Virus record (IMG/VR): IMGVR_UViG_3300050821_001882
Span: 1 to 49,933 of that record
DNA length: 49,933 nucleotides
Source of the DNA: a virus
Strand: one strand, 5' to 3'
Shown: one piece after another, positions 1-49,933 of the stretch
Layout of the letters: the number at the start of each line of letters is the position of its first letter
Numbering within the stretch: the stretch's first letter is position 1
Program-made: the position numbers and the translations under genes
The notes under the pieces: model-generated
Told to the model about the DNA's origin: nothing
Database searches by the model: none
The model's input: the letters and a program-made list of their open reading frames with translations, nothing else

Positions 1-315
1 CTAAGGTTCGCGCCGCTAAGGTTCGCGCCGCTAAGGTTCGCGCCGCTAAGGTTCGCGCCGCTAAGGTTCGCGCCGCTAAGGTTCGCGCCGCTAAGGTACG
101 CGCGGCTAAGGTACGCGCGGCTAAGGTTCGCGCCGCTAAGGTTCGCGCCGCTAAGGTTCGCGCTGTAAAGGTCCGCGCCTCTAAGGTCCGCGCCGCTAAG
201 GTACGCGCGGCTAAGGTACGCGCGGCTAAGGTACGCGCCGCTAAGGTCCGCGCGGCTAAGGTACGCGCGGCTAAGGTCCGCGCGGCTAAGGTCCGCGCCG
301 CTAAGGTCCGCGCGT
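1..315 (-). repeat. 15-base tandem repeat, 21 units (pentapeptide coding)
   Basis: Twenty-one head-to-tail 15-base units with consensus ctaaggttcgcgccg. Variants are limited to a few positions (for example gtccgc, gtacgc, ccg/cgg). Read on the minus strand each unit is exactly five codons giving A-(N/D/Y)-L-S-(G/R), the pentapeptide-repeat signature. The unit length never drifts from 15, so the frame stays open. The same array resumes at the right end of the window. Confidence 0.95.
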
Positions 316-389
316 TTACCCTTCGTGCTATTATCTAACCATTCTTTGTGTTGCTGCAAAATAAATTGTAAATCTATTTTTGAGTCCAT
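1..389 (-). CDS. Pentapeptide-repeat protein, N-terminal part (gene runs off the left end)
   Basis: An ATG at 387-389 preceded by a strong ribosome site (GGAGGGG) opens a frame that stays open to base 1. The first 25 or so residues form a helical leader containing the motif HKEWLDNS, followed by tandem A(N/D/Y)LS(G/R) pentapeptides. Such repeats fold as a right-handed quadrilateral beta-helix. An N-terminal helix followed by pentapeptides and a DUF5758-type C-terminal domain is an architecture I recall from phage and bacterial proteins. The C-terminal part is found at 49403-49933. The function is unknown; some pentapeptide proteins mimic DNA, but nothing here shows that. It lies directly after the 83-residue gene and probably shares its mRNA. 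Confidence 0.85.
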
Positions 390-390
390 A

Positions 391-642
391 TTATTTCCCC
401 TCCGTTTCAAATACTTTAAGCACTCGTTTTGATATGCAAGCAAGACACCCCGAATCCTGGCATATACATTTTGCAATAGACATTTTTTCAATCTGCGCTA
501 ACAAGTTCACGGCGCGGACGATGTAATCGCTCAATTCTTTCGCTTCCGTTTTGTCTTTGACAAAAAAGGCCACAAAAGTATGGCCAGTCCCTGGCATTAC
601 CATTACTTCGGGTGTCGGAGTGTGCTGAGGCTTAGTGTCCAT
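391..642 (-). CDS. Hypothetical protein with Cys cluster
   Basis: 83 residues from ATG at 640-642, chosen because a GGGGGA ribosome site lies just upstream; a longer frame exists but lacks such a site. The C-terminal third carries [11 protein letters not shown], four cysteines that could bind a metal. The middle has two predicted helices ([20 protein letters not shown]). The stop codon is one base from the ATG of the pentapeptide-repeat gene, which argues for one operon. I do not recognise the family. Confidence 0.7.
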
Positions 643-790
643 TATTTCCCCCATTCGTTAACGCAATGATTTCGCGTCTTTCCATGTACCCGTCTTGCGA
701 TATGAGCACAAGACGATTATCCGACAGCTGCTTGATAATGACGGTACGGCCTTGGCGGTCTGTCGCTTGATAGCTCGTTAGGTTTTTCAT
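632..790 (-). CDS. Small hypothetical protein, first gene of a leftward operon
   Basis: 52 residues starting MKNLTSYQAT, ATG at 788-790. The protein is beta-rich (GRTVIIKQLSDNRLVLIS) and has no recognised domain. Its last 11 bases overlap the next gene. The ribosome site is poor, but the start lies immediately downstream of a very good sigma70-type promoter (797-825), so the mRNA would be nearly leaderless. It is the first gene of the leftward transcript that includes the pentapeptide gene. Confidence 0.6.
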   Translation of the reverse strand: MKNLTSYQATDRQGRTVIIKQLSDNRLVLISQDGYMERREIIALTNGGNNGH

Positions 791-796
791 ATTTAG

Positions 797-825
797 AGTA
801 TAGCCCCAATCCCCGAAAAGCGCAA
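797..825 (-). promoter_or_regulatory. Leftward sigma70-type promoter
   Basis: On the minus strand TTGCGC (820-825) and TATACT (797-802) are separated by exactly 17 bases. The spacer ending GGGGATTGGGGC is nearly the same as in a second promoter at 48908-48936. It points at the 52-residue gene. Confidence 0.75.
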
Positions 826-832
826 GGCCCAA

Positions 833-1358
833 TTTTATGGGCTCTCCCGGCGATTCATATTTATTATCAAAACGCGTATATTACGCTATAATTCGCTAGG
901 ATATTCACTTGATAGCGTCTATACCGCTGTCGTACAAAATCCGTGTATTGGCCTCACTAGTGAACGGTAGTAGTGGGGTTTGCGTAGACGCAAGGGTCGT
1001 TAGTTCGTCTGCCTGCAACTGTGGAGTGAACCCCCCGGAGATATCCCCGGCCACCAGACGCGATAGCCTAAATGACTATTCGAAGGTGATTTAATAAACC
1101 TGTCTGAATCAGCTTGTAAGCCTATAGCCGCTAGGCACATAAAACCGGCAAGAGCCAGTCCCGTGGATGTAGCCACAACAAATAGGTGCATGATCGCGCC
1201 GGGTAAAGCTCAAGCGTCCTTATTTCGATCATTTCATATCTAAAAACGATAGTATATAATACTTACAAGCTGAGAGAGTTTAAGAATAGCTTATACACTA
1301 GCTAAATAATCGATATATTGACTTATTAGGCTAATATAACACATTTATTATCGAATAG
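833..1358. other. Divergent non-coding interval (control or origin region candidate)
   Basis: 526 bases between the leftward and rightward blocks with no convincing gene. Frames at 909-1094 (+) and 1000-1191 (-) lack ribosome sites and typical composition. It holds a rightward promoter candidate (864-892) and the 15-mer TTCGCTAGGATATTC (892-906), which recurs with one change at 2905-2919. It also has the inverted repeat TTGCGT-AG-ACGCAA (about 978-991), another TATAAT at 1255-1260, and an AT-rich tail before the first rightward gene. A replication origin or operator function is inferred from position only. Confidence 0.6.
864..892 (+). promoter_or_regulatory. Rightward sigma70-type promoter candidate
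   Basis: TTATCA (864-869), 17-base spacer, then a perfect TATAAT (887-892). The initiation region would fall in the 15-mer that is repeated at 2905-2919. It faces the structural block. Confidence 0.5.
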
Positions 1359-1367
1359 GTGGCGAAA

Positions 1368-1715
1368 ATGGCCGATGTAGAATCTATACAATCTATCGAC
1401 TATACACCCCGTGTCCCAGGCAAACGTTTTGCTAAGAGCACGGGTAGACCTAAAAATAGCGTCAATCTGTATAGCAAGCAACCTAGTTCGATAGCGACTA
1501 GGCTTAAAGCGGCTGGCGTAGACTGGGTTGTTGACCTAGCGGTCGCTATCAAATCGAACAACGAAACACGTATTAACACGTGGTTACGCTTGCTGCCGTA
1601 CTTAATCGTGACACAAGGTCATCGCAAGATTAAGCGGAGTAAAGGCCGAGCAAGCAAAGCTGCGCTCATTGCGCTTGAGGCATTAGAAAGCAAGCCGGAT
1701 AAATCGGGGGAATGA
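1368..1715 (+). CDS. Small basic protein, candidate small terminase subunit
   Basis: 115 residues from ATG 1368, with AGGTGG five bases upstream; a GTG at 1359 in frame lacks a ribosome site. The N-terminal part has KSTGRPKNSVN, similar to the GRPKG segment common near the start of phage terminase-small-like proteins. It is followed by a helical part (WVVDLAVAIKSNNETRINTWLRLL) and a basic stretch (HRKIKRSKGRASK) suited to DNA binding. It is the first rightward gene and lies about 2 kb upstream of terL. The terminase assignment is an inference from position and composition; a general DNA-binding protein is equally possible. Confidence 0.65.
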   Translation: MADVESIQSIDYTPRVPGKRFAKSTGRPKNSVNLYSKQPSSIATRLKAAGVDWVVDLAVAIKSNNETRINTWLRLLPYLIVTQGHRKIKRSKGRASKAALIALEALESKPDKSGE

Positions 1716-2128
1716 TGCTTAGACAGACGTTTAGACAATTATGGGACATGCTACGCGGATGGTTTAATCATGAACCCGTCCATCTAGCGATCGTTCGCCG
1801 CTACCAAGACGCTCAAGGCCATAACGTAGGCGAGCTATACAAGTACGATACATTCGCCGGCGTTGGATGCTATCGCCTCGTAGGATGCTCGCTGGATAGC
1901 TTCCCGCTTGATTTAGGCTCGCTATCGCTAGGCGATGAGCCTGGATCATTAGACTTGTTGCATGACTTCTTAGCCCCGATGGCGGCCAACACGTTCCGCG
2001 TAGGCGCAGCCGAGCCTGAGAACAATGAGAGTGTACGGCGCATGATCGGACGCATACCGCGCAGGAATATACGATTAGTCATACAGAATCGATTTATCGA
2101 ACACGTCCTAGAACGCAAGAATGTGTGA
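1712..2128 (+). CDS. Hypothetical protein
   Basis: 138 residues, overlapping the upstream stop by ATGATG, so translation is probably coupled; GGGGG precedes it. The N-terminus is helical (LRQTFRQLWDMLRGWF), the middle is beta-rich with a predicted fold but no motif I know, and the C-terminus is basic (MIGRIPRRNIRLVIQNRF). No family recognised. Confidence 0.7.
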   Translation: MMLRQTFRQLWDMLRGWFNHEPVHLAIVRRYQDAQGHNVGELYKYDTFAGVGCYRLVGCSLDSFPLDLGSLSLGDEPGSLDLLHDFLAPMAANTFRVGAAEPENNESVRRMIGRIPRRNIRLVIQNRFIEHVLERKNV

Positions 2129-2135
2129 GGGTTGT

Positions 2136-2276
2136 ATGAATGTGTCGGTGCCGCGCCAACCGTTGCCGACTGACGGCAAGCCTGACCCTAATCCTTGCCC
2201 GGTATGTGGAAAGACGGGGCATTATTTTTACGATACATTGCAGCATATTGACGACTTACTGGATGAGGTGCAATGA
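2136..2276 (+). CDS. Zinc-knuckle micro-protein
   Basis: 46 residues. ATG 2136 follows a GAGG ribosome site eight bases after the upstream stop. The core CPVCGKTGH has two Cys and a His in zinc-knuckle spacing, followed by an acidic helix (HIDDLLDEVQ). It ends in an ATGA overlap with the next gene. The function is not known; the small size and metal site suggest a nucleic-acid or protein-binding module. Confidence 0.6.
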   Translation: MNVSVPRQPLPTDGKPDPNPCPVCGKTGHYFYDTLQHIDDLLDEVQ

Positions 2277-2449
2277 CGCTCCGCCACAATCATCGACTTG
2301 CTTTCGTGTGGCATCCAGATTGTCCTAGATGCTTTGTACGTCAATGCTTTGAGCAATGTGACGCTGATATGTTCTCGTTCTATATTCGAAATAACGATTT
2401 GCTTACTTACTGGGAGAAAGCCCAGATATTGGAGAATTATGGACAGTAA
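2273..2449 (+). CDS. Small Cys-rich hypothetical protein
   Basis: 58 residues, coupled to the zinc-knuckle gene by an ATGA overlap. It contains CPRCFVRQCFEQC, a four-cysteine cluster near residues 17-29, then an aromatic and acidic helix. The next gene begins 11 bases before its stop. The overlaps on both sides are the main argument that it is translated. No family recognised. Confidence 0.55.
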   Translation: MTLRHNHRLAFVWHPDCPRCFVRQCFEQCDADMFSFYIRNNDLLTYWEKAQILENYGQ

Positions 2450-2717
2450 TACCTCACGATTGAGCACGACAGATGAACCGCAGCTACTATTAGAGTCTGG
2501 ACCGATGCTCGTTAAAGATTTCAATCCTAAAGGCGTTCTGCGCTTCATGGGTCGTAACTGTGTGAGCTGCGGCGTCTGGATTATGGACCATTGGCTTAGA
2601 CCGAATGACGACCCAGATCTCCGCGGCGAGTATTGGTGCACGAAGGACGGTAACGAGTTTAGTCAAGGCATCAAGGATTGTCAGTACGATGTGCCGGAAG
2701 GGTTTGGTAAGTGTTAA
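2439..2717 (+). CDS. Hypothetical protein with Cys pairs
   Basis: 92 residues from ATG 2439. An in-frame upstream extension would run through two other genes and is unlikely. The residues NCVSCGVW and, later, YWCTKDG and IKDCQ give four cysteines in a spacing compatible with one zinc site. It is acidic and rich in Trp. No family recognised. Confidence 0.6.
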   Translation: MDSNTSRLSTTDEPQLLLESGPMLVKDFNPKGVLRFMGRNCVSCGVWIMDHWLRPNDDPDLRGEYWCTKDGNEFSQGIKDCQYDVPEGFGKC

Positions 2718-2860
2718 ACCTAGTTTCAAGCCTAGCTTCAAACCTAGGTCGCTGTATCAAGCATCATAGGCCGTTGGAGATGGCCCTAGATCGTTGTTTC
2801 TATGTATGTGGCAAAGGATGCGAGATATCATATCGAGAAGTCACTAATCAAGCATCATAA
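2711..2860 (+). CDS. Possible small Cys-containing protein
   Basis: 49 residues from a GTG that overlaps the upstream stop. GGAAGG lies upstream but farther than usual. The C-terminal half has CFYVCGKGCEISY. The coding stretch also contains two 12-base tandem repeats and one copy of a 17-base direct repeat, so this segment may instead be regulatory. Tentative. Confidence 0.35.
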   Translation: MLNLVSSLASNLGRCIKHHRPLEMALDRCFYVCGKGCEISYREVTNQAS

Positions 2861-2996
2861 GCCTAAGTAATTATCCCTTATCGGGTATAACGTACAGTTA
2901 TCCGTTCGTTAGGATATTCTAGAACGAGCATAATGCAGATTTGAGTAACACAACCGTATCGGTACACCCGAACGGGAATAATAATCGGGGGATCAA
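2718..2996 (+). promoter_or_regulatory. Repeat-bearing leader before the terminase genes
   Basis: This interval holds a 12-base tandem repeat (2719-2748, CCTAGYTTCAAR), direct repeats of 17 bases at 2756-2772 and 2847-2863 (ATCAAGCATCATARGCC, one mismatch), and the 15-mer TTCGTTAGGATATTC at 2905-2919 shared with the divergent control region. The position suggests a second regulatory point for late genes. No clear -10/-35 pair with standard spacing was found here. Confidence 0.45.
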
Positions 2997-3347
2997 ATGA
3001 GTGAAACGAATCAAGAAATGCCTCAAGTAACGCCTCAAGTCGCACCTCAAGTCACGCCTAAAGCCGCTATCAAAGACGTAGAAGCCGTCCGCGATCTATT
3101 TGCCAGAGCCCATGATTATATCGCCCAAGCGTCGCATCCTGGTCATCTGGGTATGAAAGTAGCCGAGGTCTTGAACTTCTTGGCGTTTCAGTACAATGAC
3201 TTTAAGCTCCGTGCCGAGAACTTGGCTAAACAAGTCGAAGCCGAGGCTAAGGCCGAATTGAGCAAGGTGGAGGTCGCGGCGGCGCAAACGGCTGTCGAAA
3301 CGACGCTGGTTGAGCCGGAAGTCACATCGGAAGCACCTAAAGCCTGA
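2997..3347 (+). CDS. Hypothetical protein upstream of terminase
   Basis: 116 residues, ATG 2997 with GGGGGA upstream. The first 20 residues repeat PQVTPQVAPQVTP, the middle (residues 25-85) is helical with a coiled-coil-like charge pattern ending in QVEAEAKAELSKVEVAAAQ, and the end is acidic and Pro-rich. The length and helical character would also fit a small terminase or a DNA-packaging accessory protein. No diagnostic motif is visible. Confidence 0.65.
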   Translation: MSETNQEMPQVTPQVAPQVTPKAAIKDVEAVRDLFARAHDYIAQASHPGHLGMKVAEVLNFLAFQYNDFKLRAENLAKQVEAEAKAELSKVEVAAAQTAVETTLVEPEVTSEAPKA

Positions 3348-3496
3348 TGGACCTTAGTAACCATCCTAGATGTGAATGCCACGATTGTACACAGGCGAGA
3401 GCAAGAGAGCTATCGAATCCTTTTGTGAATACGCCGGTACAACCGTGGGTTTGTTGGTGCGGCAAAAACTATCCTCATACCTGTACGTGGTACTAG
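3347..3496 (+). CDS. Cys-rich micro-protein before terL
   Basis: 49 residues, overlapping the upstream stop as TGATG. It contains CECHDC near residue 9 and CWCGKNYPHTC near the end, seven cysteines and two histidines, consistent with a two-half zinc ribbon. It ends three bases before the terL start. The strong Cys/His pattern and the overlap make it a credible gene; the function is unknown. Confidence 0.55.
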   Translation: MDLSNHPRCECHDCTQARARELSNPFVNTPVQPWVCWCGKNYPHTCTWY

Positions 3497-3499
3497 GTT

Positions 3500-4975
3500 G
3501 TGACTGATCAAGAAAAGGCCATAGAAGCCTCTTGGCAAGTAGGGCGGCTGTACGTTCATCTCAATGCCAGCCAACGCAAGATATATGACCAGTTCAAGGC
3601 GAGCATGGGGAAGAACAGTAAATTCGTAGTAAACTGCTCTAGAAAGCTCGGGAAATCCGTACTTGGCCTATTCCTGGGCGTGGAGACATGCATAGCCAAG
3701 CCTAATTCGCTGGTGGCATTCATAGCCCCTACGGTAGACGATGTCCAAGAATATATTAGGCAGCTTTACGAAGTCGTATTCTCGACATGTCCCGAGCATC
3801 TAAAGCCGAAACTACGTAAGACCCGATTGGTGTTCCCTAATGGGTCAAAGATACTCTTCCGAGGCGTCGGCAAGGGTGTGGGAACATCCTACAATAATCT
3901 ACGCTCATTCGCGTTTGATTTGATTATTCTTGATGAAGCCGGGTTTAGTGCCAACCTCGATGAGATAGTCGATGGAGCCCTGGTTTCCACGCTTATACCA
4001 CGCAATGGTAACATGCTTCTGCTGTCCACACCCCCCGTCACGCCGGATCATGCATTTAAGCAGTATTGCGACCAGGCGGAAATAGACGGGGCCTATATGA
4101 AGCTCACCATACGAGACAGTCACTACTCGTTGGAGAGGCAGGAGAAGTTCATTAAAGACCTTGGCGGGATTACTTCCCATAAGGTACGGCGTGAGTTCTT
4201 CTGTGAATTCGTCATTGATACAGACTTCCAGCTATGCCCGGAATGGAAGCCAGAATATGAACGTGAGGTACCTAAACTAGATACCTTCAAGCTTTGGTTC
4301 AAGTATGACGCCCTAGATCAAGGATGGACAGATAATTCAGTCTGCGGGTTTGCTAGTGTCCAATGGGCACCCGGTAAGCCATCTATACTCGTTCTTCATG
4401 ATGAAGTCTGCATGAAATCGCCAGAACAAACGACTGATCTATTGGCGGAGCGGATTATAGCAAAGGAGAAGGAGGTATTTGGAGATGCTGAGATTAAAAA
4501 GCGTATTGCTGACAATAACACACCTTCTCTCTTGCAAGATTTCAATCTTCGCCATCACTTGTACTTTTCGCCCGTAGAGAGCAAGACCTATTTGGACGTG
4601 ATGGTATCAGATGTGCGCGAACTGGTGAAGGAAGGCCGGGTGATCGTTAGTCCGAAGTGCATTCAGACTTTGGGCTGCCTCAAGAACGGCGTTTGGACCA
4701 AGACAAAGGGGGGAGCACGTGGTAAAGAATTTTCTCGATCTAAGACTTTTGGTCACTATGATGGTTTTGCTATGCTCATGTATCTTGTCCGTAGCGTTGA
4801 TTTACTTACTAATCCTCTACCACCGAGCTTCCGTCATAACGAAGAAAATACTTTTATCCCTAAAGCGCTCCTAGAAGGCGACAAAGCGAAGACGGCGGAG
4901 ATTATTTCAGCCGGTATAGACGAAGCAATGAACCAGACGTTCAATGTAAAGGAGCATAATGAAACCTACGACTAG
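3500..4975 (+). CDS. terL: Terminase large subunit (packaging ATPase/nuclease)
   Basis: 491 residues from GTG 3500. It powers DNA packaging into the prohead and cuts the genome. The N-terminal ATPase has a Walker A variant CSRKLGKS (46-53), Walker B with catalytic acid LIILDEAG (141-148), and the coupling motif LLLSTPP (173-179). The C-terminal RNase H-like nuclease shows Asp270 in FKYDALDQGWTDNS, Asp in KRIADNNTPS, and a final Asp in HYDGFAMLMY. The length is typical. The last 17 bases overlap the HNH gene, and portal follows, the usual packaging order. Confidence 0.97.
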   Translation: MTDQEKAIEASWQVGRLYVHLNASQRKIYDQFKASMGKNSKFVVNCSRKLGKSVLGLFLGVETCIAKPNSLVAFIAPTVDDVQEYIRQLYEVVFSTCPEHLKPKLRKTRLVFPNGSKILFRGVGKGVGTSYNNLRSFAFDLIILDEAGFSANLDEIVDGALVSTLIPRNGNMLLLSTPPVTPDHAFKQYCDQAEIDGAYMKLTIRDSHYSLERQEKFIKDLGGITSHKVRREFFCEFVIDTDFQLCPEWKPEYEREVPKLDTFKLWFKYDALDQGWTDNSVCGFASVQWAPGKPSILVLHDEVCMKSPEQTTDLLAERIIAKEKEVFGDAEIKKRIADNNTPSLLQDFNLRHHLYFSPVESKTYLDVMVSDVRELVKEGRVIVSPKCIQTLGCLKNGVWTKTKGGARGKEFSRSKTFGHYDGFAMLMYLVRSVDLLTNPLPPSFRHNEENTFIPKALLEGDKAKTAEIISAGIDEAMNQTFNVKEHNETYD

Positions 4976-5411
4976 CGGCGGGAATAGGACCAACCACCCC
5001 AAAAAAAGATTTTGTGTCCATGCCCACGATACACAACTAGTCGGACGAAATAAATACGGGGATTGTAATGAGTGCATGAGGTTTCGCGGACGGGCTGAGA
5101 ATAGATCTAACCCAGGGGCCTACAGAAAGTATAAGGCTGAGTATCAATGGAAACGCTATGGAATTACCAATAAAGATGGTTCTCCGTTTACTCAGGTAGA
5201 CTACGATAGACAGTACCAGATTCAACAGGGCAAATGTCTTAGTTGTGGTATTCATCAGTCCGAATTAAAGACTGGGTTACACTCTGACCATGACCATCAG
5301 ACTGGTACCTTTCGATTCCTTTTATGTAATAACTGCAATAGAACTTTAGGCCACGCGCAAGACAATCCAGTTATTTTACGGAAACTGGCAGATTTACTAG
5401 AGGGAAAATAA
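4959..5411 (+). CDS. Endonuclease VII-like HNH endonuclease
   Basis: 150 residues. The C-terminal half carries the recombination endonuclease VII (His-Me finger) pattern: GKCLSCGIH, then LHSDHDHQTGTFRFLLCNNCN, with the two Cys pairs binding zinc and the HDH segment catalytic. The N-terminal half has another Cys pair (CNECMRF). T4 endonuclease VII resolves branched DNA before packaging. Here the gene overlaps terL and is followed at once by portal, so either a packaging role or a free-standing homing endonuclease that entered between two essential genes is possible. Confidence 0.85.
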   Translation: MKPTTSGGNRTNHPKKRFCVHAHDTQLVGRNKYGDCNECMRFRGRAENRSNPGAYRKYKAEYQWKRYGITNKDGSPFTQVDYDRQYQIQQGKCLSCGIHQSELKTGLHSDHDHQTGTFRFLLCNNCNRTLGHAQDNPVILRKLADLLEGK

Positions 5412-5412
5412 T

Positions 5413-7491
5413 ATGGCTTCAGGCTCCATGAATTCAAAGACGTTTGGTGGAAATAATGATCAATATTTCGCCACGCTACCAGTGGAAGAACTTCTCCAAG
5501 AATGCGAACGGAGAAAAGACGACTATCAGGACTACGTTCTACGTACAGGTAAATTGACCGTTTGGCGAACGAACTGGGAAATGTGGATGCGGTCAGAGAT
5601 GAAGATCGGCATCCGCTTCGGTGGCGACCGGGGGCAGTACAAGCTCATCGAGTCCAATATTTATCGTTCCATCGTTACTGGCCTGGTCAGCACGATTGCG
5701 AATCAGCGTCCATCATTCCAGCCGGAAGCTATCAATGATGACCATAAGAGTATGTCCCAAGACATCATCTTCGACTCGGTTTCAAATTATTATCTCAAAG
5801 TAAAACACATGGAAGACGCCTATAAGATGGCGTTGACCTATGGTCTAGTGACCGGCGAAGGATGGATGTTCGAGAAGTGGAACGCCGACATCGGTGCCAT
5901 CGTAGACACGGTTCAAGATCCTACAGGCAAAGAAGTACCAGTAAAAGAGGGTGACTTTCAGTATACCGTCCTAGGTCCGATGGATGTTATTCGTGACTAT
6001 ACCCGTATGGATGTAGACAATGATTGGTATATCGTCCGTGAGTATCTTAATAAATGGGATTTGATTGCTCAACGTCCAGATTTAATGGACGAGTTGAAAG
6101 GCTATAGTCTTCCTACTACGCTCCAGCGTTTTCGATTTGGTCATATCGTAGATGCCCAAACGTCCAACTCAGACTTGATTCCAGTTTATACATTTATTCA
6201 CAGGAAGACAGCGGCCTGTCCAAACGGTCGTATTACGCAATATATTGATTCAGATACTTGGATATTAGATACTGCATTGCCGTATGATGAGATTCCATTG
6301 TATCCTATGCTCCCTGACCAGACCTTGTTTAACAATTTTGGTAGTACCGTAATGACATCTCTTGTCAAACTGCAATATGCATATGACAAAACTCTTAGCG
6401 TCATCGTTACCAACCAACAAGCCTTCGCCATTACCAACATCGTAATTGACGAGTCTACTCAGACTAAACCCGAACAGGTGATTGAAGGCTTGAATTTTAT
6501 TAAGACAAACATGAAGAACGGCGTACCAATGGGATTGGAACTTTGCAAAACTCCTGCCGAAATCTTCAATTTCCTAGAGTTGTTAGAATCCCAAATGGAG
6601 AAACTAAGTGGTCTTCCTTCAATTCTGCGTGGTCAACCCCCAACAGGTGTTGAATCGGGAACGGCTATGGCTTTTCTACAGGCTCAAGCCCTTGTTTTTA
6701 ATAGTCCGATTCAACAGGCTTATATTTCGTTTCTCGAGCGTTCCGCGACAGGATTGTTCAATATGCTCAAGAGTTTCGCCAATACAAAGCGAATGATTAC
6801 AATCGCTGGTCAAAGCAAGTCGGCATACATGGGTGAATTCTCGGGCCAAGACTTGTCGAACATCTCCCGCGTGATTGTATCTGCTGGCAATCCGGCCACG
6901 CGTTCTGAGGCCGGTAAACTACAGATTGCTCAAGATCTAATGGCTAAAGGTTTAATCAAAGACGCGAATCAATATTTTGAAGTCTTGGCGACTGGCGAAC
7001 TTGACCCTATGACCGAAGGGCCGGAAGCCGAGAACATGCTTATCATCAAAGAGAATGAACAACTACGGCGCGGATTACCACAGATTGCCGCTCCTTGGGA
7101 CAATCACGCTAATCATATCAACCAGCATTTTGTAATCATGATGGACCCCGCTTTACGCCAGAAGCAAGGTGATCCTGTATTTGCGGCTGTCATGCAACAC
7201 ATTATGTCTCATGCCCAGTTTTTATTCCCTGGGATTCAAGCCCCTACTGATCCTCGTTTAATGGGGCTGATGGGCAACAATGTCCAAGGTCCGCCCGCGC
7301 CGCCAGAACAGCCGACTCCCGGACCAGTAGCTAATCCTATGCCGGCCGCTGGACCTAATGGTGCTCCTGGTCCTGCCGCACCTAGACCGCCACACGCTCC
7401 AATTTTACCGGGCAAGTCATCGCCCGCTACCGCTAATGCGGCGTCTCAACTAAACCACGCGGTGACACCGCAAATGCCCGGAGGAAAATAA
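5413..7491 (+). CDS. Portal protein
   Basis: 692 residues, ATG 5413 with AGAGGGA upstream, one base after the HNH gene. The portal is the dodecameric ring through which DNA enters and leaves the capsid. Features seen: the early segment YKLIESNIYRSIVTGLVSTI, the mid-protein ESQMEKLSGLPSILRG followed by VESGTAMAFLQ, typical of podovirus-type portals, and a long helical region. The C-terminal 80 residues are Pro/Ala-rich (PPAPPEQPTPGPVANPMPAA), an extension beyond the core. The order terL-portal and the following virion genes support the call. Confidence 0.9.
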   Translation: MASGSMNSKTFGGNNDQYFATLPVEELLQECERRKDDYQDYVLRTGKLTVWRTNWEMWMRSEMKIGIRFGGDRGQYKLIESNIYRSIVTGLVSTIANQRPSFQPEAINDDHKSMSQDIIFDSVSNYYLKVKHMEDAYKMALTYGLVTGEGWMFEKWNADIGAIVDTVQDPTGKEVPVKEGDFQYTVLGPMDVIRDYTRMDVDNDWYIVREYLNKWDLIAQRPDLMDELKGYSLPTTLQRFRFGHIVDAQTSNSDLIPVYTFIHRKTAACPNGRITQYIDSDTWILDTALPYDEIPLYPMLPDQTLFNNFGSTVMTSLVKLQYAYDKTLSVIVTNQQAFAITNIVIDESTQTKPEQVIEGLNFIKTNMKNGVPMGLELCKTPAEIFNFLELLESQMEKLSGLPSILRGQPPTGVESGTAMAFLQAQALVFNSPIQQAYISFLERSATGLFNMLKSFANTKRMITIAGQSKSAYMGEFSGQDLSNISRVIVSAGNPATRSEAGKLQIAQDLMAKGLIKDANQYFEVLATGELDPMTEGPEAENMLIIKENEQLRRGLPQIAAPWDNHANHINQHFVIMMDPALRQKQGDPVFAAVMQHIMSHAQFLFPGIQAPTDPRLMGLMGNNVQGPPAPPEQPTPGPVANPMPAAGPNGAPGPAAPRPPHAPILPGKSSPATANAASQLNHAVTPQMPGGK

Positions 7492-7492
7492 T

Positions 7493-7852
7493 ATGAACCA
7501 ACAGACAGTTCCATTCGTCGATCATCAGACTATCGCTACCGCCGCCGCTGCGGGCGGACACTTCGATTACAATATGCAAGGCATCGACCGCGCATCTCTG
7601 CAATTGAATGCGACACTAACAGGAACGGATACAGATGTTGTTACCCTCATGCTATCCAACGATGGTGTGAATTTTTCCAATTTTAGTACGGCTAAAACTA
7701 TCACCTTTACTGGTGGTGGCACGATTAGCGGTATCTTTGAACTTGGCGCTATTGACTATGTGTGGCTGCGAGTTTCTTGGGCCACACCCTCTGCGGATAC
7801 TGTCACACTCAACGCTTATTTGTATGGAACCGGTGGATCTCAAGTCTGGTAA
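7493..7852 (+). CDS. Beta-rich virion protein
   Basis: 119 residues, GGAGG ribosome site, one base after portal. The sequence is a series of short beta strands rich in Thr/Gly/Asn (VTLMLSNDGVNFSNF, TVTLNAYLYGTGG) like jelly-roll head or neck decoration proteins. No diagnostic motif. Its place after portal suggests a head accessory. Confidence 0.7.
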   Translation: MNQQTVPFVDHQTIATAAAAGGHFDYNMQGIDRASLQLNATLTGTDTDVVTLMLSNDGVNFSNFSTAKTITFTGGGTISGIFELGAIDYVWLRVSWATPSADTVTLNAYLYGTGGSQVW

Positions 7853-7855
7853 GTT

Positions 7856-8011
7856 ATGACCGGAGATGAGATCATAATTATTGGGGTTGTTGTACGTGAG
7901 CTTGAGAAAGAAGGGGTAGGAACTATCCAAGCAACTCGTATAGGAAAGGCTGTAGCAGCAGCTCTAGGAGCTTTGCATGGTAGCAACACCGACGCAAACC
8001 GACACATATAA
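7856..8011 (+). CDS. Possible small hypothetical protein
   Basis: 51 residues in the gap between two virion genes. The N-terminus is hydrophobic (IIIIGVVVREL), followed by an Ala-rich helix (IGKAVAAALGALHG). No clear ribosome site. It overlaps the next gene by 35 bases, and the AGGAG that serves the next start lies inside it. Tentative. Confidence 0.45.
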   Translation: MTGDEIIIIGVVVRELEKEGVGTIQATRIGKAVAAALGALHGSNTDANRHI

Positions 8012-8483
8012 TACAGCCCTAGATATTTTTGATAGGACACATCCCCTTCGCGTGGATGCGGATGAGAACCTAAAGGTCACCGGCAACTTTACTTTTTCGC
8101 CGAGCGGCGTTCAAGATGTAGATATCACCAATTTTCCGGCGGTTCAGAACGTAAGTATAGTTCCTAGTACGACCGGAGTAAATTTATTCGGCACTAGTGA
8201 CACTGTCACCAATGGATTTGAAACGACTATATTATCGTTCACGGTCACAACAGCTTTCCATATTAGTCAGCTAGTCGGATGGGGAACCTATGATGCTGAG
8301 TTTCTTATCCGTCTAAACGGGGCTATTGTTGGTGGATGTAGATCGTCACCATCTGAAAGAACCATTAGTGTTACTTATTCTGTGGCACCTATAGCCGCCT
8401 CACCGACTGATGTTATTACGGTTACGGTTTTAGAGTACGGACCAGACCTACAGCAATTTCGAGTTAACCTTTTGGGGGGATAG
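7977..8483 (+). CDS. Beta-rich virion protein, paralogue of the 8686 protein
   Basis: 168 residues, ATG 7977 behind AGGAG. Around residue 35 it has the module NFTFSPSGVQDVDITNF, which reappears in altered form in the protein at 8686 (ATFTPSGLQNVNVTQW). The remainder is beta-strand rich (TILSFTVTTAFHISQLVGW). It is probably a head or tail appendage, as the shared modules suggest evolution by duplication in this cluster. Confidence 0.7.
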   Translation: MVATPTQTDTYNTALDIFDRTHPLRVDADENLKVTGNFTFSPSGVQDVDITNFPAVQNVSIVPSTTGVNLFGTSDTVTNGFETTILSFTVTTAFHISQLVGWGTYDAEFLIRLNGAIVGGCRSSPSERTISVTYSVAPIAASPTDVITVTVLEYGPDLQQFRVNLLGG

Positions 8484-8681
8484 ATGTCTGATAATGATCC
8501 GAACAAAAAAATAAATTTAAAACGCACTCAAGTGGAGCTATTTGGTATTCAGCTTAGCATCCAGCGTCTTGAGTTACGTCTGATGGAAATAGAAGAAGAA
8601 AAGACGAAGATAGAAGAAAACATAGATGCCTCTAATAAACGCATTATAGAACTTCAGAGAATTATAACTACAGGAGCCTAA
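8484..8681 (+). CDS. Small coiled-coil protein
   Basis: 65 residues, directly abutting the upstream stop, with GGGGG upstream. Nearly the whole chain is a charged heptad-type helix (LRLMEIEEEKTKIEENIDAS). Such small coiled coils between virion genes often act as oligomerising accessories. No family is recognised. Confidence 0.7.
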   Translation: MSDNDPNKKINLKRTQVELFGIQLSIQRLELRLMEIEEEKTKIEENIDASNKRIIELQRIITTGA

Positions 8682-8685
8682 TAAC

Positions 8686-9657
8686 ATGGCAGATTTTGAC
8701 GCACAATTACCAGTACGAACTATTGCCACAGAGTTTACGACAGAAGTAGCCAACGCTGCTGGTACAACTATTAATCCCGCGGAGGACTATGCCCAGGGTT
8801 CTACTACATCTGGACAGAATGGAATTTTGGCGCAGGGCGCAGTCACTACTGCTGCTCCCACATATACGACCGGGCAGACGAGTCCTCTATCGTTGGATAC
8901 GTCTGGTAATTTACGCGTTGCCGCTACTTTCACGCCTAGTGGTTTACAGAATGTAAACGTTACTCAGTGGGATACTACGGCTTTAGGGGCTCCTTCCGCA
9001 TATGGTACATCTCCTGGTGCTGTAAACGTTATTGGCGTAAATTCTTTTGTTACTAATACTGTAGCGACTACGCTAGCGAGCACCACGATCACAGGAACTG
9101 TTACCGTTGTTCAACCTACGGGTGCAAATCTAAATGTTGATGTAGCGAATTTTCCGGCTACTCAGCCTGTTTCCGGTACGGTTACTGCCAATCAAGGAAC
9201 TGCCAATGCAACCCCCTGGAACGAAAATATAGCCCAATACGGCGGAGTAGTTACATCGCTGGGGCAGAAGGTTTCAGCGTCTTCTATTCCTGTGGTTATC
9301 GCCTCAGATCAATCCGCTATACCCGTCACGATGTCTTCTACAACGGGTGTTCTTACATTCTTTACTGATACTGCTGTCGCGAGTGGCGCAACTGTAACAC
9401 ACTCCGTGGCCGGTCCTATCACGCTTGATAAAGTGGCCGCTGCCGGGTCTGGTGAACTTAAAATGACCGTAGCCATTGGCACGACGGGAAGCGAAGTTAC
9501 TCTATGGAACAGCTATACGAGTGCTTCTAATCAAAATACAACGATGAGTATGGATAGTCATAGTTATATTATTCCTACTGGCCAATCTGTTAAGGTTACG
9601 CTTAAGAATAGAGATACGGCCGCGCAAGACTTATCTCTAACAATCTTTACACACTAA
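8686..9657 (+). CDS. Thr/Ala-rich virion appendage protein
   Basis: 323 residues, ATG 8686 shortly after the coiled-coil gene. Long runs of Thr, Ala, Val and Gly form many short strands. The segments ANFPATQPVSGTVTANQGT and SASSIPVVIASDQSAIPVT are of a kind I recall from phage tail or appendage proteins. It shares the TPSGLQNVNV module with the protein at 7977. The stop overlaps the next ATG (TAATG). Probable head fibre or tail appendage; the exact place in the virion is unknown. Confidence 0.7.
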   Translation: MADFDAQLPVRTIATEFTTEVANAAGTTINPAEDYAQGSTTSGQNGILAQGAVTTAAPTYTTGQTSPLSLDTSGNLRVAATFTPSGLQNVNVTQWDTTALGAPSAYGTSPGAVNVIGVNSFVTNTVATTLASTTITGTVTVVQPTGANLNVDVANFPATQPVSGTVTANQGTANATPWNENIAQYGGVVTSLGQKVSASSIPVVIASDQSAIPVTMSSTTGVLTFFTDTAVASGATVTHSVAGPITLDKVAAAGSGELKMTVAIGTTGSEVTLWNSYTSASNQNTTMSMDSHSYIIPTGQSVKVTLKNRDTAAQDLSLTIFTH

Positions 9658-10346
9658 TGGCTGATTTACCTATAACGTCGGACGAAGGCGCAACACCCGT
9701 AGTTATAAACGATCCCACAACAGCGGGTAACGTCGCGAAAGTCAATGCTAGTGGCCAGTTACTCTCATATGATTCCGTAGTTGATAATGACCTATCGACT
9801 ATTAATGCGAATATTACCGATGGAAATCTACGTGGTACGGTGATTGTAACGCCACCTACCTTAACTAAGGGAACACAAGGAAGTACCGGTTTTTCTACAC
9901 AAAATCTAAAGGATGCCGGAAGAACCTACATTACTTTTACGGCTGACGCAGTAGCCGGTGTTGTTGCGGAGACGCTTCTAACGTTCACTGTAAATAAACA
10001 GGGGACTGCTACGGCTTCCCAGACAAATTATACTGTGACGTCTGGCAAAACGCTTAGAATTCAAGCCATAACAATTGGAGTTCAAGCAGGAGCAGCAGCT
10101 GGAGAATGGGTTCGGGTAAAGTTAAGACATAATACGGCAGGTGCTACTACAACCGCCTCTTCTTTGGTGCTTACCGCAGCCTGCGGAACAGGTGGCGCAA
10201 CGACAGCAGGTATGGGCGAAGAAAGTTTCCCCTTGCCGGACGGCCTAGAAATTTTTGGCAATGGTACCCAAACCATCGCACTTACCCACATAAGTTCTGC
10301 GACAACTAATGTGGAGTCCATCACTCTTGTAGGATATGAGTATTAA
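9657..10346 (+). CDS. Beta-rich virion protein
   Basis: 229 residues, coupled by a TAATG overlap to the upstream gene. The N-terminal third (VVINDPTTAGNVAKVNASGQLL) resembles segments of appendage proteins. The C-terminal two thirds is a beta sandwich-like stretch (TASQTNYTVTSGKTLRIQAI). No enzyme motif. Belongs with the neighbouring virion appendage genes. Confidence 0.65.
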   Translation: MADLPITSDEGATPVVINDPTTAGNVAKVNASGQLLSYDSVVDNDLSTINANITDGNLRGTVIVTPPTLTKGTQGSTGFSTQNLKDAGRTYITFTADAVAGVVAETLLTFTVNKQGTATASQTNYTVTSGKTLRIQAITIGVQAGAAAGEWVRVKLRHNTAGATTTASSLVLTAACGTGGATTAGMGEESFPLPDGLEIFGNGTQTIALTHISSATTNVESITLVGYEY

Positions 10347-10479
10347 AATGACGATTACCGCAATTCAGATGGTGGACGCAGCAAACCCAGTAGAAGTACA
10401 GGCATGGCTAGATGCAAACCCATCGATTCAGATATTGCACATTTTGATCCAGGGCGATTTGTTTTACGCTTTGTATTAG
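10336..10479 (+). CDS. Conserved-looking micro-protein
   Basis: 47 residues (43 if the second ATG at 10348 is used). It starts inside the end of the upstream gene with AGG just before. The segment ITAIQMVDAANPVEVQAW, followed by a short beta hairpin, looks like a folded small domain and not random sequence. The function is unknown; it lies between an appendage gene and a fibre gene. Confidence 0.5.
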   Translation: MSIKMTITAIQMVDAANPVEVQAWLDANPSIQILHILIQGDLFYALY

Positions 10480-10497
10480 GAAATAGGGAGACAAAAA

Positions 10498-12072
10498 GTG
10501 GCTGATACAGACAAGAGTTTATATAATTTACGCTACAACCAAATTACTAGCAATCTCGAAGCGTTTGGTGGTGGTAGTCCGCAATGGACTCTTATCACTC
10601 TTAATAATGTTGATCCGCAGCAGGTTCCTGTTACGCGCCAGATTAATACGACTACGCCTCTTCAGGGCGGTGGTAATCTTACTGTTGATCGTACTCTATC
10701 TATTCTACAGGCCACAAACGTAGAGGATGGCTATCTTTCTTCGGCGGATTGGAATACTTTCAATAATAAGCAGGCGGCTGGAAACTACATCACCGCTCTA
10801 ACAGGAGACGGAATTGCGAATGGACCGGGATCTGTAGCACTAACATTAGCTACGGTTAATGGAAATGTGGGCACGTTCTCAAACGCATCCATAACTGTAA
10901 ACGCAAAAGGGCTAATCACTTCTGCCGCGAATGGCGCGACGGGAAGTTTAACAGATGTAGGAACAGATGGTATCGTTATTACTGGTGGCACTGGCGCAGT
11001 TTTAGGCTCCGGCACATCTATCGCCCAACACGTAGCCGATACTACGCACAACGGGTATTTAAGTTCAACAGATTGGAACACATTTAACGGGAAGCAATCG
11101 CCCCTGACTTTTGGAAATCTTACAGATGTAGGCACCGATGGAATAACTGTATCAGGCGGCACAGGCGCGGTTATTGGATCAGGCACGTCACTTTCACAGC
11201 ACGTCGCAGACACGACTCACAACGGATACCTCGCTTCTACAGACTGGAACACATTTAATGGTAAACAAGCGGCTGGCAATTATATAACGGCGTTGACTGG
11301 CGATATAACTGCTTCTGGTCCTGGTAGCGCGGCTGCTACTCTCGCCACCGTTAACACAAATGTAGGATCATTCACAAATGCCTCTATTACGGTCAATGGA
11401 AAGGGACTAATTACTGCCGCATCTAACGGTACGTCGGCCGGTACGGTCAATGCAGGTACAGCAACTCATTTAGCCTACTACGCTACTTCAACTAATGCAG
11501 TTAGCGATGCTAATGGTGCAACTGTTTCGGGTACATATACCTTTAGCGGAGCGGTGACGCATAGTGCCACTCTTACAATGTCCGGGGCAACAATCGCTAT
11601 GGGTGCGAATAAAATAACCGGACTAGCAAACGGTAGCGCCTCTTCTGATGCCGCCGCTTTTGGTCAGCTTCCTACATTCACACCGGTAACATCCTTTAGC
11701 CCCACAATAGCTGGCTTTGGGACGCCAACACAGGTTTCATTTTTTTATAGGCAGATGGGCGATGTGGTGGACGTGTGGGGTACGTTTGTCGCCGGTACAG
11801 TATCTGCGACGGTGGCATCTATTACACTGCCAGTTAATATTAATACAGGGCATTTGTCAACCAACTGTGCAAACCTTGGGTATGCAACGGCGTCACACAC
11901 AGAAAATATTCTAGCAAATGACACCGCAGTTATTTTTTATGACGGATCAACCACCGGTAGCGTTTTTATGTGCATGACAGGGACCACTGGTTCGGCGTAT
12001 GCTAAAAATGCCGGAAACGGTATTATGCATTCCAGCGACGTGATGTCTGTCCGCTTTTCGTACCCAGTTTAA
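10498..12072 (+). CDS. Tail fibre or appendage protein with internal repeats
   Basis: 524 residues from GTG 10498 behind GGGAG. The N-terminal 35 residues (MADTDKSLYNLRYNQI, GFGGGSPQW-like) match the start of the protein at 12085, suggesting a common virion-anchoring domain. The shaft has three copies of a unit containing NGYLSSTDWNTFNGKQ and two of VNGKGLITAASNG. Then a module with IAMGANKITGLANG, also present in the protein at 16831, precedes a beta-rich head. Such repeats form trimeric fibres, and the C-terminal head would contact the host surface (inference). Confidence 0.8.
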   Translation: MADTDKSLYNLRYNQITSNLEAFGGGSPQWTLITLNNVDPQQVPVTRQINTTTPLQGGGNLTVDRTLSILQATNVEDGYLSSADWNTFNNKQAAGNYITALTGDGIANGPGSVALTLATVNGNVGTFSNASITVNAKGLITSAANGATGSLTDVGTDGIVITGGTGAVLGSGTSIAQHVADTTHNGYLSSTDWNTFNGKQSPLTFGNLTDVGTDGITVSGGTGAVIGSGTSLSQHVADTTHNGYLASTDWNTFNGKQAAGNYITALTGDITASGPGSAAATLATVNTNVGSFTNASITVNGKGLITAASNGTSAGTVNAGTATHLAYYATSTNAVSDANGATVSGTYTFSGAVTHSATLTMSGATIAMGANKITGLANGSASSDAAAFGQLPTFTPVTSFSPTIAGFGTPTQVSFFYRQMGDVVDVWGTFVAGTVSATVASITLPVNINTGHLSTNCANLGYATASHTENILANDTAVIFYDGSTTGSVFMCMTGTTGSAYAKNAGNGIMHSSDVMSVRFSYPV

Positions 12073-12084
12073 AAGGAGAGTAAA

Positions 12085-12519
12085 ATGGCCGATACAGACA
12101 TTAGTCTATACACTTTACGATATAATCAAGTTACGCAAGGCATGGAGGGTTTTGGTGGTGGTAGTCCTCAGTGGACCCCTCTCGTTATGGTGGCTGATGG
12201 CGGCATTAACCAATTGACCGGTGACGTTACTGCCGGTCCCGGCGTCGGCAGTCAAACAGCTTCGATCTCTGCCGCGACAGTCACAGGTAAGTTATTGACA
12301 GGATATGTATCGGGAGCTGGAACAGTTTCGGCGACCGATTCTATTCTATCGGCTTTTAATAAGTTAAATGGAAACGTTACCGCAGCGACACTCAACACGG
12401 TTTCACGGGTAACCGCCGATCCTGTTTCACCAACAGAAGGAACTGTCTGGTATAACCTAACGACTCATTTGTTGAAATATTATGATGGTACGGCAATTCA
12501 AACAGTCGCTCACGTATAA
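12085..12519 (+). CDS. Short appendage protein sharing the fibre anchor
   Basis: 144 residues, AGGAG upstream. The first 33 residues are nearly those of the 10498 protein (MADTDISLYTLRYNQV), after which it lacks the repeated shaft. The C-terminus has DPVSPTEGTVWYNLTTHL, a short strand-turn element found at the ends of fibre-like proteins. It may be an alternative or accessory appendage occupying the same site as the long fibre. Confidence 0.7.
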   Translation: MADTDISLYTLRYNQVTQGMEGFGGGSPQWTPLVMVADGGINQLTGDVTAGPGVGSQTASISAATVTGKLLTGYVSGAGTVSATDSILSAFNKLNGNVTAATLNTVSRVTADPVSPTEGTVWYNLTTHLLKYYDGTAIQTVAHV

Positions 12520-12531
12520 AGGAGAACGGGG

Positions 12532-12795
12532 ATGAAAACTGAACGCAAAGAAAAGGACGGGAATGTGAAAGCGGAAGGCATTGTTTCTTTAGCCTTTCGT
12601 GTAGTGTATGCGGGGGATGGACTTTATTCGGCGCAAGTTCTCATGTTGCTAGATGATTATGTCGTAGAAAAAAGAACGGGGATCGGTACTACACTAGGAC
12701 ATGCAATCGGCGGAGCCGATGATCTTCTAGATGGTTGGGCTTTTAATGAGATAGAGCAGAAACCGGAAGACTACTTTCGTAACGTGTTTTTATGA
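12532..12795 (+). CDS. Hypothetical protein
   Basis: 87 residues, ATG 12532 with GGAG upstream. Mixed alpha/beta with a hydrophobic middle (FRVVYAGDGLYSAQVLMLL) and an acidic C-terminus. It overlaps the next start by four bases (ATGA). No family recognised; it lies between fibre and scaffold genes. Confidence 0.65.
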   Translation: MKTERKEKDGNVKAEGIVSLAFRVVYAGDGLYSAQVLMLLDDYVVEKRTGIGTTLGHAIGGADDLLDGWAFNEIEQKPEDYFRNVFL

Positions 12796-13058
12796 GAGAG
12801 AATATACCGATGTACTTATTGACCGTTGCTATGCTTGCGGTGGCTGTTTATTTGCGGTCACCGATGACCGCTATAGCAATTGTCGGTCTTTGGACGGTTA
12901 AAGCCTCAGAAGCAGTTTTTACGAGAAAGAATAGAGATGCCGACATTACTGATATGTTAGCAACAATGGCATCGCATAAAGCAAAGATGGACGCGTTAAC
13001 GCGCGATATTACAAACGTGAGTGAACGTGCTCGCGTAATTCTTGGGGAGAACTTCTAA
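12792..13058 (+). CDS. Membrane-anchored coiled-coil protein
   Basis: 88 residues, ATGA overlap with the upstream gene and TAATG with the scaffold gene. Residues 6-38 contain two hydrophobic segments (MYLLTVAMLAVAVYL and MTAIAIVGLWTV), and the rest is a charged helix (MASHKAKMDALTRDI). It could be a lysis-related or head-assembly accessory; its location next to scaffold does not decide. No family recognised. Confidence 0.65.
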   Translation: MRENIPMYLLTVAMLAVAVYLRSPMTAIAIVGLWTVKASEAVFTRKNRDADITDMLATMASHKAKMDALTRDITNVSERARVILGENF

Positions 13059-14041
13059 TGGAAAACGTCACTGCACCAGCCGCACCCGCTGCACCAGTAT
13101 CTAGCGATGCAAGCAAAGCACCCGCCTCTGCGTCTAAAGCCGATAATGCCACTGCACCGAAGGCTAGTGCCTCGCCAGCCGTTAAGGTTGACGAAAATGG
13201 TGTCGGAGAAGCACCAAAGAAAATCTATAAATTAAATGTTAACGGTAAAGAGATGGAATATGACGCCTCTAACGAAGATAAGTTAAAAGCCGATCTTCAG
13301 AAGGTGTTTGGTATCGAAGAGAAGGCCCGTACCACAGCGCAGAAAGTCGATATGGCTGAGAAGCTTATGGGTATGCTTCAATCCGATCCTTTGGGATTCG
13401 AGAAACAATGCAAGTTGAACGGTATTGATGCTACTAAGCTTGCTACCGAGATTCTTTATAATCAGCTCCGTATCCAGAATATGACGCCGGAACAGCGCGA
13501 GCTTGAAGAATATAAAGAGCGCGAAAAAGAAGCCAAGGCCATTAAAGATCAGCAGGAAGCCGAAGCCAAAGTAGCTGAATCAAATAAAAAGACACAAGAA
13601 TGGGCCCAGAAGTTTGAGGCTGAATGCACGGCGGCTTTGAATGCAAATGCTATTCCTAAGACACGATTGAGCTTAGCCCTAATCGCGCAATATATCGACG
13701 CGGGATTGGCTGCGAAAAAAGAATATACCGTAGAACAGGTACTTCCGTATGTCGCGAGAGACTTGAAAGAGATTCATAAATCGACGATGGAAAAATTAGA
13801 CGGCGATGAGCTGTTGGCCTATGTGGGAGAAGCTTTATCGAATAAGATTGCCAAAGCCCGCGTAGACCGCTATAAACGCACCACGGCTAATCCAGTCCCC
13901 GAAAAGAAAACAGTAAACGATAATCCGCAGAATAGAGTGGATATTTCTAAATTGAAAGGCAAAGCATACTGGAAAGCTCTTCGACAACAGAAATCGGAAG
14001 CTGGAATCGGACTACACCCCGGCGCACCGGGTAATTCGTAA
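13058..14041 (+). CDS. Capsid scaffolding protein
   Basis: 327 residues. It is Ala/Pro-rich and disordered at the start (residues 1-55), then mostly helical and highly charged (YKEREKEAKAIKDQQEAEAK), with a basic C-terminal tail (KGKAYWKALRQQK) of the sort that docks on coat subunits. The position just before the major capsid gene is the classic scaffold position in podoviruses. It guides prohead assembly and leaves before DNA packaging (family knowledge). No protease domain is seen. Confidence 0.8.
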   Translation: MENVTAPAAPAAPVSSDASKAPASASKADNATAPKASASPAVKVDENGVGEAPKKIYKLNVNGKEMEYDASNEDKLKADLQKVFGIEEKARTTAQKVDMAEKLMGMLQSDPLGFEKQCKLNGIDATKLATEILYNQLRIQNMTPEQRELEEYKEREKEAKAIKDQQEAEAKVAESNKKTQEWAQKFEAECTAALNANAIPKTRLSLALIAQYIDAGLAAKKEYTVEQVLPYVARDLKEIHKSTMEKLDGDELLAYVGEALSNKIAKARVDRYKRTTANPVPEKKTVNDNPQNRVDISKLKGKAYWKALRQQKSEAGIGLHPGAPGNS

Positions 14042-14046
14042 AATTC

Positions 14047-14120
14047 GCGGGCGGCGGGTCGGCATCCAGCAAGTCTCATAAACTTGTTAAAGTGGGTTCA
14101 ACTCCCACGCTCCGCAACCA
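14047..14120 (+). tRNA. tRNA-Met(CAT)-like element, degenerate
   Basis: The anticodon arm is perfect: CAAGT/ACTTG stem with loop CTCATAA, anticodon CAT at 14077-14079, preceded by T33 and followed by purine 37. The T arm is perfect too: GTGGG/CCCAC with loop TTCAACT, matching the TTCRANY rule. A five-base variable loop lies between. The 3' acceptor strand GCTCCGC is followed by AACCA. The 5' acceptor GCGGGCG pairs only at its first five positions, and the D arm is weak. It is either a divergent functional tRNA or a tRNA-derived remnant. It sits between scaffold and capsid genes. Confidence 0.55.
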
Positions 14121-14123
14121 TAT

Positions 14124-14197
14124 CAGAGAGTAGCTCTAAACCCCAAAGAGTCGCCCGCCCGGCGAGGTTGCAGGTAGTGGTTAATCCTGCCTCTCTG
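14124..14197 (+). ncRNA. Second tRNA-shaped structured element
   Basis: Seven-base-pair closing stem CAGAGAG (14124-14130)/CTCTCTG (14191-14197) encloses 60 bases with three internal hairpins: CTCT/AGAG, TCGCC/GGCGA and GCAGG/CCTGC. The last abuts the closing stem as a T arm would, and bases TA follow the 5' strand as in tRNA positions 8-9. The total is 74 nt, tRNA-sized. It lacks T33, a D-loop GG and a TTC loop, so it is not a standard tRNA. A tRNA mimic, pseudo-tRNA or leader structure for the capsid mRNA are options. Confidence 0.4.
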
Positions 14198-14252
14198 AAC
14201 AATTTATCTACATCCCCAAGCCGTGAGGGAACTAGATTAAGCTGAAACGGCA

Positions 14253-14344
14253 GATGACGATCATCGTACCCTGCAAAAAGAGAGAACTAGGACGCTAATC
14301 CCTATCCGAACACTCGACGAGTAGCTTTGATTGATGACGATCAT
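14253..14344 (+). promoter_or_regulatory. Paired dyad direct repeats upstream of the capsid gene
   Basis: GATGACGATCAT occurs at 14253-14264 and again at 14333-14344, the second 20 bases before the capsid ATG. Each copy has internal dyad symmetry (ATGA-CGA-TCAT). Between them lies another dyad (ACTCG-A-CGAGT). They could be protein-binding sites or RNA hairpins. Confidence 0.35.
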
Positions 14345-14363
14345 GCAGTAAAGGATAATAACC

Positions 14364-15650
14364 ATGTCAGATGTAGATTTATCAGCCCTTAACGGGGACT
14401 TCAAACAAGCTTACCAGGACAAGATCAAAGATCTCGTGCCTAACTATGCTTACATTCTCAAGAATACGAGCGTGGAAAAAGGAATGAAGCAGCTCGGAGA
14501 TAAATTCAACGCTCCCGTGAAAGTGCAATCCGGCCAGGGTTACACGTACAATACCGACGGTTCGGCGTTCGCGTTGAATGCGGCTATTGGGCTTCAGATG
14601 GAAAATGCTCTCGTCCCGGCGTTCAGCCTCATTCGTCGAGACAACATCAGCTATACGGCTATCAGCCGTTCTGCTGGTAAAAACAGCTTCGGAAAAGCTG
14701 TTGACATCACGCTCAACGACATGACCGAAGGCGCGGGCTTCCGCCTCGAAACCACGTACCTTCACGGTACCCGTGGAATCGGTGTAACGTCTGCCGTCAC
14801 CGCTGTTAGCGCGACCCAATCCACCGTTCAGTTGACCGCCGCCTCTTGGGCGACCGGCATCTGGGCTTCTTCGATTGGAGCGCAGGTTCAGTTCTACGTT
14901 GTGGCCGGTGGTGCGCTTGTTTCTTCGGGTGCAGATTCCGTGTTCCAGGTTGTGGGAATGAATTTCACCTCGTTCACCCTCACCGTCAATGGAACGACCA
15001 CGGGCAGCACTGCCTTGGTTGCCGCCACTGCCACACCTCTTAACGTCGCTTTCAATGGCGCGTTCGGAGCTACGTTTGCTCTTCCGATCGAAGGCGTGGG
15101 ACTTATCTCCATCGCTTCCAACTTGGGAACGTTGTTCAGCATCAATTCTGTGACCTGGCCGCTTTGGCAGGGTAACATTTATGACGCGGGCGCGGCTCCT
15201 CTGTCTTTCGGTAAGTTGCAAAAAGCTATCACGCTCCCTGGCGATAAAGGGTTGATGGGCGAAGAATGCACGGTGTTGGTGCCTCTTACTTCTTTCAGCG
15301 ATCTCTTGACCGAACAGGCTGCGGCTCGCCGATATGGCGATGTTAAAGGGAAAAAGATGGACAACGGATGTGATTCGTTGGAATTCTACTCCCCGTCCGG
15401 CACGATGACCATTGTTCCGCACCCGTTGATGAAACGTGGCGAAGCCTTGCTCTATCCGACGGACAGCATCACCCGTATTGGGTCTTCGGAACTAACGTTC
15501 CAATTGCCCGGTACGTCGACGGACAGCTATCTCCAAGTTCCTCTCGGAGACTTCGCTGGCTACCAGGTTCGCATCTGGGCCGACAATACGGTGTTCGCGG
15601 AAACGCCTTCACATATGTGTCTCATCCAGAACATCGTTCCTCGGTCGTAA
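14364..15650 (+). CDS. Major capsid protein (HK97-fold type)
   Basis: 428 residues. It starts with a helical N-arm (NGDFKQAYQDKIKDLVPNYAY), continues with a beta-rich, Ala/Thr/Gly-rich middle (about residues 145-235) that looks like an inserted domain, and returns to a fold with LLTEQAAARRYGDVKGKKM and a C-terminal strand region. The order scaffold-coat, the length and the composition support the call; no sequence motif alone proves it. Codon use is richer in C-ending codons than in neighbouring genes, as expected for the most highly translated gene. The start is preceded by AAAGGATAATAACC. Confidence 0.88.
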   Translation: MSDVDLSALNGDFKQAYQDKIKDLVPNYAYILKNTSVEKGMKQLGDKFNAPVKVQSGQGYTYNTDGSAFALNAAIGLQMENALVPAFSLIRRDNISYTAISRSAGKNSFGKAVDITLNDMTEGAGFRLETTYLHGTRGIGVTSAVTAVSATQSTVQLTAASWATGIWASSIGAQVQFYVVAGGALVSSGADSVFQVVGMNFTSFTLTVNGTTTGSTALVAATATPLNVAFNGAFGATFALPIEGVGLISIASNLGTLFSINSVTWPLWQGNIYDAGAAPLSFGKLQKAITLPGDKGLMGEECTVLVPLTSFSDLLTEQAAARRYGDVKGKKMDNGCDSLEFYSPSGTMTIVPHPLMKRGEALLYPTDSITRIGSSELTFQLPGTSTDSYLQVPLGDFAGYQVRIWADNTVFAETPSHMCLIQNIVPRS

Positions 15651-15659
15651 TCTCACCGT

Positions 15660-15704
15660 CTCAATCTGTGGCTCCTGCCCCCCGACGGGGGCCACAATGT
15701 TGAG
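15660..15704 (+). terminator. Strong hairpin after the capsid gene
   Basis: CTCAA/TTGAG outer pairing (15660-15704), GTGG/CCAC and a CCCCC/GGGGG inner stem around CGAC form a stable hairpin ten bases after the capsid stop. There is no U run behind it, so it may be an attenuator or an mRNA-stabilising structure rather than a full terminator. Confidence 0.6.
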
Positions 15705-15768
15705 ATTCACGCGCAACGCGCTCGCCAGGAAACGAGGGTTGCAAACATCTGTCGTAAAGGAGCTTTAA

Positions 15769-16302
15769 ATGTCAATCACAAACATCGTCATTAACACGGT
15801 GGATACTGCTGCTATGGTCCTAGACCAATTAGACCCGCAACCCAACGCGGATAGTCCGAATTCGCTCGACCGTCTTGCCCGTTACATCGACGGCTTGGCG
15901 AATAGCGCGTTCTATTACAATACGGTGACGGAAGCCATCGGTGCTATTCAGGCCGTCGCTACCTTTACTGTTACTTCTACTGGTCCGACGAATGGGCAGG
16001 TTGGAACACTTGTCAATCAAAACTTGACAGCTGAAACGAGCGGAGCTAATCCGGCCCTCGGTCAGTTTAATATCAATGCCTCTCCTACCATCGTTGCGGC
16101 TAATATGGCTCTGGCGATCAATAGTACCCCTCTTATTGCTGCGCTTGTTACGGCTACGTCGGCTCTCGGCGTTGTCACTATCACGGCGAAACACGCGGGT
16201 ACTGCCGGGAATGGCTTCGAGATTTCTGCCGGAAATCTTTCAAACGTTGCTGCCGGAGCTTTTGCTGGCGGTGGACCTGGCACTTCAGTTGTGCTATCGT
16301 AA
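15769..16302 (+). CDS. Ala/Thr-rich virion protein (decoration candidate)
   Basis: 177 residues, AAAGGAG upstream. The N-terminal third is helical, followed by a beta domain. The segments VTSALGVVTITAKHAGTAGN and FEISAGNLSNV resemble an immunoglobulin-like module of the sort embedded in phage structural proteins. The position directly after the capsid gene suggests a head decoration or minor capsid role (inference). Confidence 0.65.
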   Translation: MSITNIVINTVDTAAMVLDQLDPQPNADSPNSLDRLARYIDGLANSAFYYNTVTEAIGAIQAVATFTVTSTGPTNGQVGTLVNQNLTAETSGANPALGQFNINASPTIVAANMALAINSTPLIAALVTATSALGVVTITAKHAGTAGNGFEISAGNLSNVAAGAFAGGGPGTSVVLS

Positions 16303-16320
16303 TTAAGGAGACTAATTAAC

Positions 16321-16764
16321 ATGAATGATATGTTCGATGAAAAGCGGGGCATGGTTAAAAAGCTCCTAGAGATGCTAAAAAATCATGCATCTGACGAAGT
16401 ATCCGCGGGGCTTCAGCATCCCGAAGGCGAAGGAGACATGCATGGAATTCAGGCCGAAAGAGTTGAGATGGCCGATCATGATATGGATGAGCCTACGCCC
16501 GAGCATGATGTCGTGACCCATGAAATGCATACAGGTGGAGTAGTGGACAAAGTAAGTCCTATTGTTCCCCTTAAGATGGATTCGGAGAAAGGCCAACCGG
16601 ACAAAGATGGCGCGGTGCATAAAGAAGTCGGCGAGGGAATGGAAAAACGCGATGCCCTAACCACCACCGAGCATGAAGAGCCTCTGGACACCGAGTATCC
16701 TGATGCGCATGAGGAACCGGCTTCTATGTTCGCTAGTTTCTTGGGCAAAAAGAAAAAGAAGTAG
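16321..16764 (+). CDS. Acidic His/Met-rich hypothetical protein
   Basis: 147 residues, AAGGAG upstream. The protein is highly acidic with many His and Met (EMADHDMDEPTPEHDVVTHE) and seems largely disordered, apart from a helical start (MVKKLLEMLKNHA). It ends in a run of lysines (GKKKKK). It may bind metal or act as a DNA-mimicking or packaging-linked protein; no evidence decides. Confidence 0.6.
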   Translation: MNDMFDEKRGMVKKLLEMLKNHASDEVSAGLQHPEGEGDMHGIQAERVEMADHDMDEPTPEHDVVTHEMHTGGVVDKVSPIVPLKMDSEKGQPDKDGAVHKEVGEGMEKRDALTTTEHEEPLDTEYPDAHEEPASMFASFLGKKKKK

Positions 16765-16783
16765 TTTAAGTATAGGCGTACCG

Positions 16784-16817
16784 TTGGGGAGTAATCGGAC
16801 AAAACTCCCACAATTTT
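16784..16817 (+). terminator. Rho-independent terminator candidate
   Basis: TTGGGGAGT (16784-16792) and ACTCCCACAA (16804-16813) form a stem with one bulge, followed by TTTT at 16814-16817. It lies between the acidic-protein gene and the next appendage gene and could reduce read-through from the capsid transcript. Confidence 0.5.
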
Positions 16818-16830
16818 AAGGAGAATTACC

Positions 16831-17970
16831 TTGGCTATTCCTCTCTCAATTAATGGATCGGTATTTGAATACCCAGAAAACTTCGACGAAAACTGGGGTG
16901 TTAACGCTACTGGTTGGGCGCAAGCCGTCACAAACGGAATGCTTCAACGAGCAGGTGGAAACTTCCCGCTTCTCGCAGACGTAAATTTTGGTAGCTCTTT
17001 TGGGCTTGTATCGTTATATTATAAATCCCATTCATCCAATATTGCTACGGCAGGTGTTGTCCGTCTTGCAAAAACTGATACCGTAGAATGGCGAAACAAT
17101 GCCAATTCTGCCGATAATATACTCGCCGTTAATTCCATCGATCAATTAACCTACAACGGTACAGTTATCGGCGTAGCTACTGGCGTCACTTCCATTACAG
17201 GTACAGCCAACGAGATTATCGCTAGTTCTTCCACAGGAAATATAACTTTATCAACCCCGCAACCTATTGCCGCCGCATCTACCCCCACATTCGCCAGTCT
17301 GACTTTATCGGGATTAACACCGAATACGGCTCTTACTGCAAACGGATCTAGTGCTATTGCGAGTTCAGTTACAACGGCAACTGAATTAGGTTTCGTAAGC
17401 GGTGTAACTTCGTCGATTCAAACACAAATAAATTCTACTGTAACTGTTGCTAATGCGGCTTTACCCCGAACTGGTGGTACTATGTCTGGTGCCATCGCTA
17501 TGGGTACCAACAAGATTACGGGTCTGGGGAATGGAACAGCGGCGCAAGATGCAGCGGCTTTCGGCCAGATAAAGTTAATTCAATACAAGAGTGTTGCACT
17601 TACCAACCAGTTCGCAACTACATCTACTAGTTTTGTAGATACAAATAGCACGATTAGTATTACCCCTACAAATGCATCAAATACTATTCTTATAATGGCC
17701 TGTGGTGAATTAGGATATAATTCTGCCGGTAATTCCGCTTTTGTAACAGTGGCGAAAAGCGGGACAAATCTTGGTGGTACAGACGGTATTGCAGCCTATA
17801 ACGGTGTTTCAGGAGCCACACCAGTTTCGGTTATGTTCTTTAATACTGCTGGTTCCACTTCACCTATAACATATTCTGTGCAGGTTCGTTCATCTAGTGG
17901 GGCCAATACTGTTACTTGGAATAGAACTAATACGACGGGTACTTTAGCCGTATTTGAATTAGCGAGTTAA
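16831..17970 (+). CDS. Second tail fibre or appendage protein
   Basis: 379 residues from a TTG start, chosen because AAGGAG sits at ideal distance and no ATG is near. The N-terminal domain (SINGSVFEYPENFDENWGVN) differs from the 10498 fibre. The middle carries TSSIQTQINSTVTVANAAL, a coiled-coil-like fibre segment, and then the module MSGAIAMGTNKITGLGNG shared with the 10498 protein. The C-terminus is a Thr/Ser/Asn-rich beta head. It is probably host-contact or head-fibre material. Confidence 0.75.
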   Translation: MAIPLSINGSVFEYPENFDENWGVNATGWAQAVTNGMLQRAGGNFPLLADVNFGSSFGLVSLYYKSHSSNIATAGVVRLAKTDTVEWRNNANSADNILAVNSIDQLTYNGTVIGVATGVTSITGTANEIIASSSTGNITLSTPQPIAAASTPTFASLTLSGLTPNTALTANGSSAIASSVTTATELGFVSGVTSSIQTQINSTVTVANAALPRTGGTMSGAIAMGTNKITGLGNGTAAQDAAAFGQIKLIQYKSVALTNQFATTSTSFVDTNSTISITPTNASNTILIMACGELGYNSAGNSAFVTVAKSGTNLGGTDGIAAYNGVSGATPVSVMFFNTAGSTSPITYSVQVRSSSGANTVTWNRTNTTGTLAVFELAS

Positions 17971-17981
17971 AGGATATAAAT

Positions 17982-18932
17982 ATGCCTCTTTCCCCATATA
18001 CTACGGATTCCCTTCTTCCCATGCTCCGGCTACTGCCGCTAATGCCGTCTGTTCAGGCTCTTTTCAGCGATAGTGATCTAGTGAGTATCATGGACTTCGA
18101 GATGAGTTCAAAAATTCTGCCACTCATCGATAATCAGGCCGAAGAATACTTCATCCGCATTGTTGATATTCCCTACTCCAATACAATGACGACATTCGCA
18201 CTCCCTGTTAGGGCGACGGCGGATAAACTTCGTTCCGTTTCTTTCCGCGATAATCTCGGGAATGAAGTTCGTATCCCGCGTCTTCGGCCAGAAGATATTA
18301 TGTCAAATGTAAATGCGACGGGGCTGGCGATTAATCCCGCGCTATGGGGATTCTACTTACAGGACAATTTGATTATTCTCTATCTTAGTAGTGTAAATGG
18401 TGGAAGTAGCGCATTTCCATTCTTGCGACTACGATTCGTGCGTATGCCAAATACATTAGTCCAAGAGGCTGCATGTGCTCAGATAACAAACGTTGCCGGG
18501 AATGTTATTACAGTAAATAATGTTCCTACAACTTTTCTAACAAACTTGACCTACGATATTGTCTCCAATAGTCCGCAGATGTTCGTTAGTAAGGGCGATG
18601 ATCTTACTGTTACCAGTATTGTTGGCAATGTCATTACATTCACGGCATTGCCCGTCATTCCATCTACATTACCTGGACCACAGATAGGTGATTGGGTGTG
18701 TTTGGCGATGCAATCTCCTATTCCCCAGATTCCTTTCAAACCCGGATTTCAACTCTTGCTTCAGCTCTCAGCGGCTAAATGCCTAGAAATTCACGGTGAC
18801 ACACAAGGATTCAATGTAGCTATGAGCCAAGCGGCGGATATGAAAAATTATTTTATATCTGTCATTACTCCTCGCGTGGATGGAAATGTTATTCGGCTTA
18901 CAACTCCAAATTCGTTGTACGGATGGGACTAA
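17982..18932 (+). CDS. Head-tail connector or adaptor-like protein
   Basis: 316 residues, AAGGATATAAAT upstream. It lies between a fibre gene and the nozzle-type gene, where podoviruses encode neck proteins. The N-terminal 70 residues are helical (VQALFSDSDLVSIMDFEMSS), then strand-rich, and the C-terminal region has FQLLLQLSAAKCLEIHGDTQ and a helix (MSQAADMKNYFISVI). The pattern fits proteins between portal and nozzle, but I cannot match a named family by eye. Confidence 0.6.
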   Translation: MPLSPYTTDSLLPMLRLLPLMPSVQALFSDSDLVSIMDFEMSSKILPLIDNQAEEYFIRIVDIPYSNTMTTFALPVRATADKLRSVSFRDNLGNEVRIPRLRPEDIMSNVNATGLAINPALWGFYLQDNLIILYLSSVNGGSSAFPFLRLRFVRMPNTLVQEAACAQITNVAGNVITVNNVPTTFLTNLTYDIVSNSPQMFVSKGDDLTVTSIVGNVITFTALPVIPSTLPGPQIGDWVCLAMQSPIPQIPFKPGFQLLLQLSAAKCLEIHGDTQGFNVAMSQAADMKNYFISVITPRVDGNVIRLTTPNSLYGWD

Positions 18933-18937
18933 TCTAA

Positions 18938-21577
18938 ATGGCTCTCGAAACCGATCCTCAGTTTATTCAATTAGACTGTAAGGGCTTATACACAATGCCC
19001 AATAGTTTGTCGCAAGTGCCGAAGGGCTCATTGCTACAGGCTCAGAATGTTGTCGTAGACTATAATGGTCTTCTCGGCGTTAGACGCGGTATAAAACAAT
19101 TCGGCACGAGTCTAGCCGCTCTTACGGGCATCTCTACTACCGAAGTATTCCAAGAATTTTTCTATAAGGGTAGTAAACTCATATGGTACGGTGATTCTAC
19201 AGTCGGTCGATTAGATCCCGCGAAGGCCTATTTTGGTTACGATAGTGATGGTTTGGGTACATGGGTGACAACTACCCACCCTTTCCCCGCCCCCGCATAT
19301 GCCCTAACGGATACCTATCGATCGGCTCAAAGTAACGATAATATATATTTTACCTCAGTCAATGGTATTCTCAAGACCGATGATCCGTCCCATGCGCTTT
19401 TTTCCACGGGCGGCTTACCGGGACTTGATGGTTCGGCGGCTTTAGTCGATGTCGCTGGTTTCTTCGCTACGAATACTGAAGTGGCCTATAGGATGACATG
19501 GATTAGTACAGACTCTAACCACAATGCCGTCGAAGGGACACCGAGTACTCGCGTAGTTATAGCCAACAACTCCGGCGGTGATAGAAACGTTCAGTTGACT
19601 TTCACGATACCACACGGCACCACAGTCAACGACCAGTGGGTAATATATCGTTCTCCGATGTCAGCGTCAGGCACAACCGATCCATCAGATGAACTACAAC
19701 AAGTTCTTCAGGGATTTCCTAGCCCGACCGATCTTACGAATGGATTCTTTACTATCAAAGATAGCGTCCCGCAGAGCCAATTAGGTGCCGCTCTTTATAC
19801 AAACTCTGGACAACAAGGTATCTCTCAACAAAATAATATCCCGCCACTAGCCAATGACATGTGCTTTTTCTTCGGGTATATGATCTATGGTGCGGCTACC
19901 ACGCAGGAGAAATTTCTATTATCCTTGTTATCTGCCGAGTCACCGCTCGGAATTCAAGTAGGCGATACTTTTACAGTTACTAATGGGGCATCTTCTTTTA
20001 CCCTCACTGCCGACACTAGTGAAAATATAACGACTGGGCATTTCAAAGTATTTACTGGCGGTGATCCTGGGAGTGATATTCTCCAAACTAAACAGTCTCT
20101 TATTCATGTGTTGAATCGCTTTAATCAAACTCTTGTGTATGCGTTCGATGCGACCGATGAATCGAGTTCTACCTCTTTACCTGGAGACTTCTTTCTTCAA
20201 GAACAAAATATTGGCGGCGGAGTATTTGAAGTATCATCTTCGCGATCAACCTGTTGGAATCCAGCCCTTACTACCACGCCATCAGATAATCCATCGCTAG
20301 CGGGTGGTGGATTAGGAATGGGCTATTGCTCCAAGTTTCAACAACCAGAAGCGGTCCCTACGTCTAATACGATTAATGTCGGAAATCCAAACTTTGAATG
20401 GCTGCGATGTTTACCTTTACGGAATAGTGTTATTGTTCTCAAGGCAGACGGACTGTTTCAGCTTACAGGAACCACGTTTCCTTTTACAGTGACTACGTTG
20501 GACACCGGCACTATTCTTACGGCCCCGGAATCTTGCGCCGTTATGAATAACCAAGTATTCGCGTATACAAATCAAGGCGTTGTTGCTATTGCGGAAACTG
20601 GTCCGGGTATTATATCGCGACCAATCGAGAATATTTTACAGCCTATTAGTTCTTATCTTTACCCTAACTTTCCGATGGTCACATTCGGTACTGCTTATCA
20701 AACAGATAGAAAGTATCTGATGAGTACCATATCGAATGTGGATGGCTTCTCCAAAGCTACAATCCAATATGTGTATGATACGATTACAGAAGCATGGACT
20801 ACATACGAATATCCAATCGCTTTATGGGACTTGCAGGAGAGCCCAGACGACCATCGCCTCTATGCCACTTCGGCAGATTTCTCTTATCCATACGTATTCC
20901 AAGAAAGAAAGTCATTCACGCGCATAGATTTCGCGGATATTGAATTACCTGTTACTATAACTGGATCTAGTGGTTTAATAGTAACGCTCACAGATACTTC
21001 GACTGTGACTGTAGGATGGAGTCTTGTACAACTCGTTACTGAAACAGTGGCGACGCCATCTAAACTACTAAACATATCTGTGATTACTGAAGTCATAGAT
21101 GCAACACATATTGCAGTGACAGATATTATTAACTGGGATTTGAGCGGCACATCTTTTACCGCAATAGAGCAACCTATACCCGTGATGGTTCGTTATTGTC
21201 CTATCTCTGGTGCCGATAGTGTCGGCGTTAGTAATCCCGGACTTGTGAAATTCTTCAAAGAAATTCAGTTCTTCTTTCAGGATGTCGAATTTGATTTCGT
21301 GAATGTTAGTTTCTCTAGTGATTTCATAGTCAATACCGCAACCATTGCACTCGTGCCCACCCCTGCGTCGCAAGGATGGGGACAATTCGCTTGGGGGCAA
21401 GTACCGTGGGGTGGTATCGAGGAATTTGCTGTATCAGCTGTACGAACATACATTCCCCTGTATGCGAGACGCGCCCATTGGTTGAATATTTCTCTCAGCG
21501 TTAGCCAAGCAATGACAGGATTTACATATGGTGGATGTGTTATGCAATATCAAGCGAAAACCACGCGGAGCAAATAA
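18938..21577 (+). CDS. Tail nozzle / DNA-stabilisation type protein
   Basis: 879 residues. The N-terminal motif LLQAQNVVVDYNGLLGVRRG is typical of podovirus stabilisation or nozzle proteins (P22 gp10 and T7 gp12 type, family knowledge). The rest is a long series of beta strands, as in a propeller (for example WLRCLPLRNSVIVLKADGLF, FTVTTLDTGTILTAPESCAV). It would form the tube tip that closes the short tail and retains DNA. The largest virion protein here, and strong evidence for a short-tailed phage. Confidence 0.82.
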   Translation: MALETDPQFIQLDCKGLYTMPNSLSQVPKGSLLQAQNVVVDYNGLLGVRRGIKQFGTSLAALTGISTTEVFQEFFYKGSKLIWYGDSTVGRLDPAKAYFGYDSDGLGTWVTTTHPFPAPAYALTDTYRSAQSNDNIYFTSVNGILKTDDPSHALFSTGGLPGLDGSAALVDVAGFFATNTEVAYRMTWISTDSNHNAVEGTPSTRVVIANNSGGDRNVQLTFTIPHGTTVNDQWVIYRSPMSASGTTDPSDELQQVLQGFPSPTDLTNGFFTIKDSVPQSQLGAALYTNSGQQGISQQNNIPPLANDMCFFFGYMIYGAATTQEKFLLSLLSAESPLGIQVGDTFTVTNGASSFTLTADTSENITTGHFKVFTGGDPGSDILQTKQSLIHVLNRFNQTLVYAFDATDESSSTSLPGDFFLQEQNIGGGVFEVSSSRSTCWNPALTTTPSDNPSLAGGGLGMGYCSKFQQPEAVPTSNTINVGNPNFEWLRCLPLRNSVIVLKADGLFQLTGTTFPFTVTTLDTGTILTAPESCAVMNNQVFAYTNQGVVAIAETGPGIISRPIENILQPISSYLYPNFPMVTFGTAYQTDRKYLMSTISNVDGFSKATIQYVYDTITEAWTTYEYPIALWDLQESPDDHRLYATSADFSYPYVFQERKSFTRIDFADIELPVTITGSSGLIVTLTDTSTVTVGWSLVQLVTETVATPSKLLNISVITEVIDATHIAVTDIINWDLSGTSFTAIEQPIPVMVRYCPISGADSVGVSNPGLVKFFKEIQFFFQDVEFDFVNVSFSSDFIVNTATIALVPTPASQGWGQFAWGQVPWGGIEEFAVSAVRTYIPLYARRAHWLNISLSVSQAMTGFTYGGCVMQYQAKTTRSK

Positions 21578-22006
21578 GTGATTCTACCCACTTATCGTCG
21601 CCTAACAGACGAAGATTTTCAAGACGCACCTAAAGGAAATTGGAAAAGCAAATTACTCTATGCCATTAATCTATATTTTCAACAGATTTACTATGGATTA
21701 CAGAATCAGCTTACACCAGAACAGAACGATATTTGTCAAGTTAAAACATTCTCTATTATAGGCTCCGCCACACCAGCCAATAATACATATAGTTTTTCTA
21801 CGCTATTTCCTTATCAACCGAGCCGCATGACATTGGGTAAAATTGTGCCGACGGATGGTTCAACCCTTGTTTTTACGGCGGCTCCTTTTATTAGTTGGTC
21901 ATTTGGGAACGGAACATTCAATGTTCTAGGAATTTGCGGCCTAACAGATGGAGTGCCTTATACCATCACAATTGAAGTTCGATGGGCACCTATTATTAAC
22001 GTCTAG
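21578..22006 (+). CDS. Small virion-associated protein
   Basis: 142 residues from a GTG that directly follows the nozzle stop, with GCGGAG upstream. An N-terminal helical part (WKSKLLYAINLYFQQIYYGL) is followed by a beta domain (MTLGKIVPTDGSTLVFTAAP). It probably works with the nozzle protein because of the tight coupling. No family recognised. Confidence 0.65.
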   Translation: MILPTYRRLTDEDFQDAPKGNWKSKLLYAINLYFQQIYYGLQNQLTPEQNDICQVKTFSIIGSATPANNTYSFSTLFPYQPSRMTLGKIVPTDGSTLVFTAAPFISWSFGNGTFNVLGICGLTDGVPYTITIEVRWAPIINV

Positions 22007-22016
22007 GAGAAATAAA

Positions 22017-23999
22017 ATGCCGTTTGTCGAAAACATGGATAATGAAGAGCAGAAGCAAGACCCTAACGCCCCTCAAACTGGCGCAGTATCACCTACGGGT
22101 GGTGGCGGTGGGGCAGTACGTCTATCCCCGGCATCAGCAGTTCCTACAGTCGGCGGTGGTGGAACATCAGGCTCGGGCGGAGCACCAAGCGGCGCACCCC
22201 CGACGGCGGCTGGCGGTTCTTTTGCATCCCTAAATAAATATATCGATGCTAATCAAGGACAAGCTACACCTCTCGCAGGACAACTTACTAATAGCATCGG
22301 CGGTCAATACAATAATCTAGATACCCAGAACAATGCAGCCATTTCTAGTATCAATAATCAAGTAACCAACGCCCCTGGTTATACTGCGAGTGATCCCAAT
22401 GTGCTCGCGCAAGAAGCAGCGAATCCAGTTTCTTTCTCTGGAGATCAGAACAACGTAAAACAATTCCAAAGTCTATTGGACAATTCCTATGGTGGACCGG
22501 TATCGGCCGAAAGTACATCTGACTATGCAAATCAGCAAGGTGCGATAAATAATGCGATCGCCGCAGGGACAGCCGCCACAACCACGGAAGCGGGCAGAGA
22601 AAATCTCCTATCGCAGAATGAAGCGACGCCAACGACTGGTGTTACCGCATTAAATAGTGCTATTCTATCTCAAGATCCAAATGCTCTGTCTTCTGTTGAA
22701 AATGCATATAAACCGTTTGGAAATTTGCTCACCAATCTGAGTACAGGCGCGCAAGGTGTAGATACTACAATCGGAAAAGAGCAGGCGGATGCAACCAGTT
22801 CTTCCCAAGCCGCTAACAAAGCAATCTCAGATCAAATCAATGCGCTGAATACCGGCGTTACTGGTGAACTTACAACCGCGCAACAAAATGCAGCGGCTCA
22901 GAATGCGCAAATAAAATCAGACCTGGCGTCTGGAAATCTTTCTGCTACGGATCTTCAAGCTCTAGGAATGACAGCAGACCAATGGAATTCTTTGTCTGCA
23001 GCTGATAAAGCAGCCGCCACAGGACAGAATGTCACATCATCGGGCCAGGGGCAATTCAGTGCGACAAGTGGAACAACGACTATTGATCCGACTCAATTTC
23101 TAACGCAACAAGATCCAAATTCTGTACTTAATGCTAATAATGTTGCTACTGCCCAAGACTATCAAAAGGCCCAAGCATTTCAAACATTATTGAATGGTTT
23201 GAACCTCGGCACTCCATCCACGCTTATAAATCCGTCTACGGCTTCCCAAGCGGGTACGGCACCAACTAACCTTAATAATTATAACTATCAAACTGCTTTG
23301 AATACAGCGCAAGCTACATCCGCTGAGGAAAAAGCAGCGGCACAAGCTTATGTGGATGCTATCCAATCAGGCGCAGATGAGAACCATGCGCAACTCCAAG
23401 CCCAGAATGCGGCGAAAAATGCGGCGATTAGCACCGGTGCTTCTGCCGTTGCCCTAGGACCGGCGGGATCAGCTGTGACAGGTGGTGCTGTTGGACAGTA
23501 TAATGCTTTAAAGAACATTATCTCCAACCCATCGTTAAAGACCCTGGAGAATGCCCCCGGTACCGTGCTCAAGGGCGTCGAAGGCGGAGTCCAAGATGCG
23601 GTTAATACTATCTCAAATATATTCTGCTTCCATCCTGATACACAGGTGGAAATGGCGGATGGAAGTACAAAGGCTATCCATAAAATAGATGTGGGTGAAG
23701 AAACTAAGGGTGGGAAAGTACTGGCTACGACTCGCGGAGCATCTACCGGTTTCTATTGGTATATGGGTGTTCTCGTAACTGGAAAACACGCGGTTAAAGA
23801 AGATGGAAGATGGGTGAGAGTTGAAAACTCTAAAAATGGTAGATCATTCAAATATCTTACAGAGGTTGTGTGCAATTTGACTACTGATAAGCACAGAATA
23901 TGGGCTAACGGTGTTGAATTCGCCGACGAAAGAGAGACTGATAATTACGAGAATCTTAGTCTTGACGCTTCCTTAGATGCTCTAAATGCAAATGTCTAG
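22017..23999 (+). CDS. Virion protein with C-terminal Hint (intein/hedgehog-type) domain
   Basis: 660 residues from ATG 22017 (AGGAG upstream; an upstream in-frame ATG at 21948 lies inside the previous gene). Residues 1-60 are Gly/Pro-rich, and 60-530 are Ala/Gln/Asn-rich helical sequence typical of ejection proteins. From residue 537 a Hint domain begins: CFHPDTQVEMADGSTKAI, then IDVGEETKGGKVL, VTGKHAVKEDGRW, and LTTDKHRIWANGVEFADE, ending shortly after. Cys537 is in the position of the self-cleaving nucleophile. Phage proteins ending in such a module are known to me; cleavage and its product are inference. It overlaps the GNAT gene. Confidence 0.8.
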   Translation: MPFVENMDNEEQKQDPNAPQTGAVSPTGGGGGAVRLSPASAVPTVGGGGTSGSGGAPSGAPPTAAGGSFASLNKYIDANQGQATPLAGQLTNSIGGQYNNLDTQNNAAISSINNQVTNAPGYTASDPNVLAQEAANPVSFSGDQNNVKQFQSLLDNSYGGPVSAESTSDYANQQGAINNAIAAGTAATTTEAGRENLLSQNEATPTTGVTALNSAILSQDPNALSSVENAYKPFGNLLTNLSTGAQGVDTTIGKEQADATSSSQAANKAISDQINALNTGVTGELTTAQQNAAAQNAQIKSDLASGNLSATDLQALGMTADQWNSLSAADKAAATGQNVTSSGQGQFSATSGTTTIDPTQFLTQQDPNSVLNANNVATAQDYQKAQAFQTLLNGLNLGTPSTLINPSTASQAGTAPTNLNNYNYQTALNTAQATSAEEKAAAQAYVDAIQSGADENHAQLQAQNAAKNAAISTGASAVALGPAGSAVTGGAVGQYNALKNIISNPSLKTLENAPGTVLKGVEGGVQDAVNTISNIFCFHPDTQVEMADGSTKAIHKIDVGEETKGGKVLATTRGASTGFYWYMGVLVTGKHAVKEDGRWVRVENSKNGRSFKYLTEVVCNLTTDKHRIWANGVEFADERETDNYENLSLDASLDALNANV

Positions 24000-24321
24000 T
24001 TCTTTATTTGCCGATTATTGGCGCGAGAAGGGCCATTTAATCGTAGAAACGCAACGCGGATTTATGAGTGCGATTATACATAATAATCTCTGCTATGTGG
24101 ACAATTTCTACGTGAAACCTGAGTATCGAGGGACAGGATCAGCTCTTCAGCTTACATTGCAAACTATCAAACAAGCCAAAGATCGTGGATGTACGGACTT
24201 TTCCGCAGAAGTATACAAATCAGATCCGCTATATGAATACATTGTCAATCTTCATAGACATTTTGGAATGTCCGTGATCGAAGACAACGAATTCAAAACT
24301 GTAACAAGTAAGAGGATATAA
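23986..24321 (+). CDS. GNAT-family acetyltransferase
   Basis: 111 residues, starting in the last bases of the Hint gene; ATG 23986 or 23992 are both possible and no ribosome site is visible, so translation is likely coupled. The acetyl-CoA binding motif is YVKPEYRGTGSALQLTL (strand, then R-G-x-G-x-A turn and helix), followed by a C-terminal strand and YIVNLHRHFGMSVIED. It is short for GNAT but complete in the core. The substrate is unknown; its position among ejection genes is unusual. Confidence 0.75.
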   Translation: MQMSSSLFADYWREKGHLIVETQRGFMSAIIHNNLCYVDNFYVKPEYRGTGSALQLTLQTIKQAKDRGCTDFSAEVYKSDPLYEYIVNLHRHFGMSVIEDNEFKTVTSKRI

Positions 24322-24554
24322 TGATCGACATAAAATCGCTGCTTCCTATGGTAGCAAAACTTCTTCCCGGTGTAGCTCCACAGGAGTTGATAGCCGGAAT
24401 TCAGCAGTTCGCTAAAACTCATCCGAATTTAAACAATCAACAGGCTCTCCAAGCCTTGATGCAGTATCTACAGACTCAAAAACAAGCCCCGCAGCAAGCA
24501 ACCCCATCTGCGCCGCCGTTCCAGAATCTTATATCTCAATTAGGAGCCCGCTAA
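24321..24554 (+). CDS. Small helical Gln/Pro-rich protein
   Basis: 77 residues, GAGGATATA upstream and a one-base overlap with the GNAT gene. Helical N-terminal 55 residues (LLPMVAKLLPGVAPQELIAG) and a Gln/Ala/Pro-rich end. It is probably virion or ejection associated because of its place in the block. No family recognised. Confidence 0.65.
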   Translation: MIDIKSLLPMVAKLLPGVAPQELIAGIQQFAKTHPNLNNQQALQALMQYLQTQKQAPQQATPSAPPFQNLISQLGAR

Positions 24555-24555
24555 A

Positions 24556-25848
24556 ATGGCATCACTTTTCGATTCGTCTGATACAGACGCCCAACAATAT
24601 CTTCAGCAAGCATTACAGGCTTATCAAGCGGCTGCGGTGCCTACGGTCGCATCAGAGACAGTGGGGCAATTGCCGATGGAATCTGTGCAAGGCACAGTCA
24701 ATCCTGGGAATATTCAAGTGGCGTCCCAAGCTCCCTCTGCATATAACGATATATCTTTGGACCCCGCGACAAGAGCGGCACAGGTTAATGCTTTAGGACA
24801 ATATACCGATATCGCTAATGCGGGTGGCCTAGATGCTAATGCCAAACTCGCCCTTCAGCAAACTATCGATGCGGCAAACGAACAGTCGCAAGGTGCACAA
24901 GGCGCGATCATGAATCAGGCACAAGCTGAAGGCCAAGGCGGAGGAGATTTCGCACTTACCCAACGCGCTCTAGCAGCTCAAGGAGCCTCTAACAACGCGG
25001 CCACCCAAGGGATGCAAGCGGCGGCAGAAGCCGAAGCCAATCGCGAAGCTGCACTGAATCAAATGGCTAATATCGGCGGAAGTGTGAATGCTTCAGATTA
25101 TAATCAGGCTGCCACAAAAGCAGCCGCACAAAATACTATCAATGCGACTAATCAAGCAGCTACAAATGCGGCTAATACTGGTAATGTATCTAATCAGCTA
25201 CAATCTGGCGAATTCAATACGAGTACCGCGCAGGGAGTCAATGCGGCTAATACAAGCGCGGGACAAAATCAGGCATATTATAATGCGTCGTTGCCACAAC
25301 AACAATTCAATAATGAATTGAATAAAGCGAGTGGAGTAGCCGGTGTTAGCCAAGCTCAAGCTGGTGCGGCTCAGAATGCTACGAATCAAAGCAATGCGAT
25401 GACTGGTTCTCTATTAGGCGCAGCTGGAACAATTGGCGGGGCGGCTCTTGCCGGTCCTGCTGGTGCAGCCATTGGTAAAACCGCTGCCTCATTGGCCTCT
25501 CCTGCTGCTACAACGCCTAAAACTGCGGGAGTTGGGGGTGCGACCCAGGCCTATTCGAAGGGCGGTTATACGTGTTACGCTGATGGCGGTGCAGTAGATT
25601 CTCATGACCACGCTATCTGTATGAAGCTTGGCGGTCATATCGCGGGGCAGGCTAATGTGCCTGGCGATAGCGAGCAAAACGATACTGTACCAGCGATGTT
25701 AAGTCCTGGGGAACTTGTTATTCCTAGATCAGTGCCGAAGGACGGGAAACATATGGAAGAGTTTGCTAAACATGCTCCTGTTGGCGGCGATACGAAAAAG
25801 AAAGTGGATTTAACAAGCTTTACCAACAATTATAAGAGGGGTAAATAA
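24556..25848 (+). CDS. Internal virion (ejection-type) protein
   Basis: 430 residues, AGGAGC upstream. Residues 1-290 are Ala/Gln/Asn-rich helices. Around 290 a glycine-zipper membrane-like stretch (LLGAAGTIGGAALAGPAGAA) occurs, then the motif CYADGGAVDSHDHAICMKLG and DTVPAMLSPGELVIPRS, a motif I recall from phage internal and tape-measure proteins. Expected to leave with the DNA and help cross the cell envelope (inference from family and order). Confidence 0.75.
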   Translation: MASLFDSSDTDAQQYLQQALQAYQAAAVPTVASETVGQLPMESVQGTVNPGNIQVASQAPSAYNDISLDPATRAAQVNALGQYTDIANAGGLDANAKLALQQTIDAANEQSQGAQGAIMNQAQAEGQGGGDFALTQRALAAQGASNNAATQGMQAAAEAEANREAALNQMANIGGSVNASDYNQAATKAAAQNTINATNQAATNAANTGNVSNQLQSGEFNTSTAQGVNAANTSAGQNQAYYNASLPQQQFNNELNKASGVAGVSQAQAGAAQNATNQSNAMTGSLLGAAGTIGGAALAGPAGAAIGKTAASLASPAATTPKTAGVGGATQAYSKGGYTCYADGGAVDSHDHAICMKLGGHIAGQANVPGDSEQNDTVPAMLSPGELVIPRSVPKDGKHMEEFAKHAPVGGDTKKKVDLTSFTNNYKRGK

Positions 25849-25850
25849 CA

Positions 25851-27980
25851 ATGCCTTTTGAATCCGAAGCTCAAAGACGGTTCATGTATTCTCAACACCC
25901 AGAACTCGCAAAAGAATTTGAAAAAGCCACCCCAAAGGGTGCCGATCTACCAGAGCATGTGAAAAAAATGGCTGCTGGCGGAACATCCGACGACGATAGG
26001 GATGACGCTCTTGCAGAGGCTTTGAAAGAAGCCCAAAAGAGCAAACCGCAACCAACGCCTAGTATCGAGACTCAGCTCACTCATCCAGATTTAAACAATC
26101 CAGATGGCTCGGCCAAAGGAATTTTTATAACTAAGCGTTTCGCCGATGGCGGCGTTACTTCTGGTAGTCCTAGTGAACTAGATCCTGGGATAAAAGACTC
26201 TACGGTTTCAGATTTTCTTTTGCCGTATTTACTCGGACCTTCTACGGCCAAAATGGGAGCAGAAATTCCCTCCGCCCTAGAAGGACTTGGCGAAGCTGGT
26301 GAAGTCACACTCGGAAAAGCCGCCCCTGCTATGGAGGAGACGACCAATCCCGAAGAAGTCACCGCATTTGTAAAGGGAATCCAGAAAGGCGCACCGGGCG
26401 AAGAAGGCGTTAAGATTTGGGGCGTCAAAGGGGCTCCCGAGAAACTGAAAGCCCTATTTGGCGACGAAGCCCCCGGGTCCGTGCCGGAGAATATCTTGCG
26501 TGAAAAGGGAATTCTTCCCCCGCAAGTAAGTGTTCCTGGCCAACTAGCCCCCAATGCCTACGCGAATGGTGGAGTTGTGGATAAAATAAAAGCCAAAAAA
26601 GACGACGTTCAAAAAGCAGACGATATAGATCCAGTTATTTCTTCGACTCCGACACCAACAGGCTACGATAAAGGCGGCTATCCCCATGTTACTTTTATGG
26701 AAGACCAATCCCCGGAAGAAAATAAAAAGACGACTCATTTAGCCTCGTCTCCGAAGATGGCAAAAGGTGGAGCTATTCATAAAGCCGAAGATAGAAATAA
26801 AGAACTAGCTAAGCCAAAGGATACTGAAATGTCTCATGGCAAAAAATTGAATTCTATTTATAAGGCCATGGGGATTAAAAAATACGCTGATGGCGGAGAG
26901 GTGGGAGATGTAGATCCTAGCCAATTACCGTCTGCGCCAAGTTCGAGTGATCCTACATACTGGGATCAAATAAAAGCCATGTTGTCTAAGGTGGGCAATA
27001 GTCCTGCCGGGACAATTGCGGGAATGGCCATGAATCCAGTAAGTGGAATAGCAAATGCCGTTGAAGGAGCCGCACCGACCATTCTAAAGGCCGAAGCCCC
27101 GGCGGTAGCAGGTGTCGCTAGTGCTATGACTGGAAATGCAATTCCGGCTGCTCAAGCCGCCCCAACACCCCCACCCGCGGCTCCTGCGGCTGTACCGCCA
27201 GCTACGCCACCCGCCGCTCCTGCACCATCTATGGGAGCCGGAATACCTACCAATACAGCAAGCGCGGGAATGCCTAATATTGGCGGAATATTCAACCAAG
27301 ATACATCCAAGCTCACTCAAGGCTCGAATCCCGAGGATAGACAAGCTCTGGTGGATAAATTGCATAATCAACAAGAGGGTTTGGGTGCGATCATAGCTCA
27401 AGCCGTCTCTGGATTAGGAGATGCATTAGCCGCTAAGGGTGGAAAAGAACAGCATTCTTTATCGAATATATTCAGTATGGACAAAACACAACGTGATGAA
27501 GCATTGGCAAACTTTGACCAGATGCGGAATGATAGACTACAAAAACTATCTCTACAGACGCAGATGGGAGACAATGCTCTAAAACAAGCGGCTGCGGCAG
27601 ACGCCTATGGAACTGATGAACATCTGAACCAAATGATAGGTGCACCGAAAGGAACTATGAAGAAAGATCTACCAACATACTTCCAGATGATGTCTGCACA
27701 AGTAGCGGCGCAAGAAAAGAATGCCGACCTTTACATGAAAGCCCACGCCCAAGCGGGAACAGACGTAGATAATGCGGTAAAGAATTCCTCAGTCCTGGGG
27801 ATTAAACCTAGTCCCGCGCAACTACAAGCGAGTGGAGCAAAATTGGCGGACCAGTACTATAATAGGGCTAAAGGGAATATCCTGGTGAAACCATCTGATG
27901 GCGGACAAGCCCAGTGGATACCAGCACAAAACCTAGGAAAAGCTAAACAAATGGATCCGAACCTCCAAGTGCAGCAATAG
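25851..27980 (+). CDS. Large internal virion (ejection-type) protein
   Basis: 709 residues, GAGGGG upstream, two bases after the previous gene. It starts MPFESEAQRRFMYSQHPELA, a segment found at the start of several phage proteins. The chain is Ala/Gly/Pro-rich with several spaced F/Y-A-D/N-G-G-x-V motifs (near residues 97, 241 and 347) and a helical C-terminus. No enzymatic domain is seen. Together with its neighbours it would form the trans-envelope ejection apparatus (inference). Confidence 0.72.
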   Translation: MPFESEAQRRFMYSQHPELAKEFEKATPKGADLPEHVKKMAAGGTSDDDRDDALAEALKEAQKSKPQPTPSIETQLTHPDLNNPDGSAKGIFITKRFADGGVTSGSPSELDPGIKDSTVSDFLLPYLLGPSTAKMGAEIPSALEGLGEAGEVTLGKAAPAMEETTNPEEVTAFVKGIQKGAPGEEGVKIWGVKGAPEKLKALFGDEAPGSVPENILREKGILPPQVSVPGQLAPNAYANGGVVDKIKAKKDDVQKADDIDPVISSTPTPTGYDKGGYPHVTFMEDQSPEENKKTTHLASSPKMAKGGAIHKAEDRNKELAKPKDTEMSHGKKLNSIYKAMGIKKYADGGEVGDVDPSQLPSAPSSSDPTYWDQIKAMLSKVGNSPAGTIAGMAMNPVSGIANAVEGAAPTILKAEAPAVAGVASAMTGNAIPAAQAAPTPPPAAPAAVPPATPPAAPAPSMGAGIPTNTASAGMPNIGGIFNQDTSKLTQGSNPEDRQALVDKLHNQQEGLGAIIAQAVSGLGDALAAKGGKEQHSLSNIFSMDKTQRDEALANFDQMRNDRLQKLSLQTQMGDNALKQAAAADAYGTDEHLNQMIGAPKGTMKKDLPTYFQMMSAQVAAQEKNADLYMKAHAQAGTDVDNAVKNSSVLGIKPSPAQLQASGAKLADQYYNRAKGNILVKPSDGGQAQWIPAQNLGKAKQMDPNLQVQQ

Positions 27981-27989
27981 GATATAAAA

Positions 27990-29744
27990 ATGGCTATCGA
28001 CTTTTCATCTCTCGGCGCAACACCCGCACATACTGGCAAAATAGACTTCTCCGCTATCGGTGGAGTACCGGCGGTCGGCCAAGAAGAACCAACAGACGAA
28101 ACTACGGCCTTGGGAGCCGCTGGACGCGGGGCAGTTGGTATGCTACCGCTAGGAAATCAAGCTTATTCCGCTGTTGCCGGTGCGGCGGAGAAAAAGCCAT
28201 ACCTTCAAGAGCGGCAAGAGCTGGAAAAAGAGATAGCGTCCGACGCCGAGAACCACGAACCATCGCGGCTAGCTGGTCAAGCCGCCGGGGTAGTGGCTCC
28301 TGCACTGCTAACAGGCGGTGCAAGCGCACCAGAGAGCCTTTTAGGCGCGGCGGGGCAGGGCGCGGCTGTTGGGGCCGGATTCGGGGCAGGAAACGCTATA
28401 GATACACTTGCTGGTGGGGGTAGTGGGGCTAAAGCGGTAGGAGATGTAGCATTGGGGGCTGGACTTGGAGCAGCGGGTGGTGCGCTTGGACAAAAGCTTG
28501 CAGGAATGGCAGAATCGGCCGTCCCTAGTCTTGAAACCTATGCTGCTAAGAAAGCGGCATCGGCTGTTGGCATGGGATCAGAAGAATTAGGGAACATGAG
28601 CCAGCCAGAGCTTATAGATACTGGTAAAATGCTTATGGCCAAAGGTATTGTTAAGCCCGGAGCCTCTACGCAAGAAATGTTCGACCAGGCTAAAGCCTTA
28701 CTAGAAGGATATGGAGATCAGATCGGAAGAATAGGAAACCAAGCTATAGAACTAGGTCTTACTACCGATACAAAGCCTTTATTAGACGTTTTGGGCACCA
28801 AGTATAAAGCTGCTTCTGAACTAAATAATCCAGATGAAGTACGGAATGCCAATTTCTATAAAAAGGGAATGGCGGATATTATCGCTATGGCTAATCGAAA
28901 CGGAGCGGAGAGGGTGGCTCCTGATATTGCTACAGATCAGCCATCTAGCTTCATTACTTTCGATCAACTTCAACAACTAAAGAAGTCCTATGGTAATTCA
29001 GCATTTATGAATGGAACGGTCAAGAATCCGGCGGCGGCTGATGTCTATAGTCAATTGAGCGCGGGCCAACGGGGAATCGTCAATGCGGCGAAAGATAATC
29101 CTGATCTACCAGGAGAACTTCGCGACGCTATGTCTGGATACTCCAAAATGCATCCTGTTGTTGATGGTCTGCAAGACGTTCTAGGACGAGAAAGGGCTGG
29201 CAATCTTCCGGCCAAAGGATTTGGTATGATGGGTAAATTAGTCGGTCAATTACCTGGACAACAGAATCCCGCTATAAATGCTCTCACATCCATGGGTCTT
29301 CTTGGCGCGGGTCATCCAATGTGGGCACTCGGCGCAGCTACAGCCACTCTGCAAAATCCTAAAGCAATGTCAGGCATAGCTAGTAATGTCGCCGAAGCCA
29401 TTCCGGGTATAGCCGAAAAGTTTCCCATGGCTGGTGCGCAGATGGGTGGAAGTATACCAACATCACAGAATATGGGTGAGGTAAAGCCTGTCCGGTCAGA
29501 GCCCACAATCGCTACGAGCGGACAATATCCTACCGCGATTAATCTTGACCATCCTGCCCTTACGCCGTGGAAACAAACATTCCAAAAGAATGCGGCTCAA
29601 GCAACAAATCCAGCAGAAGTCCAAAAATCACAGGCTGTGACAGACTTTGTTCTTAGTCAACGCGATCCCGCTTACGCGGCAGCGAAACAAAAAGCGGCAG
29701 ATGAACCAACTCAGGAGAACCCAGACAATGCCGAGTCTCGATAA
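27990..29744 (+). CDS. Internal virion (ejection-type) protein with Gly zipper
   Basis: 584 residues, AGGATATAAA upstream. The N-terminus repeats IDFSxLGxTP-type segments (MAIDFSSLGATP, GKIDFSAIGGVP). Residues 95-170 are a dense Gly/Ala zipper (GAAGQGAAVGAGFGAGNAI) that could insert in a membrane. The remainder is helical, with a Pro-rich C-terminal tail. It ends 16 bases inside the next gene. Probably the third ejection protein. Confidence 0.72.
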   Translation: MAIDFSSLGATPAHTGKIDFSAIGGVPAVGQEEPTDETTALGAAGRGAVGMLPLGNQAYSAVAGAAEKKPYLQERQELEKEIASDAENHEPSRLAGQAAGVVAPALLTGGASAPESLLGAAGQGAAVGAGFGAGNAIDTLAGGGSGAKAVGDVALGAGLGAAGGALGQKLAGMAESAVPSLETYAAKKAASAVGMGSEELGNMSQPELIDTGKMLMAKGIVKPGASTQEMFDQAKALLEGYGDQIGRIGNQAIELGLTTDTKPLLDVLGTKYKAASELNNPDEVRNANFYKKGMADIIAMANRNGAERVAPDIATDQPSSFITFDQLQQLKKSYGNSAFMNGTVKNPAAADVYSQLSAGQRGIVNAAKDNPDLPGELRDAMSGYSKMHPVVDGLQDVLGRERAGNLPAKGFGMMGKLVGQLPGQQNPAINALTSMGLLGAGHPMWALGAATATLQNPKAMSGIASNVAEAIPGIAEKFPMAGAQMGGSIPTSQNMGEVKPVRSEPTIATSGQYPTAINLDHPALTPWKQTFQKNAAQATNPAEVQKSQAVTDFVLSQRDPAYAAAKQKAADEPTQENPDNAESR

Positions 29745-29901
29745 GCGTATGACCAAACTAGAGGAAACAGTCGAAAAGCATCTCATCGAGTCTGGCGAAA
29801 TTCGGGGAGATCTTAAGTGGTTAAAAAAAGTTATGTATTTTGTGTTAACGTCGCCGTTTTTGATTGAGGCGGCTAAACATATTCACACGGTGGGAAAATA
29901 A
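29728..29901 (+). CDS. Holin candidate (XhlA-like)
   Basis: 57 residues from ATG 29728, AGGAG upstream. A charged N-terminal helix (KRMTKLEETVEKHLIESGEI) is followed by one hydrophobic segment (WLKKVMYFVLTSPFLIEA). A coiled-coil helix plus a single membrane span is the XhlA-type hemolysin/holin layout. The place at the end of the virion block fits a lysis role. Other small membrane proteins are possible. Confidence 0.55.
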   Translation: MPSLDKRMTKLEETVEKHLIESGEIRGDLKWLKKVMYFVLTSPFLIEAAKHIHTVGK

Positions 29902-29916
29902 CATGGAGTCTAACGT

Positions 29917-30135
29917 ATGGACACAACTATTTGCCCAGGTTGCAACCTGTCTATCACGCCTATTCGTGTCTTTGAGCAATCCAAAAAGTCAAAGCAATGG
30001 TGGCGCATCACAAAATGCCCCCGCGAACGCTGCGGTTTCAACATCACTCTCGACGAATGTGACAAACCTGGTGGTGCGGCGGGAGCGCCAGACGAGCGAC
30101 GCTATTTTCGGGACGATACTGATAGACGGTGGTAA
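29917..30135 (+). CDS. Zinc-ribbon protein overlapping the DUF5675-like gene
   Basis: 72 residues from ATG 29917, with GGAG eight bases upstream. ICPGCNLSITPIRVFEQ and ITKCPRERCGFNITL supply two Cys pairs (C-x2-C and C-x4-C), as in topoisomerase-type zinc ribbons. The competing frame (from ATG 29903) is low complexity over the same stretch and has a weaker ribosome site. The last 77 bases overlap the next gene in another frame. Confidence 0.6.
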   Translation: MDTTICPGCNLSITPIRVFEQSKKSKQWWRITKCPRERCGFNITLDECDKPGGAAGAPDERRYFRDDTDRRW

Positions 30136-30421
30136 GGTTTGCTTCTCTATGGAAAGAACTGCAGTCTGTATTCCTATAGGAACTTATCCCGGTTGTAAAC
30201 GCTTCTCTCCGCATCTAAACCGGATTGTTGTGGGCATCGATGTTCCTGGGCGTACGGATATTGAAGGCCATAATGCGAATCTACCGGGGCAAATACGTGG
30301 CTGTATTGCTTTTGGTTCAAGCATAGATGGTGACGCATTGGACAGCAGTATAGCAGCCCTTGAAAAAGTTCTTGCTCTTCTTCCTCAGACATTCACTGTC
30401 ACCATATCCGAATCCTACTAA
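30059..30421 (+). CDS. DUF5675-like protein
   Basis: 120 residues if started at GTG 30059; a frame from ATG 29903 would add 52 low-complexity residues. The domain shows FGTILIDGGKVCFSME, then IPIGTYPGC, VGIDVPGRTDIEGHNAN and IRGCIAFGSSIDGD, the pattern of DUF5675 proteins found beside lysis genes and thought to relate to peptidoglycan. The GC-I/V-G core is clear. The enzymatic activity is not established. The stop overlaps the stop of the leftward operon. Confidence 0.65.
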   Translation: MTNLVVRRERQTSDAIFGTILIDGGKVCFSMERTAVCIPIGTYPGCKRFSPHLNRIVVGIDVPGRTDIEGHNANLPGQIRGCIAFGSSIDGDALDSSIAALEKVLALLPQTFTVTISESY

Positions 30422-30564
30422 TATATACCGTATGGCATGGACATCATTGCGATACCAAGATGAAACATGGCCCGATTATAGCTTTTCTTTCGGTAAAGAC
30501 CGTATGCTATTCCAAGGTTAATTAAAGACGAAATAACGAGCCAGCAATATAATAAATGATTCAC
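30418..30564 (-). CDS. Two-span small membrane protein
   Basis: 48 residues from GTG at 30562-30564, chosen for GGAGG at ideal distance; an ATG four codons upstream lacks one. Two hydrophobic segments (LLYCWLVISSLINLGIAYGL and FHLGIAMMSM) are separated by RKKSYNR, a holin- or spanin-accessory-like topology. It is the last gene of the leftward operon, and its stop overlaps the stop of the rightward block. Confidence 0.55.
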   Translation of the reverse strand: MNHLLYCWLVISSLINLGIAYGLYRKKSYNRAMFHLGIAMMSMPYGIY

Positions 30565-30584
30565 GCAATCCTCCATAGACACTA

Positions 30585-30668
30585 TTAATACTTCAGCACA
30601 AGCCAAAAACAACCCGCCACCAACACACCGTACCCTACCAGCAATAAAACTAATGTAGGTATTCTCAT
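30585..30668 (-). CDS. Single-span membrane micropeptide
   Basis: 27 residues, ATG at 30666-30668 overlapping the stop of the upstream micropeptide (ATGA). Nearly the whole chain is one hydrophobic helix (TLVLLLVGYGVLVAGCFWLV) with basic ends. It has no ribosome site of its own, so it is credible only by coupling. Toxin-like or lysis-tuning functions are guesses. Confidence 0.45.
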   Translation of the reverse strand: MRIPTLVLLLVGYGVLVAGCFWLVLKY

Positions 30669-30748
30669 CGTTTCGCTACCCAAAAATACAGGGCAATAAT
30701 TAGCAAATAATACGCGCCTACCACATATTTAACCTCGCTGTCTTTCAT
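30665..30748 (-). CDS. Single-span membrane micropeptide
   Basis: 27 residues, coupled on both sides by ATGA overlaps. A charged start (MKDSEVK) leads into one hydrophobic span (VVGAYYLLIIALYFWVA) and a basic end (KR). The topology fits a type of lysis regulator or antiholin. No similarity recognised. Confidence 0.45.
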   Translation of the reverse strand: MKDSEVKYVVGAYYLLIIALYFWVAKR

Positions 30749-30840
30749 CGCATACCCCCCGCCATCGTATACAACGCATTAAACATTCCTATCCCAATCA
30801 CCGTCGATATAATTAAAACAATAAACCAGAATAGTCTCAT
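30745..30840 (-). CDS. Single-span membrane micropeptide
   Basis: 31 residues, ATGA overlap with the 117-residue gene upstream and with the next micropeptide. One hydrophobic span (FWFIVLIISTVIGIGMFNAL) sits between Arg residues. Part of a relay of four small membrane proteins at the end of the operon. Confidence 0.45.
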   Translation of the reverse strand: MRLFWFIVLIISTVIGIGMFNALYTMAGGMR

Positions 30841-31190
30841 TTATACCGCCTTGCCAGCTGTACGAGGTCACGCAGTTCGAGACCGCTCTCGCCGCATTCT
30901 GAACATCGAATCTCCCAGAGATGTGGACACTTTTTCTTCTGAAACCTATCGGGGAGACGCAGAAGATCTAAATGCAATCCATCATAATCAACCCACGCAT
31001 TTTTATCGTGGATCTCTCCAGATGGCATGATTTGCAAAATATATTCCCCCTTCCTGATAGGCTGCTGCATGGCTTCTAGAATCTTCTGAGGCGCATCTCC
31101 AGCCACACAATCACAAATGAGATTGCGACCATTTGCTTTGTGTTGACACCCAAAATACTTCCGCACCAACTCGTTATCGAGAATGTTCAT
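30837..31190 (-). CDS. Cys-rich hypothetical protein
   Basis: 117 residues from ATG 31190, favoured because the micropeptide upstream ends in TGATG at this codon; TTG/GTG starts slightly upstream are less likely. Two Cys groups (FGCQHKANGRNLICDC and KKCPHLWEIRCSECGESG) could bind zinc. The middle is beta-rich. No family recognised. Confidence 0.65.
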   Translation of the reverse strand: MNILDNELVRKYFGCQHKANGRNLICDCVAGDAPQKILEAMQQPIRKGEYILQIMPSGEIHDKNAWVDYDGLHLDLLRLPDRFQKKKCPHLWEIRCSECGESGLELRDLVQLARRYK

Positions 31191-31255
31191 CACGCCCACC
31201 AATCTAAATGCAATGACTCATATACTGCCCATCCTTCCCACCAAAATTCTATCAT
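31190..31255 (-). CDS. Trp-rich micropeptide
   Basis: 21 residues with an excellent ribosome site (GGAGG six bases before ATG 31255) located in the end of the protease gene. Five Trp residues (EFWWEGWAVYE). It ends in a TGATG overlap with the next gene, so its translation may drive that gene. Its role as a leader or a true peptide is open. Confidence 0.5.
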   Translation of the reverse strand: MIEFWWEGWAVYESLHLDWWA

Positions 31256-31257
31256 TG

Positions 31258-31983
31258 TTATCCTCCGATAAGCATCTGTAGAATATCACCCATACTAGGC
31301 GATTTCCAGCGTTTGAGAAACGCGTGAATAGTTTTAGCGGATACGCCGCCGCTGATTCCAGCTTCTACGCCGTTACTTTCTAGTCCCCAATCTGTAAGAG
31401 CCACTACCTCTCCCTTCTCGTTGATCCACGGACCGCCGCTATTACCGCCATGGATCAATCCATCCGTCAGAATATACCCTGCAAACTCCCCACTTACGAT
31501 CCCAAAACTCACGAACCACTTCATCGAGCCCAAAATATTACCGACGATAGTAATGGGTTCGCCATCGTAATGTGCATCTTGAAACGTGGCATAATGAGTC
31601 AGCGGAATCGATCTATCGAGTTCTAAAATGGCTAGATCATCTCCGCGATCCATGAACACGGTTTTACCTTTGGCTACAACGCCAGTAGGATAAGGAAATA
31701 TCCATAGATCATCTTTCGGTCCCTCGGTCATATGGGCGCACGTTAGAATATGCGTTGCATCGATCAGGACACCAGTACCACGACCGACTCCGCCAAAACC
31801 CTCGCGGCTAATCAGCACCGTGAAAGATTTAGTCCTGCTTATAGCCTCACGATTAAGATCATAGCCGTGATAATGCGTAGTAGGAGCTTTGACTCGGGGG
31901 GTCAGTGCCTTTTCGCACACGTATGCCCCAATACCTAAGCCTAGTAATGTAAGAATAGCTACCGTATGAATAAATCGTCTCAT
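31258..31983 (-). CDS. Trypsin-like serine protease, membrane-anchored or exported
   Basis: 241 residues, AGGAG upstream of ATG 31983. A basic start plus a hydrophobic helix (residues 7-22) forms a signal anchor. The catalytic triad of a chymotrypsin/HtrA-type protease is visible: His84 in LTCAHM, Asp116 in GDDLAILELD, Ser182 in GGNSGGPW. The fold follows GTGVLIDATHILTCAHM through ISGGVSAKTI. No PDZ domain is present. The protein would act outside the inner membrane. The target is unknown; phage-encoded exported serine proteases of this kind are uncommon in my experience. It lies near the membrane micropeptides. Confidence 0.88.
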   Translation of the reverse strand: MRRFIHTVAILTLLGLGIGAYVCEKALTPRVKAPTTHYHGYDLNREAISRTKSFTVLISREGFGGVGRGTGVLIDATHILTCAHMTEGPKDDLWIFPYPTGVVAKGKTVFMDRGDDLAILELDRSIPLTHYATFQDAHYDGEPITIVGNILGSMKWFVSFGIVSGEFAGYILTDGLIHGGNSGGPWINEKGEVVALTDWGLESNGVEAGISGGVSAKTIHAFLKRWKSPSMGDILQMLIGG

Positions 31984-32186
31984 TGTGGCTCCTTTTTAAA
32001 CCCTATTTTAAGAATTTTCTTGCCGCCGAGAATTGGCCGCACGTCTCGCAAGTACCGGGCCTGTTTGCGCCGCGTCAATTCCCGCAGCACACAGAGCCGG
32101 TCCTTCTCGGCCGTGATCTTATAGCGCGTGCAGAAGCGAAAGAAAAGCTCTGCTGTCCGGGCATTCGTCAAGAATCCTTCGCTCAT
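31980..32186 (-). CDS. Small basic hypothetical protein
   Basis: 68 residues, AAGGTGA ribosome site, ATGA overlap with the protease gene. Helical and basic (LRELTRRKQARYLRDVRPIL), suggesting nucleic-acid binding. No family recognised. Confidence 0.65.
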   Translation of the reverse strand: MSEGFLTNARTAELFFRFCTRYKITAEKDRLCVLRELTRRKQARYLRDVRPILGGKKILKIGFKKEPQ

Positions 32187-32957
32187 TTACTTCACCTTCT
32201 TCGGCAAAGGTTCGATTCCCCACTTACCACACTCGGGACTTTGGCATCTAATTCGCTGTACAAATGTCTTCCCTTTTAATTCTCTCCCTCTACGTTGCGC
32301 CGAAGCCCCGCAGATTGAACATTTTAACGGAGAATTGTATAGTTTCGGCATGTTTTGCGGCCCCCACGGCTTTACTTTATTGTACAGGTCTTCGGTGGTG
32401 AGAATATCGTGAATATTATACTTTTTCATCTCGTCCCACGCTTTAGGGTTTTTCCACGGCCGCTCTATTACCTTTAGACTTAAACATTCTTTCCACAAAG
32501 ATAATCCAGGGTATTTTGCATGTGAAAGTTTTCTATGCTCTGTACGCAAAACACTAGCAAGGTATTCTAATGAATGCGATGTAAAAGCCCCCGCTGCTTT
32601 TGTAATGAGATACGTGTCTATATGTTTATAGGGACTAGGCGGGGGTATCCCATGTATCATAAACCGAGCATTTATCTTTCTGGCATCAAATTTCTTACCA
32701 TTTTGGGTTATTACCACATCGGCCCAGTCCAGAAGTTTACGAAGGGGCCTAAGAATCTGTTTGTCGGAGAGTCCTTTCCGTCTGTCATAATAAACTCTAG
32801 AAGATGCTGGCTTCCCCAGAATTTTTGCGCTCCACGCCATAATATCCCAGTCTTTTAATAGCTGATCGGGACGAATGTGCTGCTCTCCCATCTCCCACAC
32901 TAAAACAACACAAGGGCTGGTTTCGATGTCAAGAACAATAACGTGTTGGTCGGTCAT
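32187..32957 (-). CDS. DEDD 3'-5' exonuclease with C-terminal zinc ribbon
   Basis: 256 residues, GGGAG upstream. An RNase H-like (DnaQ/PolB-exo type) nuclease: exo I acid pair in VLDIETSP, exo II Asp in VITQNGKKFDARKINARF, and exo III in YNIHDILTTEDLY. A zinc ribbon follows (CSICGAS and CQSPECGKW). It could proofread or process nucleic acid beside the phage polymerase, which already has its own exo domain. Phages with such stand-alone exonucleases are known. Confidence 0.82.
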   Translation of the reverse strand: MTDQHVIVLDIETSPCVVLVWEMGEQHIRPDQLLKDWDIMAWSAKILGKPASSRVYYDRRKGLSDKQILRPLRKLLDWADVVITQNGKKFDARKINARFMIHGIPPPSPYKHIDTYLITKAAGAFTSHSLEYLASVLRTEHRKLSHAKYPGLSLWKECLSLKVIERPWKNPKAWDEMKKYNIHDILTTEDLYNKVKPWGPQNMPKLYNSPLKCSICGASAQRRGRELKGKTFVQRIRCQSPECGKWGIEPLPKKVK

Positions 32958-33224
32958 TTAGGCTCCCTTTTTGTAAAATCCAAACTTAGTGCCACCTACA
33001 TTCCAATCATCGTACAATTCTTTACGCGTAGCGTTAATATATCTAGTACGTACTTGCGGCTTAGGATCATCAGGACCAAATCCATATTTAAGGTAATCAA
33101 AGCCGCCATCAACCATTGTGCTCCCACAGAAACACAAATGGTAGTCATGACGCGCTCGACTGTATATCTCGACGGCACATTTGCTGCACGTTACAGTCGT
33201 AATACGCGTCCTAATGGGTTTCAT
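32958..33224 (-). CDS. Zinc-binding protein (conserved phage type)
   Basis: 88 residues from ATG 33224, preceded by GAGGAGA; an upstream extension overlaps the next gene and is less likely. A zinc motif: TCSKCAVEIYSRARHDYH then CFCGSTMVDGG, followed by a conserved-looking tail (DYLKYGF). I recall this type as a small conserved phage protein of unknown function. Confidence 0.7.
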   Translation of the reverse strand: MKPIRTRITTVTCSKCAVEIYSRARHDYHLCFCGSTMVDGGFDYLKYGFGPDDPKPQVRTRYINATRKELYDDWNVGGTKFGFYKKGA

Positions 33225-33381
33225 TTTTAGCTTTCTCCTCGACGATAATCTCCGCCAGAATCTTTGCACCATATACCATTTCGTAAAGGATCTGTAACGC
33301 TCCGGCTAAGCCTACGTGACTATACATAGTCCGCATCTCAAACCGAAGTTGCGCGATATCTAGTTCTGTTGGCTCTTTCAT
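33211..33381 (-). CDS. Small helical protein
   Basis: 56 residues, ATGA overlap with the HNH gene upstream and 14-base overlap with the next gene. Helical throughout (LDIAQLRFEMRTMYSHVGLA, ILAEIIVEEKAKN). No family recognised; its support is reading-frame continuity and coupling. Confidence 0.55.
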   Translation of the reverse strand: MKEPTELDIAQLRFEMRTMYSHVGLAGALQILYEMVYGAKILAEIIVEEKAKNETH

Positions 33382-33668
33382 TTTTGCTCCTCTACTCGGA
33401 GATAATCGATCAGTTTTGTAGCCGTTTCTAACGTATGGCGTCCAACAACAAACTTATTGCACCTATAGCAAAGCAGACCGCGCACTTTCCCCGTTTTATG
33501 ATTATGGTCTACTGCTAGTCTCATTTTGAAACTACTCTCAGGTTTCTTACAGATTCCACATTTCGCTTCTTGCTTAATCGATAATTTTTCACGTTCGGCC
33601 TCTGCACCAACCTCGGTCAAATGCGGCCAGTATTTTCGCATCCCATATAGTTTAGGCTTTTTTGCCAT
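33378..33668 (-). CDS. Endonuclease VII-like HNH endonuclease
   Basis: 96 residues from ATG 33668, preceded by GAGG. The finger CGICKKPE and the catalytic segment LAVDHNHKTGKVRGLLC, then CYRCN, match the recombination endonuclease VII family. A second copy of this type in the genome is at 4959. Lies between polymerase-adjacent genes; a mobile endonuclease or junction resolvase are both possible. Confidence 0.82.
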   Translation of the reverse strand: MAKKPKLYGMRKYWPHLTEVGAEAEREKLSIKQEAKCGICKKPESSFKMRLAVDHNHKTGKVRGLLCYRCNKFVVGRHTLETATKLIDYLRVEEQK

Positions 33669-33858
33669 AATGCCTCGCACAATGATCCTGAAATAATGCC
33701 AAAGCATCTGACATTCTGGGTGTTAACGGCAATCCCTCTGCAATAGCTTCTTTATTTGCCGTCCACATAGCATTAACCATCCTATCTATAATATCACCGA
33801 GTTCAGCAGCAATACGCTGTTCCTTCTTAGATCTTAGCTTCATTCCAATTTTTTCCAT
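33652..33858 (-). CDS. Small helical hypothetical protein
   Basis: 68 residues, GAGGTGA upstream of ATG 33858. The gene starts 32 bases inside the end of the polymerase gene. Two amphipathic helices (KKEQRIAAELGDIIDRMVNA and MSDALALFQDHCARHY). No family recognised. Confidence 0.65.
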   Translation of the reverse strand: MEKIGMKLRSKKEQRIAAELGDIIDRMVNAMWTANKEAIAEGLPLTPRMSDALALFQDHCARHYGKKA

Positions 33859-35650
33859 GGCTCACCTCAGATTTAAGGCGCAGTGTAGGCATCCACTTAG
33901 GCGGTTGCTCCATGCACGCTTTCAATTTTCCAACAGCAAAATCAGGATTCATGTCTATGCAAAGAATTTCATCATGTACCTGTCCTACGGGATGAAGTCC
34001 TGCAATCTCAGCCCGCTCAATAGCCTCTTTGCATAATTCTCCGGCCAATGCCTGGCATATATTTTCTATAACTTTTCCGCCGTAGAGTTTTGTCGTCTCT
34101 GCTTCATATGCTTTCTTATAGATATCATATACCCATTCGTCGCCAATCTGACGAAGATTAGGATATTGGATGTGTAAGCCTGACGGTAAAACAAGCGTGT
34201 TGCGCTGTACTTTTATGAAGGGCGCAAACCATAAGCACGATATCTTTGCCCCAGATATAAGCGGTAAAAGATTGTGGGCCTGTTCCCATAGCTTTGGGAC
34301 ATTGAAATAGGTGCTCCGATATAGGTCCACTGTCTTCCACGCTTCCTCCTCACTTATATCCATTCCCGTCTGCGCCTTAATTGTCGCTTTAAACTTTTTG
34401 GCCCCCATATTGTAGCCCAGGCCAAGAATCGCGCCTTTTCCAAACTGCCTTTCAATCTTATCGGCCTTAGTAATCTTCCGTCCATACTTCAATGATGCAA
34501 AATCACAGTATAGGTCTTCATCATTGATGATCTTACCCATCAATTTTGGTTCTTTGGCAAGCCAGGCGAGGAGTCGTAGTTCAATCGCGGCAAAGTCGCC
34601 CACAACCAAACTGTATCCACTAGGAGCGCAAATCGCGTCTCGTAGGAAGCTTTGGCGCGTAAAGTTTTGTGGATTTCCGCCAGCCCCGGAACCACCCGAA
34701 TAACGATGAGTCTGAACTGCGCCAGAAAAGCCGACGTCAAAAGGGAAACTGCCAGTCTTTGCAACCTCAAGAAGGCTTTCACCTCTAGTTTCCAAGAGAT
34801 TAGACTTACTGGCGATTCTAGCGGCATATATATCGGGTGCGATGGTAGCGAGTTTGCTAAGTCCCTCATCTGTTCGAGCGAAAGCGAAGGTTGGGCGACC
34901 TGTGCGGCTGCTAATCTTTGTTGGTACTTCCAATCCTCGCTCATGTAAGAATTCTGAAAACTGTTTATTGCTTGCGAGGATGGCTCTGTCGACACCGCTT
35001 TTTTTGATAATTTCTTCGCGCCGGATTTTTTCACTTTCGACTCCTTTGGATAACACGCTTCCATCAAGAGTGAGTCGAGGTTCGATAAAGGCTCGAATCG
35101 TCCAGTCAAGCGATTGTAGCTGCCCTTGCGGGAATTGCGGGATGAGTTTTTCATAGATTCCTTTACATATTTCGACATCGTTCTTACAATACTCGCCCAA
35201 GGCGGCTAGCTGCTCGGCCGAAGGATGTAAAACACCTTCACAAGAGATTTCTCCCTTGACGCCCATCCCGAGGTATTCAGCTAGCCGCTTGAGCGAATAC
35301 CCAGAGATATTCTCTCCGAGAACGGCTTTCGCTAACGCGACAGTATCCATCCAAGCGTGAGGCACCACTCCATAACGCCACGCAAGGATGGACCCGTCAA
35401 ACTTGCAATTATGAGCCACAACTACCGTATTAGCCCAATCTATCGACTTGATCCATGCTTCTATGGCATGTACGCCAGCTAGCCAATGCGTATGCTCATC
35501 ATCTAAGAATCTATAGGCCATACCTAAAGGCCAGAAGCGGGAATCACGGATATATGTCGTTAAACACATTGATTTGATATCATATTTCTCTTTCCTAGAG
35601 AAGTATGTCTCAAAGTCGACAACAACTATGCGTTTATCGACATAATTCAC
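33827..35650 (-). CDS. Family A DNA polymerase with proofreading domain
   Basis: 607 residues from GTG 35650, which overlaps the upstream stop as GTGA and has GGAG at good spacing; another GTG nine bases upstream is possible. Exonuclease motifs: VVDFETYF (I), VVAHNCKFDG (II), YCKNDVEI (III). Polymerase motif A is LVVGDFAAIELRLLAWLA (the usual DYSQIELR here reads DFAAIELR), motif B is RQFGKGAILGLGYNMGAKK, and motif C GQVHDEILC. It replicates the phage genome. Works with the prim-pol/RepA gene upstream. Confidence 0.95.
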   Translation of the reverse strand: MNYVDKRIVVVDFETYFSRKEKYDIKSMCLTTYIRDSRFWPLGMAYRFLDDEHTHWLAGVHAIEAWIKSIDWANTVVVAHNCKFDGSILAWRYGVVPHAWMDTVALAKAVLGENISGYSLKRLAEYLGMGVKGEISCEGVLHPSAEQLAALGEYCKNDVEICKGIYEKLIPQFPQGQLQSLDWTIRAFIEPRLTLDGSVLSKGVESEKIRREEIIKKSGVDRAILASNKQFSEFLHERGLEVPTKISSRTGRPTFAFARTDEGLSKLATIAPDIYAARIASKSNLLETRGESLLEVAKTGSFPFDVGFSGAVQTHRYSGGSGAGGNPQNFTRQSFLRDAICAPSGYSLVVGDFAAIELRLLAWLAKEPKLMGKIINDEDLYCDFASLKYGRKITKADKIERQFGKGAILGLGYNMGAKKFKATIKAQTGMDISEEEAWKTVDLYRSTYFNVPKLWEQAHNLLPLISGAKISCLWFAPFIKVQRNTLVLPSGLHIQYPNLRQIGDEWVYDIYKKAYEAETTKLYGGKVIENICQALAGELCKEAIERAEIAGLHPVGQVHDEILCIDMNPDFAVGKLKACMEQPPKWMPTLRLKSEVSHGKNWNEAKI

Positions 35651-36048
35651 TCTAGACACTCCGCTCTACATATACACGGCTCTGATTCTATACAATCGCC
35701 ACAACAAGTGCCTCTCTCTACAGGGGTTTTGAGTTTTTCTTCGACCATCTCTGCCCCCGCGAGGTTGAAAGCGACGGCAGCCGCGTGGTCTTCGGATCTA
35801 TCGCCTTCAAGATACTGCATAAGATGTCTAATTGCGCTTGAGCGGAAGCGCGTAAGCTCCGCCAATGTTGCCGCTTTTCGCCAGTTCTCTTCGCCATATT
35901 TTTTTGCTCCCCTCGCCATAAGTTCTGCCCACCGTTTGAGAAATGCTCGGTCAAGAAGATCATAGCGCGGCTTATCATCCTGGGTGTCCCTCACCATTCC
36001 CGTCTCAAACTCTTCGCGCTTGCCACTGTCTTTTGTCTCAAAAACCAT
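35647..36048 (-). CDS. dATP/dGTP diphosphohydrolase (PF18909-type)
   Basis: 133 residues, AGGAG upstream. The core KPRYDLL, ELMARGAKKYGEENWR, FRSSAIRHLMQYLEGD and EDHAAAVAFNLAGAE matches the phage dATP/dGTP diphosphohydrolase family, related to MazG-type all-alpha pyrophosphatases that tune dNTP pools. A Cys-rich C-terminal tail (CCGDCIESEPCICRAEC) is an unusual addition. In some phages the family supports 2-aminoadenine genomes, but no PurZ-like gene is seen here, so an ordinary pool function is likelier. Confidence 0.82.
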   Translation of the reverse strand: MVFETKDSGKREEFETGMVRDTQDDKPRYDLLDRAFLKRWAELMARGAKKYGEENWRKAATLAELTRFRSSAIRHLMQYLEGDRSEDHAAAVAFNLAGAEMVEEKLKTPVERGTCCGDCIESEPCICRAECLE

Positions 36049-36050
36049 GG

Positions 36051-36227
36051 TTATTCTCCTGTATCCTCAGCTTTGTGTTTATAATACGCCCCATGAGCAT
36101 ACATCAGCCCAGCCAGCACCATAAACGCTACGAAATGCACCTGCCCAAGTATAGCACACATTACCGCCAATATCAAGTCCACAGTGGCTATAGCGAACGA
36201 TATCCTAGATATTAGGGGTAGTGACAT
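36051..36227 (-). CDS. Small two-span membrane protein
   Basis: 58 residues, GAGGATC upstream of ATG 36227. Two hydrophobic segments (ISFAIATVDLILAVMCAIL and HFVAFMVLAGLMYAHG) and a charged tail. It overlaps the LAGLIDADG gene by 23 bases and is followed directly by the diphosphohydrolase gene. Function unknown. Confidence 0.6.
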   Translation of the reverse strand: MSLPLISRISFAIATVDLILAVMCAILGQVHFVAFMVLAGLMYAHGAYYKHKAEDTGE

Positions 36228-36585
36228 ATACTGATCCTCGGGCGTTTGGCGTTCCAGTTCTGTCAGATGCCAATGCCTTCTCTATTTGTCGTCGCTTATA
36301 AGGCGATTTAACGAAGGGAAGAATTTGTGTAAGAAAAGTGCGGGCTACTTTTGATTCACAAATCCAAATACTAACGCGCTTCGCTTCTCCGGCTTTGGTA
36401 ACCCCATTCGGGTGCTCTCGCACACGACCATAGCCTAGCGTTTTTTGAATATATACCAAAACATCGGGCTCTAGTTGAGTGATCCTAACCAGAAGTTTGT
36501 AATATCCTCTGCCGGTAGGATAGAAGCCGCAGCTTCCTTCCCCCTCATAAAAACCAACGATCCACAGTAAGTCTTCTTTGTTCAT
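36205..36585 (-). CDS. LAGLIDADG homing endonuclease
   Basis: 126 residues. The motif LLWIVGFYEGEGSCGFY (residues 6-22) is the LAGLIDADG helix with the catalytic acid, followed by a saddle-like strand region and VYIQKTLGYGRV. Only one motif is present, so it would act as a homodimer. No intron or intein host is seen around it; it is free-standing between small genes and overlaps both neighbours. Confidence 0.85.
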   Translation of the reverse strand: MNKEDLLWIVGFYEGEGSCGFYPTGRGYYKLLVRITQLEPDVLVYIQKTLGYGRVREHPNGVTKAGEAKRVSIWICESKVARTFLTQILPFVKSPYKRRQIEKALASDRTGTPNARGSVYVTTPNI

Positions 36586-36842
36586 ATGTTATTAACGGAA
36601 ATATAGACTTCTCCGTTTTCCCGGCACTTTTTTTCTTCGTAAGGCCGGGCGATACGAGCATAAAGCTCTAATTTTGCCGACTCTAGTGCTCCGATGGCCT
36701 GATTGATATTCTTGTAGCTCAAGCCAGTCTCCATAAGGAACGCATCGCATAGACGCGTGACCAAATAGTTCAGCTCGCCCGCTTCCTTCGGCACCCGGCC
36801 TTGGTCCATACTCGCTCTTACACCTTTCTCAAGATAGGGCAT
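36582..36842 (-). CDS. DUF6899-like phage protein
   Basis: 86 residues, GGAGATAAATA upstream. Helical: the segments AGELNYLVTRLCDAFL, LSYKNINQAIGALESAKLEL and YARIARPYEEKK match a small protein family common in phage replication regions. Function not known to me. Confidence 0.75.
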   Translation of the reverse strand: MPYLEKGVRASMDQGRVPKEAGELNYLVTRLCDAFLMETGLSYKNINQAIGALESAKLELYARIARPYEEKKCRENGEVYISVNNI

Positions 36843-37689
36843 TATTTATCTCCTTTTCATCAATCCACTCAATATGGGAAAATATCCAAGCGATAATATC
36901 AACCGTCCAACCATTTCCGAGCATTCTATCCCTTTCTTTATCGGCCACCATGCTAGTGTAGTCATCGGGCACCGTTTGAAGCCGCTCGTTTTCCTTCGGT
37001 GTGAGAAAGCGACAAAAGTCTTTATAGGCAATCAATCCTTGGCTATTCCATCTATCTTGTTTGGTGACAAGACAAGATGCTTTTTCCGCATCGGTTATGT
37101 TTTTGCATTTTCCTTCCCACATCTTTACCCGCGAGGGGGTGAATGGTACGCGGTATTTATCGAGCACCACTTCATCGTGCTCTAAAACACTAGCGAGTCT
37201 CACATTCCTATCCGCCGGAAAGCCTACTACCGGGATATTTGTCCAATATAATCGTTTGCGCGTTTGTGCCGACACCAACGCGGAGTTTATCTCAATGGGT
37301 TGGACTCCGACTTGCTCCGAAATAATGTCCCGATATTCCGGCTTCATTTTTACATTCTCAAGCAAAAAATAATCGGGCTTGCATTCTCGTAAGAGTCGAA
37401 CATATTCAAAGAATAATTTACTCTCGGCATGCTCGAAGTTGAGTTGTTTGCCCGCGAATGAGAAGCCTTGGCATGGACTCCCGCCTATAAAAAGGTCTAT
37501 ATGCGGTAAATCTATGGCTTTAATAGCTGTGACATCTCCAAGTTGTTTTGTCCGGGGATAGTTAGCCATCGTGACTTTGATTGCCGCCTTATCTATCTCA
37601 CTGGCATAGTATGTGAAACCTTTAAATCCCGCCCGGTGAAGCGCGATTTGGCCGCAGCTCATTCCATCGAATAAACTAAGGACGTTAAT
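36829..37689 (-). CDS. DNA cytosine-C5 methyltransferase with ATT start
   Basis: 286 residues if started at ATT 37687-37689. The first internal ATG would cut off motif I. Motif I is LSLFDGMSCG at residues 4-13, motif IV SPCQGFS with nucleophile Cys73, motif VI ENV at 111-113, motif VIII QTRKRLYW, and motif X GNGWTVDIIAWIF near the end. A GAGGTGA ribosome site lies six bases before ATT, and an in-frame TGA just upstream excludes a longer frame. It would methylate cytosine in phage or host DNA, for example against restriction (inference). The target sequence is unknown and the variable region is short. Confidence 0.9.
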   Translation of the reverse strand: MNVLSLFDGMSCGQIALHRAGFKGFTYYASEIDKAAIKVTMANYPRTKQLGDVTAIKAIDLPHIDLFIGGSPCQGFSFAGKQLNFEHAESKLFFEYVRLLRECKPDYFLLENVKMKPEYRDIISEQVGVQPIEINSALVSAQTRKRLYWTNIPVVGFPADRNVRLASVLEHDEVVLDKYRVPFTPSRVKMWEGKCKNITDAEKASCLVTKQDRWNSQGLIAYKDFCRFLTPKENERLQTVPDDYTSMVADKERDRMLGNGWTVDIIAWIFSHIEWIDEKEINNALS

Positions 37690-37690
37690 G

Positions 37691-37831
37691 TTATTTCACC
37701 TCGCAATCGTCTATCCAGGCGACTGTGACATCGGCCTTTTCGCATAATTGGCGAAAGCGGCGCAACGCTTCAAGCTCATTTATTGTGGCCATCACTTCCG
37801 TTCCATCATCAATCACCCGAAAAACTTTCAT
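37691..37831 (-). CDS. Small hypothetical protein
   Basis: 46 residues from ATG 37831 behind AAGGAG. Short alpha/beta chain (VFRVIDDGTEVMATINELEA) with a C-terminal Cys. The stop is one base from the ATT start of the methyltransferase, so its translation probably feeds that unusual start. No family recognised. Confidence 0.65.
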   Translation of the reverse strand: MKVFRVIDDGTEVMATINELEALRRFRQLCEKADVTVAWIDDCEVK

Positions 37832-37832
37832 G

Positions 37833-38090
37833 TTATTCTCCTTTTCCCCAAGTAGGGAACGCCCAAAAACCCATGAACCACACTTCACAGCCACCCTTAA
37901 AAAATTGCAGATAGGCCACCGTCAACTTTCCTATCCGCAGTTCAATAATCGGCTCATCTGTACCCCGCATGCCATCCCGCCAACCGTATTCCCAGCCGCA
38001 AGCCCAGTCTTCCATACATTTGAGCGAAATGTCTAACGTTCCATTTTTTTCCACACGATACAAACGAAATGGACCTATATCAAATACCAT
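37833..38090 (-). CDS. Trp-rich hypothetical protein
   Basis: 85 residues, overlapping the upstream gene by one base (TAATG). Rich in Trp, Gly and aromatic residues (WACGWEYGWRDGMRG, GGCEVWFMGFWAF). Beta-rich. No family recognised; its place among replication genes is the only context. Confidence 0.6.
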   Translation of the reverse strand: MVFDIGPFRLYRVEKNGTLDISLKCMEDWACGWEYGWRDGMRGTDEPIIELRIGKLTVAYLQFFKGGCEVWFMGFWAFPTWGKGE

Positions 38091-38407
38091 TAGATATTCC
38101 TCCGTAAATAATATCCCACGCGATGGATAGGAAAGCTCAATGCCCGAGCTATGTATATCTCAAGATTAGCTCCCCGTGATTTTTTCCATTGAGGTAGTGT
38201 AGCAACAGCTTGGCATTCCATTAAATGCTTAATATCTCGACGTAAACAACCTTCCCATGATCGTTGCGGCTCATTCTTATCGAGTTCCGGCGGATTAACC
38301 ACACGATAGCCCTTCTTACGCAAAGCTTTAGCGGCTTTACTAAATGCTGGACGATTAAGATCGACCAATCCCGTCATGGGACCAGAAACATAGAGCTTAG
38401 TCGCCAT
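38090..38407 (-). CDS. DUF4406 protein (nucleoside deoxyribosyltransferase-like)
   Basis: 105 residues from ATG 38407, AGAGGAA upstream. LYVSGPMTGLVDLNRPAFSK, YRVVNPPELDKN, LRRDIKHLMECQAVATLP and WKKSRGANLEIYIA follow the DUF4406/2'-deoxyribosyltransferase-like pattern, a Rossmann-like fold linked to nucleotide salvage. The catalytic activity of this family in phages is not settled. Confidence 0.8.
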   Translation of the reverse strand: MATKLYVSGPMTGLVDLNRPAFSKAAKALRKKGYRVVNPPELDKNEPQRSWEGCLRRDIKHLMECQAVATLPQWKKSRGANLEIYIARALSFPIHRVGYYLRRNI

Positions 38408-38591
38408 CGCGTTCCTCTTCGTAGTCCTGCCAATCAAAACATTCATTATGAACTAATTCGATGCATCGTGTAGGATGTTCGATTGCATAGTTAACATCAC
38501 TATCAATCATCTTGAATTTGGCGACGACAATGGCTACTACATCATCGCCATCTTTAATTGGATAATCGCAGATCGGACAATCACGTGTCAT
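38397..38591 (-). CDS. Small zinc-binding protein
   Basis: 64 residues, GGGGGG upstream. DCPICDYPI near the start and a later VHNECFDW offer a zinc site. The middle is beta-strand rich (DDVVAIVVAKFKM). Overlaps the next gene by 11 bases. A family of such CPIC-containing small proteins is seen in many phages; the role is unknown. Confidence 0.65.
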   Translation of the reverse strand: MTRDCPICDYPIKDGDDVVAIVVAKFKMIDSDVNYAIEHPTRCIELVHNECFDWQDYEEERDGD

Positions 38592-38600
38592 AGTTCCCCC

Positions 38601-39077
38601 CTAATCCCACAAATTAAAAAAATAATTCTTGAATACATCAAAGTCCTTTCTAAATTGTTTCATTGCTACACGGCCTTCTTCGGGCGTCTGGTACTCGAAA
38701 TTATGAAACTTTTGTGCAATCTTGAAAGCATCGATCATTCTATCTAGTTTATCACCCCAAGTCTTATTTGTCAAGCCCCCGGGATGACCTAAACGATGCT
38801 TTTTTAAGTCCCACAACGCCAACGGTAGCCATCCAGCCAGATAACTATCTATACTCCATACATCACAATCCGCATATCCTCTGTATCCGCGCTGAATAAA
38901 CCACTTGATTCGATAGTAGACATCGATGGCGTACTTATGAGGTGCTACAAGATAGGCGGCATAATTCATATCGCCTAATGGTGGTCCATATTTAGTCATC
39001 CATACAGGTACGATAGCGAAATATAGTTTATGCCAGTATATACTGCCATCGTTTAGTCTATATTTATCGAATAGCAT
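38601..39077 (-). CDS. Hypothetical protein, conserved phage type
   Basis: 158 residues from ATG 39077, GGAGG upstream. Helical: YRIKWFIQRGYRGYADCDVW and SYLAGWLPLALWDLKKHR, then KLDRMIDAFKIAQKF, resemble small host-manipulation-type proteins I recall in other phages. The start overlaps the upstream stop (TAATG). Function unknown. Confidence 0.65.
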   Translation of the reverse strand: MLFDKYRLNDGSIYWHKLYFAIVPVWMTKYGPPLGDMNYAAYLVAPHKYAIDVYYRIKWFIQRGYRGYADCDVWSIDSYLAGWLPLALWDLKKHRLGHPGGLTNKTWGDKLDRMIDAFKIAQKFHNFEYQTPEEGRVAMKQFRKDFDVFKNYFFNLWD

Positions 39078-39508
39078 TATTTTATCTTCCTCCAAAAATC
39101 TGAATGTCTATATCCAGGTACTTTTCCATCGAACAACTCTCCATAATCGGCCTGACTAACGATTTCTTTATAGAGATGCGGCCATTTCTTAACCGCTTGC
39201 ATATATCGCCATACATACGCCTTCACCTGCAACGCGACAACAATTCTATTAAACAGTCTAAAACAAGACGTCTTCGCGAGCCAAAAATCGAGTTTCATCG
39301 GCCACCATTTTGGATACCATGCGTAGCGAGGTCGCCATAGACCATAAATACCATGTATGCCAAAACTACAATACACGCGAACGGTACCAAATTTCTCTTT
39401 ATAATTGGTGACGGGTATACGTGCCCAAGTAGAGAGCCAATGCCCTATATAGTAGGCCGCATCGTTTATACCTTGCCAATCTACGTTTTCGTCAGACCAG
39501 TCGTGCAT
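39077..39508 (-). CDS. Trp/Tyr-rich hypothetical protein
   Basis: 143 residues, AGGGGAT upstream of ATG 39508. Strongly aromatic (YGLWRPRYAWYPKWWPMKLD), not hydrophobic enough for a membrane span. Coupled to the next gene by TAATG. The two adjacent genes may encode partners. No family recognised. Confidence 0.6.
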   Translation of the reverse strand: MHDWSDENVDWQGINDAAYYIGHWLSTWARIPVTNYKEKFGTVRVYCSFGIHGIYGLWRPRYAWYPKWWPMKLDFWLAKTSCFRLFNRIVVALQVKAYVWRYMQAVKKWPHLYKEIVSQADYGELFDGKVPGYRHSDFWRKIK

Positions 39509-39509
39509 A

Positions 39510-39611
39510 TTATCCCCTTACCATCCACTTCCTAAACTCAATCCAACACACCGGGCACACTCCCTGGCGATTACGTCGACCACACCAGAAACATAGAATT
39601 ATGCGTTGCAT
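39510..39611 (-). CDS. Zinc-finger micropeptide
   Basis: 33 residues, overlapping the prim-pol stop as TAATG. CFWCGRRNRQGVCPVCW supplies a compact two-pair zinc finger, followed by a basic/aromatic end. The strict C-x2-C pairs make random origin unlikely. It would be translated by re-initiation after the replication gene. Confidence 0.6.
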   Translation of the reverse strand: MQRIILCFWCGRRNRQGVCPVCWIEFRKWMVRG

Positions 39612-41131
39612 TAGTCATTCAAACCGTGAACTACGATGCCCTCTGGCACATCCACCACCGATGCATAGAACGCCTTAGCCGTAGATGCAAGAGTAGATTT
39701 CGTATGATGCACGATTGAGGTGTTATCGTCAACTCGACGGACGGTGAGACAGAATTCCGCCGCAGCCCCAATACCGATACTCCCAACCATTGTCCCAAGC
39801 GTCGGAACGCCTTGCGGTTCACCGTTAGGATAAGCCGCTTTCGACTCGTGATTGATAAATAAAAAGGTACATCCGATTTCATTGCGAAGCTCCTTAATCC
39901 GTTCCATCACTTTTTGTATCTCTGTACGATCATTCTCGGGCAATGTATGAAACGTGGCGAAGCTATCGACTATAACCAAGTCAGGCCGCATCTCTAGGAG
40001 TTCTGTCCTGAATGCTTGATAAGACTGATCCAAATTGAGCCGGATAGTCGTACCAGACTTTAGAAATAGTGAGTCCTTCAAGGCTGTTGGCGTTAATGAT
40101 TTGGCTGCAATCATGGAGCCGAAGCGGCGTTGAGTCTCCCCTTTCCACCGTTCCTGGTCTACGAATAGCACCTTGCAATTTGTCACCGGAAACAATCCGA
40201 GCCATAAGCCCGATCCTCTCGCAGATTCCACAGCGAGATCGGCACACAACCAAGTTTTCAGTGTGGCGGGCAAGCCAACTACGAATCCGATTGACTTTTT
40301 TGCGATAAACGGTTTGCATATCCATTCTGGCTCCTTGATGTCTTCGAGAAATGTGTCAATCGTCTCGGAGCGCGATGGCCCCTGGACTGATGGTCCGGGC
40401 TGATAGCGGTGCCATATCTCCGTAATCTTGGCGCGTAACCCTTCAAACGGTTGTCCATCAACAAGCGCATACGGCTGTAAAAGCTTGAAAGTATCCTCTT
40501 CGGTGAAATTATGAATACGAAATTTACCGAGCACACTAATCAATGTGTTATGAACGTGTCCCTTCTTAAGTTCTTCGAGCGCGGCGGACATCCAGCTATC
40601 GGCTTTACGGATTGTGGATATCGGTAATACGGACGATTTTTCTAATTGGAACAAAGCCGGAAGGGGAGACATGCGGGCGCGAACCAACGGCTGCCCAATC
40701 CACGTGTACCGCTTTCCGTTTGGATGAACTGATGGGCACACTACAACATATCCACCGGCACCCCTTGTATCCACTCCGGGCGCAATCTTTTTGACAGAGT
40801 TCCGCAGTTTTCCTTCGGTATCGGCGTAAAAAAGTTGTCTTCCATTTCCCGTCAAGGCAACTACGGTCGATGATAGACGCAATGTGTACCCTGAATTCAC
40901 ACCTTCTGGCCCATCTAGATCGACCACAGCCAATCCGCTCTTTGCTCCCGTCGCCAAACCTATATTTGCGTTCGGACATTTTGCCCACCATCCTTTTATA
41001 GTCTCTACATCCGTCGTCGCATCGAGGCAGCCATTCGGGACAAGCGAACCTAGCGGCTGTTTGTCTCCTGGGCGGCAAGGAAACACAGCGAATCCATCGG
41101 CAGCATATCTGAGTGCGTGTTCCATAAGCAT
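39611..41131 (-). CDS. Prim-pol / RepA-type replication protein
   Basis: 506 residues. The N-terminal prim-pol domain has LAVVDLDG (Asp71 and Asp73, metal binding) and TGNGRQLFYAD, where the usual His of the second motif reads Gln. The C-terminal ATPase (RepA/AAA_25-like) has a Walker A variant GLPATLKTW, without the standard Gly before Lys, and Walker B PDLVIVDSFA, then FLFINHE. It would prime and unwind DNA for the family A polymerase (inference). TAAATG junction with the upstream micropeptide. Confidence 0.85.
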   Translation of the reverse strand: MLMEHALRYAADGFAVFPCRPGDKQPLGSLVPNGCLDATTDVETIKGWWAKCPNANIGLATGAKSGLAVVDLDGPEGVNSGYTLRLSSTVVALTGNGRQLFYADTEGKLRNSVKKIAPGVDTRGAGGYVVVCPSVHPNGKRYTWIGQPLVRARMSPLPALFQLEKSSVLPISTIRKADSWMSAALEELKKGHVHNTLISVLGKFRIHNFTEEDTFKLLQPYALVDGQPFEGLRAKITEIWHRYQPGPSVQGPSRSETIDTFLEDIKEPEWICKPFIAKKSIGFVVGLPATLKTWLCADLAVESARGSGLWLGLFPVTNCKVLFVDQERWKGETQRRFGSMIAAKSLTPTALKDSLFLKSGTTIRLNLDQSYQAFRTELLEMRPDLVIVDSFATFHTLPENDRTEIQKVMERIKELRNEIGCTFLFINHESKAAYPNGEPQGVPTLGTMVGSIGIGAAAEFCLTVRRVDDNTSIVHHTKSTLASTAKAFYASVVDVPEGIVVHGLND

Positions 41132-41209
41132 TTATTTTCCTAAGTCTCTCCAAGCTTCTAGTTGTCTGCATTGCTTACACCGACACTTGCGTATGCGTTT
41201 ATTTTTCAT
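41132..41209 (-). CDS. Basic Cys micropeptide before the replication gene
   Basis: 25 residues, ATGA overlap with the upstream gene and a stop immediately adjacent to the prim-pol ATG. RKCRCKQCRQLEAW carries three cysteines and many basic residues. The AGGA that serves the prim-pol start lies in its last codons. Tentative, supported by coupling on both sides. Confidence 0.45.
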   Translation of the reverse strand: MKNKRIRKCRCKQCRQLEAWRDLGK

Positions 41210-41355
41210 ATCCACGTCATACACTCCCTGGCAAAGCGTACACGGCATAACTCATTCTCACAAGATTCGTAAATGAAACCATACATATCTGTTTTTATCC
41301 GTAAGTGCTTTCGACAATCCTCGCATATAGGTTTCAAATGAATTTTACAAATCAT
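41206..41355 (-). CDS. Small zinc-binding protein
   Basis: 49 residues from ATG 41355, overlapping the stop of the upstream micropeptide as ATGA; a TTG 33 bases upstream is less likely. CKIHLKPICEDCRKHL and ESCENELC give Cys/His groups compatible with zinc binding. Function unknown. Confidence 0.5.
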   Translation of the reverse strand: MICKIHLKPICEDCRKHLRIKTDMYGFIYESCENELCRVRFARECMTWI

Positions 41356-41423
41356 CGGGTAATATCCATCAATAGAGTATACACCCAAAAGAACAGTTTA
41401 TCGAGGACATTCATCTCACGCAT
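41352..41423 (-). CDS. Hydrophobic micropeptide linking two genes
   Basis: 23 residues with a hydrophobic run (LFFWVYTLLM). Its ATG (41421-41423) lies just before the stop of the upstream gene, and its stop overlaps the next ATG (ATGA). No separate ribosome site. It may exist only to carry ribosomes forward. Confidence 0.4.
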   Translation of the reverse strand: MREMNVLDKLFFWVYTLLMDITR

Positions 41424-41559
41424 TTTCGTCTCCCATTGCCGCTCGCAGTTCAGCTATCTTGGCCGCTAGGCGCATCTGCCACCACATCGGAAGACCTTCG
41501 GTATTATACTCTACAAACAAGTCGGCCAACATGGCTTGTTGCTTCTCTTGGAAGGTCAT
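41416..41559 (-). CDS. Small helical protein
   Basis: 47 residues, ATGA overlap with the coiled-coil gene upstream. Helical (FQEKQQAMLADLFVEYN and WWQMRLAAKIAELRAAMG). No family recognised; supported by tight coupling and amphipathic helices. Confidence 0.55.
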   Translation of the reverse strand: MTFQEKQQAMLADLFVEYNTEGLPMWWQMRLAAKIAELRAAMGDENA

Positions 41560-41729
41560 TTAAGCCCGCATATCTTTACGAGCTGCTCCTGCGCCGCCGC
41601 TTTCACCTTGTTCAGCTGCGCTAAAGACTCAAGCTTGCGGTTGATCTGGCGTGCTAGTTTGCGACTCAGTCGAATGCACGTTCTCAACTGTTGTATTGCT
41701 TGCCGTTTCGCTGACACTGGTTTTTTCAT
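41556..41729 (-). CDS. Basic coiled-coil protein overlapping RNA ligase
   Basis: 57 residues from ATG 41729, with AAGGAGATATTT upstream. Basic helix (QLRTCIRLSRKLARQINRKL). The first 101 bases overlap the C-terminal coding end of the ligase in another frame, where the ligase tail is low complexity. A strong ribosome site supports translation. Nucleic-acid binding is a guess. Confidence 0.6.
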   Translation of the reverse strand: MKKPVSAKRQAIQQLRTCIRLSRKLARQINRKLESLAQLNKVKAAAQEQLVKICGLK

Positions 41730-42651
41730 AAATATCTCCTTCAAATTGTTTTCGCAAGAGCGAGTCTTTATACCATTCTGGTAATCCACGCGTTGACATA
41801 CGAGCGATATGAGGCCACGCGAAAGCGAAAAGTTTTTCCTTAATTTCCTCTTCACACTCACGCTTTATATCAATCGGCACTTCTTTCATCAAGAGCCCGA
41901 TATCCTGTGGCGAATCTGTGACAAGACCTTTCTCGCTGAGGTGCTGCAAAGCTTTCTGCCAACGTGCTTGGGTGCAATATGTCGCCCCGAGCATGGCCAG
42001 GATGTCCCCGGCTGTCGGATTATCGGCCTTCCACATCTTTGAGTGCACCTCTTTGAACGTCTCACTAACAAATTTGCCCATCAGCACTTTCTTATCTACC
42101 CCAAAAAGATTGTAGCCGATGGGTTTAATCACAACGCCTTCTATCTTCTGACCGCCAAGAATGCTTTCTATCCGTAGAAACTCACGGAATGCTTCGATAG
42201 TCTCGACGGTACCGCCATATAGCAGAGGCACTACCTCTAGCCCTAAACGTTTTGCCTCTGCCCACTTGGCCGGATACTCTAAGAATTCGCACTCGCCTAT
42301 CTCGATATCAAATAGGATGATGTGCTCTCTCGGTACACGATTATATATCAGCGCATTGTGCTTTGGCGACCGAAGATATTCGCCGCGATAGGTCCAACCT
42401 GGATGCAAAAGTGGCTTTAGTCTCTTGACCGTCTCGACGGCAAATGTGAACATCTTCTCGGGTGCGTCCACAACCATCTCACAACCTTTGGAGCGCACTT
42501 TTAGCTCGCCCTCTTCGGTAAGGCCGAAAGAGAATTGTGATCCGTCAACCTTCTCTTCCACATAGACCGGCACTTTAAGTAAGTCAGCGATGGCCTTATG
42601 ACCGAGATTGTAGATTGAACTGTAATGATGCCAGCTATTCATGACTGACAT
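41629..42651 (-). CDS. RNA ligase (T4 Rnl2-like)
   Basis: 340 residues from ATG 42651, AAAGGAA upstream; an in-frame ATG nine bases later is also possible. The nucleotidyltransferase motif I is EEKVDGSQFSF with Lys34 as adenylate acceptor. YRGEYL, then ILFDIEIG, EGVVIKP and KFVSETF follow as motifs Ia, III-IV and V. RNA ligases repair broken tRNA or seal nicked RNA. The C-terminal tail (about 40 residues, Thr/Ser/Gln-rich) is encoded where it overlaps the next gene. Confidence 0.9.
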   Translation of the reverse strand: MSVMNSWHHYSSIYNLGHKAIADLLKVPVYVEEKVDGSQFSFGLTEEGELKVRSKGCEMVVDAPEKMFTFAVETVKRLKPLLHPGWTYRGEYLRSPKHNALIYNRVPREHIILFDIEIGECEFLEYPAKWAEAKRLGLEVVPLLYGGTVETIEAFREFLRIESILGGQKIEGVVIKPIGYNLFGVDKKVLMGKFVSETFKEVHSKMWKADNPTAGDILAMLGATYCTQARWQKALQHLSEKGLVTDSPQDIGLLMKEVPIDIKRECEEEIKEKLFAFAWPHIARMSTRGLPEWYKDSLLRKQFEGDIYEKTSVSETASNTTVENVHSTESQTSTPDQPQA

Positions 42652-42785
42652 TCGTGGTTCCTTTCGGCGTTTTCTAAGTCTACGATACAATCCATAAGAC
42701 GTTCGATCTCGTCTAGCGCCACACATAAAGGGCATCCTCGGCCCTCGTAAACGATTTCATCGTGACAATTACCGCACGTATTCAT
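42639..42785 (-). CDS. Zinc-ribbon micro-protein
   Basis: 48 residues. TCGNCHDEIVYEGRGCPLC gives two Cys pairs in tight zinc-ribbon spacing, then an acidic helix (DEIERLMDCIVDLEN). It overlaps the ligase start by 13 bases and the nuclease end by four (ATGA). The ligase ribosome site lies within it. Confidence 0.6.
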   Translation of the reverse strand: MNTCGNCHDEIVYEGRGCPLCVALDEIERLMDCIVDLENAERNHECQS

Positions 42786-43438
42786 ATAGTATTCTCCTGT
42801 GTAGTAGGGGCGCATTCATCGCGCATCTCGTCGAACATAGCGCGTAGCTTTAAGAATTTATTGAACACTCGTTTGCCAAGCTTAAACTCTTTCACTGTCA
42901 CTTTGTAGCGCGGCTTATCCTTTGAGACATGAACGATTAGGCCCTGTTTGATGTCCACCTTCTGCTGCTCTTTATACGCCTGGGCATAGGCTGACAACTG
43001 CAAGGCCATCTCATCATAGATTCGGCTAGAAGTTTTCCAGTCGATTATCATGCGTTTGCCATTGAATGTGCCAACCGCATCAAGTGTCCCTGAGAAAACA
43101 TGCAGACGGCTAATCACTTTCAGCTCTGTCGCCTCGATGACGCCTTCCACACTCTCCGCCCAGAGTATCCACGAATTCATCATGCTAGCCACGCGCATAG
43201 TACATGACACCGGGAAGCCATCGCTACCATCACTGATGGCGAACGTGCCAGTATCCAGATACTGCTCAACACAGCTATGGAATTCATTACCCACCAGCCC
43301 GGCGAGCTTCGTCTTGCGCTCAGCCAGGGCTCCCCACTTCTCGCGCCATTTTTGAAGCCAAGGCTTCGGCGCGGCATGCATGACAGTAGTCACGCTTGGA
43401 AACCAAACTCCATCTATGAACGTCTCAGTGTGTCCCAA
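42782..43438 (-). CDS. PD-(D/E)XK (RecB/Cas4-like) nuclease
   Basis: 218 residues from TTG 43438, with ACGAGG at the right distance; an ATG at 43489 would add 17 residues within the HNH gene. The nuclease core is FSGTLDAVGTFNGKRMIIDWKTSS (split here as GTLDAV and IIDWKTSS), then a Gln motif ALQLSAYAQAY. The N-terminus (FIDGVWFPSVTTV) is as in similar phage exonucleases. It probably processes DNA ends during replication or recombination. Confidence 0.82.
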   Translation of the reverse strand: MGHTETFIDGVWFPSVTTVMHAAPKPWLQKWREKWGALAERKTKLAGLVGNEFHSCVEQYLDTGTFAISDGSDGFPVSCTMRVASMMNSWILWAESVEGVIEATELKVISRLHVFSGTLDAVGTFNGKRMIIDWKTSSRIYDEMALQLSAYAQAYKEQQKVDIKQGLIVHVSKDKPRYKVTVKEFKLGKRVFNKFLKLRAMFDEMRDECAPTTQENTI

Positions 43439-43880
43439 TGGGATGCCTCGTACCCGCAATAATCCGACTAATCGTCGACGAGTTAACATGAAACTGCTTA
43501 GCCAAATCGGCACAAGTTGGTTCATATGCCGAACTATACAAGTCGCGGATTTCTTCCACATCTTCGGGAGTAAGTTTATAGACACGATTATATGCTTGCT
43601 GGCGTTTCGTAGCCCACCGACAATTTTCGGGTTCATAATGCCAGTTCCCATTTATCCTATCCAAAGAATGCAGAGGCGACGGCCGACGGCCCATATCAGC
43701 TAGGAAGTTAATGTAGCTTTCTCGCCATCGTTCACCCATTCTAATCCCTTTTCCACCATATCGGGCATAGCTTTTCGTTTTAGGATTTGAGCATCTATCC
43801 TTAGCGGAAGACCATGCGCGATATTCGGGCGTTCTTTTGCCCACTCGATTATCGCCGTGCTGATAATTTCCTCTATTCAC
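43425..43880 (-). CDS. HNH homing endonuclease with C-terminal HTH
   Basis: 151 residues from GTG 43880. The HNH region has TPEYRAWSSAKDRCSNP, MGRRPSPLHSLDRINGNW, and YEPENCRWATKRQQA, typical of free-standing phage HNH homing enzymes. A C-terminal helix-turn-helix (ADLAKQFHVNSSTISRII) would bind DNA. It overlaps the beginning of the nuclease and follows a short gene directly, which looks like insertion into an operon. Confidence 0.85.
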   Translation of the reverse strand: MNRGNYQHGDNRVGKRTPEYRAWSSAKDRCSNPKTKSYARYGGKGIRMGERWRESYINFLADMGRRPSPLHSLDRINGNWHYEPENCRWATKRQQAYNRVYKLTPEDVEEIRDLYSSAYEPTCADLAKQFHVNSSTISRIIAGTRHPIGTH

Positions 43881-44186
43881 TTAGGCCCTGTTCACAAACT
43901 GCAACCCACGTTCTGCCGCCTGTTCGACGAGTTTAAGGTAATCTTCCAGCGTGTTGCCGGTGTTGAGTTGTAAGAGTCCGACGCTTTGCAGACAGGCTTG
44001 GAACAGCCCTTGCCGCGAAATGCGCTGGTCTTTTGAGGCCCAGTCCGCTTTGCTCATTGTATCACTAGCAGCGGCTTTCTTGACAGACGCTTTGGCGATA
44101 GCCACTTGTGCTTCCTGCGCCGGTGTAACTACATCAGTCTTCGGTGCCTCGACAACTGCGACGTTTGATTTCTTAGCTAATGGCAT
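43881..44186 (-). CDS. Hypothetical helical protein
   Basis: 101 residues from ATG 44186 behind GGAGG. The first 45 residues are Ala/Lys/Val-rich and likely disordered; the rest forms helices (SRQGLFQACLQSVGLLQL and LEDYLKLVEQAAERGLQFV). No family recognised. The place after the OB-fold-like gene hints at a replication accessory. Confidence 0.65.
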   Translation of the reverse strand: MPLAKKSNVAVVEAPKTDVVTPAQEAQVAIAKASVKKAAASDTMSKADWASKDQRISRQGLFQACLQSVGLLQLNTGNTLEDYLKLVEQAAERGLQFVNRA

Positions 44187-44187
44187 A

Positions 44188-44547
44188 TTAATGAACCTCC
44201 ACTGAGTACGTGTGCGCCGGTTGACCTTTAGCGGCTTTCTTTTTACCGGTGTGAATAATTGTGACCGTACTCCCGATAGGTACCTGTGTAAGCTGACGTT
44301 CGAGCCGCGTAGGCGCGAATAGATCGACGGCGGTACCTTCTTCAGGCGACACAGTCTGACCCTTACCGAGACTAAATTCACACGAAGCATCTAGCACTGT
44401 CAGTGAATATACGGGCTTTTTACCATACATAGTCTCGACTTCGCGACGCCCAGTCAAAACGCCTTTCAGCATCTTGCCCTCTTCTTTCATAAGCGCAGTC
44501 GGCGCGAATGAATTTGTTCCATTTGCATCTGAGATCATCTTGCCCAT
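44188..44547 (-). CDS. OB-fold-like protein, possible ssDNA-binding
   Basis: 119 residues, AAGGAGACAACA upstream. Beta-strand rich with an OB-like order (MLKGVLTGRREVETMYGKKP, VYSLTVLDASCEF, VTIIHTGKKKAAKG). Basic loops could bind single-stranded DNA. No diagnostic motif, so this is an inference from pattern and the replication context. Confidence 0.5.
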   Translation of the reverse strand: MGKMISDANGTNSFAPTALMKEEGKMLKGVLTGRREVETMYGKKPVYSLTVLDASCEFSLGKGQTVSPEEGTAVDLFAPTRLERQLTQVPIGSTVTIIHTGKKKAAKGQPAHTYSVEVH

Positions 44548-44558
44548 TGTTGTCTCCT

Positions 44559-45074
44559 TTAGAATACTCGCACGGCTAAAACGCCGCCGATATATTGGTT
44601 CGATTGATATACTATACCCAATTGCATATTGCCTTTGATATTATACGTTGCTTTAACAAATGCCACGGGTGTATACATTCCCGCCTGATCTGCGATACCG
44701 ATTCCGATATCTAACTTCTTGTAATAGAATCCATCAATACCGGTTGCCAATCGCACATGATCTGACGCCGTTACGCCAACGAACAGATGATGCTCTAACC
44801 CCATCTGAGGACTAGTGACCTTAACCACGCCGCCCTTCAATACATCTATCGTCGACGTTCTATCTGGTAATATTACAGTTTGCGTCCCAGTCTTCGTAAG
44901 TATCGTAAGTTGATGCGTCTCAGGATCAACGAGCAACTGTTCGATATCCGACGACGGCAAAACGGCGGGTACCGACGACTTGGGGCCGCTAGTCTCAGTT
45001 CGCTTGCATCTGCCCAAGCCAAACGTGATACCCAAGATGACAAGGACTAATCCGATTTTGTAACGAAGCTTCAC
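44559..45074 (-). CDS. Membrane-anchored or exported hypothetical protein
   Basis: 171 residues from GTG 45074, overlapping the upstream stop as GTGA and preceded by GGAGG. An N-terminal hydrophobic segment (IGLVLVILGITFGLGRC) resembles a signal anchor; the Cys is not in a canonical lipobox. The remaining beta-rich part (LLVDPETHQLTILTKTGTQT, HHLFVGVTASDHVRLATG) would be periplasmic. No family recognised. Confidence 0.65.
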   Translation of the reverse strand: MKLRYKIGLVLVILGITFGLGRCKRTETSGPKSSVPAVLPSSDIEQLLVDPETHQLTILTKTGTQTVILPDRTSTIDVLKGGVVKVTSPQMGLEHHLFVGVTASDHVRLATGIDGFYYKKLDIGIGIADQAGMYTPVAFVKATYNIKGNMQLGIVYQSNQYIGGVLAVRVF

Positions 45075-45199
45075 TGTATCCTCCGCACGACTACAAAAAA
45101 TACACTAGCGACTAATGCATAAACATAACACCAAGGTTGTGGGGCTACCCAGGCCGCCGATGTAAGGGCACCGGCTACCATCGCGAGGGCCGTAATCAT
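45071..45199 (-). CDS. Small two-span membrane protein
   Basis: 42 residues, ATGA overlap upstream and GTGA downstream. Two hydrophobic segments (ITALAMVAGALTSAAWVA and YVYALVASVFFVVV) separated by PQPW, ending basic. It holds the GGAGG that serves the next start. Compact hairpin topology typical of small phage membrane proteins. Confidence 0.55.
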   Translation of the reverse strand: MITALAMVAGALTSAAWVAPQPWCYVYALVASVFFVVVRRIQ

Positions 45200-45402
45200 G
45201 ACTTTGGTGTACCCTTATTGCTATAAGCAAACGCGGTTACCGCCGACGCATAAGCGGCTGATTCTGCCGCCGTCAATGGCGCATGTCCGAAGTAGGCCGA
45301 GCACGTCCTAAACACAATAGCCGATGTGAATATACCCATCCAGACATCGCCACTGATATCTAAGAAATCTTGAATCTTATTCCAAATAGTCTGAATGTCC
45401 AT
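45196..45402 (-). CDS. Small hydrophobic hypothetical protein (holin-like possible)
   Basis: 68 residues from ATG 45402, overlapping the upstream stop (TAATG). A first helix (IWNKIQDFLDISGDVWMGIF) and a second Ala-rich segment (AESAAYASAVTAFAYS). It precedes two other membrane proteins, so a holin or membrane-complex function is possible. Not recognised. Confidence 0.55.
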   Translation of the reverse strand: MDIQTIWNKIQDFLDISGDVWMGIFTSAIVFRTCSAYFGHAPLTAAESAAYASAVTAFAYSNKGTPKS

Positions 45403-45797
45403 TATACCCGTCCCCGAGCCATTGCCTGTTTGCAATAGCTCTCGATAAATTTAATCGCCCGTTCTTTATACTTTTGAGCCGAACCCTTTTTAATGCCCAA
45501 ACACTGGGCGGCTTCGGCCAACGACTTATCATCTCGCATCGTGAGTAAATAAACCGCCTTCTGCTGGCCCTGTAAATGCTCTACAGCTTCGCCCATTACC
45601 AACTGAGGTGTAGATGGAGCCGCATTATTTGTCTCCGGCAACACATCGGGATTAGCTTGCGGCCTTTCCTGTAATTCTCCATCGACATAATATCCATGTT
45701 TCCTAGCATCATCCCAATATGGTGAAAGTCCACCATTGGATGAATCTTTATTGCTTTGAATAACTCTAGTCTTTTGTAATCTTACACGTTTAGACAT
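45402..45797 (-). CDS. Sigma-70 region 4-like HTH protein
   Basis: 131 residues from ATG 45797, with GGAGG at good distance. The C-terminal 60 residues (LQGQQKAVYLLTMRDDKSLA, AAQCLGIKKGSAQKYKERAI) form the helix-turn-helix of sigma region 4 type. No region 2 is visible. The N-terminal part is disordered. It could be an activator, an appropriator of host RNA polymerase or an anti-sigma-like factor. A regulator role is inference. Confidence 0.7.
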   Translation of the reverse strand: MSKRVRLQKTRVIQSNKDSSNGGLSPYWDDARKHGYYVDGELQERPQANPDVLPETNNAAPSTPQLVMGEAVEHLQGQQKAVYLLTMRDDKSLAEAAQCLGIKKGSAQKYKERAIKFIESYCKQAMARGRV

Positions 45798-45949
45798 CAA
45801 CATCCTCCATCTTCCGGTAAATCTTCGGCGCATGACTCGCATAATCCACGAATTTGATTGATTACAAGTCCATCGAACATACGACTACAACCATTTCCTT
45901 TACCATCATCGCACATGAATGCTTCTTCTGTCAACGCGAGATTCATCAT
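45797..45949 (-). CDS. Small zinc-binding protein
   Basis: 50 residues, AAGGGGATATT upstream of ATG 45949; its stop overlaps the next start (TGATG). Four Cys (FMCDDGKGNGC and GLCESCAED) in zinc spacing. Sits directly before the HTH regulator and may be co-translated with it. Confidence 0.6.
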   Translation of the reverse strand: MMNLALTEEAFMCDDGKGNGCSRMFDGLVINQIRGLCESCAEDLPEDGGC

Positions 45950-46001
45950 AATATCCCCTTTACACTAGTGTGGCTGATATGTGCCATACGTAAGACAGCT
46001 A

Positions 46002-46151
46002 CTACTCTACCGACGATTTTCGTTCTAACCTTTGGACTTTGCGACGAATCTTAGCTGCTTTCTTATTTGCGAGAAACACATCTCGACGCATTCGTTTACG
46101 CGCCATACGTTGTGGCGTTGTAGTGACTTTAGGATAACTTTTGTAGTTCAT
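46002..46151 (-). CDS. Small very basic protein
   Basis: 49 residues, AGGAGA upstream. Rich in Arg and Lys (RMARKRMRRDVFLANKKAAK, IRRKVQRLERK). Likely a nucleic-acid binding helix. No family recognised. About 50 bases beyond its stop show no gene. Confidence 0.6.
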   Translation of the reverse strand: MNYKSYPKVTTTPQRMARKRMRRDVFLANKKAAKIRRKVQRLERKSSVE

Positions 46152-46159
46152 ACTTTCTC

Positions 46160-46516
46160 CTATTGGCGATTTTCATTTTGGGGCTTGGGCACTAGCCATA
46201 CATTCAATTTCCTAACCCCAAAATTTTGTTCCTCTTTTCGTGTGTATACAAATACATCGATACGTCTCTTATAACGACGATTAAGGCAATCATTAACCAA
46301 ACGCCAACCAACACCGTCGATCCAAAGACAATCACCATAATGTATAAGCCCACTATCGAGATAATCTTGACTAACTGCCACCCCAAGCTCAGACACATTT
46401 TCATTGTTCGCAGTCCTACACTGATTGCGACTTACACATTCTGGCTTCGTTTGTGCGGGCACCGCACGGTATGAAGTGCATACAAGCGTACCCAAGAATA
46501 TCAATTTGATTAACAT
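46160..46516 (-). CDS. Exported 3D-domain protein
   Basis: 118 residues. The N-terminal hydrophobic stretch (LIKLIFLGTLVCTSYRAVPA) is a signal peptide. The mature part has VAVSQDYLDSGLIHYGDCLW, GVGWRLVNDCLNRRYKRRID and FGVRKLNVWLV, which fits the 3D (three-Asp) double-psi beta-barrel domain of murein-acting proteins. It could be the phage's peptidoglycan-acting enzyme, since no ordinary endolysin was found. Catalytic activity is not shown. Confidence 0.7.
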   Translation of the reverse strand: MLIKLIFLGTLVCTSYRAVPAQTKPECVSRNQCRTANNENVSELGVAVSQDYLDSGLIHYGDCLWIDGVGWRLVNDCLNRRYKRRIDVFVYTRKEEQNFGVRKLNVWLVPKPQNENRQ

Positions 46517-46537
46517 AATATCTCCTTTGAGACATTG

Positions 46538-46729
46538 TTAAATCTCTTCTATTCGACAAAATGGGCACCATCGCCGTATTATTCGTTGATCATCTGTAGA
46601 CGCGCCACATCGGATTAGCACCGTCGGAAACAGATAACAATTATGGCATCGTAACGGATATCGCATCTCTTTTATACCGGCAATCCATTCAGTGACTTCT
46701 GGCACACGATGTTTCTCTTTCCAGTTCAT
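46538..46729 (-). CDS. Small zinc-ribbon protein
   Basis: 63 residues from ATG 46729, GGAGG upstream. RCHNCYLFPTVLIRCGAST and WCPFCRIEE give two Cys pairs for a zinc ribbon. Overlaps the preceding gene by one base. Function unknown; one of several zinc modules in this stretch. Confidence 0.65.
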   Translation of the reverse strand: MNWKEKHRVPEVTEWIAGIKEMRYPLRCHNCYLFPTVLIRCGASTDDQRIIRRWCPFCRIEEI

Positions 46730-46965
46730 TAGAAATCCTCCGGATGTTCCCTGCCACATTCGTTTATGCACCATTTGATATTAGCTTTTCGTCCGGTTCC
46801 TAAACACTTAGGGCATGGGACATAGTGCCAGTTAGCGGCATTAACTGCCGATGTATATGCCGTGTCTCGGGGATAGATATATACCCATTCACTCACAAAA
46901 AAGTCTATACAACAACGTGGTATTCGCGAATGAATGCCAAATGCAATATCTCGCTCTTTAGTCAT
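46729..46965 (-). CDS. Cys-rich conserved-type hypothetical protein
   Basis: 78 residues from ATG 46965 behind GAGGAC. DIAFGIHSRIPRCCIDFFVS and YVPCPKCLGTGRKA, then WCINECGREH give a Cys/His cluster resembling a small family of phage proteins I recall. It may bind zinc. Overlaps the DnaJ-like zinc gene by eight bases. Confidence 0.65.
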   Translation of the reverse strand: MTKERDIAFGIHSRIPRCCIDFFVSEWVYIYPRDTAYTSAVNAANWHYVPCPKCLGTGRKANIKWCINECGREHPEDF

Positions 46966-47116
46966 TTTCGTCCTCGAAGACTTCGCCAGCACCTTCGCAC
47001 TCTATACAATCGTTCCACACATCATCGGATGGATGATTATCCAATCCCGTACCACGACAACTCGGACACATATATGAACTAAGCATATTGGATTCTAAAA
47101 CCTCGGCGATTTTCAT
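46958..47116 (-). CDS. DnaJ-type zinc-finger protein
   Basis: 52 residues from ATG 47116, GGGGTG upstream. YMCPSCRGTGL and CIECEGAGEV are the paired C-x2-C-x-G-x-G motifs of the DnaJ central zinc domain. The protein lacks a J domain. It may bind unfolded protein or only zinc. Confidence 0.7.
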   Translation of the reverse strand: MKIAEVLESNMLSSYMCPSCRGTGLDNHPSDDVWNDCIECEGAGEVFEDEND

Positions 47117-47117
47117 T

Positions 47118-47264
47118 TTAGCACCCCGCGTTATGATAGTGAATAACGATTTCTCCGCAATCCAAACAAGCATATTCTGTTTCATACTGTGTAGACAATT
47201 TAAAGTCTAGACGATGTTCTCCGTCGCCACCAAACGAAGAATTGACTATACAGATTCCATCCAT
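47118..47264 (-). CDS. Small Cys-containing protein
   Basis: 48 residues, AGAGGG upstream of ATG 47264, stop just before the next start. YACLDCGEIVIHYH suggests a half zinc ribbon; the chain is acidic and beta-rich. No family recognised. Confidence 0.55.
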   Translation of the reverse strand: MDGICIVNSSFGGDGEHRLDFKLSTQYETEYACLDCGEIVIHYHNAGC

Positions 47265-47265
47265 A

Positions 47266-48129
47266 TTATTTACCCTCTCTCATAAGTCTAGACATCTCTG
47301 CTTCGAGATCGGACAATTTCTTTGCTTGCTTTGCTATCAGCTCTTCCTCCCAACTAGTCCCGAGTTTAAGCGTGACTCTCATACCCACCGCGAAATTACG
47401 GCCATTCGTCGCGTCATAGGCATCATACATAGTCGCGGATACGTGTTGCCCATCGTATATACGGATATCCGCTTCCGGCATAACCTTTAAACGCGATAGA
47501 TTATTGACTTGGTCCTGTACACCCGCCACACTCTTATTAGTGGCGTCAATCTGATTTTGTAGCGCAGCATCACCGGCGATACGACTATTAGTCTCATTCG
47601 TCAGTCCAACGTTAAGGGCGGCTATGTTCTGCGTATTTACGTTGACTTGCGCATTCGTTTGCATCAATCCATTATTCAGGGCATTGATAGACGTAGCTTG
47701 ACCTTGCGAGGATAAATTATTATACTCCGATGTTAACACGTATACATCTTGCGCCTTAGTCGGGTCCCCATCTAGACCCATGAACGTTAGCTTTGTAAGC
47801 GGTACATTAGTAGGCAATGGTTGATTATATACAGAACTATAACCATATCCCGTAGTCGAGTTAGGATTGTAGTCGAAGGCCTGGGTATATCCGTCAAGAG
47901 CTAGAGTATTCTTAACTCCATTCTCCTCGATATAGTCATTAGTACCAAGGCTTTGCGTAGGCGTCTGAAATGTACTGATACCATATCTATCACTCAATGA
48001 ATTCAAGATCAACTGACTACTGTGTTGCGCATATGTATCGGTCCCAAAATTCCATCCGGCTGAGGGCGGCTCCGCGTAGCCCATACCGGCGATGCTTAAT
48101 ACTGCAACGATGATGCTTAATTTTTTCAT
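47266..48129 (-). CDS. Exported coiled-coil protein (YadA-like end)
   Basis: 287 residues from ATG 48129 behind GGGAG; an upstream frame extension lies in another gene. A signal peptide (MKKLSIIVAVLSIAGMGYA). The region 150-225 is a left-handed-coiled-coil-like stretch (VNVNTQNIAALNVGLTNETN, AALQNQIDATNKSVAGVQDQ), as in trimeric autotransporters. A final segment (FAVGMRVTLKLGTSWEEEL) resembles an outer-membrane anchor strand. It may sit at the surface of the infected cell and affect adhesion or superinfection (inference). An exported fibre-like protein is the alternative. Confidence 0.7.
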   Translation of the reverse strand: MKKLSIIVAVLSIAGMGYAEPPSAGWNFGTDTYAQHSSQLILNSLSDRYGISTFQTPTQSLGTNDYIEENGVKNTLALDGYTQAFDYNPNSTTGYGYSSVYNQPLPTNVPLTKLTFMGLDGDPTKAQDVYVLTSEYNNLSSQGQATSINALNNGLMQTNAQVNVNTQNIAALNVGLTNETNSRIAGDAALQNQIDATNKSVAGVQDQVNNLSRLKVMPEADIRIYDGQHVSATMYDAYDATNGRNFAVGMRVTLKLGTSWEEELIAKQAKKLSDLEAEMSRLMREGK

Positions 48130-48380
48130 TAGATAATTGCTCCCTCTTTCTGTAACGCTTCCCATGCGGCAATAACTTCGGCTTTACGCGCATCGGATAG
48201 CGGCTGCTTGACTCCCATGGTATTACGTTTAGAACTAACTAGCGGTAACTGTTTAGGCGTCGCACAATTCACAGTCGTGACGTGGTTATGGTACTCACTC
48301 CATTTAGCAAATGTCCTTTCACATTTCGCGCAAGTATTGTCTATGTGGCAAACCTGCAATAATTGACTATAGTTCATCAT
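48129..48380 (-). CDS. Zinc-finger-like hypothetical protein
   Basis: 83 residues. CHIDNTCAKCERTFAKW and YHNHVTTVNC give a C2H2-type Cys/His pattern, then a helical tail (LSDARKAEVIAAWEALQKEG). Coupled by overlaps to both neighbours (ATGA upstream, TAATG downstream). Function unknown. Confidence 0.65.
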   Translation of the reverse strand: MMNYSQLLQVCHIDNTCAKCERTFAKWSEYHNHVTTVNCATPKQLPLVSSKRNTMGVKQPLSDARKAEVIAAWEALQKEGAII

Positions 48381-48541
48381 TGGATGATCCCCCAGTCTTT
48401 CAGTCCTTCAATCGAAAGGTCCGATTGATAGTTAGGATGCCACGCCGAAAGAACGCGCCAAAACTTTAATGTAACCCCGTCAAACGTCATGTTAAAGGTA
48501 CGCTTGAGCTGCACCGGCATTCGAGAATTTGTCATGCACAT
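48377..48541 (-). CDS. Small hypothetical protein
   Basis: 54 residues from ATG 48541, GGAGGG eight bases upstream. Beta-rich (VQLKRTFNMTFDGVTLKFWR) with a Trp-containing end. Coupled to the next gene by ATGA. No family recognised. Confidence 0.55.
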   Translation of the reverse strand: MCMTNSRMPVQLKRTFNMTFDGVTLKFWRVLSAWHPNYQSDLSIEGLKDWGIIQ

Positions 48542-48542
48542 A

Positions 48543-48599
48543 TCAAACCCTCCGAACTGCTTCAATAAAACAAATTGCCGCGAGAATATACCAGAACAT
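48543..48599 (-). CDS. Possible 18-residue membrane micropeptide
   Basis: A TAATG overlap with the upstream stop starts an 18-codon frame (FWYILAAICFIEAVRRV) with one short hydrophobic helix. Its last codons contain the GGAGGG used by the next gene, so it may just be a ribosome bridge. Tentative. Confidence 0.35.
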   Translation of the reverse strand: MFWYILAAICFIEAVRRV

Positions 48600-48871
48600 T
48601 ATTTCACCCCAGTGATGAGGTTATCAAAGTACTCTTGGGGCTTTGCGTCTAAGATATCCACAACAATTTGAGCGGACGCCATCAGGCCAATCCATTGCGT
48701 GATATGCTTCGACGTTGTGCGGCTCCATTTCTTCTCTGTTTTGACTACACGGAAATACTTATCACCCATTTTATATGCAACGGCGACGGGAGTGCTATAG
48801 CTAAAAAGTATCTTGTCCCCGTTGCCGGTTGTAATTTCGTTCATGTTCTGGCGTATCGGATTAAGGTTCAC
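48599..48871 (-). CDS. DUF8033-like protein
   Basis: 90 residues from GTG 48871 behind AAAGGAG; the longer frame has no ribosome site and would overrun the promoter. ITTGNGDKILFSYSTPVAVA, KYFRVVKTEKKWSRTTSKHI and QWIGL are a pattern seen in a small phage protein family (YSTPVA ... WSxTTxxHI). The function is unknown. It is the first gene after a strong promoter, so it is likely made early. Confidence 0.7.
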   Translation of the reverse strand: MNLNPIRQNMNEITTGNGDKILFSYSTPVAVAYKMGDKYFRVVKTEKKWSRTTSKHITQWIGLMASAQIVVDILDAKPQEYFDNLITGVK

Positions 48872-48907
48872 TGTGTTGTCTCCTTTTGTCTGATTTGGAT
48901 CTACTTT

Positions 48908-48936
48908 AGTATAGCCCCAGTTCCCCAAAATTGCAA
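48908..48936 (-). promoter_or_regulatory. Leftward sigma70-type promoter
   Basis: TTGCAA (48931-48936) and TATACT (48908-48913) on the minus strand, 17 bases apart. The spacer TTTTGGGGAACTGGGGC closely matches that of the promoter at 797-825. It drives the DUF8033-like gene and probably the leftward operon. Confidence 0.75.
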
Positions 48937-48953
48937 TGGGTCTAAAGGCTAAA

Positions 48954-49388
48954 TCACCATAGCCCGACAATAGATGGTGAAGCTGAGCGCGTAAACGTCC
49001 CGTGTCCGCTAATGCCACCATTCACTACCGTTGCACTCATAGACGTACCAGTCACATTGACACTGACGACTAACCCAACCGGCGTAAACGAGAGACTACC
49101 GCGGAAAGTATGATTCTGAACATTGCCAGTCACCGTACCAGATCCTCCGGTTGAATCCGCATACGTACCCGTGACGCCTAGCCCGTCTTGTGATAGCACC
49201 ATTGACATATTCCCGGTGACGGTGACACTGGTGACAGGACCGCCGGTAACGGGATAGGTGTATGTGAACGGTCCTACCCATGTGCCGGCCACATTCGCCG
49301 TATCTGGCGGCGGGGGGGGGCTATCACTCTTTTTCTTGCATCCAACGGCCAACAGACCGCACGTTATCGCTACAATAATTCTTTTCAT
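48954..49388 (-). CDS. Lipoprotein with beta-sandwich domain
   Basis: 144 residues from ATG 49388 behind AAAGGAGATATT. The signal peptide ends in LLAVGC, a lipobox, with Cys as the lipid anchor, then KKKSDSPPPPPDT as linker. The remaining 110 residues are Thr/Val/Gly-rich beta strands (VTSVTVTGNMSMVLSQDG, FRGSLSFTPVGLVV). It is likely attached to the outer membrane or inner membrane; phage lipoproteins sometimes block superinfection (inference). Located after the pentapeptide gene in the same direction. Confidence 0.75.
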   Translation of the reverse strand: MKRIIVAITCGLLAVGCKKKSDSPPPPPDTANVAGTWVGPFTYTYPVTGGPVTSVTVTGNMSMVLSQDGLGVTGTYADSTGGSGTVTGNVQNHTFRGSLSFTPVGLVVSVNVTGTSMSATVVNGGISGHGTFTRSASPSIVGLW

Positions 49389-49402
49389 AATATCTCCTTT
49401 GA

Positions 49403-49933
49403 TTAACCGTTCCAGCGTTCGGCTTCTTGTCTTGTGATGAAGAAATGAATCCCGTGTGAGCATTCGTTTAATGGCGATGGATCATAGCTATCAGGTCTTA
49501 CAGTCTTTCCGACGGTGTATATGAGGTTAGGATCACACAATCCGGTAGTAGTTTTCATCGTCGACCCATCAATTTTAGAATGAATGGCTATGACTTTAGC
49601 ATATTCCGCACGGCATTTTTGTGAGCCGATATAATTTACTCTTGCAGCTTTCGCGGGAATTTGCAAGGTTACTATACTATCTTTGGCGGCCTTATATACG
49701 GTCAAAGTGCCTGATGGAAGTAACGAAGTAAATGATAGAATATAATCAATAGTTTTTTGGTTCGCGCCGCTAAGGTCCGCGCCGCTAAGGTCCGCGCCTC
49801 TAAGGTCCGCGCCTCTAAGGTTCGCGCCGCTAAGGTCCGCGCCTCTAAGGTTCGCGCCGCTAAGGTTCGCGCCGCTAAGGTTCGCGCCGCTAAGGTTCGC
49901 GCCGCTAAGGTTCGCGCCGCTAAGATACGCGCA
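49403..49933 (-). CDS. Pentapeptide-repeat protein, C-terminal part (gene runs off the right end)
   Basis: The frame is open from base 49933 down to the stop at 49403. It starts in pentapeptide repeats, then a linker (residues encoded at about 49705-49757), then a C-terminal domain: [33 protein letters not shown] and [17 protein letters not shown]. This resembles the DUF5758 domain that commonly ends pentapeptide proteins. With the left part (1-389) the gene is about 307 codons; the exact repeat number at the cut is uncertain. Confidence 0.85.
49770..49933 (-). repeat. 15-base tandem repeat, right part of the array
   Basis: Ten complete 15-base units and a last one of 14 bases at the window edge, of the same consensus as at 1-315, plus a partial unit just before 49770. 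It encodes the last pentapeptides of the protein whose C-terminal domain follows. The array is cut by the window edge. Confidence 0.95.

What the first reader, a model, noticed from the sequence alone, without database searches (positions are those of the whole stretch)
1..389. The terminal repeats are one gene cut by the window edge
Fifteen-base tandem units at both ends read, on the minus strand, as A(N/D)LS(G) pentapeptides. The left end supplies the start codon, ribosome site and N-terminal helix; the right end supplies repeats plus a C-terminal DUF5758-type domain. Standard gene calling on the linear sequence would miss both halves and could report terminal repeats instead.
Basis: seen in the sequence. 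Interest (0 to 1): 0.75.

Follow-up and report, generated by a model that had tools for sequence, protein, structure and literature searches.

The report
Phage repeat gene split by assembly
The matching repeats at the two ends of this phage sequence are the two halves of one ordinary phage protein gene, cut open where the genome assembly broke inside its repeats, so the "linear" record is probably a nearly complete genome that maps as a circle.

Summary
Confirmed, with corrections. The window is a 49,933-base phage contig that IMG/VR classes as linear. Its left end (minus strand) holds a start codon, an N-terminal helix and 21 pentapeptide units. Its right end holds 12 more units and a DUF5758 domain (Pfam E=2.7e-22). 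Relatives with 88-90% identical terminase run from the right-end genes to the left-end genes inside single contigs, so the two ends are neighbours. Joined end to end, the halves are out of frame, because the right-hand tip is 14 rather than 15 bases. Overlapped by 104 nt (4 mismatches, all in the tip units), they give one open frame of 271 codons with 25-26 pentapeptides. An independent 5,093-base contig (99.94% identical) supports this: its own tip matches the right end with 2 mismatches in 103.

The break is an assembly artefact that recurs. Fifteen of 88 pentapeptide contigs end inside the array, against about 2.4 expected by chance; at least three others show near-exact, unflagged end overlaps. 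The gene is a new member of a known kind: 147 isolate-phage records carry a DUF5758 relative, and one checked has it fused to pentapeptides in an intact gene. The protein's function is unproven.

The parts
315..389 (-). Start codon and N-terminal segment [25 protein letters not shown], with GGAGG ribosome site just upstream
   Evidence: Translation; the same kind of N-terminus (..LxxHxxWL..) in intact homologues L006, L009, L011, L015; 100% identical in L033
1..314 (-). Left part of the pentapeptide array: 21 units of 15 bp, codons A(D/N/Y)L(S/R/Y)(G/R/S)
   Evidence: TRF, translation, Pfam PF00805 E=2.1e-41
49757..49933 (-). Right part of the same array: about 12 units; the last unit (49920-49933) is a 14-base contig tip
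   Evidence: TRF, translation, Pfam PF00805 E=8.2e-30
49403..49756 (-). C-terminal DUF5758 domain and stop codon
   Evidence: Pfam PF19062 E=2.7e-22, 79 bits against cut-off 26.9; motif [10 protein letters not shown] invariant in 30 aligned sequences
49830..49933 (.). Inferred terminal overlap with window 1-104 (4 mismatches, all in the two tip units)
   Evidence: best of 15 registers; 2 mismatches in 103 against the independent contig L033
391..654 (-). Gene upstream of the pentapeptide gene (87 aa, no family); a homologue in L100 lies among right-end homologues, a further tie between the two window ends
48954..49463 (-). Next gene downstream of the pentapeptide gene in the same minus-strand series (169 aa, lipoprotein-like start, no Pfam family)

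Best explanation
The window is a nearly complete tailed-phage genome that maps as a circle of about 49.83 kb. The assembler broke it inside the 15-bp array of one minus-strand gene. That gene encodes a roughly 271-residue protein: a short N-terminal helix, a right-handed beta-helix of 25-26 pentapeptides and a C-terminal DUF5758 domain. The contig ends overlap by 104 nt in the array but differ in their tip units, so a search for exact terminal repeats missed the circularity. Shown: the two halves, the neighbourhood in relatives, and one open frame under the overlap. Inferred: the exact repeat number and the cause of the tip differences. Function, inferred only (about 0.25 for this reading): an accessory protein of the leftward gene set in which the rigid repeat rod carries and positions the conserved DUF5758 module on a partner.
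For: Halves and domains. One frame under the overlap. Independent contig L033/L096 equals window 2-5094 with the bridging tip (99.94% over the 3,388 bases compared). Right-end and left-end homologues contiguous in L100, L102, L105 and L108. L108's 49,991-base contig opens elsewhere (window 33.2-33.5 kb equivalent) and so is a circular permutation. Intact homologues. Recurrent breakage in such arrays: 15 of 88 contigs against 2.35 expected, 9 of 64 against 1.0 for contigs of at least 20 kb (Poisson 3e-8 and 1e-6). Both-end arrays on one strand in six other contigs, three of them with 76, 98 and 145-nt near-exact overlaps. [quoted passage not shown]
Against: The overlap alone is not very specific: 3 of 105 in-register 104-nt pairs inside the left array match equally well, and an 89-nt register has 3 mismatches. 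L033 ends one base from the window's own left end, so two contigs stop at nearly the same place; a shared assembly branch point explains this, but it was not tested. No relative with the same DUF5758 gene shows it intact at this exact locus. L102 has a pentapeptide gene there, without DUF5758; L105 and L108 have none.
Confidence: 0.93

Rival explanations
1. Same split gene, but the true array is longer than the 104-nt overlap model: the right-hand tip (CAYL, TAT codon) and the left-hand sixth ANL unit are real, and further units lie between them.
For: Both tips differ from the other copy. The assembler broke although the longest exact repeat in the 271-codon model is only 67 nt, which is short for a large-k assembly.
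Against: L033 has exactly five ANLSG-type units between AYL and RGADL, as the right end does, and fits with 2 mismatches in 103. Mismatches sit only in tip units.
Confidence: 0.3
2. True physical ends: a linear genome with terminal tandem repeats, or a fixed cos or pac end lying in the array.
For: Repeats are at both ends in direct orientation, and L033 ends within one base of the window's left end.
Against: Right-end and left-end genes are contiguous in four relatives. L108's contig opens elsewhere. The repeats are codons of a known domain architecture. Similar arrays break the contigs of other phages.
Confidence: 0.03
3. Two separate genes, an N-terminal pentapeptide gene and another pentapeptide-DUF5758 gene, with missing DNA between the contig ends.
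For: The ends were not closed by the assembler. One both-end contig (G008) does not form a clean single gene.
Against: Each half lacks what the other has, and together they equal intact homologues in length and domain order. The distance between flanking homologues in L105 (window 48.9 kb to about 3.07 kb) is 3.2 kb there against 4.1 kb in the joined window, so no large piece appears to be missing.
Confidence: 0.04

Closest known systems
Pentapeptide-DUF5758 proteins of Kostyavirus mycobacteriophages (e.g. NoSleep gp60, KT020852.1)
   Same: Same order: short N-terminus, pentapeptide solenoid, DUF5758 C-terminus; about the same size (279 aa against 271); conserved C-terminal motif [12 protein letters not shown]
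   Different: DUF5758 only 45-48% identical; NoSleep's repeats are far more diverged, the window's are nearly identical at DNA level; unrelated phage and different gene neighbours
DUF5758 proteins of uncultivated phages in IMG/VR (L003-L031)
   Same: Both domains, up to 53% identity to the window's right half; several share the ..LxxHxxWL.. N-terminus
   Different: Other phages; a second N-terminal type (KIEIKNRWTGxxLFEYE..) is common among them
MfpA / Qnr gyrase-binding pentapeptide proteins
   Same: Pentapeptide fold: profile hit to MfpA 2bm4 E=2e-16; Foldseek places MfpA chains among the best matches
   Different: These lack DUF5758; the window's array has 10 Asp, 11 Arg and no Glu or Lys, so it is not acidic
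Giant-virus DUF5758-like proteins with MORN or RING domains
   Same: The fold search matches the model at E about 1e-8, TM-score 0.5
   Different: The domain is joined to other repeats or domains; function unknown there too

Membership tests
Pentapeptide repeat proteins (PF00805) | Tandem A(D/N)LXX units above the Pfam cut-off | tested here: met
   139.5 and 102.4 bits against cut-off 20.2
Pentapeptide repeat proteins (PF00805) | Right-handed beta-helix fold | tested here: met
   AlphaFold2 model, mean pLDDT 87.5, one strand every 5 residues; best PDB matches are pentapeptide proteins, though at E=2.5e-3. Prediction only, right half only
DUF5758 (PF19062) | Domain above the Pfam cut-off over most of its length | tested here: met
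   79.1 bits against 26.9, profile positions 9-105 of 105
Pentapeptide-DUF5758 phage proteins | Both domains in one open frame | tested here: met
   Right half alone has 12 units and DUF5758 in one frame. With the start codon and left half it is met under the 104-nt overlap; a butt join fails. No read across the junction
MfpA/Qnr gyrase modulators | Acidic DNA-mimicking surface | tested here: not met
   Array has 10 Asp, 11 Arg, 0 Glu, 0 Lys; sequence count only, no surface calculation
MfpA/Qnr gyrase modulators | Binding to DNA gyrase | not testable with these tools
   Needs biochemistry
Direct-terminal-repeat (closed) viral contig in CheckV's sense | The same sequence of at least 20 bp at contig start and end | tested here: not met
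   Best end overlaps 89 nt with 3 mismatches or 104 nt with 4; IMG/VR classes the record linear

The most novel reading that the evidence does not exclude
Near-identical pentapeptide arrays are a hypervariable, slippage-prone part of many phage genomes. The array length differs between strains (six against five ANLSG units in the window's left end and L033), giving a tunable beta-helix that positions the DUF5758 module. The same property breaks assemblies, so a class of complete phage genomes is filed as linear fragments.
Probability: 0.25. Interest if true: 0.5.

Novelty: new member of a known kind. Interest (0 to 1): 0.3.

Why it matters
It turns an apparent terminal-repeat phage fragment into a nearly complete genome that maps as a circle, and recovers a gene lost at the break. 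The same break recurs: 15 of 88 pentapeptide contigs end in the array, and at least three have unflagged end overlaps. An inexact, codon-register-aware end test could therefore rescue complete genomes now classed as linear. DUF5758 has invariant residues ([13 protein letters not shown]), no solved relative was found, and no paper in the library names it, so its role is an open question.

Tried and rejected
Butt join of the two ends: frameshifted by one base, so replaced by the overlap model. True terminal repeats: rejected on synteny. DNA mimicry of the MfpA/Qnr kind: no support, since the array is charge-neutral. Finding a solved relative of DUF5758: the profile search and Foldseek hit only the repeat part. 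I wondered whether GIHFF resembles the PARP-type ADP-ribosyltransferase signature; the PDB fold search gave no such match, so I dropped it. Host by terminase: no relative in genome contigs, only 24-29% matches among isolate phages. No near DNA match among isolate phages. No RNA families. No paper names DUF5758. A Pfam search for DUF5758 in five relatives rang nowhere, controls included, so it says little.

Full report
The observation. Tandem Repeats Finder reports period-15 arrays at 1-313 and 49759-49932. On the minus strand both read as pentapeptides A(D/N/Y)L(S/R/Y)(G/R/S). Across 31 full units the Ala and Leu codons never change, and nearly all variation is at the D/N/Y codon and the two variable residues, as expected of a coding array. 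The left half carries ATG at 389..387, a GGAGG ribosome site and [26 protein letters not shown]; the right half carries DUF5758 (PF19062, E=2.7e-22) and a stop at 49403. The window is a whole IMG/VR record of 49,933 bases classed as linear.

The join. A plain end-to-end join is out of frame because the right-hand tip unit has 14 bases. The best in-register overlap reaching the tips is 104 nt with 4 mismatches, at overlap offsets 7, 14, 95 and 103 (from 0), that is, only in the tip units. An 89-nt register with 3 mismatches is nearly as good, so the overlap alone is not decisive; 3 of 105 internal in-register pairs match as well. An independent contig, IMGVR_UViG_3300021404_000363 (L033/L096, 5,093 bases), spans the same DNA as window 2-5094. 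Over the 3,388 bases compared it is 99.94% identical, and its only two differences lie in its terminal unit. That unit (RGADL) fits the right half: its tip matches the window's right end at 101 of 103 bases. Joined through it, the gene is one open frame of 271 codons with 25 AxL units plus ANQ. The true number of units needs reads.

Neighbourhood. Terminase relatives at 88-90% identity carry homologues of window genes from about 42-49 kb and, further along the same contig and in order, homologues of genes at 1.4-5 kb (L100, L102, L105, L108). L108's contig, 49,991 bases, starts and ends inside the homologue of the window's 33.2-33.5 kb gene, so it is a circular permutation of the window. The two window ends therefore adjoin. 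L102 has a 166-aa pentapeptide gene at the same place, without DUF5758. L105 and L108 have none there: the gene is accessory.

Why the contig broke there. Among 88 IMG/VR contigs carrying such arrays, 15 end inside the array against 2.35 expected from array and contig lengths; for contigs of at least 20 kb it is 9 of 64 against 1.0 (Poisson 3e-8 and 1e-6). Of ten such contigs examined, six have arrays at both ends on the same strand. Three of these (G001, G009, G016) hold N-terminal and C-terminal halves with end overlaps of 76, 98 and 145 nt and only 1, 1 and 4 mismatches; G011 and G013 hold halves without a clean overlap; G008 is unclear. Published simulations report that repeats within a genome fragment short-read assemblies (COBRA, PMC10914622). 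CheckV calls closed genomes from a repeated sequence of at least 20 bp at start and end (PMC8116208). Inexact overlaps such as these would be missed. That the tip differences are assembly errors rather than strain variants is my inference.

What the gene is. Intact proteins with both domains occur in other IMG/VR phages, and 147 isolate-phage records carry a DUF5758 relative, 144 of them mycobacteriophages. NoSleep gp60 (KT020852.1) is an intact example, near the immunity repressor and integrase. In the alignment of 30 sequences KCR and [10 protein letters not shown] are invariant. The predicted structure of the right half is good (mean pLDDT 87.5, pTM 0.65). Its repeat part matches pentapeptide proteins in the PDB. 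The DUF5758 part has no match there, but it does match giant-virus proteins, many named as MORN-repeat proteins.

How it may work. Pentapeptide proteins form rigid beta-helices, and some (Qnr, MfpA) act on gyrase through a DNA-like shape (PMC10886550). This array has 10 Asp, 11 Arg and no Glu or Lys, which does not support mimicry by charge. The best reading is a rigid spacer or docking rod carrying the conserved DUF5758 module, made with the leftward genes that include replication functions. Confidence in that function is about 0.25. The split-gene conclusion itself is firm, at about 0.93.

The phage. Terminase and a P22/SPP1-type portal are recognisable, but no isolate phage is close: terminase 24-29%, no DNA match. 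No host could be assigned.

Noticed in passing
G001 (IMGVR_UViG_3300044822_000145), G009 (IMGVR_UViG_3300033416_000003), G016 (IMGVR_UViG_3300028591_000320): Other 'linear' IMG/VR contigs of 51.8, 67.7 and 48.5 kb with a pentapeptide gene split over both ends and near-exact end overlaps of 76, 98 and 145 nt: probably complete genomes.
   Followed up: partly
window 10487-11423 against L098 and L108: This structural-gene stretch matches several places in each relative, which suggests duplicated or paralogous structural genes there.
   Followed up: no
window 41629-42735 (-), 36829-37662 (-), 31258-31983 (-): RNA ligase, C5 cytosine methylase and a trypsin-like protease in the leftward gene set.
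   Followed up: no
window 48599-49021 (-) and L100 5444-7254: L100 carries two homologues of the window's 140-aa gene and, beside them, a homologue of the left-end gene 391-654: a shuffled accessory region around the junction.
   Followed up: partly
window 14047-14116 (+): A single tRNA-Met(cat) gene between structural genes.
   Followed up: no
window 10498-28000 (+): Several large late-region ORFs gave no Pfam or PHROG match: the phage lineage is poorly sampled.
   Followed up: no

What the first reader, a model, noticed from the sequence alone, without database searches (positions are those of the whole stretch)
23625..23999. Hint domain at the end of a virion/ejection protein
A long Ala/Gln-rich virion-type protein ends in an intein/hedgehog-like module starting at Cys537. 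It suggests self-cleavage or attachment of the released chain during capsid maturation. A GNAT gene overlaps its last codons, an unusual pair.
Basis: partly seen in the sequence, partly recalled or inferred. Interest (0 to 1): 0.7.

Follow-up and report, generated by a model that had tools for sequence, protein, structure and literature searches.

The report
Phage Hint domain with GNAT partner
A phage protein ends in a predicted self-cutting (Hint) domain whose gene overlaps a gene for a GNAT-type acyltransferase-fold protein, and the same two-gene pair recurs on unrelated phage proteins, which suggests a reusable device for processing or tagging them that I could not find described.

Summary
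The Hint domain is real. Cys537 to the stop (23625-23999) models confidently as a Hint fold (pLDDT 87). Its best PDB matches are the Tetrahymena BIL2 domain, a Vint domain, inteins and Hedgehog. Cys1 and the block-B [S/T]xxH histidine are invariant in 66 distinct relatives. The intein C-terminal His-Asn is replaced by a near-invariant Asp and no C-extein follows, so N-terminal cleavage or transfer is expected, not splicing. The GNAT overlap is also real and is not an oddity. Of 102 distinct relatives with enough 3' sequence, 84 are followed directly by a GNAT-fold gene, mostly overlapping by 11 nt. Of 74 relatives of that GNAT, 71 have the Hint directly upstream; the other three have it a little further upstream, behind inserted enzyme genes. 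The cassette sits on unrelated carriers. Ten relatives of this phage carry the same carrier without Hint, and none has this GNAT. One relative (L013) carries a Hint of the GNAT-less clade and has no GNAT. The GNAT therefore follows the Hint type, not the carrier. Cleavage, virion location and what the GNAT does are inferred, not shown. I found no description of this pairing in the papers searched.

The parts
22005..22009 (+). Shine-Dalgarno-like AGGAG for the carrier ORF
   Evidence: read from the sequence printed
22017..23624 (+). Carrier part of the protein (536 aa, Ala-rich, no Cys); the N-terminal ~300 aa are conserved in related phages
23625..23999 (+). C-terminal Hint domain (124 aa plus stop), Cys537 onward
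23625..23627 (+). Cys537 codon, predicted nucleophile of the N-S acyl shift (invariant)
23778..23789 (+). Block B T588-G-K-H591 ([S/T]xxH; His invariant)
23925..23927 (+). Asp637, near-invariant, at the place of the terminal Asn of inteins
   Evidence: equivalence to the intein Asn is my own alignment by eye
23986..24321 (+). GNAT-family partner gene (111 aa; alternative ATG at 23992); keeps the acyl-CoA loop EYRGTGSA
23986..23999 (+). Overlap of the Hint and GNAT reading frames; TAAATGCAA junction shared with many relatives

Best explanation
This is a mobile autoprocessing cassette of two co-translated parts: a Hint domain fused to the C-terminus of a phage (probably virion) protein, and a GNAT-fold partner translated from an overlapping start. 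Shown by sequence and structure prediction: the fold, the conserved Cys1 and block-B His, the missing splicing end, and the Hint-GNAT linkage across carriers. Inferred: Cys537 attacks the Phe536-Cys537 bond and makes a thioester (N-S acyl shift). The carrier is then released from the Hint by water or by an amine, which changes its C-terminus. The GNAT partner takes part, most simply by acylating the carrier, the exposed Hint Cys or the acceptor amine, or by helping the step. In this phage the product would be the 536-aa carrier ending in a putative amphipathic helix (...VQDAVNTISNIF).
For: Fold. Catalytic residues: C1, F2, T6, G30, G53 and H55 in 66 of 66 distinct relatives, S or T at position 52 in 63 of 66, D at 101 in 65 of 66. 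Purifying selection: median dN/dS 0.18 over 247 pairs. The residue before Cys is Gly or Ser in 96 of 107, which suits acyl shift. Linkage: 84 of 102 distinct Hints have the GNAT next door, and 30 of 42 clusters at 85% identity. In the reverse direction 71 of 74, and the other three have the Hint further upstream with enzyme genes in between. Hint and GNAT distances correlate at r = 0.62 against a permutation maximum of 0.17. The GNAT fold of the divergent partner was confirmed: pLDDT 89, top Foldseek hits are GNAT acetyltransferases. In this phage's own relatives, GNAT is present in 4 of 5 Hint-bearing carriers with a complete 3' side and in none of 10 Hint-less ones. L013, a carrier ortholog without GNAT, bears a Hint of the GNAT-less clade.
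Against: No biochemical data. All members with this pair are metagenomic contigs. The marine partners have lost the RxxGxG/A acyl-CoA loop, so they may not be acetyltransferases at all. Distant relatives of the partner occur beside structural genes without any Hint in Bacteroidetes phages, and T7 gp13, which looks GNAT-like by eye (my reading; profile comparison gave no signal), sits beside internal virion protein gene 14. The GNAT may therefore serve virion proteins rather than the Hint. Virion location is not shown for this protein.
Confidence: 0.5

Rival explanations
1. The Hint cleaves itself off by plain hydrolysis, as a maturation step or chaperone-like tail removal. The GNAT is a general virion-assembly or virion-modifying protein of the T7 gp13 kind that only travels in the same operon.
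For: GNAT relatives beside structural genes without Hint. T7 gene 13 lies directly before internal virion protein gene 14. Weak match of one partner to PHROG internal virion protein, 0.0035.
Against: Within this family the GNAT follows the Hint type, not the carrier. The linkage holds over carriers with no detectable similarity, with a conserved overlap junction.
Confidence: 0.25
2. The GNAT-fold partner is a dedicated non-enzymatic binding partner of the Hint, such as a folding or timing factor that holds back cleavage until assembly.
For: Loss of the acyl-CoA loop in the marine partners with strict linkage to the Hint. Overlapping starts favour co-translational assembly.
Against: The window's partner keeps EYRGTGSA and passes the Pfam acetyltransferase cut-off.
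Confidence: 0.15
3. The Hint is catalytically idle and serves as a structural or binding module.
For: No activity has been measured, and the model's first residues are low in confidence.
Against: Cys1 and block-B His invariant in 66 distinct sequences, with strong purifying selection.
Confidence: 0.07
4. It is a decayed or split intein caught in a structural gene.
For: Weak profile similarity to PI-SceI.
Against: No terminal Asn, no C-extein, no homing endonuclease, always the last domain, and relatives of the carrier without it simply end earlier.
Confidence: 0.03

Closest known systems
BIL2 of the Tetrahymena BUBL1 locus (6y75)
   Same: Best structural match. It makes a C-terminal thioester and joins its N-terminal partner to a lysine amine without ATP (PMC8616854).
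   Different: BIL2 lies between two ubiquitin-like domains and has a C-terminal Asn (N143). Here the Hint is terminal, has Asp, sits on phage proteins and has a GNAT partner.
B-type bacterial intein-like (BIL) domains
   Same: N-terminal motifs kept, C-terminal intein motif missing, found in non-conserved proteins (PMC7765530).
   Different: Described for bacterial proteins; the review passage read names no GNAT partner. Sequence membership not tested.
Hedgehog Hog domain
   Same: C-terminal Hint that uses only the first acyl shift (PMC7664689), with Gly before the Cys (the Gly point from my own knowledge).
   Different: No sterol-recognition region follows; only about 20-45 aa remain after the core.
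Vint domain (VWA-Vint proteins)
   Same: Among the best fold matches (8r2c), with weak Pfam similarity.
   Different: No VWA or Vwaint part; Pfam score below cut-off.
Achromobacter phage JWF tail-fibre Hint (PJWF_00028)
   Same: Isolated phage with a Hint at the C-terminus of a tail-fibre protein and an overlapping next gene (14 nt) followed by a radical SAM enzyme.
   Different: Different Hint subtype with a longer C-terminal part; the next gene has no Pfam match and is not a GNAT by any test made here.
T7 gp13 / PHROG 308 and PHROG 17252
   Same: Small GNAT-like protein (gp13 by eye only) beside internal virion or structural genes.
   Different: No Hint beside it.

Membership tests
Hint superfamily (fold) | All-beta Hint fold with N-terminal Cys/Ser and block-B TxxH | tested here: met
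Intein | C-terminal His-Asn followed by Cys/Ser/Thr of a C-extein | tested here: not met
   Asp at this place in 65 of 66, no C-extein
Intein | Splicing activity | not testable with these tools
   needs an assay; 124 aa also leaves no room for a homing endonuclease
BIL type A | Conserved His-Asn end | tested here: not met
   definition from PMC7765530
BIL type B | Intein motifs kept except the C-terminal one | tested here: met
   definition from PMC7765530; sequence kinship to named BIL-B not tested
Hedgehog Hog domain | Sterol-recognition region after the Hint | tested here: not met
   protein ends about 23 aa after Asp637
Vint | VWA-Vwaint-Vint architecture and Pfam Vint cut-off | tested here: not met
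   19.7 bits against 27; no VWA hit
Hom_end_hint (PF05203) | Pfam gathering score | tested here: not met
   22.1 bits against 32.1
GNAT acetyltransferase (window partner) | Pfam cut-off and R/QxxGxG/A acyl-CoA loop | tested here: met
   PF00583 29.2 bits against 20.7; EYRGTGSA
GNAT acetyltransferase (marine partners) | GNAT fold | tested here: met
GNAT acetyltransferase (marine partners) | R/QxxGxG/A acyl-CoA loop | tested here: not met
T7 gp13 family | Sequence kinship | tested here: inconclusive
   hhalign to T7 gp13 E 0.69 and 0.41; one partner hits PHROG 308 at 0.0035

The most novel reading that the evidence does not exclude
The pair is an ATP-independent protein-conjugation device: the Hint turns the carrier's C-terminus into a thioester, and the GNAT-fold partner, a fold built to move acyl groups from thioesters to amines, transfers the carrier onto an amine of another virion part or of the host.
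Probability: 0.12. Interest if true: 0.92.

Novelty: new variant of a known kind. Interest (0 to 1): 0.63.

Why it matters
Hint domains are known as self-cutting tails, but a Hint-GNAT pair kept together while moving between unrelated phage proteins points to a shared way of maturing, releasing or attaching them. If the GNAT uses the Hint thioester, phages would have a ubiquitin-like tagging reaction needing no ATP, and a new tool for protein ligation. The claim is directly testable with two small genes.

Tried and rejected
The module in known isolates: tblastn of four Hint variants against 50,697 phage records found only N-terminal-motif matches, in a Vibrio phage gene annotated as helicase and in Achromobacter phage JWF. 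A scan of one genome per bacterial and archaeal species found no relative. PHROGs gave no Hint family for this module. T7 gp13 as a direct homolog was not supported by profile comparison. An idea that relative L016 ends exactly where the Hint would start rests on weak similarity and is only suggestive. Synonymous divergence within the window clade is saturated, so dN/dS was taken from closer marine pairs. Literature searches for Hint with phage structural proteins or acetyltransferases gave nothing on this pairing; most subscription papers were not searchable. Intein remnant, BIL-A, Hog and Vint membership rejected on tested features.

Full report
What was claimed.

Observation. All three points hold. 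The carrier ORF starts best at 22017, behind an AGGAG site, which puts the Hint Cys at residue 537 (23625-23627). The window is a 49,933-base IMG/VR virus contig with P22-type portal and terminase genes. Sequence searches alone are weak: Pfam Hom_end_hint 1.7e-4 and Vint 7.7e-4, both below cut-off. With relatives added the case is firm. The model has pLDDT 87.4, and the best PDB matches are Tetrahymena BIL2, Vint, mini-inteins and Hedgehog. A profile of the family also finds PI-SceI and the NEQ068 intein by sequence.

Chemistry kept and lost. In 66 distinct relatives, Cys1 and the His of the block-B [S/T]xxH motif are invariant; the S/T itself is kept in 63. The His-Asn that ends an intein is replaced by a pair ending in Asp, the Asp being present in 65 of 66 (the match to the intein Asn is my own alignment). 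No C-extein follows; the Hint is always the last domain. This predicts the first intein step (thioester at Cys1) and N-terminal cleavage or transfer, without splicing. The residue before Cys is Gly or Ser in 96 of 107; in the window clade it is Phe, or Lys in L013. The domain is under purifying selection (median dN/dS 0.18).

The partner. In the window the GNAT (23986-24321) passes the Pfam cut-off and keeps an acyl-CoA loop. Looking at relatives showed that the pair is the rule. Of 102 distinct Hints with enough 3' sequence, 84 have a GNAT-fold gene directly after, most often overlapping by 11 nt. Starting from the marine GNAT family instead, 71 of 74 have the Hint directly upstream. The other three have the Hint upstream with an aspartyl-hydroxylase-like gene and/or a short-chain dehydrogenase in between. 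The marine partners were too divergent for Pfam, but their model (pLDDT 89) matches GNAT acetyltransferases throughout the top hits. They lack the R/QxxGxG/A loop, so their donor is uncertain. The junction TAAATGCAA occurs at this window's overlap and at many marine ones (the commonest junction, 32 counted), and Hint and GNAT distances correlate (r = 0.62, permutation maximum 0.17). Both fit inheritance as one unit.

Carriers. Clustering gave many carrier groups with no detectable similarity, including DUF4815 structural proteins (L003; L070, L162 and L165 group with it by BLAST), 240-267 aa proteins with glycine-zipper-like ends, tandem-Hint proteins and glycine-rich appendage-like proteins. 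DUF4815 carriers appear at several places in the Hint tree, so the cassette seems to have moved between carriers, or carriers between cassettes.

A natural experiment in the window's own clade. Among 15 related phage contigs, ten have the carrier without a Hint, and none of them has this GNAT anywhere in the contig. Of five Hint-bearing carriers with a complete 3' side (window, L010, L011, L013, L019), four have the GNAT. The exception, L013, bears a Hint from the other, GNAT-less clade. The uncorrected Fisher value for 4 of 5 against 0 of 10 is 0.004, not corrected for shared ancestry. Some contigs are partial, so absence is not proof there.

What it most likely does. The Hint is expected to form a thioester at Cys537 and let go of the carrier; the GNAT acts with it. 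Which step the GNAT serves is open. The closest structural match, BIL2, joins its N-terminal partner to a lysine without ATP (PMC8616854), and GNATs move acyl groups from thioesters to amines, so a joint transfer reaction is chemically reasonable; nothing here tests it. A plain reading is also open: small GNAT-fold proteins occur beside structural genes without Hints in Bacteroidetes phages, and T7 gp13, GNAT-like by eye only, sits beside gp14.

Limits. All members of the pair are metagenomic. Counts are of distinct sequences, not independent events; the 85% clusters (30 of 42 with GNAT) are the fairer figure. The GNAT search profile was built from Hint-linked members, which favours linked finds; its distant relatives are unlinked. 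Virion location, cleavage and GNAT activity were not shown.

Noticed in passing
1-313 and 49759-49932: Both contig ends are 15-bp tandem repeats that read [10 protein letters not shown] on the minus strand, a pentapeptide-repeat-like protein; the contig probably breaks inside one gene of a circular or permuted genome.
   Followed up: partly
L078:3978-7127 and L118:863-2965: Hint carrier, aspartyl/asparaginyl hydroxylase, short-chain dehydrogenase and GNAT in one overlapping gene row.
   Followed up: partly
L195 (Achromobacter phage JWF) 3077-6598: Tail-fibre protein with a Cys-rich stretch and C-terminal Hint, then an overlapping 240-aa protein of unknown family and a radical SAM enzyme; a cultured phage in which Hint cleavage could be tested.
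   Followed up: partly
L001, L030, L034, L038 and others: Two Hints in tandem: a canonical one ending in HN, followed by the Asp-ending type described here.
   Followed up: partly
15769-16302: A 177-aa ORF resembles PHROG tail sheath (4.5e-8) in a genome that otherwise looks short-tailed.
   Followed up: no
41629-42735 (-): RNA ligase family protein (Pfam 1.4e-13).
   Followed up: no
31258-31983 (-): ORF that reads like a trypsin-type serine protease (GNSGGP motif) with an N-terminal hydrophobic stretch.
   Followed up: no
window relatives L008-L016: The nearest cultured relative by the 879-aa protein and terminase is a phage of Silvanigrella aquatica, only 24-29% identical; the host of this phage is unknown.
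   Followed up: no
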